The position numbers were made by a program, and so were the translations under genes. Positions 1-64,000 of a DNA stretch of 64,000 bases are shown piece after piece; the first letter of the stretch is position 1; each line of letters opens with the position of its first letter. The DNA comes from Actinophytocola xinjiangensis (lineage in GTDB: Bacteria > Actinomycetota > Actinomycetes > Mycobacteriales > Pseudonocardiaceae), in assembly GCF_001921215.1 (NCBI RefSeq), contig NZ_MSIF01000019.1:62001-126000 (forward strand), read 5' to 3'. The notes under the pieces were generated by a model that was given only the letters and a program-made list of their open reading frames with translations, was not told where the DNA came from and ran no database searches.

Positions 1-880
1 CGACGAGCAGCCCGGCGGCGCGCAGCGCCCGCAGGTGCTGGTTGACCGCCGAGGTCGTCACGCCCGTGCGGCGCGCGAGTTCGGTCGAGGACGCCGGCTC
101 GCCCAGGGCGTCGAGCAGGTCCGCCCGTACCTGGCCGAGCACCCCGGCCAGCGCGGCGGCCGAACGCGGACGGTGGGTCTCCCACAGGGTGCCGGTGCCC
201 CGCGCGGCGTAGATCAGCAGCGGCGGCCCCGCCGGGTCCACCGGCACCGCCGTGTGCAGCGCGAACAGGCTGGGCAGCAACGTCATCCCACTGCCGGCGA
301 CGTCCACCCGGCGCGGCGGCGCACCGTGGATGCGCACCCGCAGCACCGGCGATTGGAAGGACACCCGTTCGGACAGGCCGTCGAGCATCGCGCCCAGCCC
401 GGCCTGGGCCAGCACCCGGCCCCGGTGCACCACGTCGCCCTCCAACACCGACCGCATCCGCTCCCAGTGCGGCGAGAGCGCCGCCTCCCAGTAGCCGCGC
501 AGCGCCGCCACGATGCGCTCGGGTGCCCGCCGCCCGTCCGCCACGGCGGGCGGTGTGCCGTGGATGGCGGTCAGGTCCCGCCGCACGACGCGCGGCGGGG
601 TGGCCAGGATCCGGTCGAACTCGTCGTCGAGGCGGGTGAACGGGGTGTCCGGGCGGGGGCTGAGGAAGTCCGGGGTCCAGCCGCGCGGGTTGATCAGCGC
701 GCCGAGCACACCCAGGTCCAGTTCCGGGCGCAGGTCGGCCAGCCGGCGGCTCCACGGCAGGTGCAGTGGGTACCGGCCGGGGTCGCGCAGTACCCGCAGG
801 CTCAGCGTGAGCTCGTTGAGCGGCGAGATCGCGAACCGCACACCCACCAGGTCCGCCTCGCGCAACACGAACTCGATCAT
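1..880 (-). CDS. DUF5937-type ArsR/winged-helix transcriptional regulator (3' end outside window)
   Basis: About 293 codons are visible, starting at ATG 880 on the minus strand (MIEFVLREADLVGVRFAIS...). The N-terminal ~250 residues match the pattern of the actinobacterial DUF5937 family, including the typical LNELTLSLRVLRDPGRYPLH stretch. The last visible part is a winged helix-turn-helix (SSTELARRTGVTTSAVNQHL) like ArsR repressors. The protein is cut by the window edge after the recognition helix. A perfect 7-base inverted repeat overlaps its start codon and lies between it and the divergent gene at 928, so autoregulation and control of that neighbour are likely. The ligand is unknown; family-level call only. 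Confidence 0.8.
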   Translation of the reverse strand, partial: MIEFVLREADLVGVRFAISPLNELTLSLRVLRDPGRYPLHLPWSRRLADLRPELDLGVLGALINPRGWTPDFLSPRPDTPFTRLDDEFDRILATPPRVVRRDLTAIHGTPPAVADGRRAPERIVAALRGYWEAALSPHWERMRSVLEGDVVHRGRVLAQAGLGAMLDGLSERVSFQSPVLRVRIHGAPPRRVDVAGSGMTLLPSLFALHTAVPVDPAGPPLLIYAARGTGTLWETHRPRSAAALAGVLGQVRADLLDALGEPASSTELARRTGVTTSAVNQHLRALRAAGLLV

Positions 881-897
881 GTAGCACAACGCTACAT
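879..897. promoter_or_regulatory. Palindromic operator candidate ATGTAGC-N5-GCTACAT
   Basis: Perfect 7+7 inverted repeat (879-885 and 891-897) with a 5-base spacer ACAAC. It sits between divergent genes, overlaps the first two codon positions of the ArsR-type gene, and is 31 bases before the ATG at 928. Size, symmetry and position fit an autoregulatory site for a winged-helix dimer. Binding is inferred, not shown. Confidence 0.6.
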
Positions 898-927
898 CAA
901 TGACGTCCGGACGCCCTCGGCCCGACG

Positions 928-1722
928 ATGGCCGCCATGACCCCACCCGCCTCCGCCGACGAACTCGACCAGGCCATCGGCCTGGTCCGCGACGCCGCCC
1001 GCCTGGCCGCCGACGCGTTCCACGCCAGCACCCGCGAGGTCCACCACAAACCCGACGGCAGCGTGGCGACCCCCACCGACCTCGCCGTCGAGGACCACCT
1101 CCGCGAGCACCTGCGCCGCCACCACCCGCACGACGGCGTCACCGGCGAGGAACGCCCACCGCACACCGGAACCTCGGGCCGCCGCTGGATCATCGACCCG
1201 ATCAGCGGCACCCACGACTTCCTCCACCGGGTGCCGCTCTACTCGGTGGACCTGGCCCTGGAGGACGCCCACGGCCCGGCCATCGCCGTCACCGCCCTGC
1301 CGGCCAGCGACCTGGTCACCGCCGCCGGCCGGGGCCTGGGCGCCTGGCTGCTCACCGGCGACCAGCGACTCCCGGCATCACCCGCCGCCGTGAGCACCCG
1401 CACCGACCTCGCCGGCGCCGTGGTCTGCGTCCACGGCCTCGCCGCCTGGCCGACGACCCTGATCACCGCCCTGCACCGGCAGTGCCGCCCGCGCGACGGC
1501 GTGCACTCCGTCCAACGCCTGCTCACCGGCCGCGCCGACGCGATCCTCGCCACCGGCCTGGCCTACGAGGACCTCGCCTGCCTCCCGCTGCTGGTCGACC
1601 AGGCCGGCGGCCGGGTCACCGACACCACCGGGCGGCCCGTCCTGTCCGGCGACGGCACGGTCCTGGTCACCAACGGCCACCTGCACGACCAGTTCCTCGC
1701 CCTGATCGGCGACAACCGTTGA
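928..1722 (+). CDS. Inositol-monophosphatase-family protein with altered metal site
   Basis: 264 residues, the usual length for the Li+-sensitive phosphatase superfamily (inositol-1-phosphatase, histidinol-phosphatase, PAP phosphatase). Seen: the GEE motif (residues 73-75), the WIIDPISGT block (87-95), a D in YEDLAC (Asp215) and the QAGG block near 225-228. Family enzymes have DPIDGT, in which the second Asp helps bind the catalytic metals; here it is Ser93. The other expected acidic ligands (Glu in GEE, Asp90, Asp215) are present. Divergent from the ArsR-type regulator and probably under its operator. ATG 937 is an alternative start. Substrate unknown; activity may be reduced or shifted. Confidence 0.82.
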   Translation: MAAMTPPASADELDQAIGLVRDAARLAADAFHASTREVHHKPDGSVATPTDLAVEDHLREHLRRHHPHDGVTGEERPPHTGTSGRRWIIDPISGTHDFLHRVPLYSVDLALEDAHGPAIAVTALPASDLVTAAGRGLGAWLLTGDQRLPASPAAVSTRTDLAGAVVCVHGLAAWPTTLITALHRQCRPRDGVHSVQRLLTGRADAILATGLAYEDLACLPLLVDQAGGRVTDTTGRPVLSGDGTVLVTNGHLHDQFLALIGDNR

Positions 1723-1749
1723 ACCGCAACGCGATGGGCACCGGTCAGC

Positions 1750-1755
1750 CATACT
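1750..1755 (+). promoter_or_regulatory. -10 box CATACT of a leaderless promoter
   Basis: CATACT ends 6 bases before the GTG at 1762, the spacing at which transcription would begin at or beside the start codon, as is common in actinomycetes. No ribosome binding site precedes the GTG, which supports a leaderless mRNA. Confidence 0.45.
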
Positions 1756-1761
1756 GGAACC

Positions 1762-4149
1762 GTGAGCGAGCCGCCCTCGGACCGGGACGGCGTCAACAAC
1801 ACCGTCACCTTCTCGTTGCCGCCGCCGGACGCCGACAGCGCGCCGCAGCGGCTGGCCAGGGCCACCGACGAGCGACTGACACGCGAGGCCACCGACCAGG
1901 GACTGTTCCGGCCCACGCCGCTGCCGGTGCACTGGCGGGACGGACCCGCGGACCTGGCCGACCACCACGAGAACATCCAGGGCCAGGTCTCCGGTAACGA
2001 CCCGGCCCACCTCGCCGCAGCCTTCCGGCGACTGCCCCGGCCGCGTCTGGTCGTGCTCGGCCCGGCCGGCGCCGGCAAGACCACGTTCGCGACCCTGCTG
2101 ACCCTGCGGCTGATCCAGGAACGGCGAACGGGCGACCCGGTCCCCGTCGTGGTGGGGCTGGCCGGGTGGGACCCGACCCGCCAGCGCCTGCCCGAGTGGA
2201 TCACCACGCGCCTGACCGCCCAGCATCCCGCGCTGGCCGACGAACTCCCGGAGTTGGTCTCCCAACGGCGGGTGCTGCCCGTGCTCGACGGCCTGGACGA
2301 GGTGGACCGGCGGTGGCAGGCCCAGGCCCTGGAGGAGATCAACGGCACGCTGGGACCCGACGCCCAGCTGATCCTGACCTGCCGCACCGTCGACTATGCC
2401 GAGGCGGTGCGGCAGGCCGGCCCCATCGGGTCGGCCGCCGTGATCGAGGCCGATCCCCTGTCGTCCGACACGGTCGCCGCGTACCTGTGGCGGACCGTGA
2501 AACCGCAACGCCTGCCCGCCTGGACACCGGTGCTCGACCGGCTCGCCGCCGACCTGGACGGTCCGCTGGCGCGCGCCCTGTCCACTCCCTGGGCCGTGTG
2601 GCTGGCCCGAACCGTGCACGACCGGCCCGACACCGACCCGGCAGACCTGATCGCCCTCGCCGACACCGGCCCGGCCGACCGTGTCACCGAGGCTCTGGTC
2701 GCCGGGCTGATCCCCGCCGTGTACCGCGACCGTCCCGGCGACCGTCCCCGGTGGCGCCCCGACCAGGCCCGGCGCTGGCTGACGTTACTCGCCACCCGCG
2801 TCTGTGGCGCGAGCACCCCGGAGATCAACTGGCGGGAGGTCGACCGGCGCGTCGCGGTCTGGCCGGTGCTGTGGCTGATCGCCCTGCAACTGCCCGTTGC
2901 CGTGGGCCTGTCGCTGTGGACCGGCGAGCCGTCGCCGGTGGCGACGATCTCGCGGGCCATGGCGACGGCGCTGGCCTTCCTGTCCGTGTGGGGCCTGGCG
3001 AACTACCTGTTCCTGCTGCTGGTCGGGGTCGCGCACGTCTCCTGGACCGCCACCGGCGCGAGCCTGCGAGACCGTGCCCGCGCGGCCGGCCGGTGGGCGC
3101 GGACCACCGGGGGCCGGCGGACGGCCACCGCCTGGGGGGTGCTCGCCCTGACCGTGCTGGTCGTCGTCGGACTGACCGCCCCGTCGGCACTGCCCGCCGT
3201 GGCGGTGTGCCTCGTCGCGTTGCCCGCCACAGCCGTGCTCCACGCGCGGGCCGACTCGGGCGTGACCAGCCCCCGCGTGCTGATGCGCCACGAGCGTCAG
3301 GTGTTCCTGGTCCGCGCGCTCGTGGTGGATTCGGCCGTCCTCGCGGTCCTGTTCCTCCCGGTCGCGGCGCGCGTCCTGGACCACCTGCCCCGGGCCACCG
3401 TGGCCGTCGTCGTCGCCACCACCGTCGTCGAGGGCGTGTTCCTGTCCTCCCCGTGGGGCCGCTGGACACTGCTGCGGACCATCCTCGCGATGACCGGCCG
3501 GTTGCCCTGGCGAACCCTGCGGTTCCTCGACGGAGCCCGCGACCGGGGACTGCTGCGTCAGGACGGCGGGGTGTACCAGTTCCGCCACACCACCCTGCTG
3601 CGCCACCTCGCCCCGCCCCACCCCACCGGTTCGCGGTACCTGCTGGAGACGGCGAGGGTCGACCGGGACAGGGTGGTCGCCGACCTCGCACACGTCGTGC
3701 TCGGCGCGACGATGCTGCTGGGCGGGGCGATACTCCTGCTGCCCGCCCTGCTCACCGGCTGGGTGCCGCTGTACATCGTGGGCGGGGCACTGGCGGGCCT
3801 CTCCCTGCTCGTCCACCTCCCCGTCGTGGTGGTTCTCCGGATCAGACGCGGACCATCGAACCCGGCGACGGACCGGCGCCTGCGGATCGGCCCCGCCGGG
3901 ATCGAACGCTTCGACGAACCACCGTTGTCGCTGTCCTGGGACGACATCGAGCGCGTCACGGTGCACCGGACCCCGGACCTCGACCACACCTACGCGCTGT
4001 ACGTGACCCGCGCCCGGGACGGGGAACGGATCTTCCTGTACGACCTGGGACCGAGCCCCGTCCCCCCGAGAAAGGTCGACGGCGCCCTCGTCCGGTTCGC
4101 CGGCCCCACCTGGGTCCCGTGGAAGTCCGAGCGCTGGACTCACCCCTGA
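1762..4149 (+). CDS. NACHT-domain STAND NTPase with C-terminal membrane segments
   Basis: 795 residues from GTG 1762. The Walker A GPAGAGKTT is at 100-108, and the NACHT-type Walker B VLPVLDGLDEV is near 171-181. A helical region follows, including 'YQFRHTTLLRHL', the short motif often seen after NACHT modules. The mid and C-terminal half holds hydrophobic stretches (about residues 370-430, 455-500, 515-560, 640-695) that look like transmembrane helices. The last ~90 residues (from RLRIGPAGIERF) resemble a small beta-rich PH-like domain. NACHT proteins are signal-transducing NTPases, some with antiphage roles in bacteria. No separate effector domain (nuclease, TIR, protease) is visible, so the membrane region may itself be the output. 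Its 3' end overlaps the convergent histidine kinase gene by 10 bases. Confidence 0.8.
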   Translation: MSEPPSDRDGVNNTVTFSLPPPDADSAPQRLARATDERLTREATDQGLFRPTPLPVHWRDGPADLADHHENIQGQVSGNDPAHLAAAFRRLPRPRLVVLGPAGAGKTTFATLLTLRLIQERRTGDPVPVVVGLAGWDPTRQRLPEWITTRLTAQHPALADELPELVSQRRVLPVLDGLDEVDRRWQAQALEEINGTLGPDAQLILTCRTVDYAEAVRQAGPIGSAAVIEADPLSSDTVAAYLWRTVKPQRLPAWTPVLDRLAADLDGPLARALSTPWAVWLARTVHDRPDTDPADLIALADTGPADRVTEALVAGLIPAVYRDRPGDRPRWRPDQARRWLTLLATRVCGASTPEINWREVDRRVAVWPVLWLIALQLPVAVGLSLWTGEPSPVATISRAMATALAFLSVWGLANYLFLLLVGVAHVSWTATGASLRDRARAAGRWARTTGGRRTATAWGVLALTVLVVVGLTAPSALPAVAVCLVALPATAVLHARADSGVTSPRVLMRHERQVFLVRALVVDSAVLAVLFLPVAARVLDHLPRATVAVVVATTVVEGVFLSSPWGRWTLLRTILAMTGRLPWRTLRFLDGARDRGLLRQDGGVYQFRHTTLLRHLAPPHPTGSRYLLETARVDRDRVVADLAHVVLGATMLLGGAILLLPALLTGWVPLYIVGGALAGLSLLVHLPVVVVLRIRRGPSNPATDRRLRIGPAGIERFDEPPLSLSWDDIERVTVHRTPDLDHTYALYVTRARDGERIFLYDLGPSPVPPRKVDGALVRFAGPTWVPWKSERWTHP

Positions 4150-5531
4150 GCGTCGAGCACCACCCGGAACGTCGCGCCCTCGCCCGGCGCCGTCACCAGC
4201 TCGACCGTGCCGCCGTGCGCGGTCACCAGCGACCACACGATCGCCAGACCCAGACCGGCGCCGCCACCGTGGTCGCGGGCACGGCTGGTGTCGGCGCGGT
4301 AGAACCGGTCGAACACCTGACGCGCCTGGTCGGGCGGCAGACCGGGACCCGAGTCGGCGATCTCCAGGATCGCGGCGCCGCCGGCCTTCCCGACCCCGAT
4401 CCGCAACGGCGAACCGGCCGGGGTGTGCGCGACCGCGTTGCCGACCAGGTTCGACACCACCTGACGCAGCCGCGCCTCGTCACCCTCGACCGGGGCGGGC
4501 CCGGGCTCCCCGCCGCCCGGGCCGGTCAGGGTCACCTCGCGGGACGGGTCCAGGGCGCGGGCGTCGTGCAGGGCGTCGGCGGCCAACGTGCGCAGGTCCA
4601 TCGGGGCGCGGCGCAGGACCAGGCCGTGGTCGTCGACCTGGGCCAGCAGCAACAGGTCGTCGACCAGGTCATTGAGCCGGCGGGACTCCCGCTCGATGCG
4701 GTCCATGGTCGCCTCGATCTCCGCGCCGCCCATCCGGTACAGCTGGGTGAACCCGCTGATCCCGGCCAGCGGCGTGCGCAGCTCGTGGCTGGCGTCGGCG
4801 ACGAACCGGCGCAGCCGCTCCTCCGAACGGGCCCGCGCCGCGACGGCCGACTCGATCTGCGCGAGCATCCCGTTGAGCGCCGCGGTCAACCGGCCGACCT
4901 CCGTGGCCGGTGACCCCGCCGCCGGCACCCGTCGCGACAGGTCACCGCCGGCGATCGCCGCGGCGGTCTCCTCGATGCGCCGCAACGGGGTCAGGCCCGC
5001 CCGCACCCACACCCAGCCGACCCCGGCCAGGACCACCAGCAGCCCGCCGCCGACCAGCACACCCAGCAGCAGCACCCGGTTCACCGTGTCGTCCACCTGG
5101 GACAACGCGCCGGCCACCACCACACTGCCCTCACCCGAGCGGCGCGGCAGCGCCAACACCCGCCACCCCGGCACCTCGAACGACCGGCCGTCCAGCGCGG
5201 CGACCCCCGCACTGTCCAAATCGGGCAGTGCGGGGGCCCGCTCGCCGTGCAGGGACAGGGAAACCCGCCCCGACGGGGTGAGATAGGCGAGATAGATGTC
5301 GCCGGCCGGCGCCACCCCCCGGCTGGGCGGGGCGGTGGCGCCCACCCGCTCGACCAACGACTCCGGCACCGCCGCGAGCACGTTCGCGGCCAACGCCACC
5401 TGCGTGTCCACCCGCTCCACCAGCGGCCCGCGCAACGCGACCAGCATCACCGCGTCGCTCACCGCCAGACCCGCCACGAGCAGCGTCATCGCGATCGCCA
5501 GCACACGGGAACGCAGCGACAGCCGCCTCAC
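4140..5531 (-). CDS. Sensor histidine kinase
   Basis: 463 residues from GTG 5531, overlapping the response regulator stop (GTGA). Order: N-terminal transmembrane helix (~8-30), extracytoplasmic sensor (~35-145), second helix (~150-172), HAMP linker, dimerisation/phosphoacceptor helix with DASHELRTPLAGISGF, then the ATPase domain with the N box (VVSNLVGNAVAHTP), G1 (DSGPGLP), F box (FDRFYRADTS) and G2 (GGAGLGLAIV). All catalytic boxes are intact, unlike the second kinase at 8026-9090. Last gene of an ABC-ATPase/permease/regulator/kinase operon, so it probably senses an envelope stress or compound handled by that exporter. Confidence 0.93.
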   Translation of the reverse strand: MRRLSLRSRVLAIAMTLLVAGLAVSDAVMLVALRGPLVERVDTQVALAANVLAAVPESLVERVGATAPPSRGVAPAGDIYLAYLTPSGRVSLSLHGERAPALPDLDSAGVAALDGRSFEVPGWRVLALPRRSGEGSVVVAGALSQVDDTVNRVLLLGVLVGGGLLVVLAGVGWVWVRAGLTPLRRIEETAAAIAGGDLSRRVPAAGSPATEVGRLTAALNGMLAQIESAVAARARSEERLRRFVADASHELRTPLAGISGFTQLYRMGGAEIEATMDRIERESRRLNDLVDDLLLLAQVDDHGLVLRRAPMDLRTLAADALHDARALDPSREVTLTGPGGGEPGPAPVEGDEARLRQVVSNLVGNAVAHTPAGSPLRIGVGKAGGAAILEIADSGPGLPPDQARQVFDRFYRADTSRARDHGGGAGLGLAIVWSLVTAHGGTVELVTAPGEGATFRVVLDAQG

Positions 5532-6208
5532 CGCGGCCCCCGCAGCACGTACCCGACACCCCGCACGGTGTGGATCAGCCGAGGCTCCCGGTTGTCCACC
5601 TTGCGCCGCAGGTAGCTGATGTAGGACTCGACGATGCTCGCGTCACCGCCGAAGTCGTAACGCCACACGTGGTGCAGGATCCGGGCGCGCTCCAGCACCC
5701 GGTCGGGGTTCTCCATGAGGAACCGCAACAGCGTGAACTCGGTGGGGGACAACGACACCGGCTCCCCGCCCCGGGTCACCAGCCGCGCCACCGGATCCAG
5801 CTCAAGGTCACCGACGACCAGCACCTCCCGCGCCGAACGCGTGGTGCGGCGCAGGATCGCCCGGATCCGGGCGATCAGCTCCTCCAACCGGAACGGCTTG
5901 GTCACGTAGTCGTCGCCGCCCCCGGTGAGCCCCGCGACCTTGTCCTCGCCGGTGTCCCGCGCCGTCAGGAACAGCACCGGCACGTCCCGGCCCGGCGAGT
6001 CCCCGGCGCGCAGCCGCGCCAGCACGTCGAACCCGTCGATGTCGGGCAGCATCACGTCCAGGACGATCAGGTCCGGCCGGCGGGTCGCGGCCAGCAGCAC
6101 CGCCTCGGTGCCGCTCGCGGTGGTGGACACCGCGAACCCGGCGAACCGCAGGCTCGCCGCCAGCAGCTCCCGCAACGTCGGGTCGTCCTCCACCACGAGC
6201 AGGTTCAT
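5528..6208 (-). CDS. OmpR-family response regulator
   Basis: 226 residues. The receiver domain starts MNLLVVEDDPTLRELL, has the phospho-acceptor Asp in LIVLDVMLPDIDGF and Lys in YVTKPF. The C-terminal winged helix ends VDNREPRLIHTVRGVGYVLR, the typical OmpR/PhoB wing. Translationally coupled to the kinase downstream. It starts 42 bases after the permease gene, so it is very likely in the same transcript as the ABC exporter. It is the obvious candidate to bind the CTCCCAG direct repeats at 8000-8017 upstream of the operon. Confidence 0.93.
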   Translation of the reverse strand: MNLLVVEDDPTLRELLAASLRFAGFAVSTTASGTEAVLLAATRRPDLIVLDVMLPDIDGFDVLARLRAGDSPGRDVPVLFLTARDTGEDKVAGLTGGGDDYVTKPFRLEELIARIRAILRRTTRSAREVLVVGDLELDPVARLVTRGGEPVSLSPTEFTLLRFLMENPDRVLERARILHHVWRYDFGGDASIVESYISYLRRKVDNREPRLIHTVRGVGYVLRGPR

Positions 6209-6250
6209 GTCCGCCGACTCTGCCAGGACCCCACGACGCCCGCAGCCACG

Positions 6251-7006
6251 TCAGGTGTCCCGCACGCGCAGCAGCGTGTACCCGGCGACCCCGACGACCG
6301 CGCCGAACGCACACAGGATCGCGAACCCCGCCCACGGCGTCAGCACACCGGCCGGTGTCAGCACGTGGGTGATGCGCTCGCCCGCCGCCGTCGGCCAGTA
6401 CCGCTCCATCCACTCCGCCCACGACTCGGGCAGCGCCCGGGACACCGCCCGCACCAGCAACGTGATCCCGACCAGCGTGCCGATCGCCCCGGCCGTCGAG
6501 CGCAGCGCGGTCGCCAACCCCAACCCGATCAGCCCCAGCACCGCCAGGTACAGCCCGCAGCCGAGCACCGCCCGCACCACCCCGGGCTCGCCGATCGACG
6601 CGTGCGGCACGCCCGCCGCCGCGATCAACGCCTGCCCGCCGAAGAACGACACGAAGCCGATGACCTGCCCGATCACCAGAGCGACCACCGCGAACACGCC
6701 CGCCTTCGCCGCGAGCAGCCGCCCCCGCCGGGGCACCGCGACCACCGACGGCTGGATCTGCCCGGTCGCGTACTCGCCGCTCATCGCCAGCACCCCCAGC
6801 ACACCGATCGCCAGCTGCCCGACGAACAGGCTGGTGAGGCTGACCGCCGTCGGATCCCAGTCCTCGGTGTCCGGCGTGTACTGGCGGGCCTGCCCGCTGG
6901 CGGCCAGCAACCCGACCCCGACCGCGGCCAGCACGGTCACCGTGGCCGTGATCCAGGTGGACCGCAGCCCACGGAACTTGGTCCATTCGGAACGGAGCAG
7001 GTTCAC
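6251..7006 (-). CDS. ABC-2 type exporter permease
   Basis: 251 residues from GTG 7006, overlapping the ATPase stop by GTGA. Opens with MNLLRSEWTKFRGLRSTW, the 'EWTK' start typical of actinobacterial ABC-2 permeases, followed by about six hydrophobic segments. The sequence VPRRGRLLAAKAGVFAV matches the conserved cytoplasmic 'PRR-R-AAK' loop of these permeases. Partner of the ATPase encoded immediately upstream; substrate unknown (drug, lantibiotic or lipid-like molecules are usual for this class). Confidence 0.9.
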   Translation of the reverse strand: MNLLRSEWTKFRGLRSTWITATVTVLAAVGVGLLAASGQARQYTPDTEDWDPTAVSLTSLFVGQLAIGVLGVLAMSGEYATGQIQPSVVAVPRRGRLLAAKAGVFAVVALVIGQVIGFVSFFGGQALIAAAGVPHASIGEPGVVRAVLGCGLYLAVLGLIGLGLATALRSTAGAIGTLVGITLLVRAVSRALPESWAEWMERYWPTAAGERITHVLTPAGVLTPWAGFAILCAFGAVVGVAGYTLLRVRDT

Positions 7007-7926
7007 GCGCCCACCCCGTACTCCACCCCGTACTCAACGGCATCGCCCGTGAGGGCCATGAACACGTCCTCCAGCGAACGCCGCCGCGCGGACAGCTCCT
7101 CCAGCGCGATGCCCTCGCCGGCGGCGAGCTTGCCGACGTCGCCGGCGGTCAGCCCCCGCACGAGCAGCCCGTCGTCGTGGGCAGAAAGCTCGGCGCCGGT
7201 GCGGCGCAACACCCGCGCGAGGCGGTCCTGCTCGCCGGCCCGCACCAGGACCGCCTCGTCGCCGTGCTCACGCAGGAACTCGTCGATACCGGTGTCGGCG
7301 ATGAGCCGCCCCCGGCCGATCACCAGCAGATGGTGGGCGGTCAACGCCATCTCGCTCATCAGATGGCTGGACACCAGCACCGTGCGGCCCTCGGCCGCGA
7401 GACCCCGCATGAAGGTGCGCACCCAGCGGATGCCCTCCGGATCCAGCCCGTTCACCGGCTCGTCGAACATCAGCACCGGCGGGTCACCCAGCAACGCGCC
7501 CGCGATCCCGAGCCGCTGCGCCATCCCGAGGGAGAACGTGCCGACCCGCCGGCCGGCCACGTTTGCCAGCCCGACCAGACCGAGCACCTCCTCGACCCGG
7601 CCGCGTCCCAGACCCGCGGTCTGCGCGAGCGCGAGCAGATGGCTCACGGCCGTGCGCCCGGGGTGGACGGCGTGCGCGTCGAGCAGCGCGCCGACCGTGT
7701 GCAGCGGGCGCGGCAGGTCCGGATACCGCCGCCCGCACACCGTGACCGTCCCGGCGGTGGGGGCGTCGAGCCCCAACACCAGGCGCATGGTGGTGGACTT
7801 GCCGGCCCCGTTCGGCCCGAGGAAACCCGTGACCCGGCCGGGCTCGACGGTGAACGTCAGCCCGTCGACGGCGAGCCGGTCGCCGTAGCGTTTGGTGAGG
7901 CCGGTGGCCTCGATCGTGTCGCTCAT
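7003..7926 (-). CDS. ABC transporter ATP-binding protein
   Basis: 307 residues from ATG 7926; an in-frame GTG at 7944 would add six residues but has no better context. Walker A GPNGAGKST, signature SLGMAQR, Walker B VLMFDEPVNGLD and the switch His in SSHLM are all present. The C-terminal ~90 residues (ELSARRRSLEDVFMALTGDA) are the usual tail of bacitracin/daunorubicin-exporter-like ATPases. First gene of the ATPase-permease-regulator-kinase operon and paralogous to the ATPase at 9867. Confidence 0.93.
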   Translation of the reverse strand: MSDTIEATGLTKRYGDRLAVDGLTFTVEPGRVTGFLGPNGAGKSTTMRLVLGLDAPTAGTVTVCGRRYPDLPRPLHTVGALLDAHAVHPGRTAVSHLLALAQTAGLGRGRVEEVLGLVGLANVAGRRVGTFSLGMAQRLGIAGALLGDPPVLMFDEPVNGLDPEGIRWVRTFMRGLAAEGRTVLVSSHLMSEMALTAHHLLVIGRGRLIADTGIDEFLREHGDEAVLVRAGEQDRLARVLRRTGAELSAHDDGLLVRGLTAGDVGKLAAGEGIALEELSARRRSLEDVFMALTGDAVEYGVEYGVGA

Positions 7927-7999
7927 GCCGCCCAGGCTGGCCACCGCGGATGACGGTTCCCTGGACGTGACGGCCCGTACCCGCGCGAACGGTGCCGAT

Positions 8000-8017
8000 C
8001 TCCCAGGAAACTCCCAG
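8000..8017. repeat. Tandem CTCCCAG direct repeat, response-regulator box candidate
   Basis: CTCCCAG occurs at 8000-8006 and again at 8011-8017, a repeat period of 11 bases, i.e. one helical turn. OmpR-family regulators bind such tandem half-sites. The repeat lies about 75 bases upstream of the ABC ATPase start at 7926 and just beyond the 3' end of the second kinase. It is therefore placed to control the exporter operon that also encodes a response regulator. Confidence 0.5.
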
Positions 8018-8025
8018 CAACCGTG

Positions 8026-9090
8026 TCAGGACGGGAACTTCACGGTCACCGACAGTCCACCGCCGGGCCGCGCGAACACCGTGAGCGTGGCGCGGTGGGC
8101 CGTGGCGACGGCGTCCACGATCGCCAGGCCCAGCCCGTAGCCGTCGCCGCGCCGGCCGGTCTGGAACGGCCGACGCAGGCGCGGCAGCTACTCGGGCGGG
8201 ACGACCGGACCGCTGTTGGCGACCGTGACCGCCCGGCCCCGCGTGGTGATCTCCACCTGCCCGCCCGGATGGTTGTGGCGCAACGCGTTGTCGACCAGGT
8301 TCGCGACGAGGCTCTCGACCAGACCCACGTCCCCGGCCACCGACGACGGCGTGAGCCGCTCGACGACCTCGATACCGCGCCCGACCGCGACCTCGCGGCG
8401 CGCGGCGAGCACCCCGGCGGCCAGACCGGCCAGGTCCAGGGGCTCCCGGCGGGCCACGCCGCGTTCGCTGGTCGCCAGCGCCAGCAGCCCGCTCACCAGC
8501 CGCTCCTGGTGCCCACCGAGGTCCAGGGCCTGCTCACACGCCGCGCGCAGCGTGGTGGCGTCGGCGTCGGGGTCGGTGAGGGCGACCTCCAGCAGGGTCC
8601 GCTGGCCGGCGAGCGGGGTGCGCAGCTCGTGGGAGGCGTTGGCCACGAAGTGCCGTTGGGCGTCGAAGGACGTCTCCAGGCGGGCGAACAGGTCGTCGAG
8701 GATGTGGCCCAGCTCGGTCAGCTCGTCGGCCGGCGCCCCGAGATCCAGCCGCCGGTGCAGGTTCCCGGCCGAGATGGCCCTGGCCGTGGCGGTCATCGCC
8801 CGCAGCGGGCGCAGAAACCGGCCGGCCACCACCCACCCCACCGCCGCCGACAGCGGGACGAGCACGACCAGCGCCACGACCGCGCCGGCCAGCAGCGCCC
8901 GCGGGCCGATCCCGTCGCCGTTGCCGGTCAACGCGGGCGTGGCCGCACTGTGCGCCGGAACGGTCGACCGCAGACCGGCGAGCGGGACGGTGACCACCGC
9001 CAGCACCACGACCCCCACCCCGAACACCGCCGAGGCGTAGAACAGGGTCAGCCGCGCCTGGAGGGACCGCCGGGGCAGCGCGTCAGCCAT
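8026..9090 (-). pseudogene. Sensor histidine kinase interrupted by an in-frame TAG
   Basis: The open part from ATG 9090 encodes 300 residues: one transmembrane helix (~15-38), sensor region, second helix (~65-88), HAMP, H box NASHELRTPLAGQRTL and the N box (VANLVDNALRHN), reaching VANSGPVVPPE. There an amber TAG (8188-8190) stops it. The same frame then continues for 53 codons without a break (LPRLRRPFQTGRRGDGYGLG...) to TGA at 8026-8028. That tail holds the F-box-like and G2 (GDGYGLGLAIV) parts of the ATPase domain. Restoring one codon (for example CAG or GAG) gives a normal 354-residue kinase. Without readthrough the kinase lacks its ATP lid and should be inactive. Overlaps the regulator gene by 8 bases. 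Confidence 0.85.
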
Positions 9091-9751
9091 CGGGCGGCCC
9101 GATCCGGTAGCCGCCCTCGCGGATCGTGACGATCACCGGCGGGTCGCCGAGCTTGGCCCGCAGCCGGTGCATGGTGTGCTTGACCGCCGAGGTGAACGGG
9201 TCGGCCGCCTCGTCCCAGACCCGCTCCAGCAGCTCCTCGGCCGACAGGACCACCCCCGGCGCCGCGAGCAGACATTCGAGCAGCGCGAACTCCTTGGGGC
9301 TCAGGTCCAGGCGCCGCCCGGCCCGCGTGGCGCCGCGGCGCGCCGGATCGAGCGTGATGTCGCCGCAGGACAGGGTGGGCGGCAGCGGCGCGGCCGCCCG
9401 GCGGGCCAACGCCCGGACCCGCGCGATCAGCTCGGCGAACGCGAACGGCTTGGGCAGGTAGTCGTCGGCGCCGAGGCCGAGCCCCTCGACCCGGTCCTCG
9501 ACCGTGCCGGCGGCGGTCAGCATCAGCACCCGGGTGCCGCGCTGGTCGGCGGTGATCCGCCGGCACACGTCGTCGCCGTGCACACCCGGCAGGTCCCGGT
9601 CGAGAACCACCACGTCGTAGCGGGTCAACGCCAGCCGGTCGAGCGCCGAGGCACCGTCCAGCACGACGTCCACGGCCATCCCCTCCCGCCGCAGACCGGT
9701 GCCGATGGAGCGGGCCAGCACCTCGAAGTCCTCGGCCACCAGGACCCTCAC
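9083..9751 (-). CDS. OmpR-family response regulator
   Basis: 222 residues from GTG 9751 (MRVLVAEDFEVLARS). The receiver Asp is in YDVVVLDRDLPGVHG and the Lys in YLPKPF. The DNA-binding wing ends VIVTIREGGYRIGPP. Upstream partner of the interrupted kinase, so it may now be an orphan, cross-talk with the intact kinase at 4140, or act unphosphorylated. It is divergent from the ABC exporter operon starting at 9867, its likely target. Three CTCACC repeats sit over and just before its start codon. Confidence 0.92.
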   Translation of the reverse strand: MRVLVAEDFEVLARSIGTGLRREGMAVDVVLDGASALDRLALTRYDVVVLDRDLPGVHGDDVCRRITADQRGTRVLMLTAAGTVEDRVEGLGLGADDYLPKPFAFAELIARVRALARRAAAPLPPTLSCGDITLDPARRGATRAGRRLDLSPKEFALLECLLAAPGVVLSAEELLERVWDEAADPFTSAVKHTMHRLRAKLGDPPVIVTIREGGYRIGPPDG

Positions 9752-9785
9752 CTCGGCTCACCGCCCGTTCCGCGCCTCACCGCCC
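9747..9785. repeat. CTCACC repeats at the regulator start
   Basis: CTCACC occurs at 9747-9752, 9757-9762 and 9776-9781; the last two are part of an exact 10-base repeat CTCACCGCCC (9757-9766 and 9776-9785). The spacings of 10 and 19 bases are compatible with regulator half-sites on one face of the helix. The cluster lies in the divergent promoter region of the response regulator and the ABC operon. Function is inferred from position only. Confidence 0.35.
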
Positions 9786-9854
9786 CCACGATGCCAGTCG
9801 GCGGGTCGCGGCCAGGTCGCAACCGACGAGACCGGGCCGGAACCCGCCCCTGGC

Positions 9855-9860
9855 TACAAC
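9855..9860 (+). promoter_or_regulatory. -10 box TACAAC of a leaderless promoter
   Basis: TACAAC ends 6 bases before ATG 9867. No Shine-Dalgarno sequence is present, which fits leaderless transcription and supports choosing this ATG over upstream in-frame codons. Confidence 0.4.
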
Positions 9861-9866
9861 AACCGC

Positions 9867-10790
9867 ATGACACCACCCACCGGGATCGCCGTCACCGGGC
9901 TGCGCAAGCGGTACGGATCCACCCAGGCCCTCGACGGCATGACCTTCACCGTGCGGCCCGGCCTGGTCACCGGCTTCGTCGGCCCCAACGGCACCGGGAA
10001 GTCCACCACGATGCGGGTGATCCTCGGCCTGGACGCCGTCGACGCCGGAACCGCGCTGGTCAACGGAAAGCCCTACCGCGAGCTGCGCCGCCCACTGACC
10101 CACGTCGGCTCGCTGCTGGACGCCACCGCCCCGCACCCCTCCCGCAGCGCCCGCAACCACCTGCTGTGGCTCGCGCACTCCCAGGGCCTGCCGGCGCGAC
10201 GCGTCGACCAGGTGATCGACCAGGTCGGTCTGGGTGCCGCCGCCCGGCGCGCGGCCGGCGGCTTCTCGCTGGGCATGCGCCAGCGGCTCGGGATCGCCGC
10301 CGCCCTGCTCGGCGACCCGCCGGCCGTCCTGCTCGACGAACCGTTCAACGGCATGGACCCCGACGGCATCATCTGGATGCGCGGCCTGCTGCGCTCACTG
10401 GCCGCCCGCGGTCGCGCCGTCCTGGTCTCCAGCCACCTGATGGGCGAACTGCAGGACACCGCCGACCATCTCGTCGTGGCCGGCCGGGGCCGGGTCGTGG
10501 CCGACACGCGCGTCGCCGACCTGATCGCCGCCGTGGCCGGGCGCCGGGTTTCGCTACGCACCACCGACCGGCCGTCCGCGACCGCGGCCCTCACCCGCGC
10601 CGGCGCCACCGTGACCGCCACCGGCCAGGACACCGCCACCGTCGCCGGCCTGCCGCCCGACCAGGTCGTGCGGCTGCTCACCGGCGCCGGGATCCCGTTC
10701 GCCGAGGTCACCGCGCACCGCGCCACCCTGGAGGACGCCTACCTGGAACTCACCCGCGACGCGGTCCAGTACCGCACCCCGACGCCGTGA
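9867..10790 (+). CDS. ABC transporter ATP-binding protein
   Basis: 307 residues from ATG 9867 (MTPPTGIAVTGLRKRYGS). Walker A is GPNGTGKST, with Thr in place of the more usual Ala. Signature SLGMRQR, Walker B VLLDEPFNGMD, switch His in SSHLMG. The C-terminal tail ends TLEDAYLELTRDAVQY. Close paralogue of the ATPase at 7003-7926. Overlaps the next gene by GTGA, giving an ATPase-permease-permease operon divergent from the regulator with the broken kinase. Confidence 0.93.
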   Translation: MTPPTGIAVTGLRKRYGSTQALDGMTFTVRPGLVTGFVGPNGTGKSTTMRVILGLDAVDAGTALVNGKPYRELRRPLTHVGSLLDATAPHPSRSARNHLLWLAHSQGLPARRVDQVIDQVGLGAAARRAAGGFSLGMRQRLGIAAALLGDPPAVLLDEPFNGMDPDGIIWMRGLLRSLAARGRAVLVSSHLMGELQDTADHLVVAGRGRVVADTRVADLIAAVAGRRVSLRTTDRPSATAALTRAGATVTATGQDTATVAGLPPDQVVRLLTGAGIPFAEVTAHRATLEDAYLELTRDAVQYRTPTP

Positions 10791-12175
10791 CACCGCACGC
10801 CGAGTGGACCAAGCTGCGCACCGTCCGCGCCTGGGTCGCCGGCCTGCTCGCCTCGGCCCTGATGGTGGTGGCGGTCGCGGTGCTCACCGGCATCAGCACC
10901 GACCAGCGAAACGCCCCGCCCGTGCCGGTCGGCCCGGAAGGCGGGCCGGTCACCGACAGCTTCTACCTCGTGCACCGCTCCCTGCCCGGGAACGGCACCA
11001 TCTCCGCGTCGGTCATCGCCCCCGACGGCGCGCCGTGGGCCAAGGCCGGACTGATCGTCAAGGACGGCACCCGCCCCGGCTCGCGCTACGCCGCGATCAT
11101 GCTGACCGGCGACCACGGCGTCCGACTGCAACACGACTTCGTCCACGACGTGCCGGCCGCCCCGGCCCGCTGGCTGCGCCTGGACCGCGACGGCGACACC
11201 GTCACCGGCGCCACCTCCGCCGACGGCACCCACTGGACGACCGTCGGCACCGCCCAGGTGCCCGGCCGCGACGCGCGCGTCGGCCTGTTCGTCGCCTCCC
11301 CCCAGGTCGTGCGGGGGAGAGGCACCGTTCCTAGCGCGTCCACCGCCGTCTTCGACGACGTCCGTGTCCCGCCCGGGCACTGGACCGGTGAACAGATCGG
11401 CGCCGGAACCGCCACGTTCGGTGGCTACCCGCGCGGCACGATCGGGTCGTTCACCGAGACCGCCGGCCGCCTCACCGTGACCGGCGCCGGTGACCTGGCC
11501 CCCGCCGTCCGCGACGGCCTCGGCAGCGGCGGCACCCTCCGCGAGATCCTCACCGGCACGTTCGCCGCCCTGGTCGCCGTCATCGTCCTGGCCTCCCAGT
11601 TCGTCTCCACCGAGTACCGCGACGACCTGATGCGCGTCACCCTGACCGCGACCCCACGCCGAGGTCGGGTGCTCGCGGCCAAGGCCGTGGTGCTGGGGGC
11701 GGTCACGTTCGTCGCCGGCCTGGCCGGGTCGGCCGTCGCGGTCCCCCTGGGTTCGACGCTGGCCAGGGCCAGCGGCGTGTACGTGTTTCCCGTGTCGCCG
11801 TGGACCCAGCTGCGGGTGGAACTCGGCACCGCCGCCCTGCTCGCCACCACCGCGATCCTGGCCGTGGCCGTCGCCACCGTGTTCCGGCGCGGCGCCGTCA
11901 CCACGGTCCTCACGCTCGTCGTCCTGCCCTACCTGCTGGTCGCCCAACTCCCGTTCCTGCCGCCCGACGCCGCCCACTGGCTGACGACCGTGACCCCGGC
12001 CGCGGCCTTCGCCGTCCAGCAGACGCTGGTGCCCTACCACCAGGTCAGCGGCGTGTACACGCCCTACAACGACTACTACCCGCTGCCACCGTGGGCCGGC
12101 CTGGCCGTCCTCGCGGCCTACACCGCGGTGGCCCTGGCCGTCGCCGCCGCCGTGCTCCGCCGGAGAGACGCGTGA
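10787..12175 (+). CDS. ABC-2 permease with an extracytoplasmic lectin-like sandwich domain
   Basis: 462 residues from GTG 10787. After the short cytoplasmic start (HAEWTKLRTVRAW) and a first transmembrane helix (~13-37) comes a ~200-residue hydrophilic insert. It contains SASVIAPDGAPWAKAGLIVK, SADGTHWTTVGTAQ and FDDVRV, the pattern of concanavalin-like DUF1349/LamG-type sandwiches. About five more helices follow, with the permease loop TPRRGRVLAAKAV. Ordinary ABC-2 permeases are ~250 residues, so the insert nearly doubles the protein and should project outside the cell. It may capture or sense a glycan or peptide substrate. The second permease downstream lacks it, suggesting an asymmetric heterodimer. 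Confidence 0.85.
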   Translation: MTPHAEWTKLRTVRAWVAGLLASALMVVAVAVLTGISTDQRNAPPVPVGPEGGPVTDSFYLVHRSLPGNGTISASVIAPDGAPWAKAGLIVKDGTRPGSRYAAIMLTGDHGVRLQHDFVHDVPAAPARWLRLDRDGDTVTGATSADGTHWTTVGTAQVPGRDARVGLFVASPQVVRGRGTVPSASTAVFDDVRVPPGHWTGEQIGAGTATFGGYPRGTIGSFTETAGRLTVTGAGDLAPAVRDGLGSGGTLREILTGTFAALVAVIVLASQFVSTEYRDDLMRVTLTATPRRGRVLAAKAVVLGAVTFVAGLAGSAVAVPLGSTLARASGVYVFPVSPWTQLRVELGTAALLATTAILAVAVATVFRRGAVTTVLTLVVLPYLLVAQLPFLPPDAAHWLTTVTPAAAFAVQQTLVPYHQVSGVYTPYNDYYPLPPWAGLAVLAAYTAVALAVAAAVLRRRDA

Positions 12176-12756
12176 GGCCGGCGCTACACGCGGAGTGGAC
12201 GAAGATCCGCACCGTCGCCGCCCCGTGGTGGCTGCTGCTCGCCGCCCTCGCCGTCATCACGGCCGGGCGCCTCACCGGCCACTCCCTCACCGGCGCCGCG
12301 CTCAGCCAGGCCCCCCTGGCGATCCTGGCCGTCCGGACCATCACCGACGAGTACCGCGCGGGCCTGATCCTTACGACCTTCACCGCGACACCGCGCCGTG
12401 GCAGGGTTCTCGCCGCCAAGGCCACGGTCGTCGCCGGCCTGGTCGCCGCGACCGGAGCGCTCGGCGTGTTCCCGGCGGCCCCACACCTCACCCTGACAGC
12501 GTTGCTGGGCCTGGGAATCGCCGCCGTCGTGCGCGACCCCGCGACCAGCATCGGCCTGCTCCTCGCCCTGCTCCACCTGATCCCCCTTCTCGCCCAGGCG
12601 ATCGCCGACCCGTACTGGCACCAGCTCCTGCTGTCGACCACCCCCGGCCTCGGCCTCAACCCCGACACCCCTTGGGGCGGCCTGGGAACGACCGCCGCGT
12701 GGACCGCCGCCGCGCTGGGCGTCGCGACCGCGACCCTGCACCGTCGCGACGGCTGA
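12172..12756 (+). CDS. ABC-2 type permease, short partner
   Basis: 194 residues from GTG 12172 (GTGA overlap with the previous stop). Begins MRPALHAEWTKIRTVAAPW, has about five hydrophobic helices and the conserved loop TPRRGRVLAAKATV. It aligns by eye with the C-terminal membrane half of the upstream permease but has no extracellular insert and is shorter than typical. Likely forms the other half of the exporter with the upstream permease and ATPase. Ends in RRDG followed by a 98-base spacer with no obvious gene. Confidence 0.85.
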   Translation: MRPALHAEWTKIRTVAAPWWLLLAALAVITAGRLTGHSLTGAALSQAPLAILAVRTITDEYRAGLILTTFTATPRRGRVLAAKATVVAGLVAATGALGVFPAAPHLTLTALLGLGIAAVVRDPATSIGLLLALLHLIPLLAQAIADPYWHQLLLSTTPGLGLNPDTPWGGLGTTAAWTAAALGVATATLHRRDG

Positions 12757-12854
12757 CCCGACCACGTTTCGGCCACGCTCCGGCCACGGTGAACCGGCAC
12801 GGTGGTGGGCCCTTCGTCCGGCAAGACCCTCGGCCTGTCCACCCGGTGACCCGG

Positions 12855-13712
<858 letters not shown>

Positions 13713-13804
13713 AAACTACCCCTGGGCGCGTTTGACCCACACGACGACTGCGCGTAGTGTCCGAATCTTAACTGTTCGTATAGTATGTCCGAAAGGTCAA
13801 CTTC

Positions 13805-14095
13805 ATGGGTTTGTTCGACGCTGTCAGGGAGAAGGCTGCTGAGTTGCTGGGAGGGGCCGGTGAGCAGGTCACTGAGCTGACCGGTGCGGAAGTGCCGAAC
13901 GCCGACACCGTGACCGGCGCCGTCGAGGGTGTCACCGGCGGCGTCACCGAGACCGTGGCCGGCGCGACCGACGCCGCCACCGGGCTGACCGACGCCGCCA
14001 CCGGCGTCACCGAAGGGGTGACCGGTGCCGCCGAAGGGGCGGCCGACGGCGTGATCGGCGCGGCCGCGGAGACCGTCGAGCCCTACCGGCCGTGA
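13805..14095 (+). CDS. Small repetitive Val/Thr/Gly/Ala-rich protein
   Basis: 96 residues, ATG 13805 preceded by GAAAGG 8 bases upstream and by an AT-rich promoter stretch with TATAGT at 13779-13784. The start MGLFDAVREKAAELLGG is a plausible amphipathic helix. From residue ~38 the sequence is built of short repeats such as GVTGGVTETVAGATDAATG, ending EPYRP. No Cys, no signal peptide, no Trp. Not recognised as a known enzyme. It resembles stress-type CsbD/LEA-like or MT0933-like small helical proteins in composition only. Followed at once by a bidirectional hairpin terminator. Confidence 0.65.
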   Translation: MGLFDAVREKAAELLGGAGEQVTELTGAEVPNADTVTGAVEGVTGGVTETVAGATDAATGLTDAATGVTEGVTGAAEGAADGVIGAAAETVEPYRP

Positions 14096-14099
14096 GGAA

Positions 14100-14129
14100 C
14101 GGCTCCGGCGTCCCGCGACGCCGGAGCCG
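14100..14129. terminator. Bidirectional hairpin terminator
   Basis: Perfect 13-base stem (14100-14112 with 14117-14129) and 4-base loop CCGC, between the convergent 96-residue gene (ends 14095) and the fucosidase (ends 14140). GC-rich with no U tract, as usual in actinomycetes. Confidence 0.75.
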
Positions 14130-14139
14130 CACAGTTCCC

Positions 14140-16422
14140 CTACCGGCCGCGGACCTGAACCTCGGCCAGCGACAACGGATCACTCGGCGACGCCAGCTGG
14201 ATCCGCACGTACCGGCCCGTGCTACCCGGCGGCAGCTCCACCACCGACGGGCGCCCGGCCTGGCCGGACAGGTGCACCGCGCTCACACCCGGCGTGGCCT
14301 TCGCGTCCTCCAGCGAGTCGGCCGTGATGGGGCTGTCCGAGGTCAGCACCCAGTAGTCCGACAACCGCTCCGAACAGCAGTCCGTGCGGTTCCAGATGTC
14401 CACAGAGGCCAGATCATGGACCTCGCCGAGGTCCACCTGCCACCACGCCTGGTTCGACGGCTCGGCCGTGTGGGTCACCGAACCCGCACCGTGGTTGCCC
14501 TCGGTGTTCCCGTCGACCGCGCGGCTCGCCGGAGAGTCATACGCCGTCGACTGCTGGGTCGCCGGCTTGCCCCGCGACAGGTTCGGCGGCGCCACCTCGA
14601 CCGGCACCGTCGTCGTGGTGCTCATCCGCCCCCACCGCACGGTCACGTCGATCTCGTAGGAACCCAGCTCGGCCCCCGCCGGCGGTGTCACCCGCAGCGG
14701 CAGCTCCTTGTCCGCGCCCGGAGCCAGCGGGTCGACCACCGTCGAACCGGGGCTGATCCGCCAGCCCTTCGGGCTCTCGACCGACAGCCGCGCCGCCGGC
14801 GCCCGCGAGCGGCCGGTGTTGGTCAGCGTCAGCGTGCCGTCCGTGGTCACCCCGGGGGCGACCTCGTCGGGCAGCTCCGCGCGCGAGCGCAGCACCTGGT
14901 GGACACCCGGCGTCGAGATCCGGAACACGTAGGCGTGCTCGCTGTCGGTCGCGTCCGCGCCCGCCTCGGGGGTGCTCACCACGACCCGGCCCTGCTCGTC
15001 GCGGTGCCAGGGCAGGCTCGCGCCGTCCGAACCGAGCAGCGTGACCTTCGTGCTGTGGTCCACCGGCAGGTCCGACCCCAGGGTCAGCTCCTCGCCGGGC
15101 CAGCTCAGCGCCGTGGCGTAGAGGGTGCCGTCCTTGACGGTGTACCGCACGTCGTCGGGGCCGCCGCGTTCCTCGGCGTGGTTGAAGTAGGTCGTGCCGT
15201 AGATCGCCTCGCCGTTGATGTCCAGCCACGACCCGATGTCCAGCAGCCGCTGGCGTTGCAGCTCCGGGATCGTCCCGTCGGCCTTCGGGCCGATGTTGAG
15301 CAGCAGGTTGCCGTTCTTGCTGACGATGTCCACCAGCGAGTCGACGAGCTGGTCGGAGGTCAGGTAGTCCTCCTCCGGCTCGTTGGCGTTGTAGCCGTAG
15401 GAGTGCGCGATGCCCCGGCTGGACTCCCACTTGTTGGGGTCGATGTCCGGCTTCACCGTGTACTCCGGGGTCTGGAAGTCCAGCTCGGTGCTGTCCAGCG
15501 CCCCGGTGTCGATCTTGCACCGGTTGGCGACCACGACGTCCTTGGGGGACGGGCGGTTCTTGGCCTGGTTGTAGTACTCGGCGACCAGCTCGTTCATCCG
15601 CCAGTACTCGGCCGGCTTGTCCCACTGCCCGTCACACCACAGGATGTCCGGGTCGTACTGGCCGATCAGCTCCCGCAGCTGCGGGAGCATGTAGTCGTCC
15701 ACGTAGTCGTCGACCACCGGCGCGCCGACGTAGGGGATCTCCTCGCCGGTGTAGGCGTTGCGTGCGGGCACGCCGGTGTAGCTGGGGTTGAACCACTCGT
15801 AGAGCGAGTAGTAGAAGCCCGACCGCAGCTTGCCGTCCTCCTCGGCCGCGTCGAACAGTTCGCCGGCCAGGTCACGCTTGGGGCCGAGGTCGACGGTGTC
15901 GCGACCGGAGACCTGGCTGTCGAACAGCGACACGCCCTCGTGGTGCTTGGAGGTCAGCACGAAGTACTTCGCGCCGGCGTCGTTGAACAGCTTCACCCAG
16001 TCCTGGGCGTCGAACTTCTCGGCCTTCCACTGGTCGATGAAACTGTCGTAGGCCGCCTGCTCGCCGTAGGTCTCGCGGTGGTGGCCGTTGGTCGGCCAGC
16101 CCTGCTGGTTCTGGTAGTACCAGTACCACTCGGCATAGCTGCCGCGCGGCCCCCACGCGGGCACCGAGTAGGCACCCCAGTGGATGAAGATGCCGAACTT
16201 GTCGTCGTTGAACCAGCTGGGGGTGGGGTGGCTGTTGAGCGACTCGAGCGTCGGCTCGTAGTCCGGGACGGTGGACGGTGGTGGATGGGCGGCCGCGGGC
16301 GGGGCGAGCGCGACACTGGTCGCGAGCACCGCTGTCAGAGCGGTCGCTTTTCGAGCGCGTCGGCCGATAGATCTGATGACTAAGCCGACATCGCGCGCAA
16401 AGGTGGTGGCAACGCTGCGCAT
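14140..16422 (-). CDS. Secreted GH29 alpha-L-fucosidase with CBM
   Basis: 760 residues from ATG 16422 with AGGAGG five bases upstream. A Sec-type signal (hydrophobic ~28-42, cleavage near AAA-H 46) leads into the GH29 barrel: KFGIFIHWGAYSVPAW (75-90), YFVLTSKHHEGVSLF (153-167), and DILWCDGQW with the likely nucleophile Asp264. A C-terminal sandwich follows (~400-500), then a NEW3-like domain (~515-610). The last ~145 residues (NLSRGKPATQQST... VDLGEVHDLASVDIWNR) are an F5/8-type-C (CBM32-like) module that anchors the enzyme on glycans. Releases terminal L-fucose outside the cell. Faces the five-gene sugar operon that could process such sugars, but is transcribed separately. Confidence 0.92.
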   Translation of the reverse strand: MRSVATTFARDVGLVIRSIGRRARKATALTAVLATSVALAPPAAAHPPPSTVPDYEPTLESLNSHPTPSWFNDDKFGIFIHWGAYSVPAWGPRGSYAEWYWYYQNQQGWPTNGHHRETYGEQAAYDSFIDQWKAEKFDAQDWVKLFNDAGAKYFVLTSKHHEGVSLFDSQVSGRDTVDLGPKRDLAGELFDAAEEDGKLRSGFYYSLYEWFNPSYTGVPARNAYTGEEIPYVGAPVVDDYVDDYMLPQLRELIGQYDPDILWCDGQWDKPAEYWRMNELVAEYYNQAKNRPSPKDVVVANRCKIDTGALDSTELDFQTPEYTVKPDIDPNKWESSRGIAHSYGYNANEPEEDYLTSDQLVDSLVDIVSKNGNLLLNIGPKADGTIPELQRQRLLDIGSWLDINGEAIYGTTYFNHAEERGGPDDVRYTVKDGTLYATALSWPGEELTLGSDLPVDHSTKVTLLGSDGASLPWHRDEQGRVVVSTPEAGADATDSEHAYVFRISTPGVHQVLRSRAELPDEVAPGVTTDGTLTLTNTGRSRAPAARLSVESPKGWRISPGSTVVDPLAPGADKELPLRVTPPAGAELGSYEIDVTVRWGRMSTTTTVPVEVAPPNLSRGKPATQQSTAYDSPASRAVDGNTEGNHGAGSVTHTAEPSNQAWWQVDLGEVHDLASVDIWNRTDCCSERLSDYWVLTSDSPITADSLEDAKATPGVSAVHLSGQAGRPSVVELPPGSTGRYVRIQLASPSDPLSLAEVQVRGR

Positions 16423-16466
16423 CCGGTCCTCCTGTGACGGAAGTGATCGGATGAAAACGTAGCTCA

Positions 16467-16498
16467 GGGCCTGGGGTCCTCACAAGGACACCGGGCCC
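16467..16498. promoter_or_regulatory. Imperfect long hairpin between divergent promoters
   Basis: A 14-position stem (16467-16480 with 16485-16498) has one G-A mismatch and one G-T pair, with loop CACA. It lies between the divergent fucosidase (start 16422) and cupin (start 16521) genes. A CAGGAT -10-like box at 16509-16514 suggests leaderless transcription of the cupin gene, so the hairpin would cover its -35 region. Either an operator or a structural remnant. Confidence 0.35.
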
Positions 16499-16520
16499 GC
16501 GGTGATGACAGGATCGACCC

Positions 16521-17051
16521 GTGCCCCCCGAACAGCTCAGTGACGAGATCGCCGCGCTCGCCGCCCGCCACGGGCTCGAACCGTTGCCCGTGGAGGGCGG
16601 GCTGTTCCGCCGCACCTGGGCCGGCCCGGCCGACGCCACCGGCCGGCCAGCCGGCTCGGCGATCACCCTGCTGCTGGCCAACGAGGCCGACCTGTTCTCC
16701 GCGATGCACCGGCTGCCCATCGACGAGATCTGGCACTTCTACCGGGGCGACCCGGTCGAGGTGCTGCTGCTCGGCCCCGACGGCCAGGACCGCGTCGAGA
16801 CCCTCGGACCAGGGCCCGGCCAGCACGTCCAACTCACCGCGCCCGCCGGAACCTGGATGGGCGCCCAGGTCGTCGCCGGCGGACGCTGGGCACTGTGCGG
16901 CACCACGATGGCCCCCGGTTTCGTCGACGCCGACTACGAGGGCGGCGACGCCGACCAGCTGTGCGCCGCCTACCCGAGGGTCGCCGACCGGATCCGCGCG
17001 CTGTGCCGCCCACACGCCCCGCTGCGCCTGACAGGGACCACCGATGCCTGA
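16521..17051 (+). CDS. Cupin_5 (DUF985) family protein
   Basis: 176 residues from GTG 16521, leaderless context. Family marks: PLPVEGGLFRRTW, SAMHRLPIDEIWHFYRGDPV and FVDADYEGGD. DUF985 cupins are small beta-barrels, sometimes with epimerase-like folds; most have no proven activity. Its stop overlaps the following SDR start by 8 bases, so the pair is translationally coupled. The pairing suggests a small-molecule or sugar modification step, which is inference. Confidence 0.88.
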   Translation: MPPEQLSDEIAALAARHGLEPLPVEGGLFRRTWAGPADATGRPAGSAITLLLANEADLFSAMHRLPIDEIWHFYRGDPVEVLLLGPDGQDRVETLGPGPGQHVQLTAPAGTWMGAQVVAGGRWALCGTTMAPGFVDADYEGGDADQLCAAYPRVADRIRALCRPHAPLRLTGTTDA

Positions 17052-17814
17052 CCCCGCCCTGCCCGACCTGACCGGCACCGCGACCCTCGTGACCGGGGCC
17101 AGCGGCGGCATCGGCGCCGGCATCGCGCTGCGCTTCGCCCAGGCGGGCAGCGCCGTCGCCGTGCACTACCACCGTGACCGTGACCGCGCCCAAAGCGTGG
17201 TCCGCCGGATCGAGGACCTCGGCGCCACCGCGACCGCGCTGACCGCCGACCTCACCGACGAGCACGCCTGCGCCGACCTCGTGCGGGCCGCCGCCGACTG
17301 GGCCGGCCGGCTCGACACCCTGGTCAACTGTGCCGGCATCCAACCCGTACGGCCGCTGCCGGAGCTGTCCGCCGCCGACTGGCGCGCCATGCTCGACACC
17401 ACCCTCACCAGCGCACACCTGTGCACCCAGGCCGCCGCGCGGATCATGACCGGCCACGGCGGCTCGATCGTGCACATCGCCTCCATCGAGGCCCTGCAGC
17501 CCGCGCCCGGCCACGCCCACTACAGCAGCGCCAAGGCCGGGCTCGTCATGCACGCCAGGGCCGCCGCCCTCGAATACGGTCGGCACGGCATCCGGGTCAA
17601 CGCCGTCTCACCCGGGCTGATCGACCGACCCGGTCTGGAAACCGACTGGCCGGCCGGCGTCGACCGCTGGCGGACCGCCGCGCCGCTGACCCGGCTGGGC
17701 ACCCCCGCCGACGTCGCCAACGCCTGCGTGTTCCTGGCCTCCCCGCTCGCCACCTGGATCACCGGCCACAACCTCGTCGTCGACGGCGGCGTCAGCGCCC
17801 ACCCCACCTGGTGA
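17044..17814 (+). CDS. Short-chain dehydrogenase/reductase
   Basis: 256 residues, classical SDR. Cofactor motif TGASGGIGAGIAL (residues ~18-30), NCAG (~95), catalytic Ser in VHIASIEA, and Tyr/Lys in HYSSAKAG. The end GHNLVVDGGVSAHPTW is typical of sugar or 3-oxoacyl reductase-like SDRs. The residues after the first nucleotide-binding strand (HYHRDRDRA) suggest NADP(H) preference. Co-transcribed with the cupin. Its 3' part is overlapped by the tail of the SGNH gene on the other strand (17608-17814). Confidence 0.92.
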   Translation: MPDPALPDLTGTATLVTGASGGIGAGIALRFAQAGSAVAVHYHRDRDRAQSVVRRIEDLGATATALTADLTDEHACADLVRAAADWAGRLDTLVNCAGIQPVRPLPELSAADWRAMLDTTLTSAHLCTQAAARIMTGHGGSIVHIASIEALQPAPGHAHYSSAKAGLVMHARAAALEYGRHGIRVNAVSPGLIDRPGLETDWPAGVDRWRTAAPLTRLGTPADVANACVFLASPLATWITGHNLVVDGGVSAHPTW

Positions 17815-18936
17815 GCCCGCCAACACGGCCAGATCGACCGCCTCGGCCATCGCGCGGTACCCGGCGTCGCCCGGATGCAGGTGGTCACCGGAGTCGTAGC
17901 GCGGGCGCATCCTGCCCGCTGCGGCGGGATCCCTGAGCGCCGCGTCGAAGTCGACGACCGCGTCGAACGCGCCGCCGTGGCGGACGAACTCGTTCACCGC
18001 CAGGCGCACCCCCTCGAGTTCGGCCGTGTGGTTCTCCGCGCCCCCGCAGGGAACCAGGGTGCCGCCCACGACGACCAGGCCACGTGCCCGCACCCGGGCC
18101 GCCACCTGACCCAGCGCGGCGACGACCGGCGCCGGGTCACGGTGACGCGGCTCGCCGATGATGTCGTTGATGCCCAGCAGGACCACCACCGCACGCACGC
18201 CGGGCGCCGACAGCACGTCTTGGTCCAACCGCGACAACGCGTTCGGGCTGGTGACGCTGGTGAGCAGCCGGTTGCCGCTGATCCCGGCGTTGAGCACCCC
18301 CAGGCGTGTCGGGCCCGGTTCGGCGATCAGCCGGCGCGCCAGGTGGTCCGGCCAGCGACGGTGGGCGTCCGGGGTGGAACAGGTGCCTTCGGTGATCGAG
18401 TCACCGAAGGCCACCACCGCGCCGACGGCCTCGCCCAGCACGTCGACGCCGCACACGTGCGGCCAGGACGCGATCGTCGCGGTGAACACCGCGCCGGACT
18501 CGTCGGCCGTGTGGTCGCCGGCACCGGACAGGAAGCTGGTCTGGTGAGCGTGCTCGTGGTGGGTGACCGGCCCGGTCCACTCCCCGGTGAAGACGCTGAC
18601 CAGCAGATCACCCCCGTCGGGCACGGCCAGCGCCACCGGATCCGACCACACCTGGCCGCCGGCCGGGACGACGACCGGCGGCGAACCGCCGAAGGTGAGC
18701 GCGCGGACCGTGCCGGCCACCGCAGCCGCGGTGCCCGGCACGCCGAGAGCCACGGTGACCGACGCCAGCCGCAGCGGCCCGGTGCCCAGGGCGTTGGTCA
18801 GTCGCACCCGCACCGCCCGGCCACCGACGCTGGCGCGCACCGCACACCGCACCGTCCGGCCCGCGTACCCGGGGTCGGTGCCCGACGCCGACGCGGCCCA
18901 GGTACCGACCCACCCCGCCCGTCCGCCCGGACTCAT
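17608..18936 (-). CDS. SGNH/GDSL hydrolase (esterase) with run-on C-terminus
   Basis: 442 residues from ATG 18936, overlapping the upstream SDR stop (ATGA). The N-terminal ~165 residues form a jelly-roll-like region (GWVGTWAASASG...). The SGNH core follows: VVAFGDSITEGT (block I Ser), LNAGISGNRLL (Gly), VVVLLGINDI (Asn) and GDHLHPGDAGY (Asp/His). Family proteins normally end shortly after YRAMAEAVDLAVL. Here the frame runs about 66 codons further, antisense through the SDR gene, with low-complexity sequence (GERGGQEHAGVGDVGGGAQ), suggesting a lost stop codon. No signal peptide is seen. Possibly removes acyl groups from imported sugars. Last gene of the operon starting at 24931. Confidence 0.82.
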   Translation of the reverse strand: MSPGGRAGWVGTWAASASGTDPGYAGRTVRCAVRASVGGRAVRVRLTNALGTGPLRLASVTVALGVPGTAAAVAGTVRALTFGGSPPVVVPAGGQVWSDPVALAVPDGGDLLVSVFTGEWTGPVTHHEHAHQTSFLSGAGDHTADESGAVFTATIASWPHVCGVDVLGEAVGAVVAFGDSITEGTCSTPDAHRRWPDHLARRLIAEPGPTRLGVLNAGISGNRLLTSVTSPNALSRLDQDVLSAPGVRAVVVLLGINDIIGEPRHRDPAPVVAALGQVAARVRARGLVVVGGTLVPCGGAENHTAELEGVRLAVNEFVRHGGAFDAVVDFDAALRDPAAAGRMRPRYDSGDHLHPGDAGYRAMAEAVDLAVLAGSPGGVGADAAVDDEVVAGDPGGERGGQEHAGVGDVGGGAQPGQRRGGPPAVDAGRPVGFQTGSVDQPG

Positions 18937-19679
18937 TCCCGCTGGTCCCCGGCATCGTCCAGCCACCGACGCCGCAGGTCCGGGCGCAGCCACGCCGCCG
19001 GCGAACTGATCGACAGGCCGCCGTCGACCGGCACCACCGCGCCGGTCACGAAACCGGCCTGCGGCGAGGCGAGGAAGCCGACCGCCTCGGCGACGTCGCG
19101 CGGCGTACCCGTGCGGCGCAACGGATACCCCTCGGCCACCGCCGGCAGGTCGGGGTTGCCGATCATGCCGGGAGCGACCGCGTTCACCCGGATCCCCGCC
19201 GGCCCGTACTCCAGCGCGAGCTGGCGCGTCAGGCCCTCCAGCCCGGCCTTCGCCGCCGCGTACGCCGGAAGGCCCGGCGCCGCCAGCGAGGCGTTCACCG
19301 AACTCACCGACACGATCGCCCCTCCCCGGCCCAGGACACCCAACGCGGCCCGGCACACGTAGAACGCCCCGTCCAGTGTCGCGCCCAACGCCGCGCGCCA
19401 CTGCTCGTCGGTGGTCCGCCGAGCGGACGCGACCGGCATGATCGCCGCCGCGCACACCACGACCTCCAACCCGCCGAGCTCCGCGGCCGCCGCGCGGACG
19501 GTGGCCGCCGCGACCGCCGGATCGGCACAGTCACCCGCGACCATCCGCACGTAGCCGGGATCGGTACCGGCCTCCAGCGACACACCGAACACCCGGTCGC
19601 CGCGATCGGTGAACCACCGGCCGATCGCCCGCCCGATGTCCGACGACGCACCGACCACCAGCACCCCCCGACCCGTCAT
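18933..19679 (-). CDS. Short-chain dehydrogenase/reductase
   Basis: 248 residues. Cofactor motif VGASSDIGRAIG, with Ser-Asp where most SDRs have Gly or Arg-Gly; catalytic Ser in VSVSSVNAS, Tyr/Lys in AYAAAKAG; end FVTGAVVPVDGGLSI. Overlaps the DapA-type gene by ATGA upstream and the SGNH gene downstream. In an operon with an enolase-superfamily dehydratase and a DapA-type lyase, a sugar or 2-keto-3-deoxy-sugar-acid dehydrogenase role is the natural guess. Confidence 0.9.
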   Translation of the reverse strand: MTGRGVLVVGASSDIGRAIGRWFTDRGDRVFGVSLEAGTDPGYVRMVAGDCADPAVAAATVRAAAAELGGLEVVVCAAAIMPVASARRTTDEQWRAALGATLDGAFYVCRAALGVLGRGGAIVSVSSVNASLAAPGLPAYAAAKAGLEGLTRQLALEYGPAGIRVNAVAPGMIGNPDLPAVAEGYPLRRTGTPRDVAEAVGFLASPQAGFVTGAVVPVDGGLSISSPAAWLRPDLRRRWLDDAGDQRE

Positions 19680-20575
19680 CGGCCCACACCCAGCTCCAGG
19701 TCGTCGAGGATCGTGTCCAGCGACGCGCGCGCCTGGTCGTCCAGGTCACTGGCCGGCCGCCGCACACACGCCGTGGCGATCAGGCCCCGCCGCACCAGCA
19801 CCTCCTTGTGTACCGCCCAGGCCGCGCCCGGTTGGAGACCGAACACGATGAGCGGCAGCAGCCGGGTGAACTCCGCGCGGGCCTTCGCCTGCTCGCCGTT
19901 CTCCCACGCGGCGAGCACCGGACCCAACAGGTCGGGGAACTCGCAGGCCGGCATGGTGCCCACCGCGCCCCGCGCGTACTCGTCCAGCACGAACTGGGCG
20001 TTCTGGCCGCCGAACACCGCGACCCCGTCGGGCAGCGCGGCCCGCAGACCGGACACCTTCAACGCCGTCGGCGGCGCCTCGACCTTCACCGACGTCACCC
20101 CCGACAGTGCGCTGATCTGCGCGACCAGCGGGACCGGCATCGCCACCCCGGTCACACCGGGAGCGTCCTGCACCATCACCTCGGCGTCGGTCGCGGCCGC
20201 CACCTCACCGAAGAAGTCCACGAGCTGCGCGGGGCTCGGCCGGACCATGAACGGCGGCAACACCATCAACGTCGTCGCGCCGCCGTCGGCGGCCTCGCGC
20301 GCCTGCTCCAGGGCGGTCACGGTGGAGGTGGCGTTCACCCCGGCGACCACCGGCACGGCACCGGACACCACCTCGACGACCGTCGCCAGGATCCGACGCC
20401 GCTCCTGCGCGGTCAGCGCGAACCCCTCGCTGGCCATCCCGAACACCGCCGTCCCGGACACACCGCTGGTGAGCTGGAACTCGGTCAGGCGGCGCAGACT
20501 CGGCAGATCCAGCTCGCCGTTCGCGGTGAACGGCGTCGCCAGGATCGGCACAAGCCCGCGGAGCTGTTGGGACAC
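19676..20575 (-). CDS. DapA/NAL-family aldolase or dehydratase
   Basis: 299 residues from GTG 20575, one base after the previous stop. TIM-barrel class I lyase: LVPILATPFTANGELD start, GMASEG in place of the usual GTTGE, and the Schiff-base Lys164 in TSVKVEAPP. In DapA the general-acid Tyr sits in YNVP; the equivalent segment here is VQDAP, with Gln136 at the Tyr position. So it is not a true dihydrodipicolinate synthase. Neighbouring dehydratase and dehydrogenase genes suggest cleavage of a 2-keto-3-deoxy sugar acid. Substrate unproven. Confidence 0.88.
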   Translation of the reverse strand: MSQQLRGLVPILATPFTANGELDLPSLRRLTEFQLTSGVSGTAVFGMASEGFALTAQERRRILATVVEVVSGAVPVVAGVNATSTVTALEQAREAADGGATTLMVLPPFMVRPSPAQLVDFFGEVAAATDAEVMVQDAPGVTGVAMPVPLVAQISALSGVTSVKVEAPPTALKVSGLRAALPDGVAVFGGQNAQFVLDEYARGAVGTMPACEFPDLLGPVLAAWENGEQAKARAEFTRLLPLIVFGLQPGAAWAVHKEVLVRRGLIATACVRRPASDLDDQARASLDTILDDLELGVGR

Positions 20576-20576
20576 G

Positions 20577-21722
20577 TCAGGACTCCTTCACGAGGTGGTG
20601 GACGGACTCGCCGGCGACGGTGATGCCCAGCCCGATCCCGGTCGGCACCGAAACCGCCGCGGGATCGACGGGCAACGGCTCGGTGAGCACCCGGGCGCCC
20701 ACCTCCACCGACGTCGGCTGGAACTCGAACGTGAGCAGCCCTTCCACCGCAGCACTCGCCACCACGCCGGCGGCCAGCGCCACCCCGAACCCGACCGAGT
20801 GGTGCGGTGCCACGGGCACGTGACGGGCCGCGCACAGCTCGCTGATGGCGAGCAGCTCGGTGATCCCCGTGCGGGCCACGTCCGGCTGCGCGATCCGCAA
20901 CGCTCCCGCGTCGAGCCACTGCGCGAACTCGAACCGGTTGCGCAGCGTCTCACCGACCGCGATCGGCACCGCCGAGCGGGCCACCAGCTCGGCGTGGCCC
21001 CGGATGTCCTCGGGAGCCAGCGGGGCCTCAAGGAACCACACGTCCCGCCGCGCCAACTCCTCGGCCAGGCGCAACGCGTCGGTGACGGTGTAGGCCCAGT
21101 GCGCGTCGACGGCGACCCGCAGCCCGGGAGCCGCCGCGCGCACGGCGTCCACGGTGGCCAGGTCGGCGGCGATGCCGTGCCCCAGGTGCAGCTTCACCGC
21201 GGTGGCGCCCCGGTCGGCCCAGCGCGCGGCGAGTTCGGCGCGCTCGGCGTCGTTCGGTTTGGGCAGCCCGGACACGTAGACCGGGACGCTGTCGCGGAAC
21301 GCGCCGCCCAGCAACGTCGTGACCGCGACCCCCGCGCACCGCGCGGCGAGGTCCCACACAGCGATGTCCACCGCGGCGATCGCGTCGGCCTGGTGGCCGG
21401 TCAGATGCCCGCGCTCGCGCATCAGCTCCTGCAGGGCACGCACGAGCGGGCGCGGGCGGGTGGCGTCCGCGCCCAGCAGGACCGGCGCGAGTAGCCGGTC
21501 CACCACGGCGGCCGGCACCTCCGGGCCCACCGGTGCCAGCGCCTCACCCCACCCCTCGGTGCCGTCGGCGGTGACCAGCCGCACCAGCAGGGTCTCGTAC
21601 CGGTCGGAGTAGAGACTGCGCCACGGCGGCCGGACGTGGTAGCCGGACTCCGGTGTTCCGCCCAGGTACGCCTCGCGGGCGCGGACCTTCACCGGGAACG
21701 TCTCGACGCGTTCGATGATCAT
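20577..21722 (-). CDS. Enolase-superfamily (mandelate racemase/muconate lactonizing) sugar-acid dehydratase
   Basis: 381 residues from ATG 21722 (ATGA overlap with the upstream gene). N-terminal capping domain then barrel. Seen: VKLHLG with Lys177 and His179 where many members have KxK; metal ligands Asp206 (VAVDAHW), Glu232 (FLEAP) and Glu258 (AVGETL); His307/His308 in VAPHHSVGFG. Probably dehydrates an aldonate/uronate such as fuconate, galactonate or similar. The KxH variation means family-level assignment only. Sits between the large glycosidase-like gene and the DapA-type lyase. Confidence 0.88.
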   Translation of the reverse strand: MIIERVETFPVKVRAREAYLGGTPESGYHVRPPWRSLYSDRYETLLVRLVTADGTEGWGEALAPVGPEVPAAVVDRLLAPVLLGADATRPRPLVRALQELMRERGHLTGHQADAIAAVDIAVWDLAARCAGVAVTTLLGGAFRDSVPVYVSGLPKPNDAERAELAARWADRGATAVKLHLGHGIAADLATVDAVRAAAPGLRVAVDAHWAYTVTDALRLAEELARRDVWFLEAPLAPEDIRGHAELVARSAVPIAVGETLRNRFEFAQWLDAGALRIAQPDVARTGITELLAISELCAARHVPVAPHHSVGFGVALAAGVVASAAVEGLLTFEFQPTSVEVGARVLTEPLPVDPAAVSVPTGIGLGITVAGESVHHLVKES

Positions 21723-24700
21723 GCGGGCACCCGCAGTTCGACGACGTCGGTGGCCGTCCCGTCGGCCTCGACGATCTGGTAGCGCAACGACTGTCCGGCC
21801 ACCGGGACGGTCCACTCGGCGGGGCTGACGTCCTTGAGCTCCTCGCACCAGGCGCCCCCGTCGACCGAGTACCGCAGCAGCGCCGGCACGGCACGGGTCG
21901 ACTGCACGTAGGCGTCGGCGCCGGCGCCGTCGGGCCGCGACAGCAGCAGACCCCGGTCCCCGCCGTCGAAGTGGTAGCTCTCCCCGGTGTCCTCGACCGG
22001 TGGGGCGTCGAGGTGGGTCGGCACCCTCGGCAGCCGCAGGCCGGTGACCACCAGGCCGACAACACCGTGCCCGGGAACCTCCACGGTCACCTCCGGCGCC
22101 GTGACCGGTACCGCGCGGCGGACCTCGCCGGTGATCAGCTCCACGCCCACCGCGCCGTCGACGGGAAGATCGACGCGCACCGCGACCCGCTGCGGGTCCG
22201 CCGAGGAGTTGGCCAGGCTCAGACAGAGCCGGTCACCGCTGATCCCGGCGATCCAGTCCACCAGCGGGTTGTCCAGGAAGACCACGTCACGCGGCAGCCA
22301 CGGCCACACGCCGTGCTCACCGTGGAAACGGCCGGGCCGGTGCCCGTACACACGGAACCGGAACCAGACGAAGTTCTCCTCGAACGCCGCGGGGAAGCTG
22401 ACCGCGCCGTCGGAGCGGGTCTCGTGCTCGGCGAACAGGTAGTCGATCGCCATGCCGAGCTGGGCCGGGGCGTGGTGGTGGTAGATGGTCGTGTTGTCGA
22501 AGGGCCCGGTGAACGGGAAGTCCGGCTTCATGTGGTGCACGGTGTGCTGGCGGAAGTAGTAGCCGGGGTAGTTGGTGAACCGGCCGACCACCGCGTTGTG
22601 GGCGATGTCGCGCAGCAGGTCGTCACCGGCGCGATGAGCCAGCCGCAGCAGGTGGGCGGCCCAGGCCGGGTTCAGGTTCGGCCCGCTGTACCGGTAGGTC
22701 TGCAACGCCTCGAAGCCAAGGCCGGTGATCGACAGCAGCCAGGCGTCGACCTCCTCGGGGTCGATGTCGGTGCGCGGATAGTCGAACAGCGCCGCCGGGT
22801 CCCACCACCGGCTCAGCTCGATCTGCCGGTCGTGGAAGACCTCCTGGTCCGGGACGGTGACCCGGCCCTCGTGCACCGGCCGCACGAACAGCTGGGTCAC
22901 GAACCGGCGTGCCTCGGTGAGCGCGGCGTCCAGGTACCGCCGCTCACCGGTCTGCTCGGCCAACTCGAACAGGCCCACCCAGTCCGCGCAGTAGTAGATG
23001 GCGAAGTCGTGGGCGTCGAGCGGCTCGGTCGCCGGTGTGTCGACGACGGCGGCCACGTAGTCGTCGGCCAGTTCCCGCGCCCGGTCCAGATGGGCCACGT
23101 CACCGGTCAGCCGGTAGGCGGCCAGCGGCACGCACATCGGGGCGCGGCGCAGCCAGTAGTCGTGGTCCGCGCCGATGTCGCGCATCGCCAGCGCGCCGAT
23201 CGCCGGACTGCGGCCGCGGGTCATGGTGTGCAACGCGCCGAGGGCGGTCACCCCGAACGGGGTGGCGCCGAGCTGGTGTTTGCTCGTGTCGGCGTACACG
23301 TCGTAGCCCTGCTTGGGTGTCCAGCCGTACGCGTTGCGGGACAGGTGGAACTCCATCGTCGGCCGGGCCCGCCGGTGGTAGAGGTCCAGGTCCGCGGTGA
23401 GGTAGGCCGCGGAGAGCAGCACCGAGGTGGTGGTGGTCCGCACCGCCTGGTCGTTCTCGATGTCGATGAACCCCTTCGCCCGGCTCCACCACCCCGACGG
23501 CGAACCCCGGTACTCGACCGAGTCGTCGGCCCCGGACTCGCTGCCCAGCAGATCCACCAGGTTGTGCACGGTGTCGGTGAGCGAGGCGCCGAAGACGTTG
23601 TGCCGGTAGGCGCGGTAGTCGTACTCGCCGACCAGCAGCTCGCGGTAGGTGTCGTACAGCGGGGCGGCCACGGCCACGCAGCCGACCTCGAACCGCGCGG
23701 TCTGGCCCGCGGCCAGCGCCGCGCGTCGCCCGTAGTGCGGCAGGAACACCGTCGGGCGCACCCCGCCGGGCCCGCGCAGCGTCATGCCGAAGGGCTGGTC
23801 GTCGGGGTCCTTGTGGACCTCGTCGGCGAGCGTCAGTTCCTCGGCCGGCACGAACAACCCGGTGGTCACTCCCGCCGACTCGACCAGGCACAGTGGCGCG
23901 GTCAGCTCACTCGCGCCCACCGCCTCGGGACCGCCGACGATCCGGGCATGGCGCAGGGAGCCGCACAGCACCTCGGCGATCGCGGTGTTGTTGGCGATCC
24001 CGGCGAAGGCGTGGTAGGCCACGACGTGGTGACCGTCGGCCAGCGGAGTGATCGCGACCGTCGCCCGCGGGTGCGTCGCGGCCAGCGACCAGGTGAGGGT
24101 GACCTGTTCGTACCCGGCGGGGTGGGCGCGCAGCAGGGCCGTCCGGTCGTCGATCCGCTCCAGCTCGGTGAACCGCAGCCGTTGCCCCGACAGCGATCCG
24201 TGCGGGTCCGCGCGGTCACCGTGGTCGCCGGTGAGCACGAACCACTCGCCGAGCCCGTCCAGCTCGTCGTTCACCGCGACCCACCGCTCACCGTCGCGGA
24301 TGGACAGCGCCGCGGTGATGGTCTCGCCGTCGGGCCGGCGCGCGGTGCCGAAGTCCACGCGGTAGCGCTCGTTGGCGATGTGCGGGCCCGGCGCGTGGCC
24401 CAGCGGGCGTCCCTGGTCGCCCGGGTGCGCCGGGGTGACCGAGGGCAGCGGGTCGTCGTGCAGCCGCACCACCTCGACCGCCTCGACGGTGGCGCTGGTG
24501 TTGTGGGCGGTGAACCCGATCGCGTCGTGGCGCAGCCGGTGCACGTCGTTGACGGCGCCGACCGCGGTGCCGTCGACCAGGACGCCGATCCGCGCGCCGT
24601 CCACCACCAGCCGCAGGTCCACCGGCACGTCGAAGCTGTACCCGAACACCATGTCCAGCAGGGTTCGTGCCTGCCCGTCGGCCCGCCGCGACAGCGACAG

Positions 24701-24931
24701 GTAGCGCACGCCGTTGAGTTCGCGCAGTCGTAGGGCGTAACAGGTGTCGTGGTCCTCGGCGTCGAACAGCACGTCGACCCAACAGTCGAGGGATCCGCTC
24801 GGCGGGGCCGCGACGGTGAGCCGCGCCCGCAACTCGTAGCCGCTCCACAGCGGTCGGGCGACAAGGTCCCGCGTGTCCTGGCTGATCCGCGATGGCGCTA
24901 AGTCAGTCACAGGGTGGAACTTAGCATTCAT
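21719..24931 (-). CDS. Large uncharacterised protein, glycosidase-like (alpha/alpha barrel)
   Basis: 1070 residues from ATG 24931; GTG 24910 is an alternative start. Not assigned to a named family. Visible parts: residues ~25-165, a LamG/DUF1080-like sandwich (SLDCWVDVLFDAEDHDTCYA); ~185-430, a beta-rich domain (ANERYRVDFGTARRPDGETI, LPHYGRRAALAAGQ); ~435-880, helical repeats with aromatic and acidic clusters typical of (alpha/alpha)6 glycosidases or lyases (HDFAIYYCADWVGLFELAEQ, YRYSGPNLNPAWAAHLLRL, YYFRQHTVHHMKPDFPF); ~890-1070, C-terminal sandwiches. No signal peptide, so probably cytoplasmic and acting on imported oligosaccharides. First gene of the operon, divergent from the IclR regulator at 25010. 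Confidence 0.72.
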   Translation of the reverse strand: MNAKFHPVTDLAPSRISQDTRDLVARPLWSGYELRARLTVAAPPSGSLDCWVDVLFDAEDHDTCYALRLRELNGVRYLSLSRRADGQARTLLDMVFGYSFDVPVDLRLVVDGARIGVLVDGTAVGAVNDVHRLRHDAIGFTAHNTSATVEAVEVVRLHDDPLPSVTPAHPGDQGRPLGHAPGPHIANERYRVDFGTARRPDGETITAALSIRDGERWVAVNDELDGLGEWFVLTGDHGDRADPHGSLSGQRLRFTELERIDDRTALLRAHPAGYEQVTLTWSLAATHPRATVAITPLADGHHVVAYHAFAGIANNTAIAEVLCGSLRHARIVGGPEAVGASELTAPLCLVESAGVTTGLFVPAEELTLADEVHKDPDDQPFGMTLRGPGGVRPTVFLPHYGRRAALAAGQTARFEVGCVAVAAPLYDTYRELLVGEYDYRAYRHNVFGASLTDTVHNLVDLLGSESGADDSVEYRGSPSGWWSRAKGFIDIENDQAVRTTTTSVLLSAAYLTADLDLYHRRARPTMEFHLSRNAYGWTPKQGYDVYADTSKHQLGATPFGVTALGALHTMTRGRSPAIGALAMRDIGADHDYWLRRAPMCVPLAAYRLTGDVAHLDRARELADDYVAAVVDTPATEPLDAHDFAIYYCADWVGLFELAEQTGERRYLDAALTEARRFVTQLFVRPVHEGRVTVPDQEVFHDRQIELSRWWDPAALFDYPRTDIDPEEVDAWLLSITGLGFEALQTYRYSGPNLNPAWAAHLLRLAHRAGDDLLRDIAHNAVVGRFTNYPGYYFRQHTVHHMKPDFPFTGPFDNTTIYHHHAPAQLGMAIDYLFAEHETRSDGAVSFPAAFEENFVWFRFRVYGHRPGRFHGEHGVWPWLPRDVVFLDNPLVDWIAGISGDRLCLSLANSSADPQRVAVRVDLPVDGAVGVELITGEVRRAVPVTAPEVTVEVPGHGVVGLVVTGLRLPRVPTHLDAPPVEDTGESYHFDGGDRGLLLSRPDGAGADAYVQSTRAVPALLRYSVDGGAWCEELKDVSPAEWTVPVAGQSLRYQIVEADGTATDVVELRVPA

Positions 24932-25009
24932 TCATTGCTTGACAATCCCCACTCTGCGGGTGAACCATCCGGTCACTGCAAGCCGAGTCACACGATGTGG
25001 AGTGCGTGA

Positions 25010-25804
25010 ATGGCCGAGTCCGGCACCAACCAGAGCGTCGAGAAGGCGGCCGGCGTGCTGTCGACGTTCCTTCCCGGCGGCCCCCTGCGCACCGCGGACG
25101 TGGCCAAGCGCGCCGACCTCAGCCAGTCCACCGCCTCCCGGATGCTGGCCACGCTGGAGTCGGTCGACCTCGTCGAACGCGACGGACTGGGCATGTACCG
25201 CCTCGGGCCCGCGCTGGTGACCCTCGGCGCCGCGGTGCTCAACAACCACCCCGTGCACCGCGCCGCCCGCCAACGCGCCCAGAACCTCGCCGCCGACCTG
25301 CGCCTGGGCGCCAACGTCGCCGAACGCCGCGGCGACACCCTGTTCTACCTGTGCAACTTCGAGGGCCGGGACGCGCCGAGACCGTTCATGCTCGCCGGAC
25401 AGCACAACCCACTGCACTCCACCGGGCTCGGCAAGTGCCTGCTCGCCCACACCACCCCCGAACAGCGCCGGGAACTACTCGGTGACGAGCTGCCGCGGTT
25501 CACCGAGCGCACCGTTGCCGACCACGACGCGCTCGACGAGGAGATGGCCACCCTGCGCGCGCGGGGCTACACGATGGAGATCGAGGAACTGGCCCTTGGC
25601 CGGGCGTGCATCGCCGCGCCGATCCTCGACCAGCACGGCGAGGTCGCCGCCGCGCTGTCGGTCTCGGGGCCGCTGTCCGCGCTCGACCTGGCCAACCGGC
25701 AACAGGCGCTGGCCGACATCGTCGTCGAGACCGCCGACGCGATCAGCCTCGACCTCGGTTACGTCGGCCCCCAACACGCCCCGTCGCGGGCGACGAGCCG
25801 ATGA
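25010..25804 (+). CDS. IclR-family transcriptional regulator
   Basis: 264 residues, ATG 25010 preceded by GGAG. N-terminal winged helix (SVEKAAGVLSTFL... DVAKRADLSQSTASRMLATL) and C-terminal IclR ligand domain (SLDLGYV end, HSTGLGKCLLAH, GYTMEIEELALGRACIAAPI). IclR proteins usually control sugar-acid and aromatic catabolism. Only 78 bases separate it from the divergent five-gene operon, and its stop overlaps the ABC permease start by ATGA. It is thus the likely local regulator of both the catabolic operon and the importer. Confidence 0.93.
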   Translation: MAESGTNQSVEKAAGVLSTFLPGGPLRTADVAKRADLSQSTASRMLATLESVDLVERDGLGMYRLGPALVTLGAAVLNNHPVHRAARQRAQNLAADLRLGANVAERRGDTLFYLCNFEGRDAPRPFMLAGQHNPLHSTGLGKCLLAHTTPEQRRELLGDELPRFTERTVADHDALDEEMATLRARGYTMEIEELALGRACIAAPILDQHGEVAAALSVSGPLSALDLANRQQALADIVVETADAISLDLGYVGPQHAPSRATSR

Positions 25805-26703
25805 CCACCACCCGTCAGCGGCACACCGGCCGCCGCCTCGGTGACGGCGCCTTCGTGGTGATGCTGGTACTTCCCGGGCTCGCGCTGCTGCTGGCCATCG
25901 TGCTGTACCCGCTGATCGCCGCGCTGGTGACGGCCTTCTTCGAACAGAGCCTGGTGTTACCCGGGCGCACCTTCGCCGGCACCGCCAACATCGCCTCGGT
26001 CCTGGAAGGCGACTTCCTGCAACTGCTCAACCAGACCCTGTGGTTCACCGTCGGCGCGACGGTGCTGCCCTTCGCGGTCGGTCTTGGCCTGGCGTTGGCG
26101 CTGAACACCGGCATCCGCGGCCAACGGGTGCTGCGGGGCGTGCTGCTGGTGCCGTGGCTGGTGCCCGGCGTGGTGGTGTCGTTCCTCTGGCTGTGGATCT
26201 TCAACTCCAACTACGGCGTGCTCAACGGTGTCCTGCAGAGCCTCGGCCTGATCGACTCCCCCCAGGCCTGGCTGTCCCAGGAGACCTCAGCCATGGTCGC
26301 GCTGATCATCGCCAAGACGTGGACGAGTTTCCCGTGGGTCATGGTCATGCTGCTCGCCGGCCTGCAGACCGTGCCCCCCGAACTCCACGAGGCCGCCAAG
26401 GTGGACGGCGCCGGCACGATCCGCAGGTTCTTCTCGGTCACCGTGCCGCACCTGCGCGGAATCATCAGCGTCGTCCTGCTGCTCGAGTTCATCTGGAACT
26501 TCCAGCACTTCGACATCATCTGGGTGATGACCGGCGGCGGCCCCGCCGGCACCACCCGCACCTTCGCCGTCGCGGTGTACGAGACCGCCTTCCACGGGCT
26601 GGACCTCGGGAAGGCCGGTGCCATCGGACTGCTCTGGATGGTGCTGCTGATGCTGCTGGTCACCGTGTACGTCCGATTCGCCGACCCGGAGCGTGCGCGA
26701 TGA
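25801..26703 (+). CDS. CUT1-type sugar ABC importer permease (MalF-like)
   Basis: 300 residues from ATG 25801. Six transmembrane helices; the EAA loop is HEAAKVDGAGTIRRFFSVTV, the contact site for the ATPase. First helix VVMLVLPGLALLLAIVLYPL. Works with the MalG-like permease and the lipoprotein downstream. No ATPase gene is present in this operon, as usual in actinomycetes where a shared MsiK-type ATPase energises several CUT1 importers. Confidence 0.93.
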   Translation: MTTTRQRHTGRRLGDGAFVVMLVLPGLALLLAIVLYPLIAALVTAFFEQSLVLPGRTFAGTANIASVLEGDFLQLLNQTLWFTVGATVLPFAVGLGLALALNTGIRGQRVLRGVLLVPWLVPGVVVSFLWLWIFNSNYGVLNGVLQSLGLIDSPQAWLSQETSAMVALIIAKTWTSFPWVMVMLLAGLQTVPPELHEAAKVDGAGTIRRFFSVTVPHLRGIISVVLLLEFIWNFQHFDIIWVMTGGGPAGTTRTFAVAVYETAFHGLDLGKAGAIGLLWMVLLMLLVTVYVRFADPERAR

Positions 26704-27605
26704 CCGTCACCTCGCCCACCCAGGACCCGACCACACCGGCGCGGCCCAGGACGCCACCCGCGCGCCGCCGCGCTCGTCGCCAGGGCGCGGGCGGCCGGCT
26801 CGCCGCCTGGATCGCCGTCGTGGTGTTCGGCTCGTTCGCGCTGCTTCCGGTGTACTGGCTGCTGGCCACCTCGTTCACCCCGACCCAGAGCACCTTCCAG
26901 TACCCGCCCAAGCTGATCCCCACCGACCTCACGCTGGAGAACTTCCGCCGCCTGGTCGACAACCCGCAACTGCTGACCTACCTGGTCAACAGCGTCGTGG
27001 TCTCACTGATCACCGCCGTGCTGAGCGTCATCGTCGCCGCGTACATGGCCTACGCGTTCGCCAAGCATCGCTTCCGCGGCCGCAAGTCCCTGATGTCGTT
27101 CGTGCTGGCCTCCCAGCTGTTCCCGCAGTCGCTGCTGCTGGTCACGCTCTACGGCCTGTTCGACCTGTACGGCCTGCTCAACAGCTACGCCGCCCTGGTG
27201 CTCTCGTTCACCACGTTCACGCTGCCGCTGTGCGTGTGGATGCTCAAGGGATTCTTCGACACGATCGACGACGGGATCATCGAGGCGGCCCAGATCGACC
27301 ACGCCTCCCGCTGGCGGATCGTGCACTCGATCGTGCTGCCCATCTCCGCGCCGGGACTCGTCGCCGCCGGCCTGTTCGCGTTCGTGCGCGGCTGGAACGA
27401 CTTCATCTTCGCGCTCACCCTCGCCGGTCCCGAGCGGCAGACCCTGCCGCCGGGCCTGGTCAACACGTTCGTCGGCGAGGCGGCGGCCGAATGGGCCCCG
27501 CTGATGGCCGCGTCGCTGATCACGTCGATCCCGGTCGTGGTCGCCTTCATCGCGCTGCAGCGCTTCCTCGTCGGAGGTATCGCGGCCGGTGCCGTCAAGG
27601 GCTGA
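26700..27605 (+). CDS. CUT1-type sugar ABC importer permease (MalG-like)
   Basis: 301 residues from ATG 26700 (ATGA overlap). A basic, proline-rich N-terminus (ARPRTPPARRRARRQGAGG) is followed by six helices. The EAA loop is IIEAAQIDHASRWRIVHSIV. The C-terminus ends FLVGGIAAGAVKG, the classical MalG tail. Partner of the preceding permease. Confidence 0.93.
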   Translation: MTVTSPTQDPTTPARPRTPPARRRARRQGAGGRLAAWIAVVVFGSFALLPVYWLLATSFTPTQSTFQYPPKLIPTDLTLENFRRLVDNPQLLTYLVNSVVVSLITAVLSVIVAAYMAYAFAKHRFRGRKSLMSFVLASQLFPQSLLLVTLYGLFDLYGLLNSYAALVLSFTTFTLPLCVWMLKGFFDTIDDGIIEAAQIDHASRWRIVHSIVLPISAPGLVAAGLFAFVRGWNDFIFALTLAGPERQTLPPGLVNTFVGEAAAEWAPLMAASLITSIPVVVAFIALQRFLVGGIAAGAVKG

Positions 27606-27632
27606 GGCCCACAGTTCTTCCTGGAGGTCACC

Positions 27633-28907
27633 ATGCAACGTAGCTACGACCGACGTGCCCTGTTGAGGATGCTCGGGCTCGGCACCGGCGCGGTCGCGCT
27701 GTCCGCGTGCGCGCCCAGCGGCGGGGGCGGCTCGACCCCGTCGGGCGATCCCGAGGCCAAGGATTTCACCTTCGCGTCCTGGAGCCTGGCCGACGACGCC
27801 TCCAAGATCGGCCCCCAGCATCTGGTCGACGCGTACCAGAAGGCGAACGGCGGCACGATCACCGGCCTGCCGATCGCCTTCCCCGACTACCTCAACCAAC
27901 TTCTGCTGCAGATCAGGGGCGGCCAGTTCACCGGCGTCGCCCAGCTGGACATCGCGTGGCTGTCCGCGGTGTCCGCGCTCGGGAAGTTACGTGACCTCGG
28001 CCCGCTGGCGCAGGGCGTGGACTACACCGACACCGCGCTGAGCACCGGCCAACTGGACGGCAAACAGTACGGCCTGCCGTGGACCACCGCGGCGATCGGG
28101 ATGATCGTGAACCAGGACATCCTGGCCAAGGTCGGCGCGGACGCGCTGCCCGAGACCGTGTCCGACTTCGAGGCGCTGCTCGTCGAGATCGCCGCGACCG
28201 GCGTCCTGCCCTACGCCGCGTCCACCAAGGTCGCGCAGCTCAAGGACATGCTGATCTGGATGCAGACCTTCGGCTGCTCACTGATCGACGGCGACAAGAT
28301 CACCATCGGCGACGACGCGAGCGTGGACGCCCTCACCTGGTACAAGAGCCTGTACGACCGCAAGCTGATCGCGGCGGACGTGGAACGCACCGACGCGCGC
28401 ACCCTGTTCTCCCAGGGCCGGACCGCGATGTACGACGACGCGCTGGTCGGCAAGGACGTGGTCGCCAAGCAGTCGCCGGACAAGGAGCTGATCAACAAGA
28501 TCGCGCCGCACCCCCGACCGGTCGTCGCCGCCGGCGACACCCCGCAGGCCCAGCAGTGGGGACACATCCTGGTGGTGGTCGAGGGCGAGGGCGCGGCGTC
28601 GGCCGCGAAGTTCGCCAAGTGGGCCACCTCCGACCCCACCGCGGCGGCCGGCTACTTCAAGGACGTGTCGCTGCCGCCGACGACCGACACCGGTCTGGCC
28701 GCGCCCGAGGTCGCCGGCGACCAGTTCACCACCCAGTTCAACGAGCGCGTCACCGCGACCGCGACCCCCAACCCGTTCTGGCGCTTTCCGCAGTACGCCC
28801 AGATGGAGAACGCGGTGTCCGAGCACGTGCAGGCAGCCCTGATCGGCAAGTCGTCACCGGCCGACGCGATGCGCGACGCGAAGAAGGCCGTCGAGGGCCT
28901 GGTGTGA
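27633..28907 (+). CDS. Sugar ABC importer substrate-binding lipoprotein
   Basis: 424 residues, GGAGG seven bases before ATG 27633. Twin-arginine-like start (RRALLRMLGLGTGAVALSAC) with a lipobox LSAC, so the mature lipoprotein begins at Cys26 after Tat or Sec export. The rest has the two-lobe extracellular solute-binding family 1 pattern: LSTGQLDGKQYGLPWTTA, FSQGRTAMYDDA, and a C-terminal Pro/Trp-rich region (NPFWRFPQYAQMENAV). Captures an oligosaccharide or sugar for the two upstream permeases. Confidence 0.93.
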   Translation: MQRSYDRRALLRMLGLGTGAVALSACAPSGGGGSTPSGDPEAKDFTFASWSLADDASKIGPQHLVDAYQKANGGTITGLPIAFPDYLNQLLLQIRGGQFTGVAQLDIAWLSAVSALGKLRDLGPLAQGVDYTDTALSTGQLDGKQYGLPWTTAAIGMIVNQDILAKVGADALPETVSDFEALLVEIAATGVLPYAASTKVAQLKDMLIWMQTFGCSLIDGDKITIGDDASVDALTWYKSLYDRKLIAADVERTDARTLFSQGRTAMYDDALVGKDVVAKQSPDKELINKIAPHPRPVVAAGDTPQAQQWGHILVVVEGEGAASAAKFAKWATSDPTAAAGYFKDVSLPPTTDTGLAAPEVAGDQFTTQFNERVTATATPNPFWRFPQYAQMENAVSEHVQAALIGKSSPADAMRDAKKAVEGLV

Positions 28908-28926
28908 CGCCGGCCCGGGCCGGGAG

Positions 28927-29739
28927 GTGGAGCGACACCGCGCGGTGATCGGGAACCGGCGGTCCACCCGGGACTGGCTGGACGCCCTGGCCAGGTCCGA
29001 CGACGGCGGCCTGTTCGATGACCACGGCTACGGGCCGGTCGAACCGCAGCATCGCGCGGGTGAACCGGAACACCTCGTGTGCCTGCTGGTCGCCGGCTGC
29101 TGTCGGGCGGTCGTGTCGGGGCGCTCGGTGCTGCTCGCCGCCGGCGACGCACTGTGGGTACCGCCGTACGTGGCGGTCACCCTCGAAGTGGTGAACGCGC
29201 CGAGCATCGCCTACCGGCTCCGGCCGCGCGCGGCCGGAGCACCCGAGACGGTGTCCCCGTTCCTGCGGGTGCCCAACTCCTGGGCGCTGCGGCCACTGCT
29301 CGACGCCGCCGTCCGGGAACTCGACGCCGGCGGCGAGCTGGCCACCCTGTGCGCGCGTTCCCTGCTCGTTGCCACCCTGTCACGGATGCTCGCCGCCCCC
29401 ACCGGAGCCACCGGACTCAGCGACACCCAGACGGCGGACGTGGTGGCGCACGCGCGCGCGGACCCGGCGGGCAGGCCGGCGATCGGCGAACTCGCCGCGG
29501 TCGCCGGCCTGCCGCAGGACACCTTCGCCCGCCGCTTCCGCGCCACGTTCGGGCAGTCGCCCCGGAGCTGGCTGGTGTCCAGCCGGGTGCACGCGGCGGC
29601 ACGCCGGCTGGACACCACCGACGAGTCGATCGGCGCGGTGGCCAGCTACTACGGCTACCCGGACGTGTTCTTCTTCAGCCGCCAGTTCAAGGCCGTCGTC
29701 GGCGTGGCCCCAGGACAGTGGCGGCAGCGGGAGCGGTGA
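28927..29739 (+). CDS. AraC-family transcriptional regulator
   Basis: 270 residues from GTG 28927, 19 bases after the lipoprotein gene. The N-terminal cupin-like region (~40-110: VLLAAGDALWVPPYVAVTLE) would sense a ligand. The C-terminal ~100 residues hold two helix-turn-helix units (IGELAAVAGLPQDTFARRFR and ASYYGYPDVFFFSRQFKAVV). Probably the second regulator of the importer/catabolic region. Its TGA abuts the TGA of the convergent PhoD gene; together they form TGATCA. Confidence 0.9.
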   Translation: MERHRAVIGNRRSTRDWLDALARSDDGGLFDDHGYGPVEPQHRAGEPEHLVCLLVAGCCRAVVSGRSVLLAAGDALWVPPYVAVTLEVVNAPSIAYRLRPRAAGAPETVSPFLRVPNSWALRPLLDAAVRELDAGGELATLCARSLLVATLSRMLAAPTGATGLSDTQTADVVAHARADPAGRPAIGELAAVAGLPQDTFARRFRATFGQSPRSWLVSSRVHAAARRLDTTDESIGAVASYYGYPDVFFFSRQFKAVVGVAPGQWRQRER

Positions 29740-31359
29740 TCAGCCGGGCTGGACCTCGGGAACCCCGTCCGCGACCGTGAACCGGCGCAGTGGGTACACC
29801 GGGTCCTCGGGCCGGCTCACCTTGTCCACCGCGCGGAACTCCACCGCCATCCGCTCGGTGTCCAGGTCGACCATCACGTACCCGCAGTGCAGGTCGGCCC
29901 ACCGCATGTGCGGGTTCACCACGGTGCGGACCTGCCGCCGCTCGTTGGCCACCGGGTCGAAGTCCTGGGCACTGGACACCGACAGGCTGGTGAACTCGGT
30001 ACCGACGCTCGGCGAACCGAGATCGGTGGTGTCGGACAACAGGTTGGACACGTAGCCGCAGTGCACGTCGCCGGTGAGTACGACGAAGTTGCGCAGCCGC
30101 TCGGCGTCCCGCGCCGCCGAGACCGCGTCCAGCAGCCGTTGCTGGGACGCCTGGTAGCCGTCCCAGTTCCCGGACGAGTACGTCGGGGGAGGGGGCCCCT
30201 GGGTCGTGTTGGCCGTATTCACCACCGCCATCAGCACGCCCTGGGGTGCGATGTTCCACCGGGCGGGCTCGGCACCCAGGCCCCTGGCGAACCAGCTCTC
30301 CTGCTCCTCGCCGAGGATCGTGCGCGCCGGGTCACGGCGTTGCGGCGAGTCGGGGATGGTCCCCGACGCCAGCTCCGGCGTGCGGAACTGGCGTGCGTCG
30401 AGCATGTCGAACTGCGCCATCGCCCCGTGCCGCAACCGCCGGTGCAGCCGGGCGCTCGGCCCGACCGGTCGCTGCGGCTGCCGCAGCGGCATGTGCTCCC
30501 AGTACGCGCGGTAGCCCGCCGCCTGCCGCAGCAACTCCGCCTCGGTGTCGCGACGGTAGTCGTTGGACACCTCGTGGTCGTCCCACATCATCACCCACGG
30601 GGTGAAGCGGTGCGCCGCGATCACCTCGGGCTGGGACTTGTAGAGCGCGTGGCGCAACCGGTACTGCTCGAGGGTGACCGTCTCCGGCACCACCTCCGGC
30701 GGCAGGTCGGGCAGTTGGCGACCGGTGGGCAACTGGACGACCGGGTACTCGTAGATGTAGTCGCCGAGGAAGAACACCGCGTCCGGATCCTGGTCGGCCA
30801 TGTCCCGCATGACCTGGAAGTACCCGGCGCGGTAGTTCATGCACGAGGCGAACGCGAACCGCATCGGCTCCACCGCCGAGTCGGCGGGCGCGGTCCGCGT
30901 GCGGGCCACCTCGCTCGCGTGGCCGTGCGCCATGAACCGGTACCAGTAGTGCCGGCCGGGCCGCAGACCGCGAACATCGACGTGCACGGAGAACGAGTAG
31001 GCCGACCTGGCCAGCGCGCTGCCCCGGCGTACCACCCTGGCGAACCGCTCGTCCGACGCCACCTCCCAGGTGACGGCGACGGTCTCGTTCGGATTGAGCC
31101 CACCGTGCGGTTCGAGTGGCCGAGGCGCGATCCTCGTCCACAGGACGACACCGTCGGGCAGAGGATCACCCGACGCCACGCCGAGGGTGAACGGGTACTC
31201 CCGGCGACCGCGTTCCGGGGTGGCGCCGGCGGTCGTCGCGGGGAGCCCGAGGGTGAAGGCCAGCCCGGCCGCGCCGCCGCCCGCGGCGGTCAGGAAACGG
31301 CGTCTGGTCAGCGAATCAAGTTCGGTGAACGATCGGCGATCACGCCCGTTGGGGACCAT
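29740..31359 (-). CDS. phoD: Secreted alkaline phosphatase D (PhoD-like)
   Basis: 539 residues from ATG 31359. Tat signal TRRRFLTAAGGGAAGLAF at ~18-35. The N-terminal sandwich (YPFTLGVASGDPLPDGVVLW) precedes the metallophosphatase core: FASCMNYRAGYFQ, FFLGDYIYEYP, VMMWDDHEVSNDY, VVLTGDVHCGYV. These are the Fe/Ca-binding motifs of Bacillus PhoD-type phosphodiesterase/phosphomonoesterases. Releases phosphate from extracellular esters or teichoic acids. Monocistronic; no clear Pho box was identified. Confidence 0.93.
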   Translation of the reverse strand: MVPNGRDRRSFTELDSLTRRRFLTAAGGGAAGLAFTLGLPATTAGATPERGRREYPFTLGVASGDPLPDGVVLWTRIAPRPLEPHGGLNPNETVAVTWEVASDERFARVVRRGSALARSAYSFSVHVDVRGLRPGRHYWYRFMAHGHASEVARTRTAPADSAVEPMRFAFASCMNYRAGYFQVMRDMADQDPDAVFFLGDYIYEYPVVQLPTGRQLPDLPPEVVPETVTLEQYRLRHALYKSQPEVIAAHRFTPWVMMWDDHEVSNDYRRDTEAELLRQAAGYRAYWEHMPLRQPQRPVGPSARLHRRLRHGAMAQFDMLDARQFRTPELASGTIPDSPQRRDPARTILGEEQESWFARGLGAEPARWNIAPQGVLMAVVNTANTTQGPPPPTYSSGNWDGYQASQQRLLDAVSAARDAERLRNFVVLTGDVHCGYVSNLLSDTTDLGSPSVGTEFTSLSVSSAQDFDPVANERRQVRTVVNPHMRWADLHCGYVMVDLDTERMAVEFRAVDKVSRPEDPVYPLRRFTVADGVPEVQPG

Positions 31360-31491
31360 GCGACCAACACTATGGACGCTCCCGGCCCGCCGTACATGCA
31401 GCGACTCGGGACCTTTTTGGAGCGACCCGCGTCTCGTTCGACCCCCTGCCGGCGCCGGTGGCGATGATCCCCCCGCGATCGTGAAGTTCGG

Positions 31492-31497
31492 CACACT
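31492..31497 (+). promoter_or_regulatory. -10-like box CACACT for the P450 gene
   Basis: CACACT ends 6 bases before ATG 31504 and no ribosome binding site is present, matching the leaderless layout seen at several other genes here. Confidence 0.35.
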
Positions 31498-31503
31498 GGC
31501 CTC

Positions 31504-32715
31504 ATGGGGAACCCGACCGCCACCGTGCCTTCCGTCGACCTGCTGACCGCGCCGGACCCGTTGGCCCAGCTCCTGGAACTCGGCGCGCGGACGCCGCTGA
31601 GCTGGGTGCCGGCGTTCGACGCCTACCTGGTGACCGGCTACGACCACGTCCTGGCCGCCATGCGCGACGACGGGCTGCACGCCGCCGACGCCACCCACGT
31701 CTTCCACCGCCTGTCACCCGACCAGCAGCAGGCCCTGCGGCCCCTGCGCGCGTCGGTCGACCGGTGGATGGGCCACACCAACCCCGAGGACCACCACCGC
31801 TTCCAACAACTGCTCAAGCGCTACTTCACCCCGGGCACGGTCAACGGGCTGCGCCCCCGCGCGCGGGAACTGACCGGTGAACTGCTCGACGCGGTGGCCG
31901 GCCGGGGCCGGATGGAGGTCATCGCCGACCTGGCCTATCCGTTGCCCGCCAACATCATCGCCGACATGTTCGGCATGCCAGCCCACGACCGGCACCGGCT
32001 GCGCGAGTGGTCCCAGCACATCGGCGTGGTGTTCCAGAACGGCACCGTCGAGGAGCTGCTCGTCTGCCAGCGCAACGTCCTGGAGATGCAGGACTACCTG
32101 CGCGAGATCGTCGCCGACCGCCGCGAACACCCCACCGACGACCTGATCAGCATGTTCGTCGCCGCCGAACGTGACGGGGTGGTCGACGAGGACGAGATCG
32201 TCGCCAACTGTGTGCTGCTGCTGTTCGCCGGGCACGAGACCACCGCCAACCTGATCTCCGCCGGGCTGCGGATGCTGATGGACCACCCCGACCAGCTCGA
32301 CCTGCTGCGCTCCCGGCCGGAGCTGACCCGGCACGCCATCGAGGAGATGCTGCGCCACGCCGGCCCGGTGGGCTCGGTCATCCGCGACACGATCCACCCG
32401 GTGACCGTCGCGGGCCACGAGCTCCCGGCCGGCGAGCACGTGTTCCTGTCGGTCTACAGCGCCAACCACGACGCGGCGGTGTTCCCCGACCCGCTGCGGT
32501 TCGACATCACCCGTACCAACAACCGGCACCTCGGCTTCGGGATGGGCGGCTACTACTGTCTCGGTGCCGCCCTGGCCAGGGTCGAGTCCGACGAGTGCTT
32601 CCGGCTGCTGCTCGACCGCTTCCCGGACATCCGCCCGGCCGCCGACGAGGACCCGGTCCTGGTCGCCACCCCACCGATCGGTCAGCGCCTGCGGACCCTG
32701 CCGGTGGAGTTCTGA
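31504..32715 (+). CDS. Cytochrome P450
   Basis: 403 residues, standard bacterial class I length. I-helix oxygen-activation motif LLFAGHETTANL, K-helix ExxR in EEMLRHAG, heme ligand loop HLGFGMGGYYCLGAALARVE with the Cys ligand at 352. Monooxygenase needing ferredoxin and reductase, neither of which is encoded nearby. The following VOC and MFS genes do not form a recognisable biosynthetic cluster, so the substrate is unknown. Confidence 0.94.
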   Translation: MGNPTATVPSVDLLTAPDPLAQLLELGARTPLSWVPAFDAYLVTGYDHVLAAMRDDGLHAADATHVFHRLSPDQQQALRPLRASVDRWMGHTNPEDHHRFQQLLKRYFTPGTVNGLRPRARELTGELLDAVAGRGRMEVIADLAYPLPANIIADMFGMPAHDRHRLREWSQHIGVVFQNGTVEELLVCQRNVLEMQDYLREIVADRREHPTDDLISMFVAAERDGVVDEDEIVANCVLLLFAGHETTANLISAGLRMLMDHPDQLDLLRSRPELTRHAIEEMLRHAGPVGSVIRDTIHPVTVAGHELPAGEHVFLSVYSANHDAAVFPDPLRFDITRTNNRHLGFGMGGYYCLGAALARVESDECFRLLLDRFPDIRPAADEDPVLVATPPIGQRLRTLPVEF

Positions 32716-32743
32716 CCTGCTGTTGTCGGTGCCCGGGGGCACG

Positions 32744-33466
32744 ATGACCCCCATGACCGCCACCGGGCACCTCGCAGGCGTCGCGCTCGACGCCGCCGAC
32801 ATCGAACGACTCGCGACCTTCTACGCCGAACTCGCCGGCTGGCGCACCGTGCGCCACGTCGAGGACTGGATCACCCTGCGCGCCGACGACGGCCAGGAGG
32901 TCGCCTTCCAACGCGCGCCCGACCACCGGCCGCCGCAGTGGCCCGGGCAGCGGTGGCCCCAACAGTTCCACCTGGACCTGCAGGTCACCGGGCACCAGGC
33001 CGCCGCGCGTCGCGCCGAGGCCCTCGGCGCGACCCACCTGGCCGACGGCCCCACCTGGATCACCCTCGCCGACCCCGCCGGTCACCCGTTCGACCTGTGC
33101 GAGTGTGACGGGCTCGGCGAGCGGGTCGTGCTGTTCGCGGTCACCATCGACGCCCCCGACGCCGCCGGCCTCGCCCGCTTCTACGCCGCCCTGCTCGGCA
33201 TGGAGCTCACCTACGACGGACCGGAAGGCGCGATGATCAGCGGCGAGGACGTCAACGTGCTGTTCCAGCAGATCAGCGACTACAACCCGCCGCGCTGGCC
33301 CGATCCCGCCGCGCCCCAGCAGGCGCACCTCGACGTCCTGGTCACGGATCTGGACGCCGGGCAGGCCAGCGCGCTGGAGCTGGGGGCGACCCGGCTACCC
33401 GGCGGTGGCGAGACCTTTCGTGTCTTCGCCGATCCCGCTGGGCACCCGTTCTGTCTGACGGTCTGA
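32744..33466 (+). CDS. Two-domain VOC (glyoxalase/bleomycin-resistance fold) protein
   Basis: 240 residues from ATG 32744 (GGGGG four bases upstream); ATG 32753 is possible. Two tandem VOC modules: residues ~6-118 (GVALDAADIERLATFYAEL ... DPAGHPFDLCE) and ~125-240 (VTIDAPDAAGLARFYAALLG ... DPAGHPFCLTV). This family includes glyoxalase-like enzymes and drug-binding resistance proteins. The 3' end overlaps the convergent MFS gene by 72 bases, so both C-termini are encoded on opposite strands of the same DNA. Confidence 0.9.
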   Translation: MTPMTATGHLAGVALDAADIERLATFYAELAGWRTVRHVEDWITLRADDGQEVAFQRAPDHRPPQWPGQRWPQQFHLDLQVTGHQAAARRAEALGATHLADGPTWITLADPAGHPFDLCECDGLGERVVLFAVTIDAPDAAGLARFYAALLGMELTYDGPEGAMISGEDVNVLFQQISDYNPPRWPDPAAPQQAHLDVLVTDLDAGQASALELGATRLPGGGETFRVFADPAGHPFCLTV

Positions 33467-34864
33467 CCGGGCCGGCCCGGCGCGGCCGGGGATGAACGCC
33501 GCCACCACGATCGCGCCGAGGGCGGCGACCGCGCCGATGGCCATGATCAGCCGGAAACCGCCCTGGGAGGGCACCGCGACCGCACCGAACGACGTCGTCA
33601 GCTGGGCCAGGATCACCCCGGCGACCGCGCTGGAGGTCGCCGTGCCGATGGCGCGCATCAGCGTGTTGAGGCTGTTGGCGGCGGCGGTCTCCGACACCGG
33701 GACCGCCGCCATGATCAACGACGGCATGGCGCCGTAGGACAGGCCGACACCCGCGCCGATCACGCACGACACCAGCACCAGTTGCCACACCGTGGACATC
33801 AGCCCGATGCCCAGCGCGTAGCCGGTCGAGACCACGGCCGCGCCGATGATCAGCGTCGTCCTCGGGCCCCTGGTCCGCGAGATCCACGCCGACAGCGGCG
33901 CCATGAACATCATGATCAACCCGTTGGGCGCCATCACCAGACCCACGACCAGCATCGTCTGGCCAAGGCCGTAGCCGGTCTCCGCCGGCAGCAACAGGAT
34001 CTGCGGGACCACCAGCGCCATCGCGAACATCGCGAACCCGAACACCACCGAGGCGAGGTTGGTCAGCAGTACCTGGCGGCGCGCGGTCGTCCGCAGGTCC
34101 ACCAACGGCCGCGGCGTGCGCAGCTCCCACCACCCCCACACCAGCAGCACCACCACGGCCGCGGCGAACAGGCCGGTGGTCAGCGGGCTGGTCCACCCCC
34201 AGGTCGCGCCCTGCGAGACCGCCAGCAGCAGACACAGCAGCGCCGTGGACAACCCGGCCGCCCCCACCACGTCGAACCGCCCGCCGCTGCGCACCGGGGA
34301 CTCCGGCACCAGGGCCAGCACCAGCAGCGTGACCAGCACACCCACTCCGCCGGCGGCCCAGAACAGCAGGTGCCAGTCCGCGCGTTCGGCCAGGAACGTC
34401 GCCGCCGGCAGGCCCAGCGCACCGCCGACACCGAGCGAGGCGCTCATCATCGCCGTGGCCGAGCCGAGTCGCTCGGCCGGCAGTTCGTCGCGCATGATGC
34501 TGATGCCCAGGGCGATCACGCCGCCGGCCAGTCCCTGCAGCGCCCGACCGACGATCATCGGCAGCAGCGAGTCGGCCAGCGCGCACACCACCGAACCGCT
34601 CACCAGCACCATGAGGCTGGTCAGCAGCATGCGACGCTTGCCGTACATGTCGCCCAGACGCCCGACCACCGGCGTGGCCACGGCGCTCGCGAGCAGCGTC
34701 GAGGTGATCACCCACGCGGCACTGGCCGGCGAGGTGTCCAATAGCCGGGGGAACTCCGGGGCCAGCGGGATCACCAGCGTCTGCATCAGCGACACGACGA
34801 TGCCCGCGAAGGCCAGGACCGCCACGACGGTGTTCGCCCTCGACGTGGTTGGGGCGTTGGGCAT
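33395..34864 (-). CDS. MFS drug-exporter-type transporter
   Basis: 489 residues, ATG 34864. Major facilitator pattern: WVITSTLLASAVATPVVGRL, motif A in GRLGDMYGKRRML, motif C-like region GVGGALGLPAATFL, and about 12-14 hydrophobic helices (DHA2/EmrB-like size). Probably a proton-driven efflux pump. A TetR-type palindrome lies 32 bases upstream of the start, but no tetR gene is adjacent. The tail overlaps the VOC gene. Confidence 0.92.
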   Translation of the reverse strand: MPNAPTTSRANTVVAVLAFAGIVVSLMQTLVIPLAPEFPRLLDTSPASAAWVITSTLLASAVATPVVGRLGDMYGKRRMLLTSLMVLVSGSVVCALADSLLPMIVGRALQGLAGGVIALGISIMRDELPAERLGSATAMMSASLGVGGALGLPAATFLAERADWHLLFWAAGGVGVLVTLLVLALVPESPVRSGGRFDVVGAAGLSTALLCLLLAVSQGATWGWTSPLTTGLFAAAVVVLLVWGWWELRTPRPLVDLRTTARRQVLLTNLASVVFGFAMFAMALVVPQILLLPAETGYGLGQTMLVVGLVMAPNGLIMMFMAPLSAWISRTRGPRTTLIIGAAVVSTGYALGIGLMSTVWQLVLVSCVIGAGVGLSYGAMPSLIMAAVPVSETAAANSLNTLMRAIGTATSSAVAGVILAQLTTSFGAVAVPSQGGFRLIMAIGAVAALGAIVVAAFIPGRAGPARSDRQTERVPSGIGEDTKGLATAG

Positions 34865-34895
34865 GGTCGGCGGCCTCCGGGGAACCTCGGGAATT

Positions 34896-34909
34896 AAAGC
34901 GAGTGCTTT
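34896..34909 (-). promoter_or_regulatory. TetR-type operator candidate AAAGC-GAGT-GCTTT
   Basis: Perfect 5+5 inverted repeat with a 4-base spacer, inside a larger 8+8 repeat (AACCTCGG at 34883-34890, CCGAGGTT at 34911-34918). It lies just upstream of the MFS start. Spaced AAAGC/GCTTT palindromes are common repressor sites in front of efflux genes. Confidence 0.45.
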
Positions 34910-34983
34910 GCCGAGGTTACCGACGGCCGGTCGAGCGACGATCAGTCAACGTCTCAACCGGACCGTGGTTGTGCGGCGGATCA

Positions 34984-35012
34984 CGTGGGGCCCGGCGGCG
35001 CCGGGCCCCACG
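34984..35012 (-). terminator. Strong hairpin terminator
   Basis: Perfect 13-base GC-rich stem (34984-34996 with 35000-35012) and 3-base loop GGC, beginning 6 bases after the stop of the 35019-38021 gene. Confidence 0.75.
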
Positions 35013-35018
35013 GCCGGC

Positions 35019-38000
35019 TCAACTCAGCGGCTCGATCCAGACATTCCGGAACTGCACGGTGTTTCCGTGATCCTGCAGGCGAATCGACCCGGTCGACGGC
35101 GACTCGGGGATGCTGCCCCCGGTGACCCCGTCGATCGCGACGTCGTCGTGCACGACCGTCCCGTTCCACCGCACGGTCACCCTGGCGTCGGCGACCTTGG
35201 TGCCCGCCGCGTCGTAGCGCGCGGCCCGGAACCAGATGTCGTAGGTCTGCCAGGTCTCCGGCGCCGTCGCCATGTTCACGTCCGGCGCCTTCTTCGTGTA
35301 GATCGCGCCGGCCTCGTTGTCGGCCAGCGTCGTGTCACCGTAGGAGTCGAGGATCTGCACCTCGTAGCGCTCCTGCAGGTACACCCCGCTGTTGCCCCTG
35401 GCCTGACCGACGACGTCCGGCGGAAGCAGCGGCACCCGGAACTCCACGTGCGCCCGGAAGTCCCCGAACGCCTGCCTGGTCCGCAGGTCGCCGCAGCAGA
35501 CCTCCATCGCACCGCCCTCGACCAGCGGCCAGCTGGCCCGGCGGCCGTCGGTGTGCTGCCACTCCGACAGGTCGCCGCCGTTGAACAGGGTGATCCGCTC
35601 GCCCGGCTCGCGGACGCTGATCAGATCGAGGTTGACGTGCCCGGTGTCGCCCTCGTCGACCCGGTACCGGATCGTGTTGACTCCCTTGCGCAGCCGCAGT
35701 TTCTCGGTCTTGGTCGCCCACTGCTTCCAGGTCACCGTCGTCGGCAGCACGGTCTGGCGGACCTTCTGGCCGTTGACGTACACGCTCACGGTCTTGTCGC
35801 CCTGGAACGGGTTGGGGCCGTTGGAGTAGCGCAGCGCCACGTCGTAGGTCGCCGGGTCGTCGACCTCCACGTGCATCGTGGTGGACGCGCCCTGGTTGCC
35901 GAACTGGTCGACGAACCCGACGCCGGAGAAGCCGGCGTGCTCGTTGTCCAGCCCGGCGCCACCCTCGCGGTAGCCCTCCTCGGCCTCGTAGAAGACCTGC
36001 TTGGGCGGCGGGCCGGGCAGCGTGTTGAGCGTGTACCACGCCTCGGTGCTCCACAGCTGCTCACCGCTGGCCGCCGAGAACGGACGCGGCGAACGCAGGT
36101 ACACCACCCGGTCGGCCTTGAGCCCGTCGACCGCCAGGGTCACCGTCCGGCGGTCGGGGGAGACCTGCGCCGAGGCGACCCGCAGGGTCTGTTCGTCCAC
36201 CTTCGGGCCGCCGTAGGCCTCGGTCGGCACGTAGCGCCACTGGTCGAGCTGGTAGGCCTTCGCCGGGTCCTCGGCGATCGCCGCGACCGTCTCGTCCGAC
36301 AGCGGCTGGGTGTAGGTGACGCGGAAGCCGTCGCGGGTCACGTTCATCGACTTCATGTCGAACGTGTTGGCGCCGTTGGGGGTCAGCTTCTGCAGGCCGT
36401 ACTTGAGCTTGCCCTCCTGACCCCAGTTGCCGTCCGCGCCGAGACCGCCGACGTAGAGCGACCCGTCCGGGCCGACGCTCACCTCGGTCAGGCCGACCTC
36501 CAGGCCCTGGGTGTGCCGGAACAGCGCGCCCTGGTACTCGCCCTTGACCTTCTCCAGGGCCGCGCGCTGCAACCCGCCGTAGGTCACGTCACCGATCAGC
36601 AGCTGCCCGGCGAAGGGCCCCGACTTCAGGGTGATCGGTGCGCTCGGCGAGTTCGCGATCTCGTTCTGCGGCATCCAGAGCACCGGCTTGGTGGGCTGGT
36701 TGGCGTCCCAGCGGCCGTCGGGGTTGGTGTAGTGGTTGAAGAACCGGTCCTGCTTGACGTGCACCAGCTTCGAGGCGGGCAGCCAGCCGCCCTGGTTGTC
36801 GGTCACGAAGACCTCGTTGCGCGGACCCCAGCCGATGCCGTGCGGGGTGCGCAGCCCGCCGGCGACGTAGCTGACCTTCCCGGTGGCCCGGTTGACCATG
36901 ATGCTGGTGCCCCGGTCCACGGCCGGCTGCGGGTCGGTGGTCGCGCCGCCGTAGTTGATGGCCACCGACAGGTTGAGGTAGAAGTTCCCGTCGCGGTAGA
37001 GCAGGCCGAACGCGAACTCGTGGAAGTTGCCGCTGAACGGCCAGGTGGCGACCGTGTTGTACTCGTCGGCGACGTCGTCCCCGTCGAGGTCCTTGAGCTC
37101 GGTCAACTCGTGCTTCTGCGAGACGTAGATCGTCCCGTCGACCACCTTGAGGCCCATCGGTTCGCGCAGGCCCTCGGCCACCTTGGTGTAGGTGACCTGG
37201 CTGGGGTCGGTGGCGCCGGTGACGTTGTCCAGCAGGTAGACCTCGCCGAGCGTGTTGAGGCTGCCGCCCCAGGTCGCGATGGCCAGCCGGCCGTCCTCGG
37301 TCCAGTCCATGGCCGAGACCTGCGGCTGGAAACCCTCCGGGCGCAGGTTGGTCAGCGTGTAGTTGGGGTTGACCTCGGTCAGCGGGAGGCCGTCACCGGG
37401 GGTGTCGGTGAAGCCCTCGCACTCCTTGCGGCCCGGCGCGGTCACCCGCACCACGCCCGCGTCGGTGCTCAGCACGGTGTTCGGCACGACCTCGAAGGCG
37501 CCGGCGCCCGGCGGACGCCACTCCAGGCGCAGTACCTGCTCGCCGCCGACCTCGAAGTACTCGGTGCGCAGCGAGTGGTAGCCGGCGGTCAGCGACACCG
37601 ACCCGTCCTTGGACAACTCGGCATGCCGGCCGTCGTGGTCGATGACGAGCTGGTCGTCGATGTAGAGCATGGACCCGTCGTCGCTGGTGAGCCTGAAGGT
37701 GTAGGTGCCGTCGGACGGGATGTTGATGTTGGCCAGGGCGTGGGTGACGAAGTTGCTCTCGAACCCGAACTGTTCGCCGGTGGTCCAGTCGATCGACGGC
37801 ATCAGCTTGTCGACGTTGGGGGTCTGGCCCGGTTTGAGCGTGCAGACGTTGTCCAACGGGATCTGCACGTCGTAGGTCCGCAGCGTGACACCGGGTTCCT
37901 GGGGTGGCAGGTCCTGGGCCGAGGCGGAAGGGGCGGTGAGCGCGGAGATGGATCCGGCGAGGGAGACACAGAGCAGGGCGACGAGCCCTCGTCTGCGCCG

Positions 38001-38021
38001 GTGACGCGACCGTAAGTGCAT
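35019..38021 (-). CDS. Secreted PA14 / sorbosone-dehydrogenase-like / CBM / 3-keto-disaccharide-hydrolase fusion
   Basis: 1000 residues, ATG 38021 with GAGGAGG upstream. Sec signal ~1-36 (cleavage near ASA-Q). PA14 domain ~45-165 (GTYTFRLTSDDGSMLYIDDQ). A sorbosone/glucose-dehydrogenase-like beta-propeller ~195-560 (GEVYLLDNVTGATDPSQVTY, LRTPHGIGWGPRNEVFVTDN), a linker, then a CBM6/35-like module ~680-800 (YEAEEGYREGG ... VNLDLISV). Residues ~805-1000 are a DUF1080/3keto-disac_hyd domain (ITLFNGGDLSEWQHTDGR, GNSGVYLQERYEVQILDSYG). DUF1080 proteins hydrolyse 3-keto-glycosides; the propeller may oxidise sugars with PQQ. Binding, oxidation and cleavage could be combined in one secreted enzyme. 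Monocistronic. Confidence 0.88.
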   Translation of the reverse strand: MHLRSRHRRRRGLVALLCVSLAGSISALTAPSASAQDLPPQEPGVTLRTYDVQIPLDNVCTLKPGQTPNVDKLMPSIDWTTGEQFGFESNFVTHALANINIPSDGTYTFRLTSDDGSMLYIDDQLVIDHDGRHAELSKDGSVSLTAGYHSLRTEYFEVGGEQVLRLEWRPPGAGAFEVVPNTVLSTDAGVVRVTAPGRKECEGFTDTPGDGLPLTEVNPNYTLTNLRPEGFQPQVSAMDWTEDGRLAIATWGGSLNTLGEVYLLDNVTGATDPSQVTYTKVAEGLREPMGLKVVDGTIYVSQKHELTELKDLDGDDVADEYNTVATWPFSGNFHEFAFGLLYRDGNFYLNLSVAINYGGATTDPQPAVDRGTSIMVNRATGKVSYVAGGLRTPHGIGWGPRNEVFVTDNQGGWLPASKLVHVKQDRFFNHYTNPDGRWDANQPTKPVLWMPQNEIANSPSAPITLKSGPFAGQLLIGDVTYGGLQRAALEKVKGEYQGALFRHTQGLEVGLTEVSVGPDGSLYVGGLGADGNWGQEGKLKYGLQKLTPNGANTFDMKSMNVTRDGFRVTYTQPLSDETVAAIAEDPAKAYQLDQWRYVPTEAYGGPKVDEQTLRVASAQVSPDRRTVTLAVDGLKADRVVYLRSPRPFSAASGEQLWSTEAWYTLNTLPGPPPKQVFYEAEEGYREGGAGLDNEHAGFSGVGFVDQFGNQGASTTMHVEVDDPATYDVALRYSNGPNPFQGDKTVSVYVNGQKVRQTVLPTTVTWKQWATKTEKLRLRKGVNTIRYRVDEGDTGHVNLDLISVREPGERITLFNGGDLSEWQHTDGRRASWPLVEGGAMEVCCGDLRTRQAFGDFRAHVEFRVPLLPPDVVGQARGNSGVYLQERYEVQILDSYGDTTLADNEAGAIYTKKAPDVNMATAPETWQTYDIWFRAARYDAAGTKVADARVTVRWNGTVVHDDVAIDGVTGGSIPESPSTGSIRLQDHGNTVQFRNVWIEPLS

Positions 38022-38114
38022 TCTTCCTCCTCGAAGAGCACGGAGCAGCCAACGTCAGATCATCTTTCCGTCATAACGACAAAAGTGCCAGGGTCTTTTG
38101 TTCACACCAAACCA

Positions 38115-38139
38115 ACTTTCGCTCCTATTGAACGAAAGT
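38115..38139. repeat. Inverted repeat ACTTTCG-N11-CGAAAGT
   Basis: Perfect 7+7 repeat (38115-38121, 38133-38139) in the 132-base gap between the enoyl-CoA hydratase stop and the secreted fusion protein start. It could end the hydratase transcript as a hairpin or serve as an operator for the glycan-active gene; similar CGAAA/TTTCG elements bind LacI-type sugar repressors in actinomycetes. The sequence cannot separate these. Confidence 0.4.
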
Positions 38140-38153
38140 GTCACGCGTAGTGA

Positions 38154-38894
38154 TCATTTAGTGGTGGCGCGGCGACGCAACGACCACATCTGCGAACCCC
38201 GCTCCAACTCCAGCGCTGCCGGCCACGACACACCCGGCGGGTCCAGCTCCGCGCGCAGCGACCCCAACACTCGCCGGGACAGCTCCGGATCACGCGCCGC
38301 CGAGGCCGCCAGCTCCCGGGCCCGCGCGTCGACCGCCTCGTCGTCGACCGCCTCCCACGCCAACCCCAGCTGTGCCGCCCGCGCCCCGGACACCTCCACA
38401 CCGAACATCCCGATCGCCGCCGCGGCCTCCCGGCCGACCAGCCGGCCGAGCAACGTGAAGTGCCCGCCGCCAGGATGGATACCGATCCGGGTGAACCCCG
38501 CCAGGATCCGCGCGTCGGTCGCCACCACCCGCAGGTCGGTCGCCAGCAACAGGTTCACCCCCGCGCCGACCGCCGCACCGCGCACGGCCGCGATCGTCGG
38601 CACCGGCAGCGACCCGACCCGCACGAACGCGTCGTACACCGCCCCCAGCTCGGCGAACCGCTCCGGATCGGCCGGGTCCTCACCTGCCCTGGCCAGCACC
38701 TCCCGTTCCGCGCCGGAGCAGAACGTCCCACCGCCGCCCCGCACGATCGCCGCGCCGACCGACCGGTCGGCCGCCACCTGGTCACAGACCTCCACGAGCT
38801 GACGGGACGACGTCGGATTGAGCGCGTTGCGGGTCTTCGGCGAGTCGATGGTGATCGTCGCGATCCCGTCGGCGACGGTGAGGTCGATGGTCAT
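38154..38894 (-). CDS. Enoyl-CoA hydratase/isomerase family protein
   Basis: 246 residues, ATG 38894. Crotonase fold marks: TITIDSPKTRNALN, the oxyanion-hole segments GGGGTFCSGAE and AAVRGAAVGAGVNLLLATDL, and FTRIGIHPGGG where classical hydratases have a catalytic Glu (xxGxxPExG). The residue after IHP is Gly rather than Glu, so it may be an isomerase or another crotonase rather than a canonical hydratase. No linked fatty-acid genes in the window. Confidence 0.88.
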   Translation of the reverse strand: MTIDLTVADGIATITIDSPKTRNALNPTSSRQLVEVCDQVAADRSVGAAIVRGGGGTFCSGAEREVLARAGEDPADPERFAELGAVYDAFVRVGSLPVPTIAAVRGAAVGAGVNLLLATDLRVVATDARILAGFTRIGIHPGGGHFTLLGRLVGREAAAAIGMFGVEVSGARAAQLGLAWEAVDDEAVDARARELAASAARDPELSRRVLGSLRAELDPPGVSWPAALELERGSQMWSLRRRATTK

Positions 38895-39359
38895 CGGTGC
38901 TGCTCAGCCTCCCTGCTGGTGATCTGCTGCCGGCACCCTCTCACAGTTCGAACAGGTCGATGTCGGTCTCCAGACTCTCCAGCAAGTCCCACGCCGCCGC
39001 CACCAGCGGATGGTCCGGCCCGATCCGGGCGGCCACGGCCCTGACGTCGCGGCGGGGATCAGGTCGAACTCGTCGATGGTGTCCATCCGGCGCAGCCGAT
39101 CGTGGTTGGCGGCGGCCAGATTTTTCGCGATTCACCAGCTGCCCTCGACAACTGTCTGCGAGAGCAGCTGTGCCTCCCCGTACTCGCCCTGTTCCCGGCA
39201 CACGGCCAGTTGGGAAGGTTAAAAATTCCCTTACAAAACATCGGGTCAGTCTGTTGCCTGGAACCACGGCGCGCGGTTCGATCTCCCTAGCGGACCACGC
39301 TCTCCGGCCCCATCCCTGCACACCGGTCCGCGGGGCCATCCAACGCGAGGAGCAAACAC
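38895..39359. other. Gene-poor interval
   Basis: 465 bases without an intact gene. It holds a decayed minus-strand gene end (38941-39130) and, further right, a low-GC stretch (about 39208-39245, with TTAAAAATTCCC and CTTACAAAACA). The latter probably carries the promoter of the Tat-exported protein at 39360; no confident -35/-10 pair was assigned. Confidence 0.5.
38941..39130 (-). pseudogene. Remnant of a frameshifted gene (C-terminal helical region)
   Basis: Reading the minus strand, one frame gives IAKNLAAANHDRLRRMDTID... up to EFDLIP and a second frame continues RRDVRAVAARIGPDHPLVAA to WDLLESLETDIDLFEL and TGA at 38941-38943. The two join if one C is added in the CCCC run near 39056-39061. 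Both halves have real-protein composition, unlike the flanking translation, and upstream frames hit stops. Family not recognised; the amphipathic ending looks like a regulator or small helical protein tail. Confidence 0.4.
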
Positions 39360-40259
39360 ATGTCATCCCCGCAGCAACCGCGATCCCGGCTGACCAGACG
39401 AACCTTCGTCGGCGCGGTCACCACCATCGGCGCCGCCGTCGCGACCGGCGCGGTCACCGCGACGAACGCCGCCGCGTCAACGTCGGCTTCCGCTTCGGCG
39501 GCGGCCAAGGTCGACACCGCCGTGGGCGTCGCCCGGTTCGGGTCCTCGGTGTACACCCTCGGCCGGGGGTCGCAGGGCTGGGTTCTGGTCGCCGCCAACG
39601 GTTCCAGCCGTCCGACGACCGGACTGGACGGCGCCGACGTGCTCGACCTGGCGGGCGGCCCCGGCGGCGCCATCGCGGTCGGCGCGGTGGCCGACGGCGA
39701 CCGTTCGATCCCGACCGTCTGGGAATCCCGCGACGGGCTCGACTGGCAGGCCATGACCAGCCTGAGCGGACTCGACGGGCACCTCACCGCGCTGGCCGTG
39801 CGCGAGCACGACGCGCTGGCGATGGGCTCGCTGCTCACCCTCGAACGCGCGCCGCGCCAACGGATCGCCGTGCGGTACAAGGACAACCGCTGGGAGGTCT
39901 CACCGGTCAACGGTCTGGAGCACACCGACGAGTGGACGGCCACCGCGGCCGCCGGCGACCCCGGCGGCTGGATCGTGTCCACAGTGGATTCGGCGGGCAG
40001 TGTGCTGGCCACCTCGCCGGACGGGGTCACCTGGACGGCCAGCTCCGGGCTGGTCGACACCTCCATCCGCTCGCTGGCCGTCACCGGCGCCGGGGTGCGC
40101 TGGGTGGGCAACGCGATGGGCGGCTCCGGCGCGCTGACCGGTGTCGTCGGTGCCGGCCGCCGGCCGGTCCCGGTGGCCGGTGAGGCCAGGGCCCTCGGTG
40201 TCATCGGCGACCAGTCCTACTGGCTGGCCGGCGGACGCATCGTGTCGGCGACGGTCTGA
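39360..40259 (+). CDS. Tat-exported beta-propeller-like protein, function unknown
   Basis: 299 residues, GAGGAG before ATG 39360. Twin-arginine signal RLTRRTFVGAVTTIGAAVAT (residues ~10-29) with an Ala-rich cleavage region. The mature part repeats motifs such as TVWESRDGLDWQAMTSL and VLATSPDGVTWTASSGL, Asp-box-like blades (S-x-D-G-x-x-W) seen in sialidase/BNR propellers. No catalytic site is recognised. Eleven bases upstream of a cell-wall-peptidase-like gene, so the two are probably co-transcribed. Confidence 0.75.
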   Translation: MSSPQQPRSRLTRRTFVGAVTTIGAAVATGAVTATNAAASTSASASAAAKVDTAVGVARFGSSVYTLGRGSQGWVLVAANGSSRPTTGLDGADVLDLAGGPGGAIAVGAVADGDRSIPTVWESRDGLDWQAMTSLSGLDGHLTALAVREHDALAMGSLLTLERAPRQRIAVRYKDNRWEVSPVNGLEHTDEWTATAAAGDPGGWIVSTVDSAGSVLATSPDGVTWTASSGLVDTSIRSLAVTGAGVRWVGNAMGGSGALTGVVGAGRRPVPVAGEARALGVIGDQSYWLAGGRIVSATV

Positions 40260-40270
40260 GGAGGACGGAC

Positions 40271-40930
40271 ATGATCAGCTTCAGCACCATCGACGGCACC
40301 CCGGTCTACTACTGGCGCTCCAACCGCGGCAACACCACCCCGCGCACGTGGTACGTCACCCAGGCCTTCTACGACCGGCTCGTGCTCTGGGTGCGTGACC
40401 TGCGCAGCCTGTCCTCGGGCTACGGCAGCGTGTCCTACCTGGTGTCGGCCGGCTTCTACGTCAACAAGGCCGGCCAGCACGGCGCGGGCACCGCCATGGA
40501 CCTCGACCACGTGCGCTGGTCGGGCGGCACCACCTGCTCCCCGCTGGACCAGGCGCACGCCTCGGGAACCCAGTCGATCCGCCGCCGCTACATCGCCGTC
40601 GACGCCGTGTGCCGGCGGCGGTTCCGGTACGCGCTGGACGGCTGGTACAACTCCGCCCACGCCGACCACATCCACTCCGACTTCGGTGACCTGCCGCCCC
40701 GGTGCGTGAAGGGGTCCTCCAGCGACTGCAAGTTCGTCCAGGCCATGTGCAACAACTTCATGAACTCCGGCCTGGCCGTGGACGGCATCTGGGGGCCGCT
40801 CACCACGAGCGCGTTCAACACCGCGAAGTCCCGACTGGCCGTCACCGGCGACCCGCACACCACCAGCAGCGTGTGGATGTCGATGATGTCGAAGGTGGCC
40901 CAGCACGGGTTCGCCAACACGGCCTTCTGA
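40271..40930 (+). CDS. Extensin/M15-like peptidase with peptidoglycan-binding end, no signal peptide
   Basis: 219 residues; AGGAGG lies close upstream of ATG 40271. A metal-site-like layout is visible: HGAGTAMDLDHVRW (His, Asp) and HADHIHSDFG (His-x-x-His-x-His type), as in extensin-like and D-Ala-D-Ala carboxypeptidase folds. The C-terminal VDGIWGPLTTSAFNTAKSRL resembles a peptidoglycan_binding_1 repeat. No signal peptide or membrane helix is visible although the substrate is outside the membrane. It may be carried out with the upstream Tat protein, leave by lysis like an endolysin, or the family call is wrong. Confidence 0.7.
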   Translation: MISFSTIDGTPVYYWRSNRGNTTPRTWYVTQAFYDRLVLWVRDLRSLSSGYGSVSYLVSAGFYVNKAGQHGAGTAMDLDHVRWSGGTTCSPLDQAHASGTQSIRRRYIAVDAVCRRRFRYALDGWYNSAHADHIHSDFGDLPPRCVKGSSSDCKFVQAMCNNFMNSGLAVDGIWGPLTTSAFNTAKSRLAVTGDPHTTSSVWMSMMSKVAQHGFANTAF

Positions 40931-40933
40931 GCC

Positions 40934-40975
40934 GTTCCTGGTCAGGGGCGGACGCGCCCGTCCCTGACCAGGAAC
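40934..40975. terminator. Bidirectional hairpin terminator
   Basis: Perfect 14-base stem (40934-40947 with 40962-40975) around a GC-rich 14-base loop, filling the 45-base gap between convergent genes ending at 40930 and 40976. Confidence 0.8.
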
Positions 40976-42160
40976 TCAGACCAGCTCGCGGTCCAGGACC
41001 ATGGGCGAGAGGGCGTGGCGCACCACCATGGCGGCCGCGCCGAGGACACCGGCGTTCGCGCCGGCCTGCGACGGCACGATGCGCAGGTGCTCGGTCGCCA
41101 GCGGCAGCGAGCGGCGGTAGATCGACTCGCGGACCCCGGCCAGCAGCATCTCGCCGGCCTGGGCGAGCTGGCCGCCGACCACGATCAGCGACGGGTTGAA
41201 CAGGCTCACCACCGCCGCGAGCACCTCGCCGATGTCCCGGCCGGCCTGGCGGACCTGCTGGCCGGCGGTGAGGTTGCCGCCGTGCACCAGCGACACGACG
41301 TCGGTGCTGGTCTGCGCCTCGATGCCGGCCGTGCGCAGCTTCGCGGCCACCGCCGGACCGCTGGCGACCGCCTCCAGGCAGCCGCTGTTGCCGCAGCGGC
41401 AGGGCACCTCGCCCGCGCTGGGCGCCAGGATGTGGCCGAGGTCGCCGGCCGCCCCGACGTCTCCCCGGTGCAGCTGGCCGTTGCTGATCAGGCCGGAGCC
41501 GATGCCGGTCGCGACCTTCACGAAGATCATGTTCTGCTCGGTCGGGAAGCACCGCGCGTGCTCGCCGAGCGCCATCAGGTTCACCTCGTTGTCGACCAGC
41601 ACCGACACCGGGAACTCGGTGTGCACCCTGGCCGGCACGTCGTAGCCGTTCCAGCCGGGCATGATCGGCGGGTGGGTCGGCTTGCCGGTCGAGTGCTCGA
41701 CCGGGCCGGGCAGGCCGATGCCGGCGCCGGCGACCGGCGCGGTGATGGCGTGCTCGGAGCGCATCCGCCGCCAGGTCTCGGTGAGCAGCCCGAGGACCGC
41801 GTCGGGGCCGTCGGCGATGTCCAGCGTCAGCGTCTCGCTGGCCAGCGGCTCGCCGGTCAGGTCGGTGACCGCGACGGTGGCGTGGGTCGCGCCGACCTCG
41901 GCGGCCAGGGCCACCCGAGCACTGGCGTTGAACACGAACCGGCTGGCCGGGCGGCCGCCGGTGGTGGCGTCGTTGCCCCAGTCGGAGACCAGGCCGGCGT
42001 CCATCAGCGCGTCCAGCCGGGAGCGGACCGTCGAGCGGGCCAGCCCGGTCTCGGTCGCCAGCTCGGCGCGGGTGCGGGCCTGTCCGTCGCGCAGCAGGCG
42101 CAGCAGCTCGCCTGGTGACGTCGACCCAGGCGATGTCGTGGTTGCGTGCCCGTCCTGCAT
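40976..42160 (-). CDS. ROK-family transcriptional regulator
   Basis: 394 residues, ATG 42160. N-terminal winged helix ~15-75 (TRAELATETGLARSTVRSRL), then the ROK kinase-like fold: GAGIGLPGPVEHSTG, VDNEVNLMALGEH, the HILAPSAGEVPCRCGNSGCL zinc-binding motif (Cys-x-Cys-Gly-x-x-Gly-Cys-Leu) and a C-terminal SLFNPSLIVVGGQLA. Typical NagC/XylR-type sugar-responsive repressor. Divergent from, and very probably controlling, the Gfo/Idh/MocA-importer operon starting at 42293. Confidence 0.94.
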   Translation of the reverse strand: MQDGHATTTSPGSTSPGELLRLLRDGQARTRAELATETGLARSTVRSRLDALMDAGLVSDWGNDATTGGRPASRFVFNASARVALAAEVGATHATVAVTDLTGEPLASETLTLDIADGPDAVLGLLTETWRRMRSEHAITAPVAGAGIGLPGPVEHSTGKPTHPPIMPGWNGYDVPARVHTEFPVSVLVDNEVNLMALGEHARCFPTEQNMIFVKVATGIGSGLISNGQLHRGDVGAAGDLGHILAPSAGEVPCRCGNSGCLEAVASGPAVAAKLRTAGIEAQTSTDVVSLVHGGNLTAGQQVRQAGRDIGEVLAAVVSLFNPSLIVVGGQLAQAGEMLLAGVRESIYRRSLPLATEHLRIVPSQAGANAGVLGAAAMVVRHALSPMVLDRELV

Positions 42161-42166
42161 CCGTCA

Positions 42167-42172
42167 ATTAAA
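42167..42172 (-). promoter_or_regulatory. -10 box TTTAAT of the ROK gene
   Basis: On the minus strand TTTAAT lies 6 bases before ATG 42160 with no Shine-Dalgarno sequence, indicating a leaderless transcript divergent from the promoter at 42257-42286. Confidence 0.45.
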
Positions 42173-42216
42173 CCCAACGGGCTGACTTCTGCCAGCGGAA
42201 ACCACCGTTGCACGTG

Positions 42217-42233
42217 CCAATCGTCGCAATTGG
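42217..42233. promoter_or_regulatory. Inverted repeat CCAAT-N7-ATTGG, possible ROK operator
   Basis: A 5+5 inverted repeat in the 132-base divergent region, 23 bases upstream of the -35 box of the oxidoreductase operon. Position suits a regulator site, but the repeat is short. Confidence 0.3.
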
Positions 42234-42256
42234 TCAGACCATCAGGAGGCTTTTGA

Positions 42257-42286
42257 TTGACACGCGCCATAAGTACCGATTACGTT
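42257..42286 (+). promoter_or_regulatory. Promoter TTGACA-N18-TACGTT, leaderless
   Basis: Consensus -35 TTGACA (42257-42262), 18-base spacer, -10 TACGTT (42281-42286), then 6 bases to ATG 42293. The layout places transcription start at the ATG and decides this start over the upstream in-frame TTG at 42257, which is part of the -35 box itself. Confidence 0.65.
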
Positions 42287-42292
42287 CGCCGT

Positions 42293-43417
42293 ATGTCTGT
42301 GACCCACCTAACAGCCTCCGGACGAGGGTTGGGGGCGGAGTCCCGGACGCTGCGAGTCGGCGTCGTGGGAGCCGGGTTCATGGGGCGGGTCCACGCCGAA
42401 GCCGCCCGCCGCGCCGGGGCCACCGTCGTCGCGGCCACCGCCTCCAGCCCCGTGCGGGCCGACGCGGCCGCCGCCGCCATCGGCGCCCAACGCGGCTACC
42501 CCGGCGTCGGTGAACTGCTCGACGCCGCCGAGATCGACGTGCTGCACATCTGCACCCCCAACGTCACCCACGCCCCGCTCGCCGCCGCCGCGCTCGCCGC
42601 CGGCGCCCACGTCGTCTGCGAGAAACCGCTGGCCACCGGCGTGACCGAGGCCGGGGGGCTGGTCAGCGCGGCCACCGACCGGATCGCCACCGTGCCCTTC
42701 GTCTACCGCTTCCACCCGATGGTCCGCGAACTGCGCGCCCGGCTCACCGCCGGCGAGGCCGGCACCCTCACCACCGTCACCGGCGGCTACCTGCAGGACT
42801 GGCTGTCCCGGGCCACCGACGAGAACTGGCGCATCGACTCCGGCCAGGGCGGCGCGTCCCGCGCCTTCGGCGACATCGGCTCCCACTGGTCGGACCTGTT
42901 CGAGTTCGTCACCGGCGACCGGATCGCCCGCCTCAGCGCCCGCACCGCCGTGGTCCACGGCCGCGACGGCCAGCGCACGCCCCCCACCGAGGACCTCGCC
43001 GCCGTCCTGTTCGCCACGACCCGGGGCCTGCTCGGCACCCTGGTCGTCTCCCAGGTCGCCGCCGGCCGCAAGAATCGGTTGCATCTGGAACTGTCCGGGA
43101 CCGACGCCAGCTTCGCCTTCGACCAGGAGGACCCCGAACGGCTGTGGGTCGGCCGGCGCGAGGGCGGCCAGGTCCTGCTGCGCGACCCGGACACCCTGCA
43201 CCCCTCGGCCGCCCGCTACGTCCGGGTCCCCGCCGGCCACGCCCAGGGCTACCAGGACTGCTTCGACGCGTTCGTCGCCGACACCTACGCCGCCGTCCGC
43301 GGCGAGTCCCCCGACGGGTTGCCGACCTTCGCCGACGGCCTGCGCGCGGTCCGGGTCACCGACGCGGTCCTCACCTCGTCGGCCGCCGACGGGGCCTGGG
43401 TGGAGGTCGCGCCATGA
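42293..43417 (+). CDS. Gfo/Idh/MocA-family sugar oxidoreductase
   Basis: 374 residues from ATG 42293. Rossmann motif VGVVGAGFMGRVH (22-34), HICTPNVTHAP, the family signature CEKPLATG near 115-122, and the catalytic-region pattern GDIGSHWSDLFEF. These NAD(P)-dependent enzymes oxidise or reduce hydroxyls of sugars, inositols and, in ThuB-type members, make 3-keto-disaccharides. First gene of the operon; overlaps the ABC ATPase start by ATGA. With a ThuA-domain protein and a TIM-barrel epimerase in the same cluster, a role in 3-keto sugar conversion is the leading hypothesis. Confidence 0.92.
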   Translation: MSVTHLTASGRGLGAESRTLRVGVVGAGFMGRVHAEAARRAGATVVAATASSPVRADAAAAAIGAQRGYPGVGELLDAAEIDVLHICTPNVTHAPLAAAALAAGAHVVCEKPLATGVTEAGGLVSAATDRIATVPFVYRFHPMVRELRARLTAGEAGTLTTVTGGYLQDWLSRATDENWRIDSGQGGASRAFGDIGSHWSDLFEFVTGDRIARLSARTAVVHGRDGQRTPPTEDLAAVLFATTRGLLGTLVVSQVAAGRKNRLHLELSGTDASFAFDQEDPERLWVGRREGGQVLLRDPDTLHPSAARYVRVPAGHAQGYQDCFDAFVADTYAAVRGESPDGLPTFADGLRAVRVTDAVLTSSAADGAWVEVAP

Positions 43418-44907
43418 CCGGCACCAGCGTGCGGCTGACCGGGATCAGCAAGTCGTTCCTCGGTGTGCCGGTGCTGCGCGGAGTCGACCTGGAACTGGCG
43501 CCCGGCGAGGTGCACGCGCTCATGGGCGAGAACGGCGCCGGCAAGTCCACACTGCTCAAGGTGCTCGCCGGGGTCCACCGCCCGGACGAGGGCCGGGTGG
43601 AGATCGACGGCGTCGCGCACACCTTCGCCGGCCCGGCCGACGCGCAGCGCGCCGGCATCGGGATCATCCACCAGGAGTTCACCCTGCTGCCGCACCGCAG
43701 CGTCGCCGAGAACGTCCACCTGGGCCGCGAACCGGTGCGCCGCCTGCGGGTCGACCGCCGCCGGATGGTCCGCGAGACCGGCGAACTGCTGGAATGGCTC
43801 GGCGAGGACGGCATCGACCCCACCGCCGCCGTGTCCACGCTCCCGGTCGCCCAGCGGCAGGTCGTGGAGATCGTCAAGGCGCTGGCCACCGACGCCACCG
43901 TGCTCGCCATGGACGAACCGACCGCCGCGCTGGCCGACCACGAGGTCGAGCTGCTCTACGACCTGGTCCGCCGGCTGCGCGAACGCGGCATCGCGATCCT
44001 CTACGTGTCCCACCGGATGCGTGAGGTGTTCGACCTCAGCGACCGGATCACCGTCCTCAAGGACGGCGCGTTCGTCGTCTGCGCGCCCACCGCCGAGCTG
44101 ACCTCGGAGGACCTGGTGCGCCACATGGTCGGCCGCGACCTCAGCGCGCTGTACCCCGACCGCGCGCGACCCGAGGACCTCGGCGAGACCCGGCTGCGGA
44201 TCACCGGCGGCGGCAACGCCCGCGTCCGCGACCTCGACCTCCAGATCCGCGCCGGCGAGATCGTCGGACTGGCCGGGCTGCAGGGGTCCGGCCGCTCGGC
44301 CGTCGCGCGGGCGGTGTTCGGAGTGGAGCCGTTCACCACCGGCACGGTCGAGCTCGACGGCGTCGCGCGCCGGATCGCCGGCCCGCGCGGGGCGGTGCGC
44401 CACGGCATCGCGTTCGTCACCGAGGACCGCAAGGGCGAGGGGCTCGCGTTGCGCCAGTCGGTGCGGGACAACACGTTGCTGGTGCGCCGCTCCGCGCTGC
44501 GGGGCGCGCGGTCCCGGGTCGCCGCCGACCTCACCGCGCTGCTGGAGTCGGTCGAGGTCGTCGCGCGCGGCGAGCACCAGGAGGTCCGGTTCCTCTCCGG
44601 CGGCAACCAGCAGAAGGTCGTCCTGGCCAAGTGGCTGGCCGTCGACCCCAAGGTGCTGCTGGTCGACGAACCCACCCGGGGTATCGACGTCGGCGCCAAG
44701 CAGACCGTGCACCAGCTGCTGCGCGCGCTGGCCGGACGCGGTGTCGCGATCCTGATGATCTCCTCCGAACTGCCGGAGCTGATCGGGATGAGCGACCGGA
44801 TCCTGGTCATGCACGAGGGCCGCCCGGCGGGGGAGCTGCCGGCGGGTGCGAGTGAGGCCGCGGTGGTCGGGCTGGCCACCGGACACGGGATCGGCGAGGT
44901 CGCGTGA
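43414..44907 (+). CDS. CUT2-type sugar ABC importer ATPase (RbsA/MglA-like)
   Basis: 497 residues, two fused nucleotide-binding domains. Domain 1: GENGAGKSTLLKVL, VLAMDEPTAALADHE, SHRMREVF. Domain 2: degenerate Walker A GLQGSGRSAVA (normal for this family), signature LSGGNQQKVVLAKWL, VLLVDEPTRGIDVG. Energises monosaccharide uptake together with the two following permeases. Start overlaps the oxidoreductase stop. Confidence 0.94.
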   Translation: MTGTSVRLTGISKSFLGVPVLRGVDLELAPGEVHALMGENGAGKSTLLKVLAGVHRPDEGRVEIDGVAHTFAGPADAQRAGIGIIHQEFTLLPHRSVAENVHLGREPVRRLRVDRRRMVRETGELLEWLGEDGIDPTAAVSTLPVAQRQVVEIVKALATDATVLAMDEPTAALADHEVELLYDLVRRLRERGIAILYVSHRMREVFDLSDRITVLKDGAFVVCAPTAELTSEDLVRHMVGRDLSALYPDRARPEDLGETRLRITGGGNARVRDLDLQIRAGEIVGLAGLQGSGRSAVARAVFGVEPFTTGTVELDGVARRIAGPRGAVRHGIAFVTEDRKGEGLALRQSVRDNTLLVRRSALRGARSRVAADLTALLESVEVVARGEHQEVRFLSGGNQQKVVLAKWLAVDPKVLLVDEPTRGIDVGAKQTVHQLLRALAGRGVAILMISSELPELIGMSDRILVMHEGRPAGELPAGASEAAVVGLATGHGIGEVA

Positions 44908-45917
44908 GCTCGACGACCGAGAAACCGTTACCGGTCAGGTCCGTCCCGGCACAGACCCGCACCCGCCGGTTCACCCTGACGCCGACGGTGATCGTCTACG
45001 TGGCGCTGGTCGCCCTGCTGGTCGTGGGCAGCGTGCTGGTCGGCCTCCAGGGCGGCGTGCTGCTCGACCAGGCGGGACTGCTCAACATCTTCACCAGGGC
45101 CACCGCGCTCGGCCTGGTCGCCATCGGGCAGACGATCGTCATCCTCACCGGTTCGCTGGACCTGTCGGTGGCCTACCTGGTCGGGCTGACCTCACTGGTC
45201 GCCGCCGAGACGATGGCCGGACAGAGCGGCATGATCGTGCCCGGGGTGCTGCTCGCGCTCGCCGTCGCGGCGGTCGTCGGGCTGGTCAACGGCCTGGTGA
45301 TCACCGTGCTGAAGGCCAACGCGTTCATCGCCACCCTGGGCGTCGCGCTGATCCTGCGCGGCTACCTCGAACAGAACTACACCGGCCCGGCCGGTGACGT
45401 GCCGCGCACCTTCCAGCACCTGGGCTACGACCGGGTCGGCCCGGTGCCGGTCGCGGCGCTGCTGATGCTCGGGGTGGCCGGCGCCTGCTGGTGGCTGCTG
45501 TCCCGTTCCCGGCCCGGGTACCACATCTACGCCGTCGGCGGGGACGTCGAGGTCGCGCGGCTGTCCGGCGTGCACACCCGCCGCACCATCGTCACCGCGC
45601 ACGTGCTGTGCTCGGTGGCCGCCGGGATGGCCGGCATCTACCTGGCCAGCCGGCTCGGGTCCGGCGCGCCCTACGTCGGCACCGACGCCGGGTTCGACCT
45701 GGAGTCGATCGCCGCGGTCGTGCTGGGCGGGACGCTGCTGGCCGGCGGCCGGGGCGGCATCGTCGGCACCATCGGCGGCGTGTTCATCCTGGCCACCCTG
45801 GACACCGTGTTCGACGACCTGGCCGTCGACCCGTTCTTCAAGGACGTGGTGCGCGGCGTCGTGCTGATCACCGCGGTCGCCCTGTACGCACGCGGCATGG
45901 TGCGGAGGCCCCGATGA
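44904..45917 (+). CDS. CUT2-type sugar ABC importer permease (RbsC-like)
   Basis: 337 residues from GTG 44904 (GTGA overlap). About eight to ten transmembrane helices, with family motifs LGLVAIGQTIVILTGSLDLS, TLGVALILRG and GIYLASRLGSGAPYVGTDAG. One of two consecutive, non-identical permeases, so the channel is probably a heterodimer. Confidence 0.93.
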   Translation: MSSTTEKPLPVRSVPAQTRTRRFTLTPTVIVYVALVALLVVGSVLVGLQGGVLLDQAGLLNIFTRATALGLVAIGQTIVILTGSLDLSVAYLVGLTSLVAAETMAGQSGMIVPGVLLALAVAAVVGLVNGLVITVLKANAFIATLGVALILRGYLEQNYTGPAGDVPRTFQHLGYDRVGPVPVAALLMLGVAGACWWLLSRSRPGYHIYAVGGDVEVARLSGVHTRRTIVTAHVLCSVAAGMAGIYLASRLGSGAPYVGTDAGFDLESIAAVVLGGTLLAGGRGGIVGTIGGVFILATLDTVFDDLAVDPFFKDVVRGVVLITAVALYARGMVRRPR

Positions 45918-46945
45918 AGCGACCGGCCTGGCGACCGCGACTGGCCGAGGGCACCGCGCCGGTGCTGGCGGTGCTGGTGGCGCTGCTGATCGGGCTGGCG
46001 ATCGCCGGCCCGGCCTACGACTCGGTCGAGGGCTACCTGGCCCTGCTGAAACGGGCCGCGCCGCTGATGATCCTGGCGATCGGCCAGTACTTCGTGATCG
46101 TCTCCGGCGGGTTCGACCTGTCGGTCGGTGCCCTGGTGACCGCCGGCGTGGTGATCGCCGCCCGGCTCATCGGCGGCGACGAGTCGGCGACCGCCTGGGT
46201 GATCGTGCTCGTGCTGGCGTTCGGGCTGCTGGTCGGACTGGTCAACGGCCTGATCACGACGAAGCTGCTGGTGCCGTCGTTCATCGTGACGCTGGGCATG
46301 CTGCTGGTGCTCGACGGCGCGGTGTTCCTGTGGACCGACGGCGCCCCGCGCGGCGCGCTGTCCACCGCGTTCCGCCAGTTCGGCCGGGGCTCGGTCGACG
46401 TGCCGCTGCTGGGTGAGGTGCCGTACTCGGTGCTGATCCTGCTGGTGGTGCTGGTCGCGGCCGCGGTGTTCATGCGCGGCGGCACCGGCCGCGCGCTGGT
46501 CGCGGTCGGCGACAACGAGCAGGCCGTGCGGCTGTCCGGCGGGCAGGTCGACCGGTTGCGGCTGCTGGCGTTCGTGCTCTCCGGCGGCCTGGCGGCGCTC
46601 GCGGCGATCCTGCTCGGCGGGTTCGCCGGCGTCTCCGCCCAGGTCGGCCAGGGCCTGGAGTTCCGGGCGATCACCGCGGTCGTGCTCGGCGGGGTGCTGC
46701 TGGGCGGCGGCCGGGGCTCGGTGGTCGCCGCGACGGCCGGCGCGCTGTCGCTGGAGGCCCTGTTCACCCTGCTCAACCTGCTCGGTGTCGCGGGCGCGCT
46801 GGAGTCGGCCGTCCAGGGCGTGATCATCATCGCCGCGGTCGCCTACGCCTCGCTCGGCTCCGGGCTGCGACACCGGCTCCGTCCACGACGAGCCACCACA
46901 ACCAGCGAACCGCGGGACCCCAGACAGCCCGCATCCACCCCCTAG
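45914..46945 (+). CDS. CUT2-type sugar ABC importer permease (second subunit)
   Basis: 343 residues from ATG 45914 (ATGA overlap). Same fold as the previous gene: LMILAIGQYFVIVSGGFDLS, LGMLLVLDGAVFLW, FAGVSAQVGQGLEFRAI, GGVLLGGGRGSVVAA. Basic proline/arginine-rich C-terminal tail in the cytoplasm. Followed by a 17-base gap to the binding-protein gene. Confidence 0.93.
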   Translation: MKRPAWRPRLAEGTAPVLAVLVALLIGLAIAGPAYDSVEGYLALLKRAAPLMILAIGQYFVIVSGGFDLSVGALVTAGVVIAARLIGGDESATAWVIVLVLAFGLLVGLVNGLITTKLLVPSFIVTLGMLLVLDGAVFLWTDGAPRGALSTAFRQFGRGSVDVPLLGEVPYSVLILLVVLVAAAVFMRGGTGRALVAVGDNEQAVRLSGGQVDRLRLLAFVLSGGLAALAAILLGGFAGVSAQVGQGLEFRAITAVVLGGVLLGGGRGSVVAATAGALSLEALFTLLNLLGVAGALESAVQGVIIIAAVAYASLGSGLRHRLRPRRATTTSEPRDPRQPASTP

Positions 46946-46962
46946 AGGTTGGCGAGGAGATC

Positions 46963-48147
46963 ATGACGATGAACAGGACACTGCTCGCGGTGGCGGCGGT
47001 GGGTGCGCTCGTGCTCGCCGGGTGCTCCAGCGAACTGCCGGCCGAGGACGGGGGCGGGGGCGGCGGGTCGTCGGCGACCGACGCCGCGAAGTCGGAGTTC
47101 TTCGACCAGGCCGAGTTCGACCGCCAGTTGGCCTTCCGCGAGGCCAGCGCCGACGGCCCGGCGGACAAGCCGTGGGAGCAGATGATCGAACCGGCGCTGG
47201 TGGACACCGCGAAGTTCGCCAAGCCCGGCGGCGGCTACAACCTGTGCTTCTCCAACGCGGCGGTCGACAACCCGTGGCGTCAGGTCGGCTTCCGCACCAT
47301 GCAGCAGGAGGTCGAGCAGCACAAGGAGATCACCAAGTTCACCGTGCTCGACGCCGAGGCCAAGGACGACAAGCAGATCAGCGACATCCAGTCGCTGTCC
47401 GGCCAGAACTGCAGCGCGCTGATCATCTCGCCGAACACCACCGCGACGCTGACCCCGGCGGTCGAGGCGGCGTGCGCGACCGGGGTGCCGGTGATCGTGT
47501 TCGACCGGGGCGTGAACACCGACTGCCCGGTGACGTTCATCCACCCGATCGGCGGGTTCGCCTTCGGCGCCAACGGCGCGGAGTTCCTCACCGAGAAGGT
47601 CGACGCGGGCGGCAAGATCCTCGCCCTGCGCATCCTGCCCGGCGTCGACGTGCTGGAACAGCGCTGGGCGGCGGCCAACGAGATCTTCGCCGACAGCGAG
47701 TTGGACGTGGTGGGCGTCGAGTTCACCGACGGCGACGCCGCCAAGACCAAGAGCATCGTCTCCGACTACATCCAGCGCGAGGGCCAGATCGACGGCGTGT
47801 GGATGGACGCCGGCGCCACCTCGGTCGCCGCGATCGAGGCGTTCCAGGACGCCGGGGTCGACGTGCCGGCCTTCGTCGGCGAGGACCAGCAGGACTTTCT
47901 GCGCCTGTGGGTCGACGAGGGCCTGACCGCCGTCGCCCCGACCTACCCGACCTACCAGTGGCGCACCCCGGTCATCGCCGCGCTGAAGATCCTCAACGGC
48001 GAGCAGGTCCCGAGCGAGTGGGTCCTCCCGCAGCCGACCATCACCCAGGACGACGTGGAGACCTACGTCGCCGAGGACATGCCGCCGCTGCACTACGCCA
48101 TGTGCGGCTGCGAGAACATGCCCGGCTACCCAGGCCCCTGGAAGTGA
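46963..48147 (+). CDS. CUT2-type sugar-binding lipoprotein
   Basis: 394 residues, GAGGAG before ATG 46963; lipobox LAGC puts the lipidated Cys at about residue 22. A Gly-rich linker, then the periplasmic-binding-protein-like I fold: FSNAAVDNPWRQVGFRTMQQ, ISPNTTATLTPAVEAACATG, GVPVIVFDRGVN. The C-terminus (HYAMCGCENMPGYPGPWK) has two nearby Cys, unusual for the family. Captures the imported sugar. Its stop overlaps the epimerase start (GTGA). Confidence 0.92.
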   Translation: MTMNRTLLAVAAVGALVLAGCSSELPAEDGGGGGGSSATDAAKSEFFDQAEFDRQLAFREASADGPADKPWEQMIEPALVDTAKFAKPGGGYNLCFSNAAVDNPWRQVGFRTMQQEVEQHKEITKFTVLDAEAKDDKQISDIQSLSGQNCSALIISPNTTATLTPAVEAACATGVPVIVFDRGVNTDCPVTFIHPIGGFAFGANGAEFLTEKVDAGGKILALRILPGVDVLEQRWAAANEIFADSELDVVGVEFTDGDAAKTKSIVSDYIQREGQIDGVWMDAGATSVAAIEAFQDAGVDVPAFVGEDQQDFLRLWVDEGLTAVAPTYPTYQWRTPVIAALKILNGEQVPSEWVLPQPTITQDDVETYVAEDMPPLHYAMCGCENMPGYPGPWK

Positions 48148-48995
48148 GTCCCGTAGGGGTCAACACGTGGGTGTGGACCTCACCGCTGACCGACCGGATG
48201 TTGGTCGAGCTGGCCCGGAAGGTCGCCGGGTGGGGGTTCGACGTGCTCGAACTCCCCGTGGAGAACCCGGGGGACTGGACGCCGGCGCACGCGGCCATGG
48301 TGCTCGGTGACCTCGGGCTCGGGGCCACCGTGTGCCTGGTCATGCCGCCGGGTCGCGAACTGGTCGGCACCGACCGGTCCACGGTCACCGCGACCCAGGA
48401 CTACCTGCGCGGGGTCGTCGACGCGGCCGCCGCCGTCGGGTCCACGGTCATCGCCGGGCCGGCGTACGCCTCGGTCGGCCGGACCTGGCGGATGACGGTG
48501 GCCGAACGGGCCGCCGCCTACGCCGAACTGCGCGAGCACCTCGCGCCGGTCGTCGAGCACGCCGGCCAGGCCGGCGTCACCGTGGCCGTGGAACCGCTCA
48601 ACCGCTACGAAACCAGCCTGCTCAACACCGTCGCCCAGACCCTGGAGGCCATCGGCGACCTGCCGCACTGCGGGGTCGGGCTGGACCTGTACCACCAGAA
48701 CATCGAGGAGGCCGACCTCACCGGCGCGATCTCGTCCGCCGCCGGGCGGATCGCGCACGTCCAGGTCTGTGGCAACGACCGGGGCGCGCCGGGGGCCGAC
48801 CACCTCGACTGGCCGGGAATTCTCGGCGCGGTGGCCGGCGCTGGCTACGCCGGCCCCCTGTGCATCGAGTCGTTCACCGGGGACAACGCCACCATCGCGA
48901 CCGCCGCGTCGATCTGGCGGCCGCTGGCCCCCACCCAGGACGACCTCGCCCTCACCGGCCTGGCGCACCTGCGGGAGGTGATGCGCGCGCTCTGA
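48144..48995 (+). CDS. Sugar-phosphate-isomerase/epimerase-type TIM barrel
   Basis: 283 residues from GTG 48144. Xylose-isomerase-like TIM-barrel family (AP endonuclease 2 fold). Metal-site segments: VAVEPLNRYETSLLN (Glu), CGVGLDLYHQNIEE (Asp, His), AHVQVCGNDRG and LCIESF (Glu). The VEPLNRYE and DLYHxNIEE motifs are those of D-tagatose/D-psicose 3-epimerases. Such barrels also isomerise 3-keto sugars. Translationally coupled to the binding protein, so it acts on the imported sugar inside the cell. Confidence 0.9.
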   Translation: MSPVGVNTWVWTSPLTDRMLVELARKVAGWGFDVLELPVENPGDWTPAHAAMVLGDLGLGATVCLVMPPGRELVGTDRSTVTATQDYLRGVVDAAAAVGSTVIAGPAYASVGRTWRMTVAERAAAYAELREHLAPVVEHAGQAGVTVAVEPLNRYETSLLNTVAQTLEAIGDLPHCGVGLDLYHQNIEEADLTGAISSAAGRIAHVQVCGNDRGAPGADHLDWPGILGAVAGAGYAGPLCIESFTGDNATIATAASIWRPLAPTQDDLALTGLAHLREVMRAL

Positions 48996-49057
48996 CCCCT
49001 CGCCCTTCGACGGCGCCGGCACGCCGTAGTGGACATTCACGCGAAACGGAAGCAACG

Positions 49058-52000
49058 ATGCACAGACCCCTTTTGCGGACCGCCCTCGGAGTGCTGTCGG
49101 CGAGCGTGTTGCTGAGCGGGCTCACGCCGGCCGCCGCCGCCCAGGCCGACCCGGAGTTCCGGGCGCTGCTGTTCACCAAGGTCGCCCAAGGCGCCTACCG
49201 GCACGACTCCATCCCCGCCGCCGTCGAGATGGTCACCCAACTCGCCACCGAGAACAACTTCGAGGTCGTGCACAGCGAGGACTCGACGGTTTTCAACGAC
49301 GCCGACCTCGCCACCTTCGACGTGGTGGTGATGGTGCAGAACGGCGGCATGGTGTGGGACACCGACGCCCAGCGCCAGGCCGTACGCACCTACGTCAACA
49401 ACGGTGGCGGCATCGCCGCGGTGCACAACGCCACCGACATGAACATCGAGGCGGACTTCCCGTGGTGGGACGAGTTCGTCAACGGCGGCGCGCACATGAC
49501 CGCGCACTCCGCCGGCGGCCTGACCGCCACCACCCACCGCATCGACGACGTGCACCCCTCCACCAAGGATCTGCCGGACCGCTGGGACCGGCCCGAGGAG
49601 TGGTACAACTTCCACCCCACCATGCGCGGCGAGGTGCACTCGCTGCTGGAGGTCGACGAGGACACCTACGACCCCGGTGGCGAGGCGATGGGCACCGACC
49701 ACCCGATCTCCTGGTGCCGTGACGCCGAGGGCGGCCGGGTGTGGGCCACCGCCATGGGCCACGCGATCTCCTCCTACTCCGAGCCGCTGTTCCGCCAGCA
49801 CGTCCTGGGCGGTATCCAGACCGCGGCCGGGGCCGTGCCGGCCGACTGCTCGGCCACCATGGACGCCGGGTTCGAGAAGGTCACCCTCGACGACACCACC
49901 AAGGCGCCCACCGCGCTGGACATCACGCCCGACGGGCGGGTGTTCTACACCGAGATCCTCGGCCAGATCCGCCTGTGGGACCCGGAGACCGGCGCCGTGA
50001 CCACCGCGCTGGACCTGCCGGTGTACGCCGGCGGCGAGGACGGCCTGACCTCGCTGGTGGTCGCGCCCGACTTCGCCGACACCGGACACCTGTACGTCTA
50101 CTACTCGCCACCGGGCGACGAGGAGATCAACCGGGTCTCGCGGTTCACCGTCACCGGCGACACCGTCGACCGGGCCAGCGAGGTCGTGCTGCTCGACATC
50201 CCGGCGTCGCGGCGCGAGGAGCCGGGGCACACCGGCGGCTACCTGGAGTTCGGTCCGGGCGGCAACCTCTACATCGGCGTCGGCGACGACACCAACCCGT
50301 TCCAGTCCAGCGGGTATGCGCCGATCGACGAGCGCGACGGCCGTGACCTGTTCGACGCGCAGAAGACCTCGGCGAACACCAACGACCTGCGCGGCAAGAT
50401 CCTGCGCGTGCACCCCGAGGCGGACGGCACGTACACGATCCCCGAGGGGAACATGTTCGCGCCCGGCACCGACAAGACGTTGCCGGAGATCTACGCCATG
50501 GGCTTCCGCAACCCGTTCCGGTTCTCGGTGGCCTCCGACGGCACGCTCCACATGGCCGACTACGGCCCGGACGCGGGCGGCGACAACGCCAACCGTGGCC
50601 CGGCCGGGCTGGTCGAGTGGAACGTGATCACCGAGCCGGGCAACTACGGCTGGCCGTACTGCGTCGGCAACGGGATCCCGTTCAACGACTTCGACTTCGC
50701 CACCAACACCTCCGGCGCCAAGTTCGACTGCGCCAACCCGGTCAACGACTCGCCGAACAACACCGGCCTCACCGAACTGCCGTCGGCCAAGCCGGCGACC
50801 GTCTGGTACGGCAACGGCGCCAACGGCAACGAGTTCCCGGAGATGGGTGACGGCGGCGAGGCCCCGATGGCCGGCCCGCGCTACGAGTACGACCCGGAGC
50901 TCGACTCCGACACCAAGTTCCCCGAGTTCTACGACGGCAAGCCACTGTTCTACGAATGGGCCCGCAACCGGATGTTCCTGTTCAACCAGGACTCCGACGG
51001 CGGCCTGCTGACCATCGACCCGTGGTACGTGTCCAACACGCCACTCGCTCCGATGGACATGAAGTTCGGCCCCGACGGCGCGCTGTACATGGTGGAGTGG
51101 GGCGGCGGCTACGGCCGCGACAACCCCGACTCCGGCGTCTACCGCATCGACTACACCCGGGGCGACCGCCGGCCGGTCGCGCACGGCACGGCCAGCCCGT
51201 CCAGCGGCCAGGCGCCGCTGGAGGTCACCTTCACCGGCGACGAGTCGAGCGACCCGGAGGGCGAGCAGGTCAGCTACGCGTGGAACTTCGGCGACGGCGA
51301 CACCTCGACCGAGGCGAACCCGAGCCACGTGTTCACCGAGAACGGCGTGTACAACGTCCAGCTCACGGTGTCCGACCCGGGCGGCAAGACCGGGATCTCC
51401 AACATGACCGTGACCGTCGGCAACACCGCACCGACCGTCGACCTGGCCGCGCCCGTCCACGGCGGCTTCTTCGACTTCGGTGACACGGTGGTGTTCGACT
51501 CCACGATCACCGACCCCGAGGAGCAGACCGACTGCGACTCGGCCGTGCTGCGGGTCTCGCTCGGCCACGACGCGCACGACCACCTGATCGACACGATCAA
51601 CGCGTGCGCCGGCGAGTTCACCACCCAGCACGACGAGGGCCACGCCGACGCGAACGTGTTCTACACCGCCGAGTCCAGCTACACCGACGGCGGCGCGAAC
51701 GGCCAGCCGGCGCTCACCGGCCGGGACCTGGCGGTGCTCCAACCCAAGCACAAGCAGGCCGAGTACCACAGCTCCTCGTCGGGCACGGCCGTGCAGGCCG
51801 ACACCGCCGCCGAGGCCGGCAAACACGTCGGGGAGATCTCCGACGGGGACTGGATCGCCTTCACCCCGGTGAACCTGCACCAGATCGACGGCATCGCGGC
51901 CAGGGTCAACGGCGCCAGCGCCGGCGGCTCGATCGAACTGCGGGCCGGTGCCCCCGACGGCGCGCTGGTGGCGACCATCCCGGTCCCGGCCAGCGGTGGG

Positions 52001-53833
52001 TACGTCACCGTGCCTCCGGCCGAGGTGACCGACCCCGGCGGCACGATCAACCTGCACGCGGTGTTCCGCACCACCGCCGACAACCAGTTCACCGTCGACT
52101 CGTTCGACTTCGTCGGCAAGGGCGTGTCCAGCAACGCAGCGCCCTACGTCGCGGTGAACGCCACCCCGGCCAGCGGCCCCGCGCCGCTGGAGGTCGAGCT
52201 GACCACGACCGTGACCGACCCCGAGGGTGACGAACCGTTCACCTACGCGTGGGACCTCGGTGACGGCACGACCTCCACCGAGGCCAACCCGACCCACACC
52301 TACACCGAGACCGGCACCTACACCGCCGAGGTGACCGTCACCGACGCGGCCGGCCGCGCCAAGTCGGTGGCCACCCAGGTGGTGGTGAGCACGCCGCCGA
52401 TGCCGCCGATCGAGTGCGCCGACCCCGACGCCGCGGTCGATCCCAGCGACGAGTTCGACGGCGACCGGCTCGACGGCTGCCGGTGGGACTCGGTGCTGCG
52501 GCCCGACCTGTCGGCCATGCGGATGGCCGACGGGGTGCTCGGCGTGGACACGCTGCCCGGCGACATCAACGGCGGCGCCAACGACGACCCGAACAACTTC
52601 GTCCTGCGGGCCGCCCCCGGCGGTGACTGGACCCTGGAGACCCGGCTGCGGGCACCGCTGCACGAGCGGTACCAACTCGCCGGGCTCATGGTCCACGGCA
52701 GCGACGACGACTACGTCAAGTTCGACGTCGTCGCGTTCAACGGCGCCGGCTCGACCGTCGACCTGCGGGCGGAGCTGGTGTCGGAGAACGACGGCCAGTT
52801 CGGCAACGGCGGCAACCGGTCGGTCACCCTGGGCTCGGGCCCGGAGAGCGGCTGGTGGCACCTGAAGCTGACCAAGTCCGGCAACTCCTACAGCGGCTGG
52901 GTCAGCGACGGCGGCACCGAGTGGACCTCGCTGGGTGACGCGGTGACCAACGAGATCCCGAACCCGAAGTTCGGCCTGATGGCCATCGGACCACAGCAGA
53001 CCCAGGGCCCGGTGACCGTCGACTTCGACTGGTTCCGGGTGTCCGGTGTGGACACCGCGGCACCGGAGGTGGCGGCCGTCGTCTCGCCGGAGCCCGCCGA
53101 GTCCGGCTGGCACCTCGCCGCGCCGACGGTGACCCTCACCGCCGACGACGGCGCCGGTTCGGGCGTGGCCACCACCGAGTACCGGATCGACGGCGGTGAC
53201 TGGACCGCCTACACCGAGCCGTTCACCGTCCCCGGCGACGGCACGCACACCGTCGAGTACCGGGGTGCCGACCGCGCCGGCAACAGCTCACCGGTCGGCC
53301 AGGTCGAGGTGAAGGTCGACGCCACCGCACCCGCGCTGGCGGTCACCGGCCTCACCGACGGCGTGACCTACGGGCACAGCGAGGACCGGATCGTCGACTG
53401 GACCGCCACCGACGACGGGTCCGGTGTCGGTGAGGTCGCCGCGACGCTCGACGGCCAACCGGTCGCCAAGGGCGCCACCGTGGCGCTGCCAGGGCTGGCG
53501 TTGGGCGAGCACACGCTGGTCGTGCGCGCGCCGGACACCGCGGGGCACGTGACCGAACGGACGATCACCTTCACCGTGGGCACGTCGGTCACCGACCTGC
53601 AGGCCATGCTCGACCGGCTGCAGGCCGACAACCAGGTCGGCTGGCTGGCCGGCCTGGTGCTGGAGGCCCAGCTCGACCAGGCGCGCCGCGAGGTCGTGGC
53701 CGGGCGCACCGACCGCGCGATCCAGTTGCTGAACGCGTTCAGCGGTTCGGTCGCACTGCTGGTACCCGACGCGGAGGCCAAGGCGCTTCTGCGTGCCGAC
53801 GCGGCGGCCGTGGCGCGGGCACTGCGCGGCTAG
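49058..53833 (+). CDS. Secreted ThuA / sorbosone-dehydrogenase-like multidomain protein with PKD, CBM and FIMAH
   Basis: 1591 residues, ATG 49058, 62 bases after the epimerase gene. Signal ~1-29. ThuA-like domain ~34-256 (YVNNGGGIAAVHNATD, VWATAMGH). Sorbosone/glucose-dehydrogenase-like propeller ~272-700 (AMGFRNPFRFSVASDGTLHM, PGNYGWPYC, MDMKFGPDGALYMVEWGGGY). PKD ~705-788 (YAWNFGDGDTSTEANPSHVF), Ig-like region ~790-900, CBM6-like ~905-1022, second PKD ~1026-1111, a lectin-like DUF1349-type sandwich ~1131-1327, two Ig-like domains ~1340-1510, and a FIMAH-type C-terminal helical domain (~1512-1590, DLQAMLDRLQADNQVGWLAG). ThuA proteins act in 3-keto-trehalose/sucrose use in rhizobia. Probably a surface-acting glycan oxidation/processing machine. 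Confidence 0.88.
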   Translation: MHRPLLRTALGVLSASVLLSGLTPAAAAQADPEFRALLFTKVAQGAYRHDSIPAAVEMVTQLATENNFEVVHSEDSTVFNDADLATFDVVVMVQNGGMVWDTDAQRQAVRTYVNNGGGIAAVHNATDMNIEADFPWWDEFVNGGAHMTAHSAGGLTATTHRIDDVHPSTKDLPDRWDRPEEWYNFHPTMRGEVHSLLEVDEDTYDPGGEAMGTDHPISWCRDAEGGRVWATAMGHAISSYSEPLFRQHVLGGIQTAAGAVPADCSATMDAGFEKVTLDDTTKAPTALDITPDGRVFYTEILGQIRLWDPETGAVTTALDLPVYAGGEDGLTSLVVAPDFADTGHLYVYYSPPGDEEINRVSRFTVTGDTVDRASEVVLLDIPASRREEPGHTGGYLEFGPGGNLYIGVGDDTNPFQSSGYAPIDERDGRDLFDAQKTSANTNDLRGKILRVHPEADGTYTIPEGNMFAPGTDKTLPEIYAMGFRNPFRFSVASDGTLHMADYGPDAGGDNANRGPAGLVEWNVITEPGNYGWPYCVGNGIPFNDFDFATNTSGAKFDCANPVNDSPNNTGLTELPSAKPATVWYGNGANGNEFPEMGDGGEAPMAGPRYEYDPELDSDTKFPEFYDGKPLFYEWARNRMFLFNQDSDGGLLTIDPWYVSNTPLAPMDMKFGPDGALYMVEWGGGYGRDNPDSGVYRIDYTRGDRRPVAHGTASPSSGQAPLEVTFTGDESSDPEGEQVSYAWNFGDGDTSTEANPSHVFTENGVYNVQLTVSDPGGKTGISNMTVTVGNTAPTVDLAAPVHGGFFDFGDTVVFDSTITDPEEQTDCDSAVLRVSLGHDAHDHLIDTINACAGEFTTQHDEGHADANVFYTAESSYTDGGANGQPALTGRDLAVLQPKHKQAEYHSSSSGTAVQADTAAEAGKHVGEISDGDWIAFTPVNLHQIDGIAARVNGASAGGSIELRAGAPDGALVATIPVPASGGYVTVPPAEVTDPGGTINLHAVFRTTADNQFTVDSFDFVGKGVSSNAAPYVAVNATPASGPAPLEVELTTTVTDPEGDEPFTYAWDLGDGTTSTEANPTHTYTETGTYTAEVTVTDAAGRAKSVATQVVVSTPPMPPIECADPDAAVDPSDEFDGDRLDGCRWDSVLRPDLSAMRMADGVLGVDTLPGDINGGANDDPNNFVLRAAPGGDWTLETRLRAPLHERYQLAGLMVHGSDDDYVKFDVVAFNGAGSTVDLRAELVSENDGQFGNGGNRSVTLGSGPESGWWHLKLTKSGNSYSGWVSDGGTEWTSLGDAVTNEIPNPKFGLMAIGPQQTQGPVTVDFDWFRVSGVDTAAPEVAAVVSPEPAESGWHLAAPTVTLTADDGAGSGVATTEYRIDGGDWTAYTEPFTVPGDGTHTVEYRGADRAGNSSPVGQVEVKVDATAPALAVTGLTDGVTYGHSEDRIVDWTATDDGSGVGEVAATLDGQPVAKGATVALPGLALGEHTLVVRAPDTAGHVTERTITFTVGTSVTDLQAMLDRLQADNQVGWLAGLVLEAQLDQARREVVAGRTDRAIQLLNAFSGSVALLVPDAEAKALLRADAAAVARALRG

Positions 53834-53842
53834 CCGAGGTGC

Positions 53843-53898
53843 GGGGGCGGATGCCGGTCCGCCCCCGGCCCCGGGCCGGCTTGCCACCGGCCCGGGGC
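53843..53898. terminator. Two tandem hairpins
   Basis: First hairpin: 9-base perfect stem (53843-53851 with 53858-53866). Second: 12-base perfect stem (53868-53879 with 53887-53898) and 7-base loop. They follow the stop of the 1591-residue gene at 53833 and precede the end of the convergent kinase gene. Confidence 0.7.
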
Positions 53899-53986
53899 AC
53901 CGCCCGGTCCGTGTTTGTCCGGGAGTCGGTCACGTCCCAACCAACCATCAGGGTGCTGGAGCTACTCGCCCACCCGGCTGAGCCGC

Positions 53987-55513
53987 CTACAGGTGGGTGA
54001 CGGTGTCGATGAGCCAGGTGCCGTTCTGGTTGACCAGCCCGTAGCGGTGGCGTTCCCGCATCCGGCGGCCGTCCTTGTACACGTAGTCCAGCGTCACCTC
54101 GGCGGTCGAGCCCTGGCCGCTGGCCGCCGAGGCCCGCACGGACGCGACGGTGCCCCAGTAGCCGGTGTAGCCGCTCCAGCCGCCGGCGGGTGAGGTCTGG
54201 AACTTGGGCGTGAGCCGGGTCCAGGCCTGTTCGAGGCCGCCGGGCATCAGCGCGTAGTAGGAGGTGATCGCCGAGGCCGGGTCGGCCGGCGGCGCGGGCG
54301 TCTCCTTGGCCGGGGGCGCGCCGGAGGTCGCCGGGGCCTGCGCCGAGGTCGGCGGCGTGGCTGGCTCCGACGTCTGGTTGTCCGAAGTGGACGGTTCGTC
54401 CTCGTCGGTTCCGGCCGGCGGGTCGTCGGAGGCCGCCGGCACGTTGGGGGCCTGACCGGAGGCGTTCTCGTCGGCCGGCGGATCATCGTTGCCGGTGGCG
54501 TTGAGGGTGATCAGCGTCGTGGTCACCGCCACCACCACGCACAACGCGGCCAGCGCCAGGATCGGGCGCCACCGCCGCCGCCCGGCCGGCGGCGGGTCGG
54601 CGGGAGCCGCCGGGGCCGTCGCCGGCTCCGGCGCGGCGACCGGGGCGGGTGCGGCCACGGGCACGGCGGCTGGTACGGCGACCGGGGGCACCTCCCGTCC
54701 CTCGGCGATCTCGAACAGCCGTGCGCTCACCTCGGCGACGTTGGGCCGCTGCGCGGGATCGGCGGCCAGCAGGCTGGTCAGCAGCCCGGTCAGCGGGCCG
54801 GCCTTCTTCGGCGGCGTGAACTCCCCGGACGCGATCCGGTGCAGCAACAGCATCGGGTTCGCGCTGCGCCCGGCCGGCGGCCGGCCCTCCACCGCCGTGT
54901 AGAGCGTGGCGCCCAACGAGTACGCGTCGGCGGCGAAGGTCACGTCCTGCCCCCGGGCCACCTCCGGCGCCAGGTAGGCCGGCGTGCCGACGAACGTGCC
55001 GGTGCTGGTCCCGGTGACGTCCTCGACCACCCGCGAGACCCCGAAGTCGGTCAACTTCACCGTGTCGTTCTCACCGACGAGGATGTTGGCTGGCTTGATG
55101 TCGCGGTGCACCACGCCCCGGGCGTGCGCGGCGGCCAGCGCGGCCGCGACCTGCGCACCGATCCGCGCGACCTCGGCCGGCGGCAGCGTTCCCCGCTCGG
55201 ACAGCACCTGGGACAGGCTCGTCGACGGCAGGTACTCCATCACGATGTAGGGGCGGTCGTCGTCCTCGATGACGTCGTAGACGGCGATCACCTGAGGATG
55301 GTGCAACTTCGCCGCGATCCGGCCCTCGCGCATCGTCCGGCGGCGGATCTCGCCCAGCCGCGACTCGTCCAACGCGGGCGGCAGCAACACCTCCTTGACC
55401 GCGACCGTCCGCCGAAGCCGTTCGTCATGCGCCTGCCACACCACGCCCATGCCACCGCCACCGAGTCGCTCGGTCAGCCGGTACCGACCCGCGACAACCT
55501 GCCCTGCATCCAT
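53987..55513 (-). CDS. Membrane Ser/Thr protein kinase (PknB-type) with extracellular NTF2-like tail
   Basis: 508 residues from ATG 55513 (GGAG upstream); GTG 55531 would add six. Kinase domain ~6-265: GGGGMGVVW glycine loop, VAVKEVLL Lys, VVHRDIKPANILV, LTDFGVSRV, GTPAYLAPEVA. Then an Ala/Pro-rich juxtamembrane stretch, a transmembrane helix ~325-347 (ILALAALCVVVAVTTTLITL), a Pro/Thr-rich linker, and a ~95-residue extracellular domain (SAITSYYALMPGGLEQAWTR ... GTWLIDTVTHL) of NTF2-like type rather than PASTA repeats. Likely an envelope sensor. Divergent from the TIR-STAND gene by 100 bases. Confidence 0.93.
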   Translation of the reverse strand: MDAGQVVAGRYRLTERLGGGGMGVVWQAHDERLRRTVAVKEVLLPPALDESRLGEIRRRTMREGRIAAKLHHPQVIAVYDVIEDDDRPYIVMEYLPSTSLSQVLSERGTLPPAEVARIGAQVAAALAAAHARGVVHRDIKPANILVGENDTVKLTDFGVSRVVEDVTGTSTGTFVGTPAYLAPEVARGQDVTFAADAYSLGATLYTAVEGRPPAGRSANPMLLLHRIASGEFTPPKKAGPLTGLLTSLLAADPAQRPNVAEVSARLFEIAEGREVPPVAVPAAVPVAAPAPVAAPEPATAPAAPADPPPAGRRRWRPILALAALCVVVAVTTTLITLNATGNDDPPADENASGQAPNVPAASDDPPAGTDEDEPSTSDNQTSEPATPPTSAQAPATSGAPPAKETPAPPADPASAITSYYALMPGGLEQAWTRLTPKFQTSPAGGWSGYTGYWGTVASVRASAASGQGSTAEVTLDYVYKDGRRMRERHRYGLVNQNGTWLIDTVTHL

Positions 55514-55613
55514 TCCCTGCTCCACTGCCACTCGCTCGGGTTTACACCACCGGACGCGAACCGAGGTGACCGGGTACGTGACCGCCGACCCGTCGGGATG
55601 ACATCATCCGGGG

Positions 55614-56951
55614 GTGACCGGCGCCGACGTGCTGATCGTGAACTCCCGCGTCGACGAGTCATGGTCGGGTTGGGTGGCGGACGTGGCGCGGAACACCGGG
55701 CACCCGGTGTCCCGGCTCCAGGACGGGCTCGCGAACTTCCTCGACGTCGCCACCATCATCGACCGCGAAACCCGGGCGGCGGAACAGGTAGTGGTGCTGC
55801 TCTCCCGAACCGGGCCGGATTTTCTCGCCGAGGCCGTCGCCGCAGCGCACCGCACCGGCACCCCGCTCCTGCCGGTGCACGTCGACGACCGGCCCGCGTC
55901 CTACCCGCGTCCGCTCGGCCACCTGCCGGCCGTGGACCTCACCGGTGTCCCGCTCGCCACGGCCGCCGACCGGCTCCGCGCGGCCCTGGACGGTACGCAC
56001 ACCGGGCTGGTGCGGCCCAACCACGTGCGGCGCCCGCCTCCCACGACGGATCCTTTCGTGGGCCGGGAAAGCGAGCTGGCGCGGCTGCACACGGCGTTGT
56101 TCGCCGACCGCGCGGCCGTGGTCACCGGTGAGGACGGGATCGGCAAGTCCGCGCTGGCCGCCCGGTTCGTCCGGACCCACCGCGGCCGCTGGGAACACGT
56201 GCTGTGGTCCACCCCCGCGCGCTTCGCCGACGACCAGCTGCGTGCCATCACCCGGCCCAAGGGCCCGGCGCTGCTGGTGGTCGACGGCGCCCCGGACTAT
56301 CCGACCGTCCGCGACCGTCTCTGGCCGGTACTGCTCGACCGCGACCTGGTGAACGTGCTGGTCACCTCACGTGCGCCGGACTGGCCCGACCCGTTCCGCA
56401 CCGTCGCCCTCGGCCCGCTGGACCCGGAGTCCGCGCGCCGGCTGGCCGAGCACACCGTGCCGGGCCACTCCGCCGAGTGGCCGGAACTGGGCGAGGTCCC
56501 CGGCGCGGTGATCTCGGTCGCCGGTGCGAACCCGGGGGAGTTGGCCGCCGGCCGCGAGATCGCCCGGCTCGCCAGGTCCGCCGACCACGGCTTCCACTAC
56601 CTCGACACCGACGACCCCGCCGCCGTCGCCACGTTCGAGCGCGCGTTCCGCGAGGTCGCCGGGGACATCGAGCTGCTCTCGGCCGGCCGGCGCCCGTGGC
56701 GGCGCTGGTGGCGTCGGCGCACCGGCGCCACCGCCGAGGTCCCGGTTGGAGCGGCCGCCCGGCTGCTGGCCGCTCTGCGACCGGTGCCCGGGGCGGTCCT
56801 GACCATCGGCTCGACGGCCTTCGTCACGACCCCGGAGCGGGCCGGCACACCGATCGTCAGCCGCACCCTGACCGCCGCCGAACTGCGGAACTTCGAGCAG
56901 GGCCAACGCCTGCGCGCCGACCCGATCACCGCCGCCCTGGGCGAGGACTGA
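55614..56951 (+). CDS. TIR-STAND protein without an obvious sensor domain
   Basis: 445 residues from GTG 55614. Residues ~3-128 follow the actinobacterial TIR pattern: DVLIVNSRVDESWSGWVADV, AAEQVVVLLSRTGPDFLAE, LLPVHVDDRPASYPRPLG, AVDLTGV. The catalytic Glu of NAD-cleaving TIRs cannot be placed with certainty. Then an NB-ARC-like ATPase: FVGRESELARL, Walker A VVTGEDGIGKSALA (~164-177), Walker B ALLVVDGAPD (~221-230), VLVTSR sensor. After ~340 there is only a short basic region and ~90 residues, with no TPR or WD40 repeats, which normally follow. Possible phage-defence or signalling protein; truncated sensor or partner-dependent. Confidence 0.75.
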   Translation: MTGADVLIVNSRVDESWSGWVADVARNTGHPVSRLQDGLANFLDVATIIDRETRAAEQVVVLLSRTGPDFLAEAVAAAHRTGTPLLPVHVDDRPASYPRPLGHLPAVDLTGVPLATAADRLRAALDGTHTGLVRPNHVRRPPPTTDPFVGRESELARLHTALFADRAAVVTGEDGIGKSALAARFVRTHRGRWEHVLWSTPARFADDQLRAITRPKGPALLVVDGAPDYPTVRDRLWPVLLDRDLVNVLVTSRAPDWPDPFRTVALGPLDPESARRLAEHTVPGHSAEWPELGEVPGAVISVAGANPGELAAGREIARLARSADHGFHYLDTDDPAAVATFERAFREVAGDIELLSAGRRPWRRWWRRRTGATAEVPVGAAARLLAALRPVPGAVLTIGSTAFVTTPERAGTPIVSRTLTAAELRNFEQGQRLRADPITAALGED

Positions 56952-57130
56952 GCCTGTCGCACAGCGATGATCATCACACCCGACCGGCGGCGGCACGATC
57001 GCGCGTTCGTGGCGGGCCTGACCCTGCCGACCCACTGTGCGTGGGTACCCGTGCCCAGCCGCGGGAAACGCCCGGTGGTGCGGCCCTGCTGGAGTGGACA
57101 AGATCCGGGGATGTCGGCGACAGTCGAAGG

Positions 57131-58270
57131 GTGAGCGGAAGCAGACTGCCTCAGGTCGACAACGTGAAGACCGCGTTGGTGGCCTGGGTGATCGGGGCAC
57201 ACGCCCTGCTGGGCTACACCACCGTCGGCGGGTGGCCCTACGACGAGGTCAACGAGGTGTCCTTCGCTCCCGGCGTCGAGCTGGTGCTGGCCGCGCTGAT
57301 CGGGCCGTCCGGGCTGTTCGTCATCGGCGGCTTCTTCTTCCTGGCGGGGCTGTTCACGCCGCCCTCGCTGCGCCGCAAGGGCCTGTCCCGCTTCACCGCC
57401 GACCGCCTGCTGCGGCTCGGGCTGCCCTGGGCCGCCTCGGCGTTGCTGGTGTGGCCGCTGACGATGTGGCTGGCCTACCGGGTCGCCGGCCACGACGAGT
57501 CGGTCTGGTGGGTCGTCACCCACCGGTACCCGCTGCTGGACGCCGGGTCGCTGTGGTTCGCGTTCGTGCTGCTGATCTTCTCCCTGGTCTACGCGGTGTG
57601 GCGGACCCTGTCCCCGCCCGACGAGGACGCGCCGCCGCCGGGCATGGGCCTGCTGATGGTGATGGCGCTGGGCATCGCGGTCACCTCGTTCCTCGTGCGC
57701 CTGGTGTTCCCGGCCAAGAGCGGCCAGATCTTCGACCTGCACCTGTGGCAGTGGCCGCAGTGCGTGTTCATGTTCGTCCTCGGCCTGATCTGTGCGCGGC
57801 ACGGGTGGGCGCGGGAGGTGCCGGAGAAGATCCGCCGCTCCTCGACCACCATCGCCGTGATCACCGTCTGCCTGGTGCCGATCCTGGGTATCGCCGTCGG
57901 GATCACCGACCTGGCGGCCGACATCGGACCGTTCCTCGGTGGCTGGACCTGGCAGGCCGCCGCGACCGCGATCGTCGAAGGGATCCTGGTGGTGACCGGT
58001 TCGATCTGGCTGCTGGGCCTGGCCCAACGCCATCTCACCCAGAACGGCCGGCTGGCGAAAGCCTGCTCCCGGGCCGCGTTCCCCGCGTTCGTCATCCAGG
58101 GCCCGGTGCTGATCCTGCTGGCGCTGGCGCTGCGTCAGCTGGACGCGCCGGCCGAGGTGAAGGCGCCGCTGGTGGCCGGGCTCGCCCTGGTCAGCTCGTT
58201 CTGGCTGGGGTGGCGGCTGGTCTCGCGTACCCGCCCCGAGCCGGCGAAGGCGCCACGCCATGCCCGGTGA
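57131..58270 (+). CDS. Acyltransferase-3 (OafA-like) membrane protein
   Basis: 379 residues from GTG 57131. About ten transmembrane helices. The first segment VDNVKTALVAWVIGAHALLG resembles the usual R/N-x-x-D start of acyltransferase-3 proteins and has the His in GAH. Later PFWL-like segments and AFPAFVIQGPVLILLALAL are consistent. These enzymes transfer acyl groups to sugars, peptidoglycan or antibiotics across the membrane. Its end overlaps the glucarate dehydratase start by 11 bases, so the two share a transcript, though the functional link is unclear. Confidence 0.82.
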   Translation: MSGSRLPQVDNVKTALVAWVIGAHALLGYTTVGGWPYDEVNEVSFAPGVELVLAALIGPSGLFVIGGFFFLAGLFTPPSLRRKGLSRFTADRLLRLGLPWAASALLVWPLTMWLAYRVAGHDESVWWVVTHRYPLLDAGSLWFAFVLLIFSLVYAVWRTLSPPDEDAPPPGMGLLMVMALGIAVTSFLVRLVFPAKSGQIFDLHLWQWPQCVFMFVLGLICARHGWAREVPEKIRRSSTTIAVITVCLVPILGIAVGITDLAADIGPFLGGWTWQAAATAIVEGILVVTGSIWLLGLAQRHLTQNGRLAKACSRAAFPAFVIQGPVLILLALALRQLDAPAEVKAPLVAGLALVSSFWLGWRLVSRTRPEPAKAPRHAR

Positions 58271-59519
58271 CCCGATCCGCGAGGTCCGCGTCACGCCGGT
58301 CGCCTTCCGCGACGCGCCGCTGCTCAACGCCGTCGGCGTGCACGAGCCGTTCGCGCTGCGCGCGGTGGTCGAGGTGCTCACCGAGGACGGGGTCCTCGGC
58401 CTCGGCGAGACCTACGGCGACGCCGTGCACCTCGACCGATTACACCGGGCCGCCGCCGCGATCCGGGGCATGGACGTGTGGCAGGTCCACCGGATCGCCC
58501 GGCGGATCGCGGCCCTGCCGGCCGGCGGACCCGGCGGCGACGGCACCGCCGGCATGGTCAACGCCGCCACCGCCGACCGGGTCCTCTCGCCGTTCGAGGT
58601 CGCCTGCCTGGACATCCAGGGACGCACGACCGGCCGCCCGGTGACCGACCTGCTGGGCGGGGCGGTCCGCGACCGCGTCGAGTTCAGCGCCTACCTGTTC
58701 TACAAGTGGGCCGGCCACGGCGACACCGAGGACGAGTGGGGCGCCGCGCTGGACCCCGACGGGATCGTCGCGCAGGCCCGCCGGCTGGTCGACGAGTACG
58801 GGTTCGGCGCGCTCAAGCTCAAGGGCGGGGTGTTCCCGCCCGAGGAGGAGATCGCCGCGGTCCACGCGCTGCGCGCCGCGTTCCCCGACCGTCCACTGAG
58901 GATCGACCCGAACGCGGCCTGGTCGGTGCCGACCTCCGTCCGCGTCGGCCGGGAGCTGGCCGGGGTGCTGGAGTACCTGGAGGACCCCACCGCCGGCATC
59001 GACGGCATGGCGCGGGTCGCCCGGGAGGTCCCGATGCCGCTGGCCACCAACATGTGCGTGGTCGCCTTCGACCACCTGCGTCCGGCCGTGGCGGCCGGCG
59101 CGGTCGGCATCGTGCTGTCCGACCACCACTTCTGGGGCGGGCTGCGCCGCAGCGCCGGCCTGGCCGCCACCTGCGAGACGTTCGGCCTCGGCCTGTCGAT
59201 GCACTCCAACTCCCACCTCGGCATCAGCCTGGCCGCCATGACCCACCTCGCGGCCGCCACCCCGAACCTCACCTACGCCTGCGACACGCACTGGCCGTGG
59301 AAGGACCCCGCCGACGACGTCGTCGAGCCCGGCGTGCTGGGCTTCACCGACGGCGCCGTCACGGTCCCGACCGGCCCCGGTCTGGGCGTCGAACTCGACC
59401 GCGACGCGCTCGCCCGCCTGCACGAGCAGTACCTCACCTGCGGATACACCACCCGCGACGACACCGGCTACTACCGGCGCCGGTACCCGGGCTTCGACCC
59501 CACTGCGCCACGATGGTGA
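58260..59519 (+). CDS. gudD: Glucarate dehydratase (enolase superfamily)
   Basis: 419 residues from ATG 58260. Strong match to the glucarate dehydratase pattern: ALKLKGGVFPPEEEIAAVHA (KxK base motif), RIDPNAAWSV (metal Asp and Asn), PLATNMCVVAFDHLRPA, LSDHHFWGGLRRS, LGLSMHSNSHLGISLAAMTH, YACDTHWPWK. Converts D-glucarate (or L-idarate) to 5-keto-4-deoxyglucarate. In an operon with a 2-hydroxyacid dehydrogenase; the next pathway enzyme (kdgD/garL) is not in the window. Confidence 0.92.
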   Translation: MPGDPIREVRVTPVAFRDAPLLNAVGVHEPFALRAVVEVLTEDGVLGLGETYGDAVHLDRLHRAAAAIRGMDVWQVHRIARRIAALPAGGPGGDGTAGMVNAATADRVLSPFEVACLDIQGRTTGRPVTDLLGGAVRDRVEFSAYLFYKWAGHGDTEDEWGAALDPDGIVAQARRLVDEYGFGALKLKGGVFPPEEEIAAVHALRAAFPDRPLRIDPNAAWSVPTSVRVGRELAGVLEYLEDPTAGIDGMARVAREVPMPLATNMCVVAFDHLRPAVAAGAVGIVLSDHHFWGGLRRSAGLAATCETFGLGLSMHSNSHLGISLAAMTHLAAATPNLTYACDTHWPWKDPADDVVEPGVLGFTDGAVTVPTGPGLGVELDRDALARLHEQYLTCGYTTRDDTGYYRRRYPGFDPTAPRW

Positions 59520-59521
59520 CC

Positions 59522-60442
59522 ATGAACGCGCGGACCGTCGTACAGGTGTGCCCACTGCAGGAGTCGCTGGAACGGGCGCTGGAGCCCTATGAACCGGTGC
59601 GGCTGTTCGAACACCCCGACTACCTCGCCACCCACGGCGACCAGGTCGTCGCGGTGATGACCAGCTCCCGCCACGGCGTCACGCCCGAGCAGTTCGCGCT
59701 GATGCCCCGGCTGGGCGCGGTGGTGCACTTCGGCGTCGGCCACGAGGCGATCGACCTCGACCTGGCCCGCTCGCGGGGAGTGCTGGTGTCCAACACACCC
59801 GACGTGCTGTCGGACTGCGTGGCCGACCTGGCGGTCGGCGGGCTGATCGACGTGTTGCGCGGCCTGTCGGCGGCCGACCGGCTGGTCCGCTCCGGCGGCT
59901 GGACGTTCCCGCTGACCACGAAGGTCACCGGCCGGCGGGTCGGCATCCTGGGTCTTGGCCGCATCGGCCGGGCGATCGCCCGCCGGCTGACCGGGTTCGA
60001 CATGACGATCTCCTACCACTCGCGCCACGAGGTGACCGGCGTCCCGTACGCCTACGCGCCCTCGCCGCTGGCGCTGGCCCGCGAGGTGGACGTGCTGGTC
60101 GTGGCCGCCGCCGGGGGCGCCGGGACGCGCGCCCTGGTCTCGGCGGAGGTCCTGGCGGCGCTGGGGCCGCAGGGGTACCTGGTCAATGTGGCGCGCGGCA
60201 GCGTCGTCGACGAGCCGGCGCTGGTGTCCGCGCTGGTGGAGCGGCGGCTGGCCGGCGCGGCGCTGGACGTGTACGCCGACGAGCCGACCGTGCCGCCGGA
60301 GCTGCTGGGGCTGGACAACGTGGTGCTGTTCCCGCACATCGCCAGCGGCACCCGGGAGACCAGGCAGGCGATGGGGGAGCTGGCGCTGGCGAACCTGACG
60401 CGGTTCCTGACCGACGGCACGCTGGTCACGCCGGTCGGCTAG
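59522..60442 (+). CDS. D-isomer-specific 2-hydroxyacid dehydrogenase
   Basis: 306 residues from ATG 59522; ATG 59513 and GTG 59516 are in-frame alternatives that overlap the previous stop. Substrate domain (AVVHFGVGHEAIDLDLARSR), NAD motif VGILGLGRIGRAIARRL, catalytic Arg in NVARGSVVDE, Glu in YADEPTVP and His in LFPHIASGT. Reduces 2-keto acids such as glyoxylate, hydroxypyruvate or tartronate semialdehyde-type intermediates, which fits glucarate breakdown. Followed by a strong terminator. Confidence 0.91.
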   Translation: MNARTVVQVCPLQESLERALEPYEPVRLFEHPDYLATHGDQVVAVMTSSRHGVTPEQFALMPRLGAVVHFGVGHEAIDLDLARSRGVLVSNTPDVLSDCVADLAVGGLIDVLRGLSAADRLVRSGGWTFPLTTKVTGRRVGILGLGRIGRAIARRLTGFDMTISYHSRHEVTGVPYAYAPSPLALAREVDVLVVAAAGGAGTRALVSAEVLAALGPQGYLVNVARGSVVDEPALVSALVERRLAGAALDVYADEPTVPPELLGLDNVVLFPHIASGTRETRQAMGELALANLTRFLTDGTLVTPVG

Positions 60443-60445
60443 GTG

Positions 60446-60484
60446 TGGTGTCCTTCCCGGGTGGGGTTGCCGGGAAGGACACCA
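60446..60484 (+). terminator. Hairpin terminator
   Basis: Perfect 15-base stem (60446-60460 with 60470-60484) and 9-base loop, starting 3 bases after the hydroxyacid dehydrogenase stop. The next ~170 bases to 60658 show no gene. Confidence 0.8.
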
Positions 60485-60658
60485 CCGACGTCGAGCCGGT
60501 CCAACGGGGCGGTAGGACCATTCTCGGCTCGACCACACGACGTCGTGCTGGGGGGAGAGCACTGACGTCGGACGCACGTGAATCGGCCAGGGGGCATCCG
60601 TGCAACGGCCATCAGGTGAAGTGCGCACGAACGGTGTAGTTCGGTTACGCCGTACGGC

Positions 60659-61504
60659 CTAGCGTCCGGTCATCCCGTCCGGGTCGCCGCCGAAGTCGTC
60701 ATCGTCGTCGTCGTCGCCACTGCCGCCGCTGTTGCCCCGGGAGGGCGTGGTCGACGGGTCCGGACTGCTGTACGAGGGCTTGCTCGGTTTGGACCTGCCC
60801 GTGGACGACGGGCGGTCGGAGGGCTGGGCGGCGTTCGGCGCGTCGTCATCGTCGGGGGCCGTGTTCGTCCGCCGGTCCTCGTCCTCGTCCTCGTCCTCGT
60901 CGGTGGTGCTGGTCGCCGGGGCGACGCTCGAGGTGTGCACACCGGCGTTGCGGGTGGCCTTCGACGAGCGTCCGGCCGGGCCGAGGCGTTCGCGCAGCTC
61001 GGCCACGTCCTCACGGATGCGTTCGGCGGTCGGCTCGTCGACCTTGTCGGCCAGGTGGTCGGCGTGGGCGAGCAGCCGGGTGGCGTCGGGGATGCGGCCC
61101 TGGTCGACGGCGGTCCTGGCGTCCCGCAGCGCGCCGTCGGCGCGTTCGAGGGCGACCCGGGACTCGGCGATACCGCCGAACACCAGCTCGGTCACCGGCC
61201 ACAGTGGACTGTCAGGTCCGGCCTGGGCGGCGACGGCGGTCAGCCCACCGCAGGTCACCACGAGCGCGGCGGCCACGGTCGCGCCGGCCCGGCGCCACCG
61301 CCCCCGGTCGCGCGACGGGCGGGCGACGGCGGCGGTCACCGCGTCCAGCAGCCGCTCGTCGGTCGGGCCGGCCGAGGGCATGGCCGAACGCCAGTGGAAC
61401 AGCAGCCGCTCCACCTCGCCGCCGTCGACGGGTTCGCCGCGGCCGAGGCGGTCGAACAGTTCGTCGTCGCGGCGGGGGTCCCCGGGCGGGAGTCGGACAC
61501 TCAC
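60659..61504 (-). CDS. rsdA: RsdA-like anti-sigma factor
   Basis: 281 residues from GTG 61504 (GTGA overlap with the sigma gene). The N-terminal ~35 residues (DDELFDRLGRGEPVDGGEVE ... LFHWRSAM) resemble the SigD-binding segment of mycobacterial RsdA. A transmembrane helix lies at ~78-98 (GATVAAALVVTCGGLTAVAA), then an extracellular helical region (~100-185) of the DUF5667 type. The last ~90 residues are low-complexity, with acidic runs (DEDEDEDED and GDDDDDDD) and Ser/Pro-rich parts. Anchors and inhibits the ECF sigma encoded just upstream until proteolysis releases it. Confidence 0.83.
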   Translation of the reverse strand: MSVRLPPGDPRRDDELFDRLGRGEPVDGGEVERLLFHWRSAMPSAGPTDERLLDAVTAAVARPSRDRGRWRRAGATVAAALVVTCGGLTAVAAQAGPDSPLWPVTELVFGGIAESRVALERADGALRDARTAVDQGRIPDATRLLAHADHLADKVDEPTAERIREDVAELRERLGPAGRSSKATRNAGVHTSSVAPATSTTDEDEDEDEDRRTNTAPDDDDAPNAAQPSDRPSSTGRSKPSKPSYSSPDPSTTPSRGNSGGSGDDDDDDDFGGDPDGMTGR

Positions 61505-62058
61505 ACGATCACCCCGTCGGTGGCGCGCACCCACTCGCGCAGGCGCGCGAGCGCGCGGGCCTGGGCCATCCGCACCGCCGCCGGGGTCTTGCCGATGACC
61601 GCGCCGACCTCCTCGGCCGACAGGCCGGCGGCCACCCGCAGCACGATGATCTCGCGCTGGGACTCGGTCAGGTCGTCCAGCAGCGGCAGCAGACGCCGGG
61701 ACAGGTCGGCGTGCACGGCCTTGTCCTCGGGGCTCCACCGCTCGTCGGCGCGTTCGGGGATGGTCTCCACGGTGCGCAGTGCGGGCGCGCGGTGGGCGTC
61801 GGCGACCTTGTTGGCCGCGATCCGGTAGACGAACGCGGTGAACGGCAGGCCGCGGTCCTGGTAGCGGGGCAGCGCCTCGAACACGGCCAGGCAGACGTCC
61901 TGGGCGACGTCGTCGGGGGAGACGTCCCCACGGCCGAGCGAACCCAGGTGTGCCCAGCAGTAGCGGAGCACGCCGGGGCGGATCCGCGCGAGCAGCTGCG
62001 CGGCCGCGTCCGGCTCACCGCGCCGGGCACGCGTCGCGAGCTCGTTGTCGAGCGTCAC
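61501..62058 (-). CDS. sigD: ECF RNA polymerase sigma factor, SigD-like
   Basis: 185 residues from GTG 62058. Region 2 (CWAHLGSLGRGDVSPDDVAQ ... FTAFVYRIAANKVADAHR) and region 4 (LTESQREIIVLRVAAGLSAE ... KTPAAVRMAQARALARLRE) are complete, with no extra domain. The partner RsdA-type anti-sigma is translationally coupled. In mycobacteria SigD is tied to stringent/starvation responses; assignment to that group is from the partner and overall similarity. Confidence 0.87.
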   Translation of the reverse strand: MTLDNELATRARRGEPDAAAQLLARIRPGVLRYCWAHLGSLGRGDVSPDDVAQDVCLAVFEALPRYQDRGLPFTAFVYRIAANKVADAHRAPALRTVETIPERADERWSPEDKAVHADLSRRLLPLLDDLTESQREIIVLRVAAGLSAEEVGAVIGKTPAAVRMAQARALARLREWVRATDGVIV

Positions 62059-62064
62059 ACCTGG

Positions 62065-62070
62065 AGCCTA
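62065..62070 (-). promoter_or_regulatory. -10 box TAGGCT, leaderless start of the sigma gene
   Basis: On the minus strand TAGGCT lies 6 bases before GTG 62058 and no ribosome binding site is visible. Confidence 0.4.
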
Positions 62071-62121
62071 GCCAGGCGTGGCCGGCCTCCGGTAGCGACT
62101 CCCCGGGCTACGGTGTCCGGC

Positions 62122-62478
62122 GTGAGCGATTCGAATCACCCGTACAGCCCAGCGGTCGTGGCCGGCGGCCTGGTCTTCGTGTCCGGCTCGTTGCCGCTGC
62201 TGCCCGACGGCACGGTCGTCAAGGGCGGCCGGGCCGCCTTCGACGCGGCGGTCGAGAACCTCAAGGAGCGGATGGCGCACGTCGGCGCCCGCCTGGAGGA
62301 CATGGTCAAGCTGACCTACTTCGTCACCGACATCTCGTTGCGTGACGTGGCCAACGACCAGTTCATCGACCTGTGGGCCCACCCCCGGCCGGCACGCACG
62401 GTCGTCGGTGTCGCCGAGCTGCCCTACGGGTGCGAGGTCGAGCTGGACGCGGTGGTCCGCGCCCCGGTCACGTCCTGA
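62122..62478 (+). CDS. RidA (YjgF/YER057c/UK114) family protein
   Basis: 118 residues from GTG 62122; GTG 62113 is an alternative. Pattern: NHPYSPAVVAGGLVFVSGSL, LERMAHVGARLEDMVKLTYF-like helix, and the C-terminal block HPRPARTVVGVAELPYGCEV with the Arg that binds imine substrates in true RidA. Deaminates reactive enamines/imines from PLP enzymes. Convergent with the recombinase, sharing 11 bases at the 3' ends. Confidence 0.92.
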   Translation: MSDSNHPYSPAVVAGGLVFVSGSLPLLPDGTVVKGGRAAFDAAVENLKERMAHVGARLEDMVKLTYFVTDISLRDVANDQFIDLWAHPRPARTVVGVAELPYGCEVELDAVVRAPVTS

Positions 62479-63646
62479 GCGCGTCGCCGACCAGGTCGAC
62501 GGCGCTGCGCCCGGGGTCGCGCGCGGCGTTGTTGTAGACCTGCTCGGTGGTGTCGACGCTGGTGTGTCCGACGTCGGCCTGGATGTGCACGAGCTGCGCG
62601 CCGGCCTCGACGGCGGTGGTGACGTAGAAGTGGCGCAGCGCGTGCGGGTGCATGGCGTCGGCGACGTCGCGCAGCGGTTCGCCGGCCGCGACGGCGATCC
62701 GGCGCAGCAGCTGCCACACGCCTTGGCGCTGGTAGCGCCCGCCGGTGCGGGTGATCAGCAGCGGGGCCGTGCGGTCCGGGGTGGCCGGGGCGGTCTCGGT
62801 ACTGGTGTGGTCGCGTAGCCGCAGGTAGCCGAGCAGGGCGCGTTCGGCGGTCTCGTGCAGGTAGACGACGCGGTTCTTGCCGCCTTTGCCGCTGACCCGC
62901 AGCGCCCGGCGGCCCCGGGTGACGTGCAGGTCGTCGCGGTCCAGGGCGCACAGTTCGCTGACCCGCAGCCCGAGGGTGAACAGGCCGACGACGGCGGTGG
63001 CGCGGGCGGTGTCGAGCAGGCTGGCGCCCCGGCGGGTGGCCGACGCGGTGGCGAACAGCGCGCGGACCTGTCCGGTGGTGAGTACGACGGTGCTGGCGGT
63101 GCTGCCGGTCGGGGCGACCAGACCGAGCCGGCGGCGGTTGAGGGCGGCGGGGTTGCCGGCGGCCAGGCCGGTGTCGGCGAGGTGGGTGTAGAGGGCCTTG
63201 ACGGTGGCGAGCATGCGGTCGCGGGTGGCGGGCGCGGCGCCGGCGGTGTCGAGGTCGGCGAGCCAGGTCTTGACGTGGGTGGCGGTGGCGGCCTGGGGGT
63301 CGATGCCCCGGCTGGCGCACCAGCGGAACCAGTGCAGTGGGCGGAACCGGCCACGGGGGGCCGGGGGTGGGGCGTGGGTGGCCGGTCGGGTCGCGGTGGT
63401 GACCAGGGCGGCGTAGGCGGTGATGGCGGCGGCCCAGTCGCCGTCGGGGGTGGTGATCCACTCGCGCAGGTCGGTGGGGCTGGTGGGTAGGCCCAGTCCT
63501 TCGGCGTAGGTGCGGCGGGTGGCGTGGTTGCCGTAGCCGCTGAGCCAGTCGGTGATCTCGCCCAGCAGCCGGTGTGGCTGCGCGACGGCGGGCCAGGGGC
63601 CCTGGTCGTCGGCCGGCACGAGGTCGTTTCCACCCAGGATCGTCAC
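62468..63646 (-). CDS. Tyrosine recombinase/integrase (XerC-like)
   Basis: 392 residues, ATG 63646. N-terminal SAM-like core-binding region (~95-170, FRWCASRGIDPQAATATHVK). The catalytic domain has Arg in FTLGLRVSEL, Lys in VSGKGGKNRV, His/Arg in HPHALRHFY, His in VGHTSVDT, and Tyr in TTEQVYNNA. All residues of the active site are present. An extra ~90-residue N-terminus is unlike XerC/D. It probably serves a mobile or plasmid-type element whose other genes begin across the AT-rich spacer at 63756. The ridA 3' end is a possible attachment site. Confidence 0.92.
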   Translation of the reverse strand: MTILGGNDLVPADDQGPWPAVAQPHRLLGEITDWLSGYGNHATRRTYAEGLGLPTSPTDLREWITTPDGDWAAAITAYAALVTTATRPATHAPPPAPRGRFRPLHWFRWCASRGIDPQAATATHVKTWLADLDTAGAAPATRDRMLATVKALYTHLADTGLAAGNPAALNRRRLGLVAPTGSTASTVVLTTGQVRALFATASATRRGASLLDTARATAVVGLFTLGLRVSELCALDRDDLHVTRGRRALRVSGKGGKNRVVYLHETAERALLGYLRLRDHTSTETAPATPDRTAPLLITRTGGRYQRQGVWQLLRRIAVAAGEPLRDVADAMHPHALRHFYVTTAVEAGAQLVHIQADVGHTSVDTTEQVYNNAARDPGRSAVDLVGDALRT

Positions 63647-63655
63647 GTCCCCCAG

Positions 63656-63687
63656 CTTAGCTACAAAAGCACAGTTCTGTAGCTAAG
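63656..63687. repeat. Perfect 10-base inverted repeat upstream of the recombinase
   Basis: CTTAGCTACA (63656-63665) and TGTAGCTAAG (63678-63687) with a 12-base spacer that itself contains ACAG-TT-CTGT. It begins 10 bases upstream of the recombinase start in an AT-rich region. Candidate operator or recombinase arm/core site. Confidence 0.55.
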
Positions 63688-63705
63688 TTATGTTGAGGTT
63701 GAACA

Positions 63706-63728
63706 ATCTCTAACCCGAGTTACGAGAT
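63706..63728. repeat. Second inverted repeat in the AT-rich spacer
   Basis: ATCTCTAAC (63706-63714), spacer CCGA, then GTTA, one extra C, and GAGAT (63719-63728): nine paired positions with a single bulge. Lies midway between the recombinase and the divergent gene at 63756, so it could be a shared control site. Confidence 0.4.
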
Positions 63729-63742
63729 ATATAACCCTCTAC

Positions 63743-63748
63743 TAGACT
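63743..63748 (+). promoter_or_regulatory. -10 box TAGACT for the gene at 63756
   Basis: TAGACT ends 7 bases before ATG 63756; no ribosome binding site is seen, suggesting another leaderless transcript. Confidence 0.4.
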
Positions 63749-63755
63749 GTGGATC

Positions 63756-64000
63756 ATGCTGGAAGTGCAGCTCGACGCGTCGGGATTGTGTGGGTTCAGT
63801 CGGTGCCGGGCCCCGTTGCCCGGGCCGGGGCCGAAAGGCGGCCGGCCGTTCGCCTACTGCCCCGACCGGGCCTGGCCCGGGGGCCGCACGTGCAAGCAGT
63901 TGGCGGCCGCGCAGGACGCGTTGGTGGAGGCACTCGGCGCGGAGACCACCCCGGTCACCGACGCCACGTCGGGCTTCTCCGAGGCCGCGGGGCGGCTGGT
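63756..64000 (+). CDS. Protein with N-terminal four-cysteine motif (3' end outside window)
   Basis: 81 complete codons are visible (MLEVQLDASGLCGFSRCRAP...). Cys12, Cys17, Cys35 and Cys46 form C-x4-C-x17-C-x10-C with a GRPFAYC core, a layout reminiscent of the small zinc modules at the start of actinobacterial plasmid/ICE-associated coiled-coil DNA-binding proteins. After Cys46 the sequence becomes helical (KQLAAAQDALVEALGAETTP). Divergent from the recombinase across the AT-rich spacer, so probably part of the same element. Family assignment is tentative because the gene is cut by the window end. Confidence 0.65.
   Translation, partial: MLEVQLDASGLCGFSRCRAPLPGPGPKGGRPFAYCPDRAWPGGRTCKQLAAAQDALVEALGAETTPVTDATSGFSEAAGRL

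Follow-up and report, generated by a model that had tools for sequence, protein, structure and literature searches.

The rhizobial thu system couples a CUT1 importer to a separate cytoplasmic ThuA that stands beside the ThuB dehydrogenase. The locus described here lies in a 64,000-nucleotide stretch of the Actinophytocola xinjiangensis genome (the window, meaning the whole stretch analysed), and it has a ThuA-family protein, a transporter and putative assimilation via 3-keto derivatives in common with thuEFGKAB of rhizobia and Agrobacterium, as that system appears in the available portion of its description (PMC6683767). It differs in its CUT2 importer, in an LgdC-like Gfo/Idh/MocA oxidoreductase (Gfo), and in its ThuA, which does not stand alone but forms the N-terminal region of a secreted protein of 1591 aa that has a signal peptide and also contains GSDH and CBM6 domains.

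An LgdC-type Gfo, a CUT2 importer and PF01261 barrels are also found in the levoglucosan (lgd) pathway of Bacillus smithii and Paenarthrobacter (LgdA, LgdB1, LgdB2/B3 and LgdC), going by the accessible parts of PMC7676230 and PMC10066097. A ROK regulator is among the lgdA neighbours, as at the window, and TIM2, a barrel of the sister cassettes described below, is common to two of the seven lgd loci that we compared. The window, however, has no LgdA over the profile cut-off and shares no TIM1 barrel with these loci, but carries a secreted ThuA-GSDH protein that is found in none of the seven. The same set of oxidation, elimination, hydration and reduction is served by the Agrobacterium O-glycoside beta-eliminase operon (GlycDH, AtOGE, AtHYD and a Gfo), the available text of which describes no secreted ThuA protein (PMC10628242); by comparison with that operon, TIM1, the barrel in the window, would be a candidate eliminase at most. 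For the Caulobacter LacABC/DUF1080 lactose route, the accessible part of PMC9007349 already proposes that the sugar is oxidised and cleaved before it reaches the cytoplasm and is then handled by a transporter, two epimerases and a reductase. The arrangement, which the initial annotation did not recognise as a described pathway, is thus not without precedent; the Caulobacter route uses other protein families and is periplasmic and Gram-negative. Finally, the order ThuA-GSDH-PKD-CBM6-PKD of the window protein is that of Xyl_S/M768_06655 of Cellulosimicrobium cellulans, and both are secreted; the available text on the latter deals with the protein only, with no gene cluster, importer or 3-keto link (PMC4562250). 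In the open-access literature on ThuA domains (print may hold more), ThuA and GSDH appear together only in that report.

Gene organisation and predicted operator

The features of the locus, in window coordinates, are as follows.

40976..42160, minus strand: ROK-family regulator (Pfam ROK, 185 bits, and a winged-helix HTH), divergent from the operon
42250..42273, plus strand: predicted ROK operator/promoter element CTTTTG-A-TTGAC-N6-CATAAG (motif searches)
42293..43417, plus strand: Gfo/Idh/MocA oxidoreductase of the LgdC (3-keto-glucose reductase) group, as assigned by Pfam GFO_IDH_MocA, tree and identities
43414..44907, plus strand: CUT2 ABC transporter ATPase with two ABC domains (Pfam ABC_tran)
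44904..45917, plus strand: CUT2 permease 1 (Pfam BPD_transp_2)
45914..46945, plus strand: CUT2 permease 2 (Pfam BPD_transp_2)
46963..48147, plus strand: lipoprotein sugar-binding protein (Pfam Peripla_BP_4; lipobox LAGC by eye)
48144..48995, plus strand: TIM1, ketose-3-epimerase-like barrel with Gln207 replacing the metal-binding His (Pfam AP_endonuc_2)
49058..53833, plus strand: secreted ThuA-GSDH-PKD-CBM6-PKD-DUF1349-FIMAH protein, 1591 aa (Pfam domains; signal peptide by eye)

All of the families named by the initial annotation (ROK, Gfo, CUT2 importer, TIM barrel and secreted ThuA protein) are confirmed by Pfam; the range it gave, 42257-53833, leaves the ROK gene just outside. The genes from Gfo to the secreted protein likely form a single operon, since any gaps between neighbours do not exceed 62 bp, some genes overlap, and a site search found no terminator-like site on their strand. 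Translation of Gfo probably begins at the ATG at 42293 rather than at 42257, where the TTG falls within the TTGAC box of the conserved element; in this region a close relative (L098) has ATGTCTGTGACC in common with the window, and L067-L069 end in ATGTC, which is the end of the extracted stretch. The start of the secreted protein is taken as 49058, position 48332 only opening the reading frame.

The element at 42250-42273 is likely the ROK operator. It is present as a single copy in the 9.5 Mb genome at up to 2 mismatches, and a looser motif is found in 33 of 65 ROK/first-gene gaps versus a mean of 0.0 in letter shuffles, with the window itself scored as a miss among the 65 because its site extends beyond the extracted stretch and was placed by a separate search. 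The operator repeats have spacers of 10-13; a search for palindromes with spacers up to 8 found none. The operator motif is not universal in the cassette, the loose pattern being missing from every row of g12, g21, g94, g102, g114, g135, g141, g172, g186 and g192. A ROK protein 58% identical to that of the window stands at the head of a cluster in C. cellulans.

Enzymes of the locus

By homology and gene position only, the window Gfo would be of the LgdC type (3-keto-glucose reductase group). In a 46-row tree made up of Lgd and cassette sequences only, it clusters with all seven LgdC-position genes and apart from all seven LgdA genes with support of 100/100, although the program warned of long branches meeting and of unusual composition in some LgdA and LgdC rows. 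Identities are 45-56% to the LgdC-position genes versus 29-32% to LgdA; the LgdC label of the second Gfo in these seven loci comes from its place and group, with the enzymatically tested LgdC of B. smithii lying outside the comparison. In Paenarthrobacter nitroguajacolicus LG01, a strain in which LgdA, LgdB1 and LgdC are expressed on levoglucosan according to the accessible part of PMC10066097, the counterpart gene is 54% identical. The protein scores below the cut-offs of both the LgdA profile NF052479 (138.5 bits versus 650) and inositol 2-dehydrogenase (89 versus 355).

The best structural matches of TIM1 are D-allulose/L-ribulose 3-epimerases (28% identity, TM 0.9), and its 109.5 bits against the D-psicose 3-epimerase profile do not reach the cut-off of 300. 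Three Glu, one Asp, one His and one Arg are invariant at ketose 3-epimerase active-site positions and presumably have the roles that they play there. E150, D181 and E242 are among the invariant residues, and where the metal-site His would stand all 30 rows have Gln (Gln207), a departure from the Glu/Asp/His/Glu that we take, from D-tagatose 3-epimerase, to be the metal ligands. TIM1 had no match in the seven lgd loci at E 1e-5, and its identification as LgdB1 was ruled out by this lack of similarity to their barrels.

TIM2 is absent from the window locus. One TIM2 from a sister cassette matches PDB 8ro4, a "2-hydroxy-3-keto-glucal hydratase", with an E value of 2.7e-32; TIM2 of the sister cassettes is 71-72% identical to TIM2 of the two lgd loci, and the window's own genome has a single TIM2 (76%, at C36). 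Together with the LgdC-like Gfo, this hydratase relative strengthens the link to 3-keto sugars drawn in the initial annotation, and 3-keto chemistry of the cassette is well supported by homology.

In the secreted protein, Pfam places ThuA at residues 35-254 (192 bits), GSDH from 282, PKD at 705-787 and CBM6 at 900-1019, and the C-terminal part holds a second PKD stretch, DUF1349 (~1175-1328), OmpL47/Ig-like repeats and FIMAH; the initial annotation had rightly reported a secreted ThuA-containing protein and passed over the GSDH propeller and CBM6. The ThuA domain is His-rich, with seven histidines invariant in 36 rows. The propeller (Pfam 109 bits; structure model pLDDT 92.5) has 2ism, 1qbi and 1cq1 as best fold matches and resembles soluble quinoprotein glucose dehydrogenase. 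Its active-site His366, Arg459 and Asn460 (numbering of the 26-690 piece) are likewise invariant in 36 rows, and in a weak alignment Pro-Met-Asp stands in the place of Arg-x-Arg; we take all of these positions to be PQQ-binding by analogy with soluble glucose dehydrogenase. The two arginines with which that enzyme holds PQQ appear, tentatively, to be lost here. According to the available text of PMC4562250, the Cellulosimicrobium homologue M768_06655 was purified with reported beta-xylosidase/glucosidase activity, and this ThuA-GSDH protein was put forward as representing a new glycoside hydrolase family; the preparation was a partial proteinase digest with a kcat of 0.061 per s on taxane. Because of the partial digest and low turnover, a contaminating ordinary glycosidase is possible.

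Distribution of the cassette

Using the binding protein (Peripla_BP_4) as family marker, we found relatives in 62 of the 394 genomes sampled from the class, and 108 neighbourhoods were fetched. The counts below come from tblastn, gene calls in these high-GC loci being crude and sometimes in antisense frames, and the 108 include loci without ThuA-GSDH and without TIM2 beside TIM1 as well as two short contigs, L064 (5.6 kb) and L124 (6.9 kb). ThuA-GSDH adjoins the importer-TIM core in 70/108 loci, and a ThuA or GSDH match lies anywhere in the fetched stretch in 73/108. Linkage of importer, TIM and ThuA occurs in 19 sampled genera besides the window's own, which goes against the refuting case named in the initial annotation, co-occurrence among close relatives only. 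Gfo (48/108) and ROK (64/108) are optional in the cassette. Gfo is missing from the counted positions in 49/108 relatives, among which three (L055, L136 and L141) do have a Gfo, farther downstream, and two (L061 and L064) are cut-short stretches. In 38/108 loci (41 without Gfo in place, minus L055, L136 and L141), TIM1 has an adjacent ThuA-GSDH and the fetched stretch contains neither a Gfo nor a TIM2 match.

TIM2 stands behind TIM1 in 29/108 loci, ten of which, plus one further locus, also have an LgdA-like Gfo2 behind TIM1. TIM2 and ThuA-GSDH are never both beside TIM1 (0/108), and the two alternate there even within one genus, g109. Mutual exclusion of the two holds beside TIM1 only: in L140 TIM2 lies in the next operon, Cellulosimicrobium and Oerskovia have both, and TIM2 is elsewhere in the window's own genome. 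What alternates is the linkage; replacement of one by the other is not proved by it. At least three ThuA-GSDH subfamilies are found beside the importer-TIM core, and in six loci whose binding proteins share 80-84% identity with that of the window, the ThuA-GSDH belongs to another subfamily. One cluster in C. cellulans, from a strain other than F16 and compared with M768_06655 of PMC4562250 (available text) by domain order, combines cassette pieces, TIM2, three ThuA-GSDH genes and three copies of an operator-like motif.

There are 11 ThuA matches in the 9.54 Mb of the own genome (7, 8, 7 and 13 in four further genomes with the cassette, some being split matches to one gene), from which simple arithmetic gives a ~2% chance of a ThuA within 10 kb of a given locus. 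Compared with ThuA/GSDH in 73/108 of the relatives' stretches, this puts the ThuA-importer linkage above chance. As a control within the own genome, 3 of 28 Peripla_BP_4 matches lie at most 10 kb from a ThuA match versus ~0.6 expected, the three being the window's, one in a locus on C28 and a LacI-type regulator on C34. A second own-genome locus has the arrangement ROK-CUT2-Gfo2-XylA-ThuA-GSDH and holds the one LgdA-like Gfo2; the best own-genome gene scores ~362 against the LgdA profile (cut-off 650). PqqE is present in the own genome and in 8 of 80 cassette genomes tested (out of 106 known, own included): 7 of 11 in the window's family, own included, and 1 of 69 others, versus 10 of 388 genomes of the class. 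This speaks against a general PQQ dependence of the cassette, the window's own family being the exception.

Proposed pathway and alternatives

With little more than even confidence, we read the locus as one module of a 3-keto-glycoside catabolic system with intracellular C3-keto chemistry. The secreted ThuA-GSDH-CBM6 protein would bind and open plant-polymer-type beta-glycosides outside the cell, as the reported activity of its homologue suggests, and the small product would enter through the CUT2 importer, judging by its family. Inside, oxidation at C3 would be followed by eliminative cleavage of the bond, then hydration, and finally reduction to an ordinary hexose; TIM1 may carry out the cleavage or an epimerisation, and the LgdC-type Gfo would, by homology, reduce the 3-keto-hexose. 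The second own-genome locus would contribute its LgdA-like dehydrogenase, xylose isomerase and another ThuA-GSDH, and a third place in the genome the hydratase relative; because the genome has this dehydrogenase and hydratase relative elsewhere, C3 oxidation could be intracellular. The divergent ROK would repress the operon via 42250-42273.

The initial annotation had instead placed 3-keto formation outside the cell; on such a model the secreted ThuA-GSDH itself would oxidise and cleave glycosides at C3, and the 3-keto sugar or glycal would be imported for epimerisation and reduction by TIM1 and Gfo. This we regard as a less likely alternative. In the 38 loci without a Gfo or TIM2 match, the secreted protein might have to supply the keto group, but that count covers the fetched stretches, not the rest of those genomes; the alternation of ThuA-GSDH and TIM2 behind TIM1, even inside g109, points the same way, yet C. 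cellulans has both, which argues against simple replacement. Similarly, the quinoprotein-dehydrogenase-like fold with its invariant His and Arg-Asn and the PqqE of the window's family favour external oxidation, and the scarcity of PqqE outside that family, the apparent (tentative) loss of Arg-x-Arg and the intracellular LgdA-like candidate in the own genome weaken it. That the secreted ThuA-GSDH represents a new extracellular glycoside-cleaving enzyme class, in which the propeller oxidises at C3, ThuA breaks the bond and 3-keto sugars are imported and reduced, seems to us unlikely; such an enzyme could use PQQ, made by the cell or scavenged, or a different bound cofactor.

It is rather unlikely that this is an ordinary rare-sugar locus, with TIM1 a ketose 3-epimerase, Gfo a sugar or inositol dehydrogenase, an importer for free monosaccharides and ThuA a linked carbohydrate-binding surface protein. 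The nearest structures and retained active-site residues of TIM1 agree with this, but its profile score and Gln in place of the metal-ligand His do not, Gfo falls far below the inositol dehydrogenase cut-off and groups with LgdC-position genes, and sister cassettes carry a hydratase relative that this reading does not readily explain. A drifted levoglucosan operon, which would explain the LgdC-type Gfo, the CUT2 importer and the TIM2 shared with two lgd loci, is highly improbable: the locus lacks LgdA, the seven lgd loci have neither a TIM1-like barrel nor a ThuA/GSDH match, and levoglucosan requires no secreted CBM6 protein.

Under the favoured reading of intracellular C3-keto chemistry, the recurrent cassette suggests a route for feeding on plant-type glycosides that has been little described. 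The conserved cassette places ThuA-GSDH proteins in a pathway together with an importer, a regulator and candidate intermediates, so that an enzyme described in isolation in the available text of PMC4562250 becomes part of a route open to testing. Breakdown of 3-keto-glycosides, for which Bacteroides, Agrobacterium and levoglucosan degraders are known, would then also involve secreted multidomain enzymes of soil actinobacteria. If the extracellular C3 enzyme class were true, it would mean a Gram-positive extracellular 3-keto glycan pathway across Actinomycetes.

Gene order and conservation of the cassette

Pfam and NCBIfam recover in the window every family named in the initial annotation, arranged as a ROK regulator divergent from a seven-gene operon.

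Divergent pair in the window (Pfam/NCBIfam)
40976-42160, minus strand: ROK regulator
Operon, in order: Gfo/Idh/MocA oxidoreductase (Gfo); CUT2 ATPase, permease, permease, lipoprotein binding protein; TIM barrel (TIM1); secreted ThuA protein

No terminator-like sites were found between the operon genes on the operon strand. The Gfo reading frame had been started at 42257, where the TTG is part of the TTGAC box of the motif described below, and the ATG at 42293 is the better start. At 53987-56951, a Ser/Thr kinase gene (minus strand) lies beside an ORF that by eye resembles a TIR-type plus NTPase protein.

Using the window binding protein as the survey marker, close relatives were found in 46 of 298 genomes and 14 of 77 genera of the order, and in 62 of 394 genomes and 22 of 138 genera of the class, the window's own genome being included in both samples. 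The neighbourhoods of all matches were fetched, leaving out the window's own and taking a match common to both samples once, which gave 108 loci from 105 genomes (46 + 62 loci). The locus is a genuine cassette distributed across the class: its core comprises the ATPase, permeases, binding protein and TIM1, the last in place in 104 of the 108 loci. A gene for a ThuA domain with a glucose/sorbosone-dehydrogenase-like propeller (ThuA-GSDH) adjoins the core in 70 loci (49 downstream, 21 divergent upstream), and three more carry a ThuA or GSDH match farther away. A second barrel, TIM2, follows TIM1 in 29 loci, with an LgdA-like second Gfo (Gfo2) between them in 10; TIM2 and ThuA-GSDH are never both in place beside TIM1 (0/108), and one genus (g109) has five loci with TIM2 and five with ThuA-GSDH. 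In 64 loci ROK occupies its position and in 48 Gfo lies upstream; ROK, Gfo, core, TIM1 and downstream ThuA-GSDH are all combined in 27 loci from 8 genera. Behind TIM1, 18 loci of two genera (among L039-L054 and L081-L084) encode a GH141-like enzyme with a signal peptide discerned by eye; the one tested matched 5mqp (BT_1002) at E 2e-42. A 76% identical GH141-like enzyme is found near a ThuA-GSDH paralogue at another locus of the own genome (L087). At L070 (G215), an importer cassette with no TIM1 match runs into an ebo-type cluster containing EboE (417 bits, above cut-off), an EboA-domain protein and a type I phosphodiesterase.

In a ThuA-GSDH tree of 56 rows, several of its branches long, core-linked genes fall in at least three separate groups, two of which also hold paralogues from other loci of the own genome. 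At six loci (L065-L069 and L098) the binding protein shares 80-84% identity with the window's, but the ThuA-GSDH there shares about 82% with that of another family's loci, whose binding proteins match the window's at 55-61%. The ThuA-GSDH gene beside the core has thus been exchanged while the association persisted, and the linkage is more than inheritance.

Links to 3-keto-sugar enzymes

LgdA, of the levoglucosan (lgd) pathway, scores above its 650-bit cut-off in 7 of 388 class genomes, and a second Gfo is present at all seven loci. Identity of the window Gfo is 45-56% with these second Gfo proteins and 29-32% with LgdA, and a tree of Lgd and cassette rows only, which carried long-branch and composition warnings, splits the two groups with full support. 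By these comparisons the window Gfo is closest to the LgdC group. With its counterpart in Paenarthrobacter nitroguajacolicus LG01, a strain described as expressing LgdA, LgdB1 and LgdC on levoglucosan (PMC10066097), it shares 54% identity. LgdC is described as reducing 3-keto-glucose to glucose (PMC7676230).

TIM1 resembles ketose 3-epimerases at 28% identity, with a score far under that family's cut-off and an invariant Gln at the position of a metal-ligand His; we infer a keto-sugar or keto-glycoside substrate. TIM2 of one sister cassette matches 2-hydroxy-3-keto-glucal hydratase (PDB 8ro4, E 2.7e-32) and, far better, 2zds, an S. coelicolor structure named as a putative DNA-binding protein. 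Such hydration in an Agrobacterium operon is described as preliminary (PMC10628242). Overall, the cassette has strong links, at the level of homology, to 3-keto-sugar enzymes.

Further loci in the own genome (G000) and in Cellulosimicrobium cellulans NBRC 15516
G000 contig C28 (L085): ROK, CUT2 ATPase, one permease, binding protein, LgdA-like Gfo2, xylose isomerase, another ThuA-GSDH
G000 C1:71302-72324: PqqE gene
NBRC 15516 cluster: ROK, importer, Gfo2, ThuA-GSDH, TIM2, Gfo, importer, TIM1, ThuA-GSDH, ThuA-GSDH

The remaining pathway parts are, as judged by homology, encoded in the own genome. The C28 Gfo2 scores 364 bits, below the LgdA cut-off of 650, and the C28 xylose isomerase 637, above its cut-off of 447; a single TIM2 copy (76% identity) lies on contig C36. 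After its ThuA-GSDH, C28 continues with an inositol-1-phosphate synthase and an SCO3242-type prenyltransferase before the contig end cuts the locus. The clusters of C. marinum and Oerskovia flava resemble that of NBRC 15516 in the part seen.

A predicted operator

In the window, the gap that separates the first operon gene from ROK holds CTTTTG-N-TTGAC-N6-CATAAG, the only copy in the own genome at up to two mismatches. When the pattern is loosened, 33 of 65 such gaps contain it (mean 0.0 in letter shuffles), the window counting as a miss since its site passes the end of the stretch cut for the count; in these gaps the looser form is absent from ten genera besides the window's. With at most one mismatch, a form of the motif precedes the first gene in 24 of the 108 loci and occurs nowhere else in their 2.08 Mb. 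It is the predicted operator of ROK. At up to two mismatches the motif is present three times in the C. cellulans cluster, twice in the ROK gap and once ahead of the Gfo of the second operon; both modules may therefore answer to a single regulator.

The secreted protein and the site of keto formation

The window secreted protein (1591 residues) carries, after ThuA, a GSDH propeller, two PKD stretches, CBM6, DUF1349, Ig-like repeats and FIMAH. The AlphaFold2 model of residues 26-690 is confident (pLDDT 92.5), and its structural matches include PQQ glucose dehydrogenases as well as ThuA-like structures. A protein of the order ThuA, GSDH, PKD, CBM6, PKD was purified from C. cellulans F16 with beta-xylosidase and beta-glucosidase activity, and its authors could not name the catalytic domain (PMC4562250). 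The NBRC 15516 cluster encodes three long ThuA-GSDH proteins of 1663, 1882 and 1670 residues; the first has the domain order of the F16 protein, and the last has two PKD stretches, only one with its place given in the domain table. The same contig has a fourth, short ThuA frame (321 residues), and other contigs hold two ThuA genes with open frames of 532 and 1336 residues. The F16 protein, M768_06655, presumably belongs to this cluster. The secreted protein is a partner of the cassette, and any mechanism proposed for it is putative. Elsewhere in the own genome (C20, L092), a ThuA paralogue with its ThuA match split in two sits beside a multicopper oxidase, and similarly split matches were seen in four of five other genomes checked.

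The initial annotation proposed that the 3-keto sugar is formed outside the cell. PqqE, a marker of PQQ synthesis, is above cut-off in 10 of 388 class genomes and in 8 of 80 cassette genomes tested. Seven of these eight are among the 11 genomes from the window's family and one is among the remaining 69, so PQQ synthesis is probable in this host, whereas most cassette bearers seem to lack it. The proposal is favored by PqqE in the host, and by 38 ThuA-GSDH loci with no Gfo in the fetched stretch, but fits poorly with the single PqqE outside the family. In a profile alignment to soluble glucose dehydrogenase, GSDH retains the catalytic His as well as the Arg-Asn pair, but a later, weakly aligned Arg-x-Arg column reads Pro-Met-Asp. 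By the membership tests the locus is neither a levoglucosan operon nor a thu operon nor a plain epimerase locus, and we file the locus as a variant of known 3-keto-glycoside pathways.
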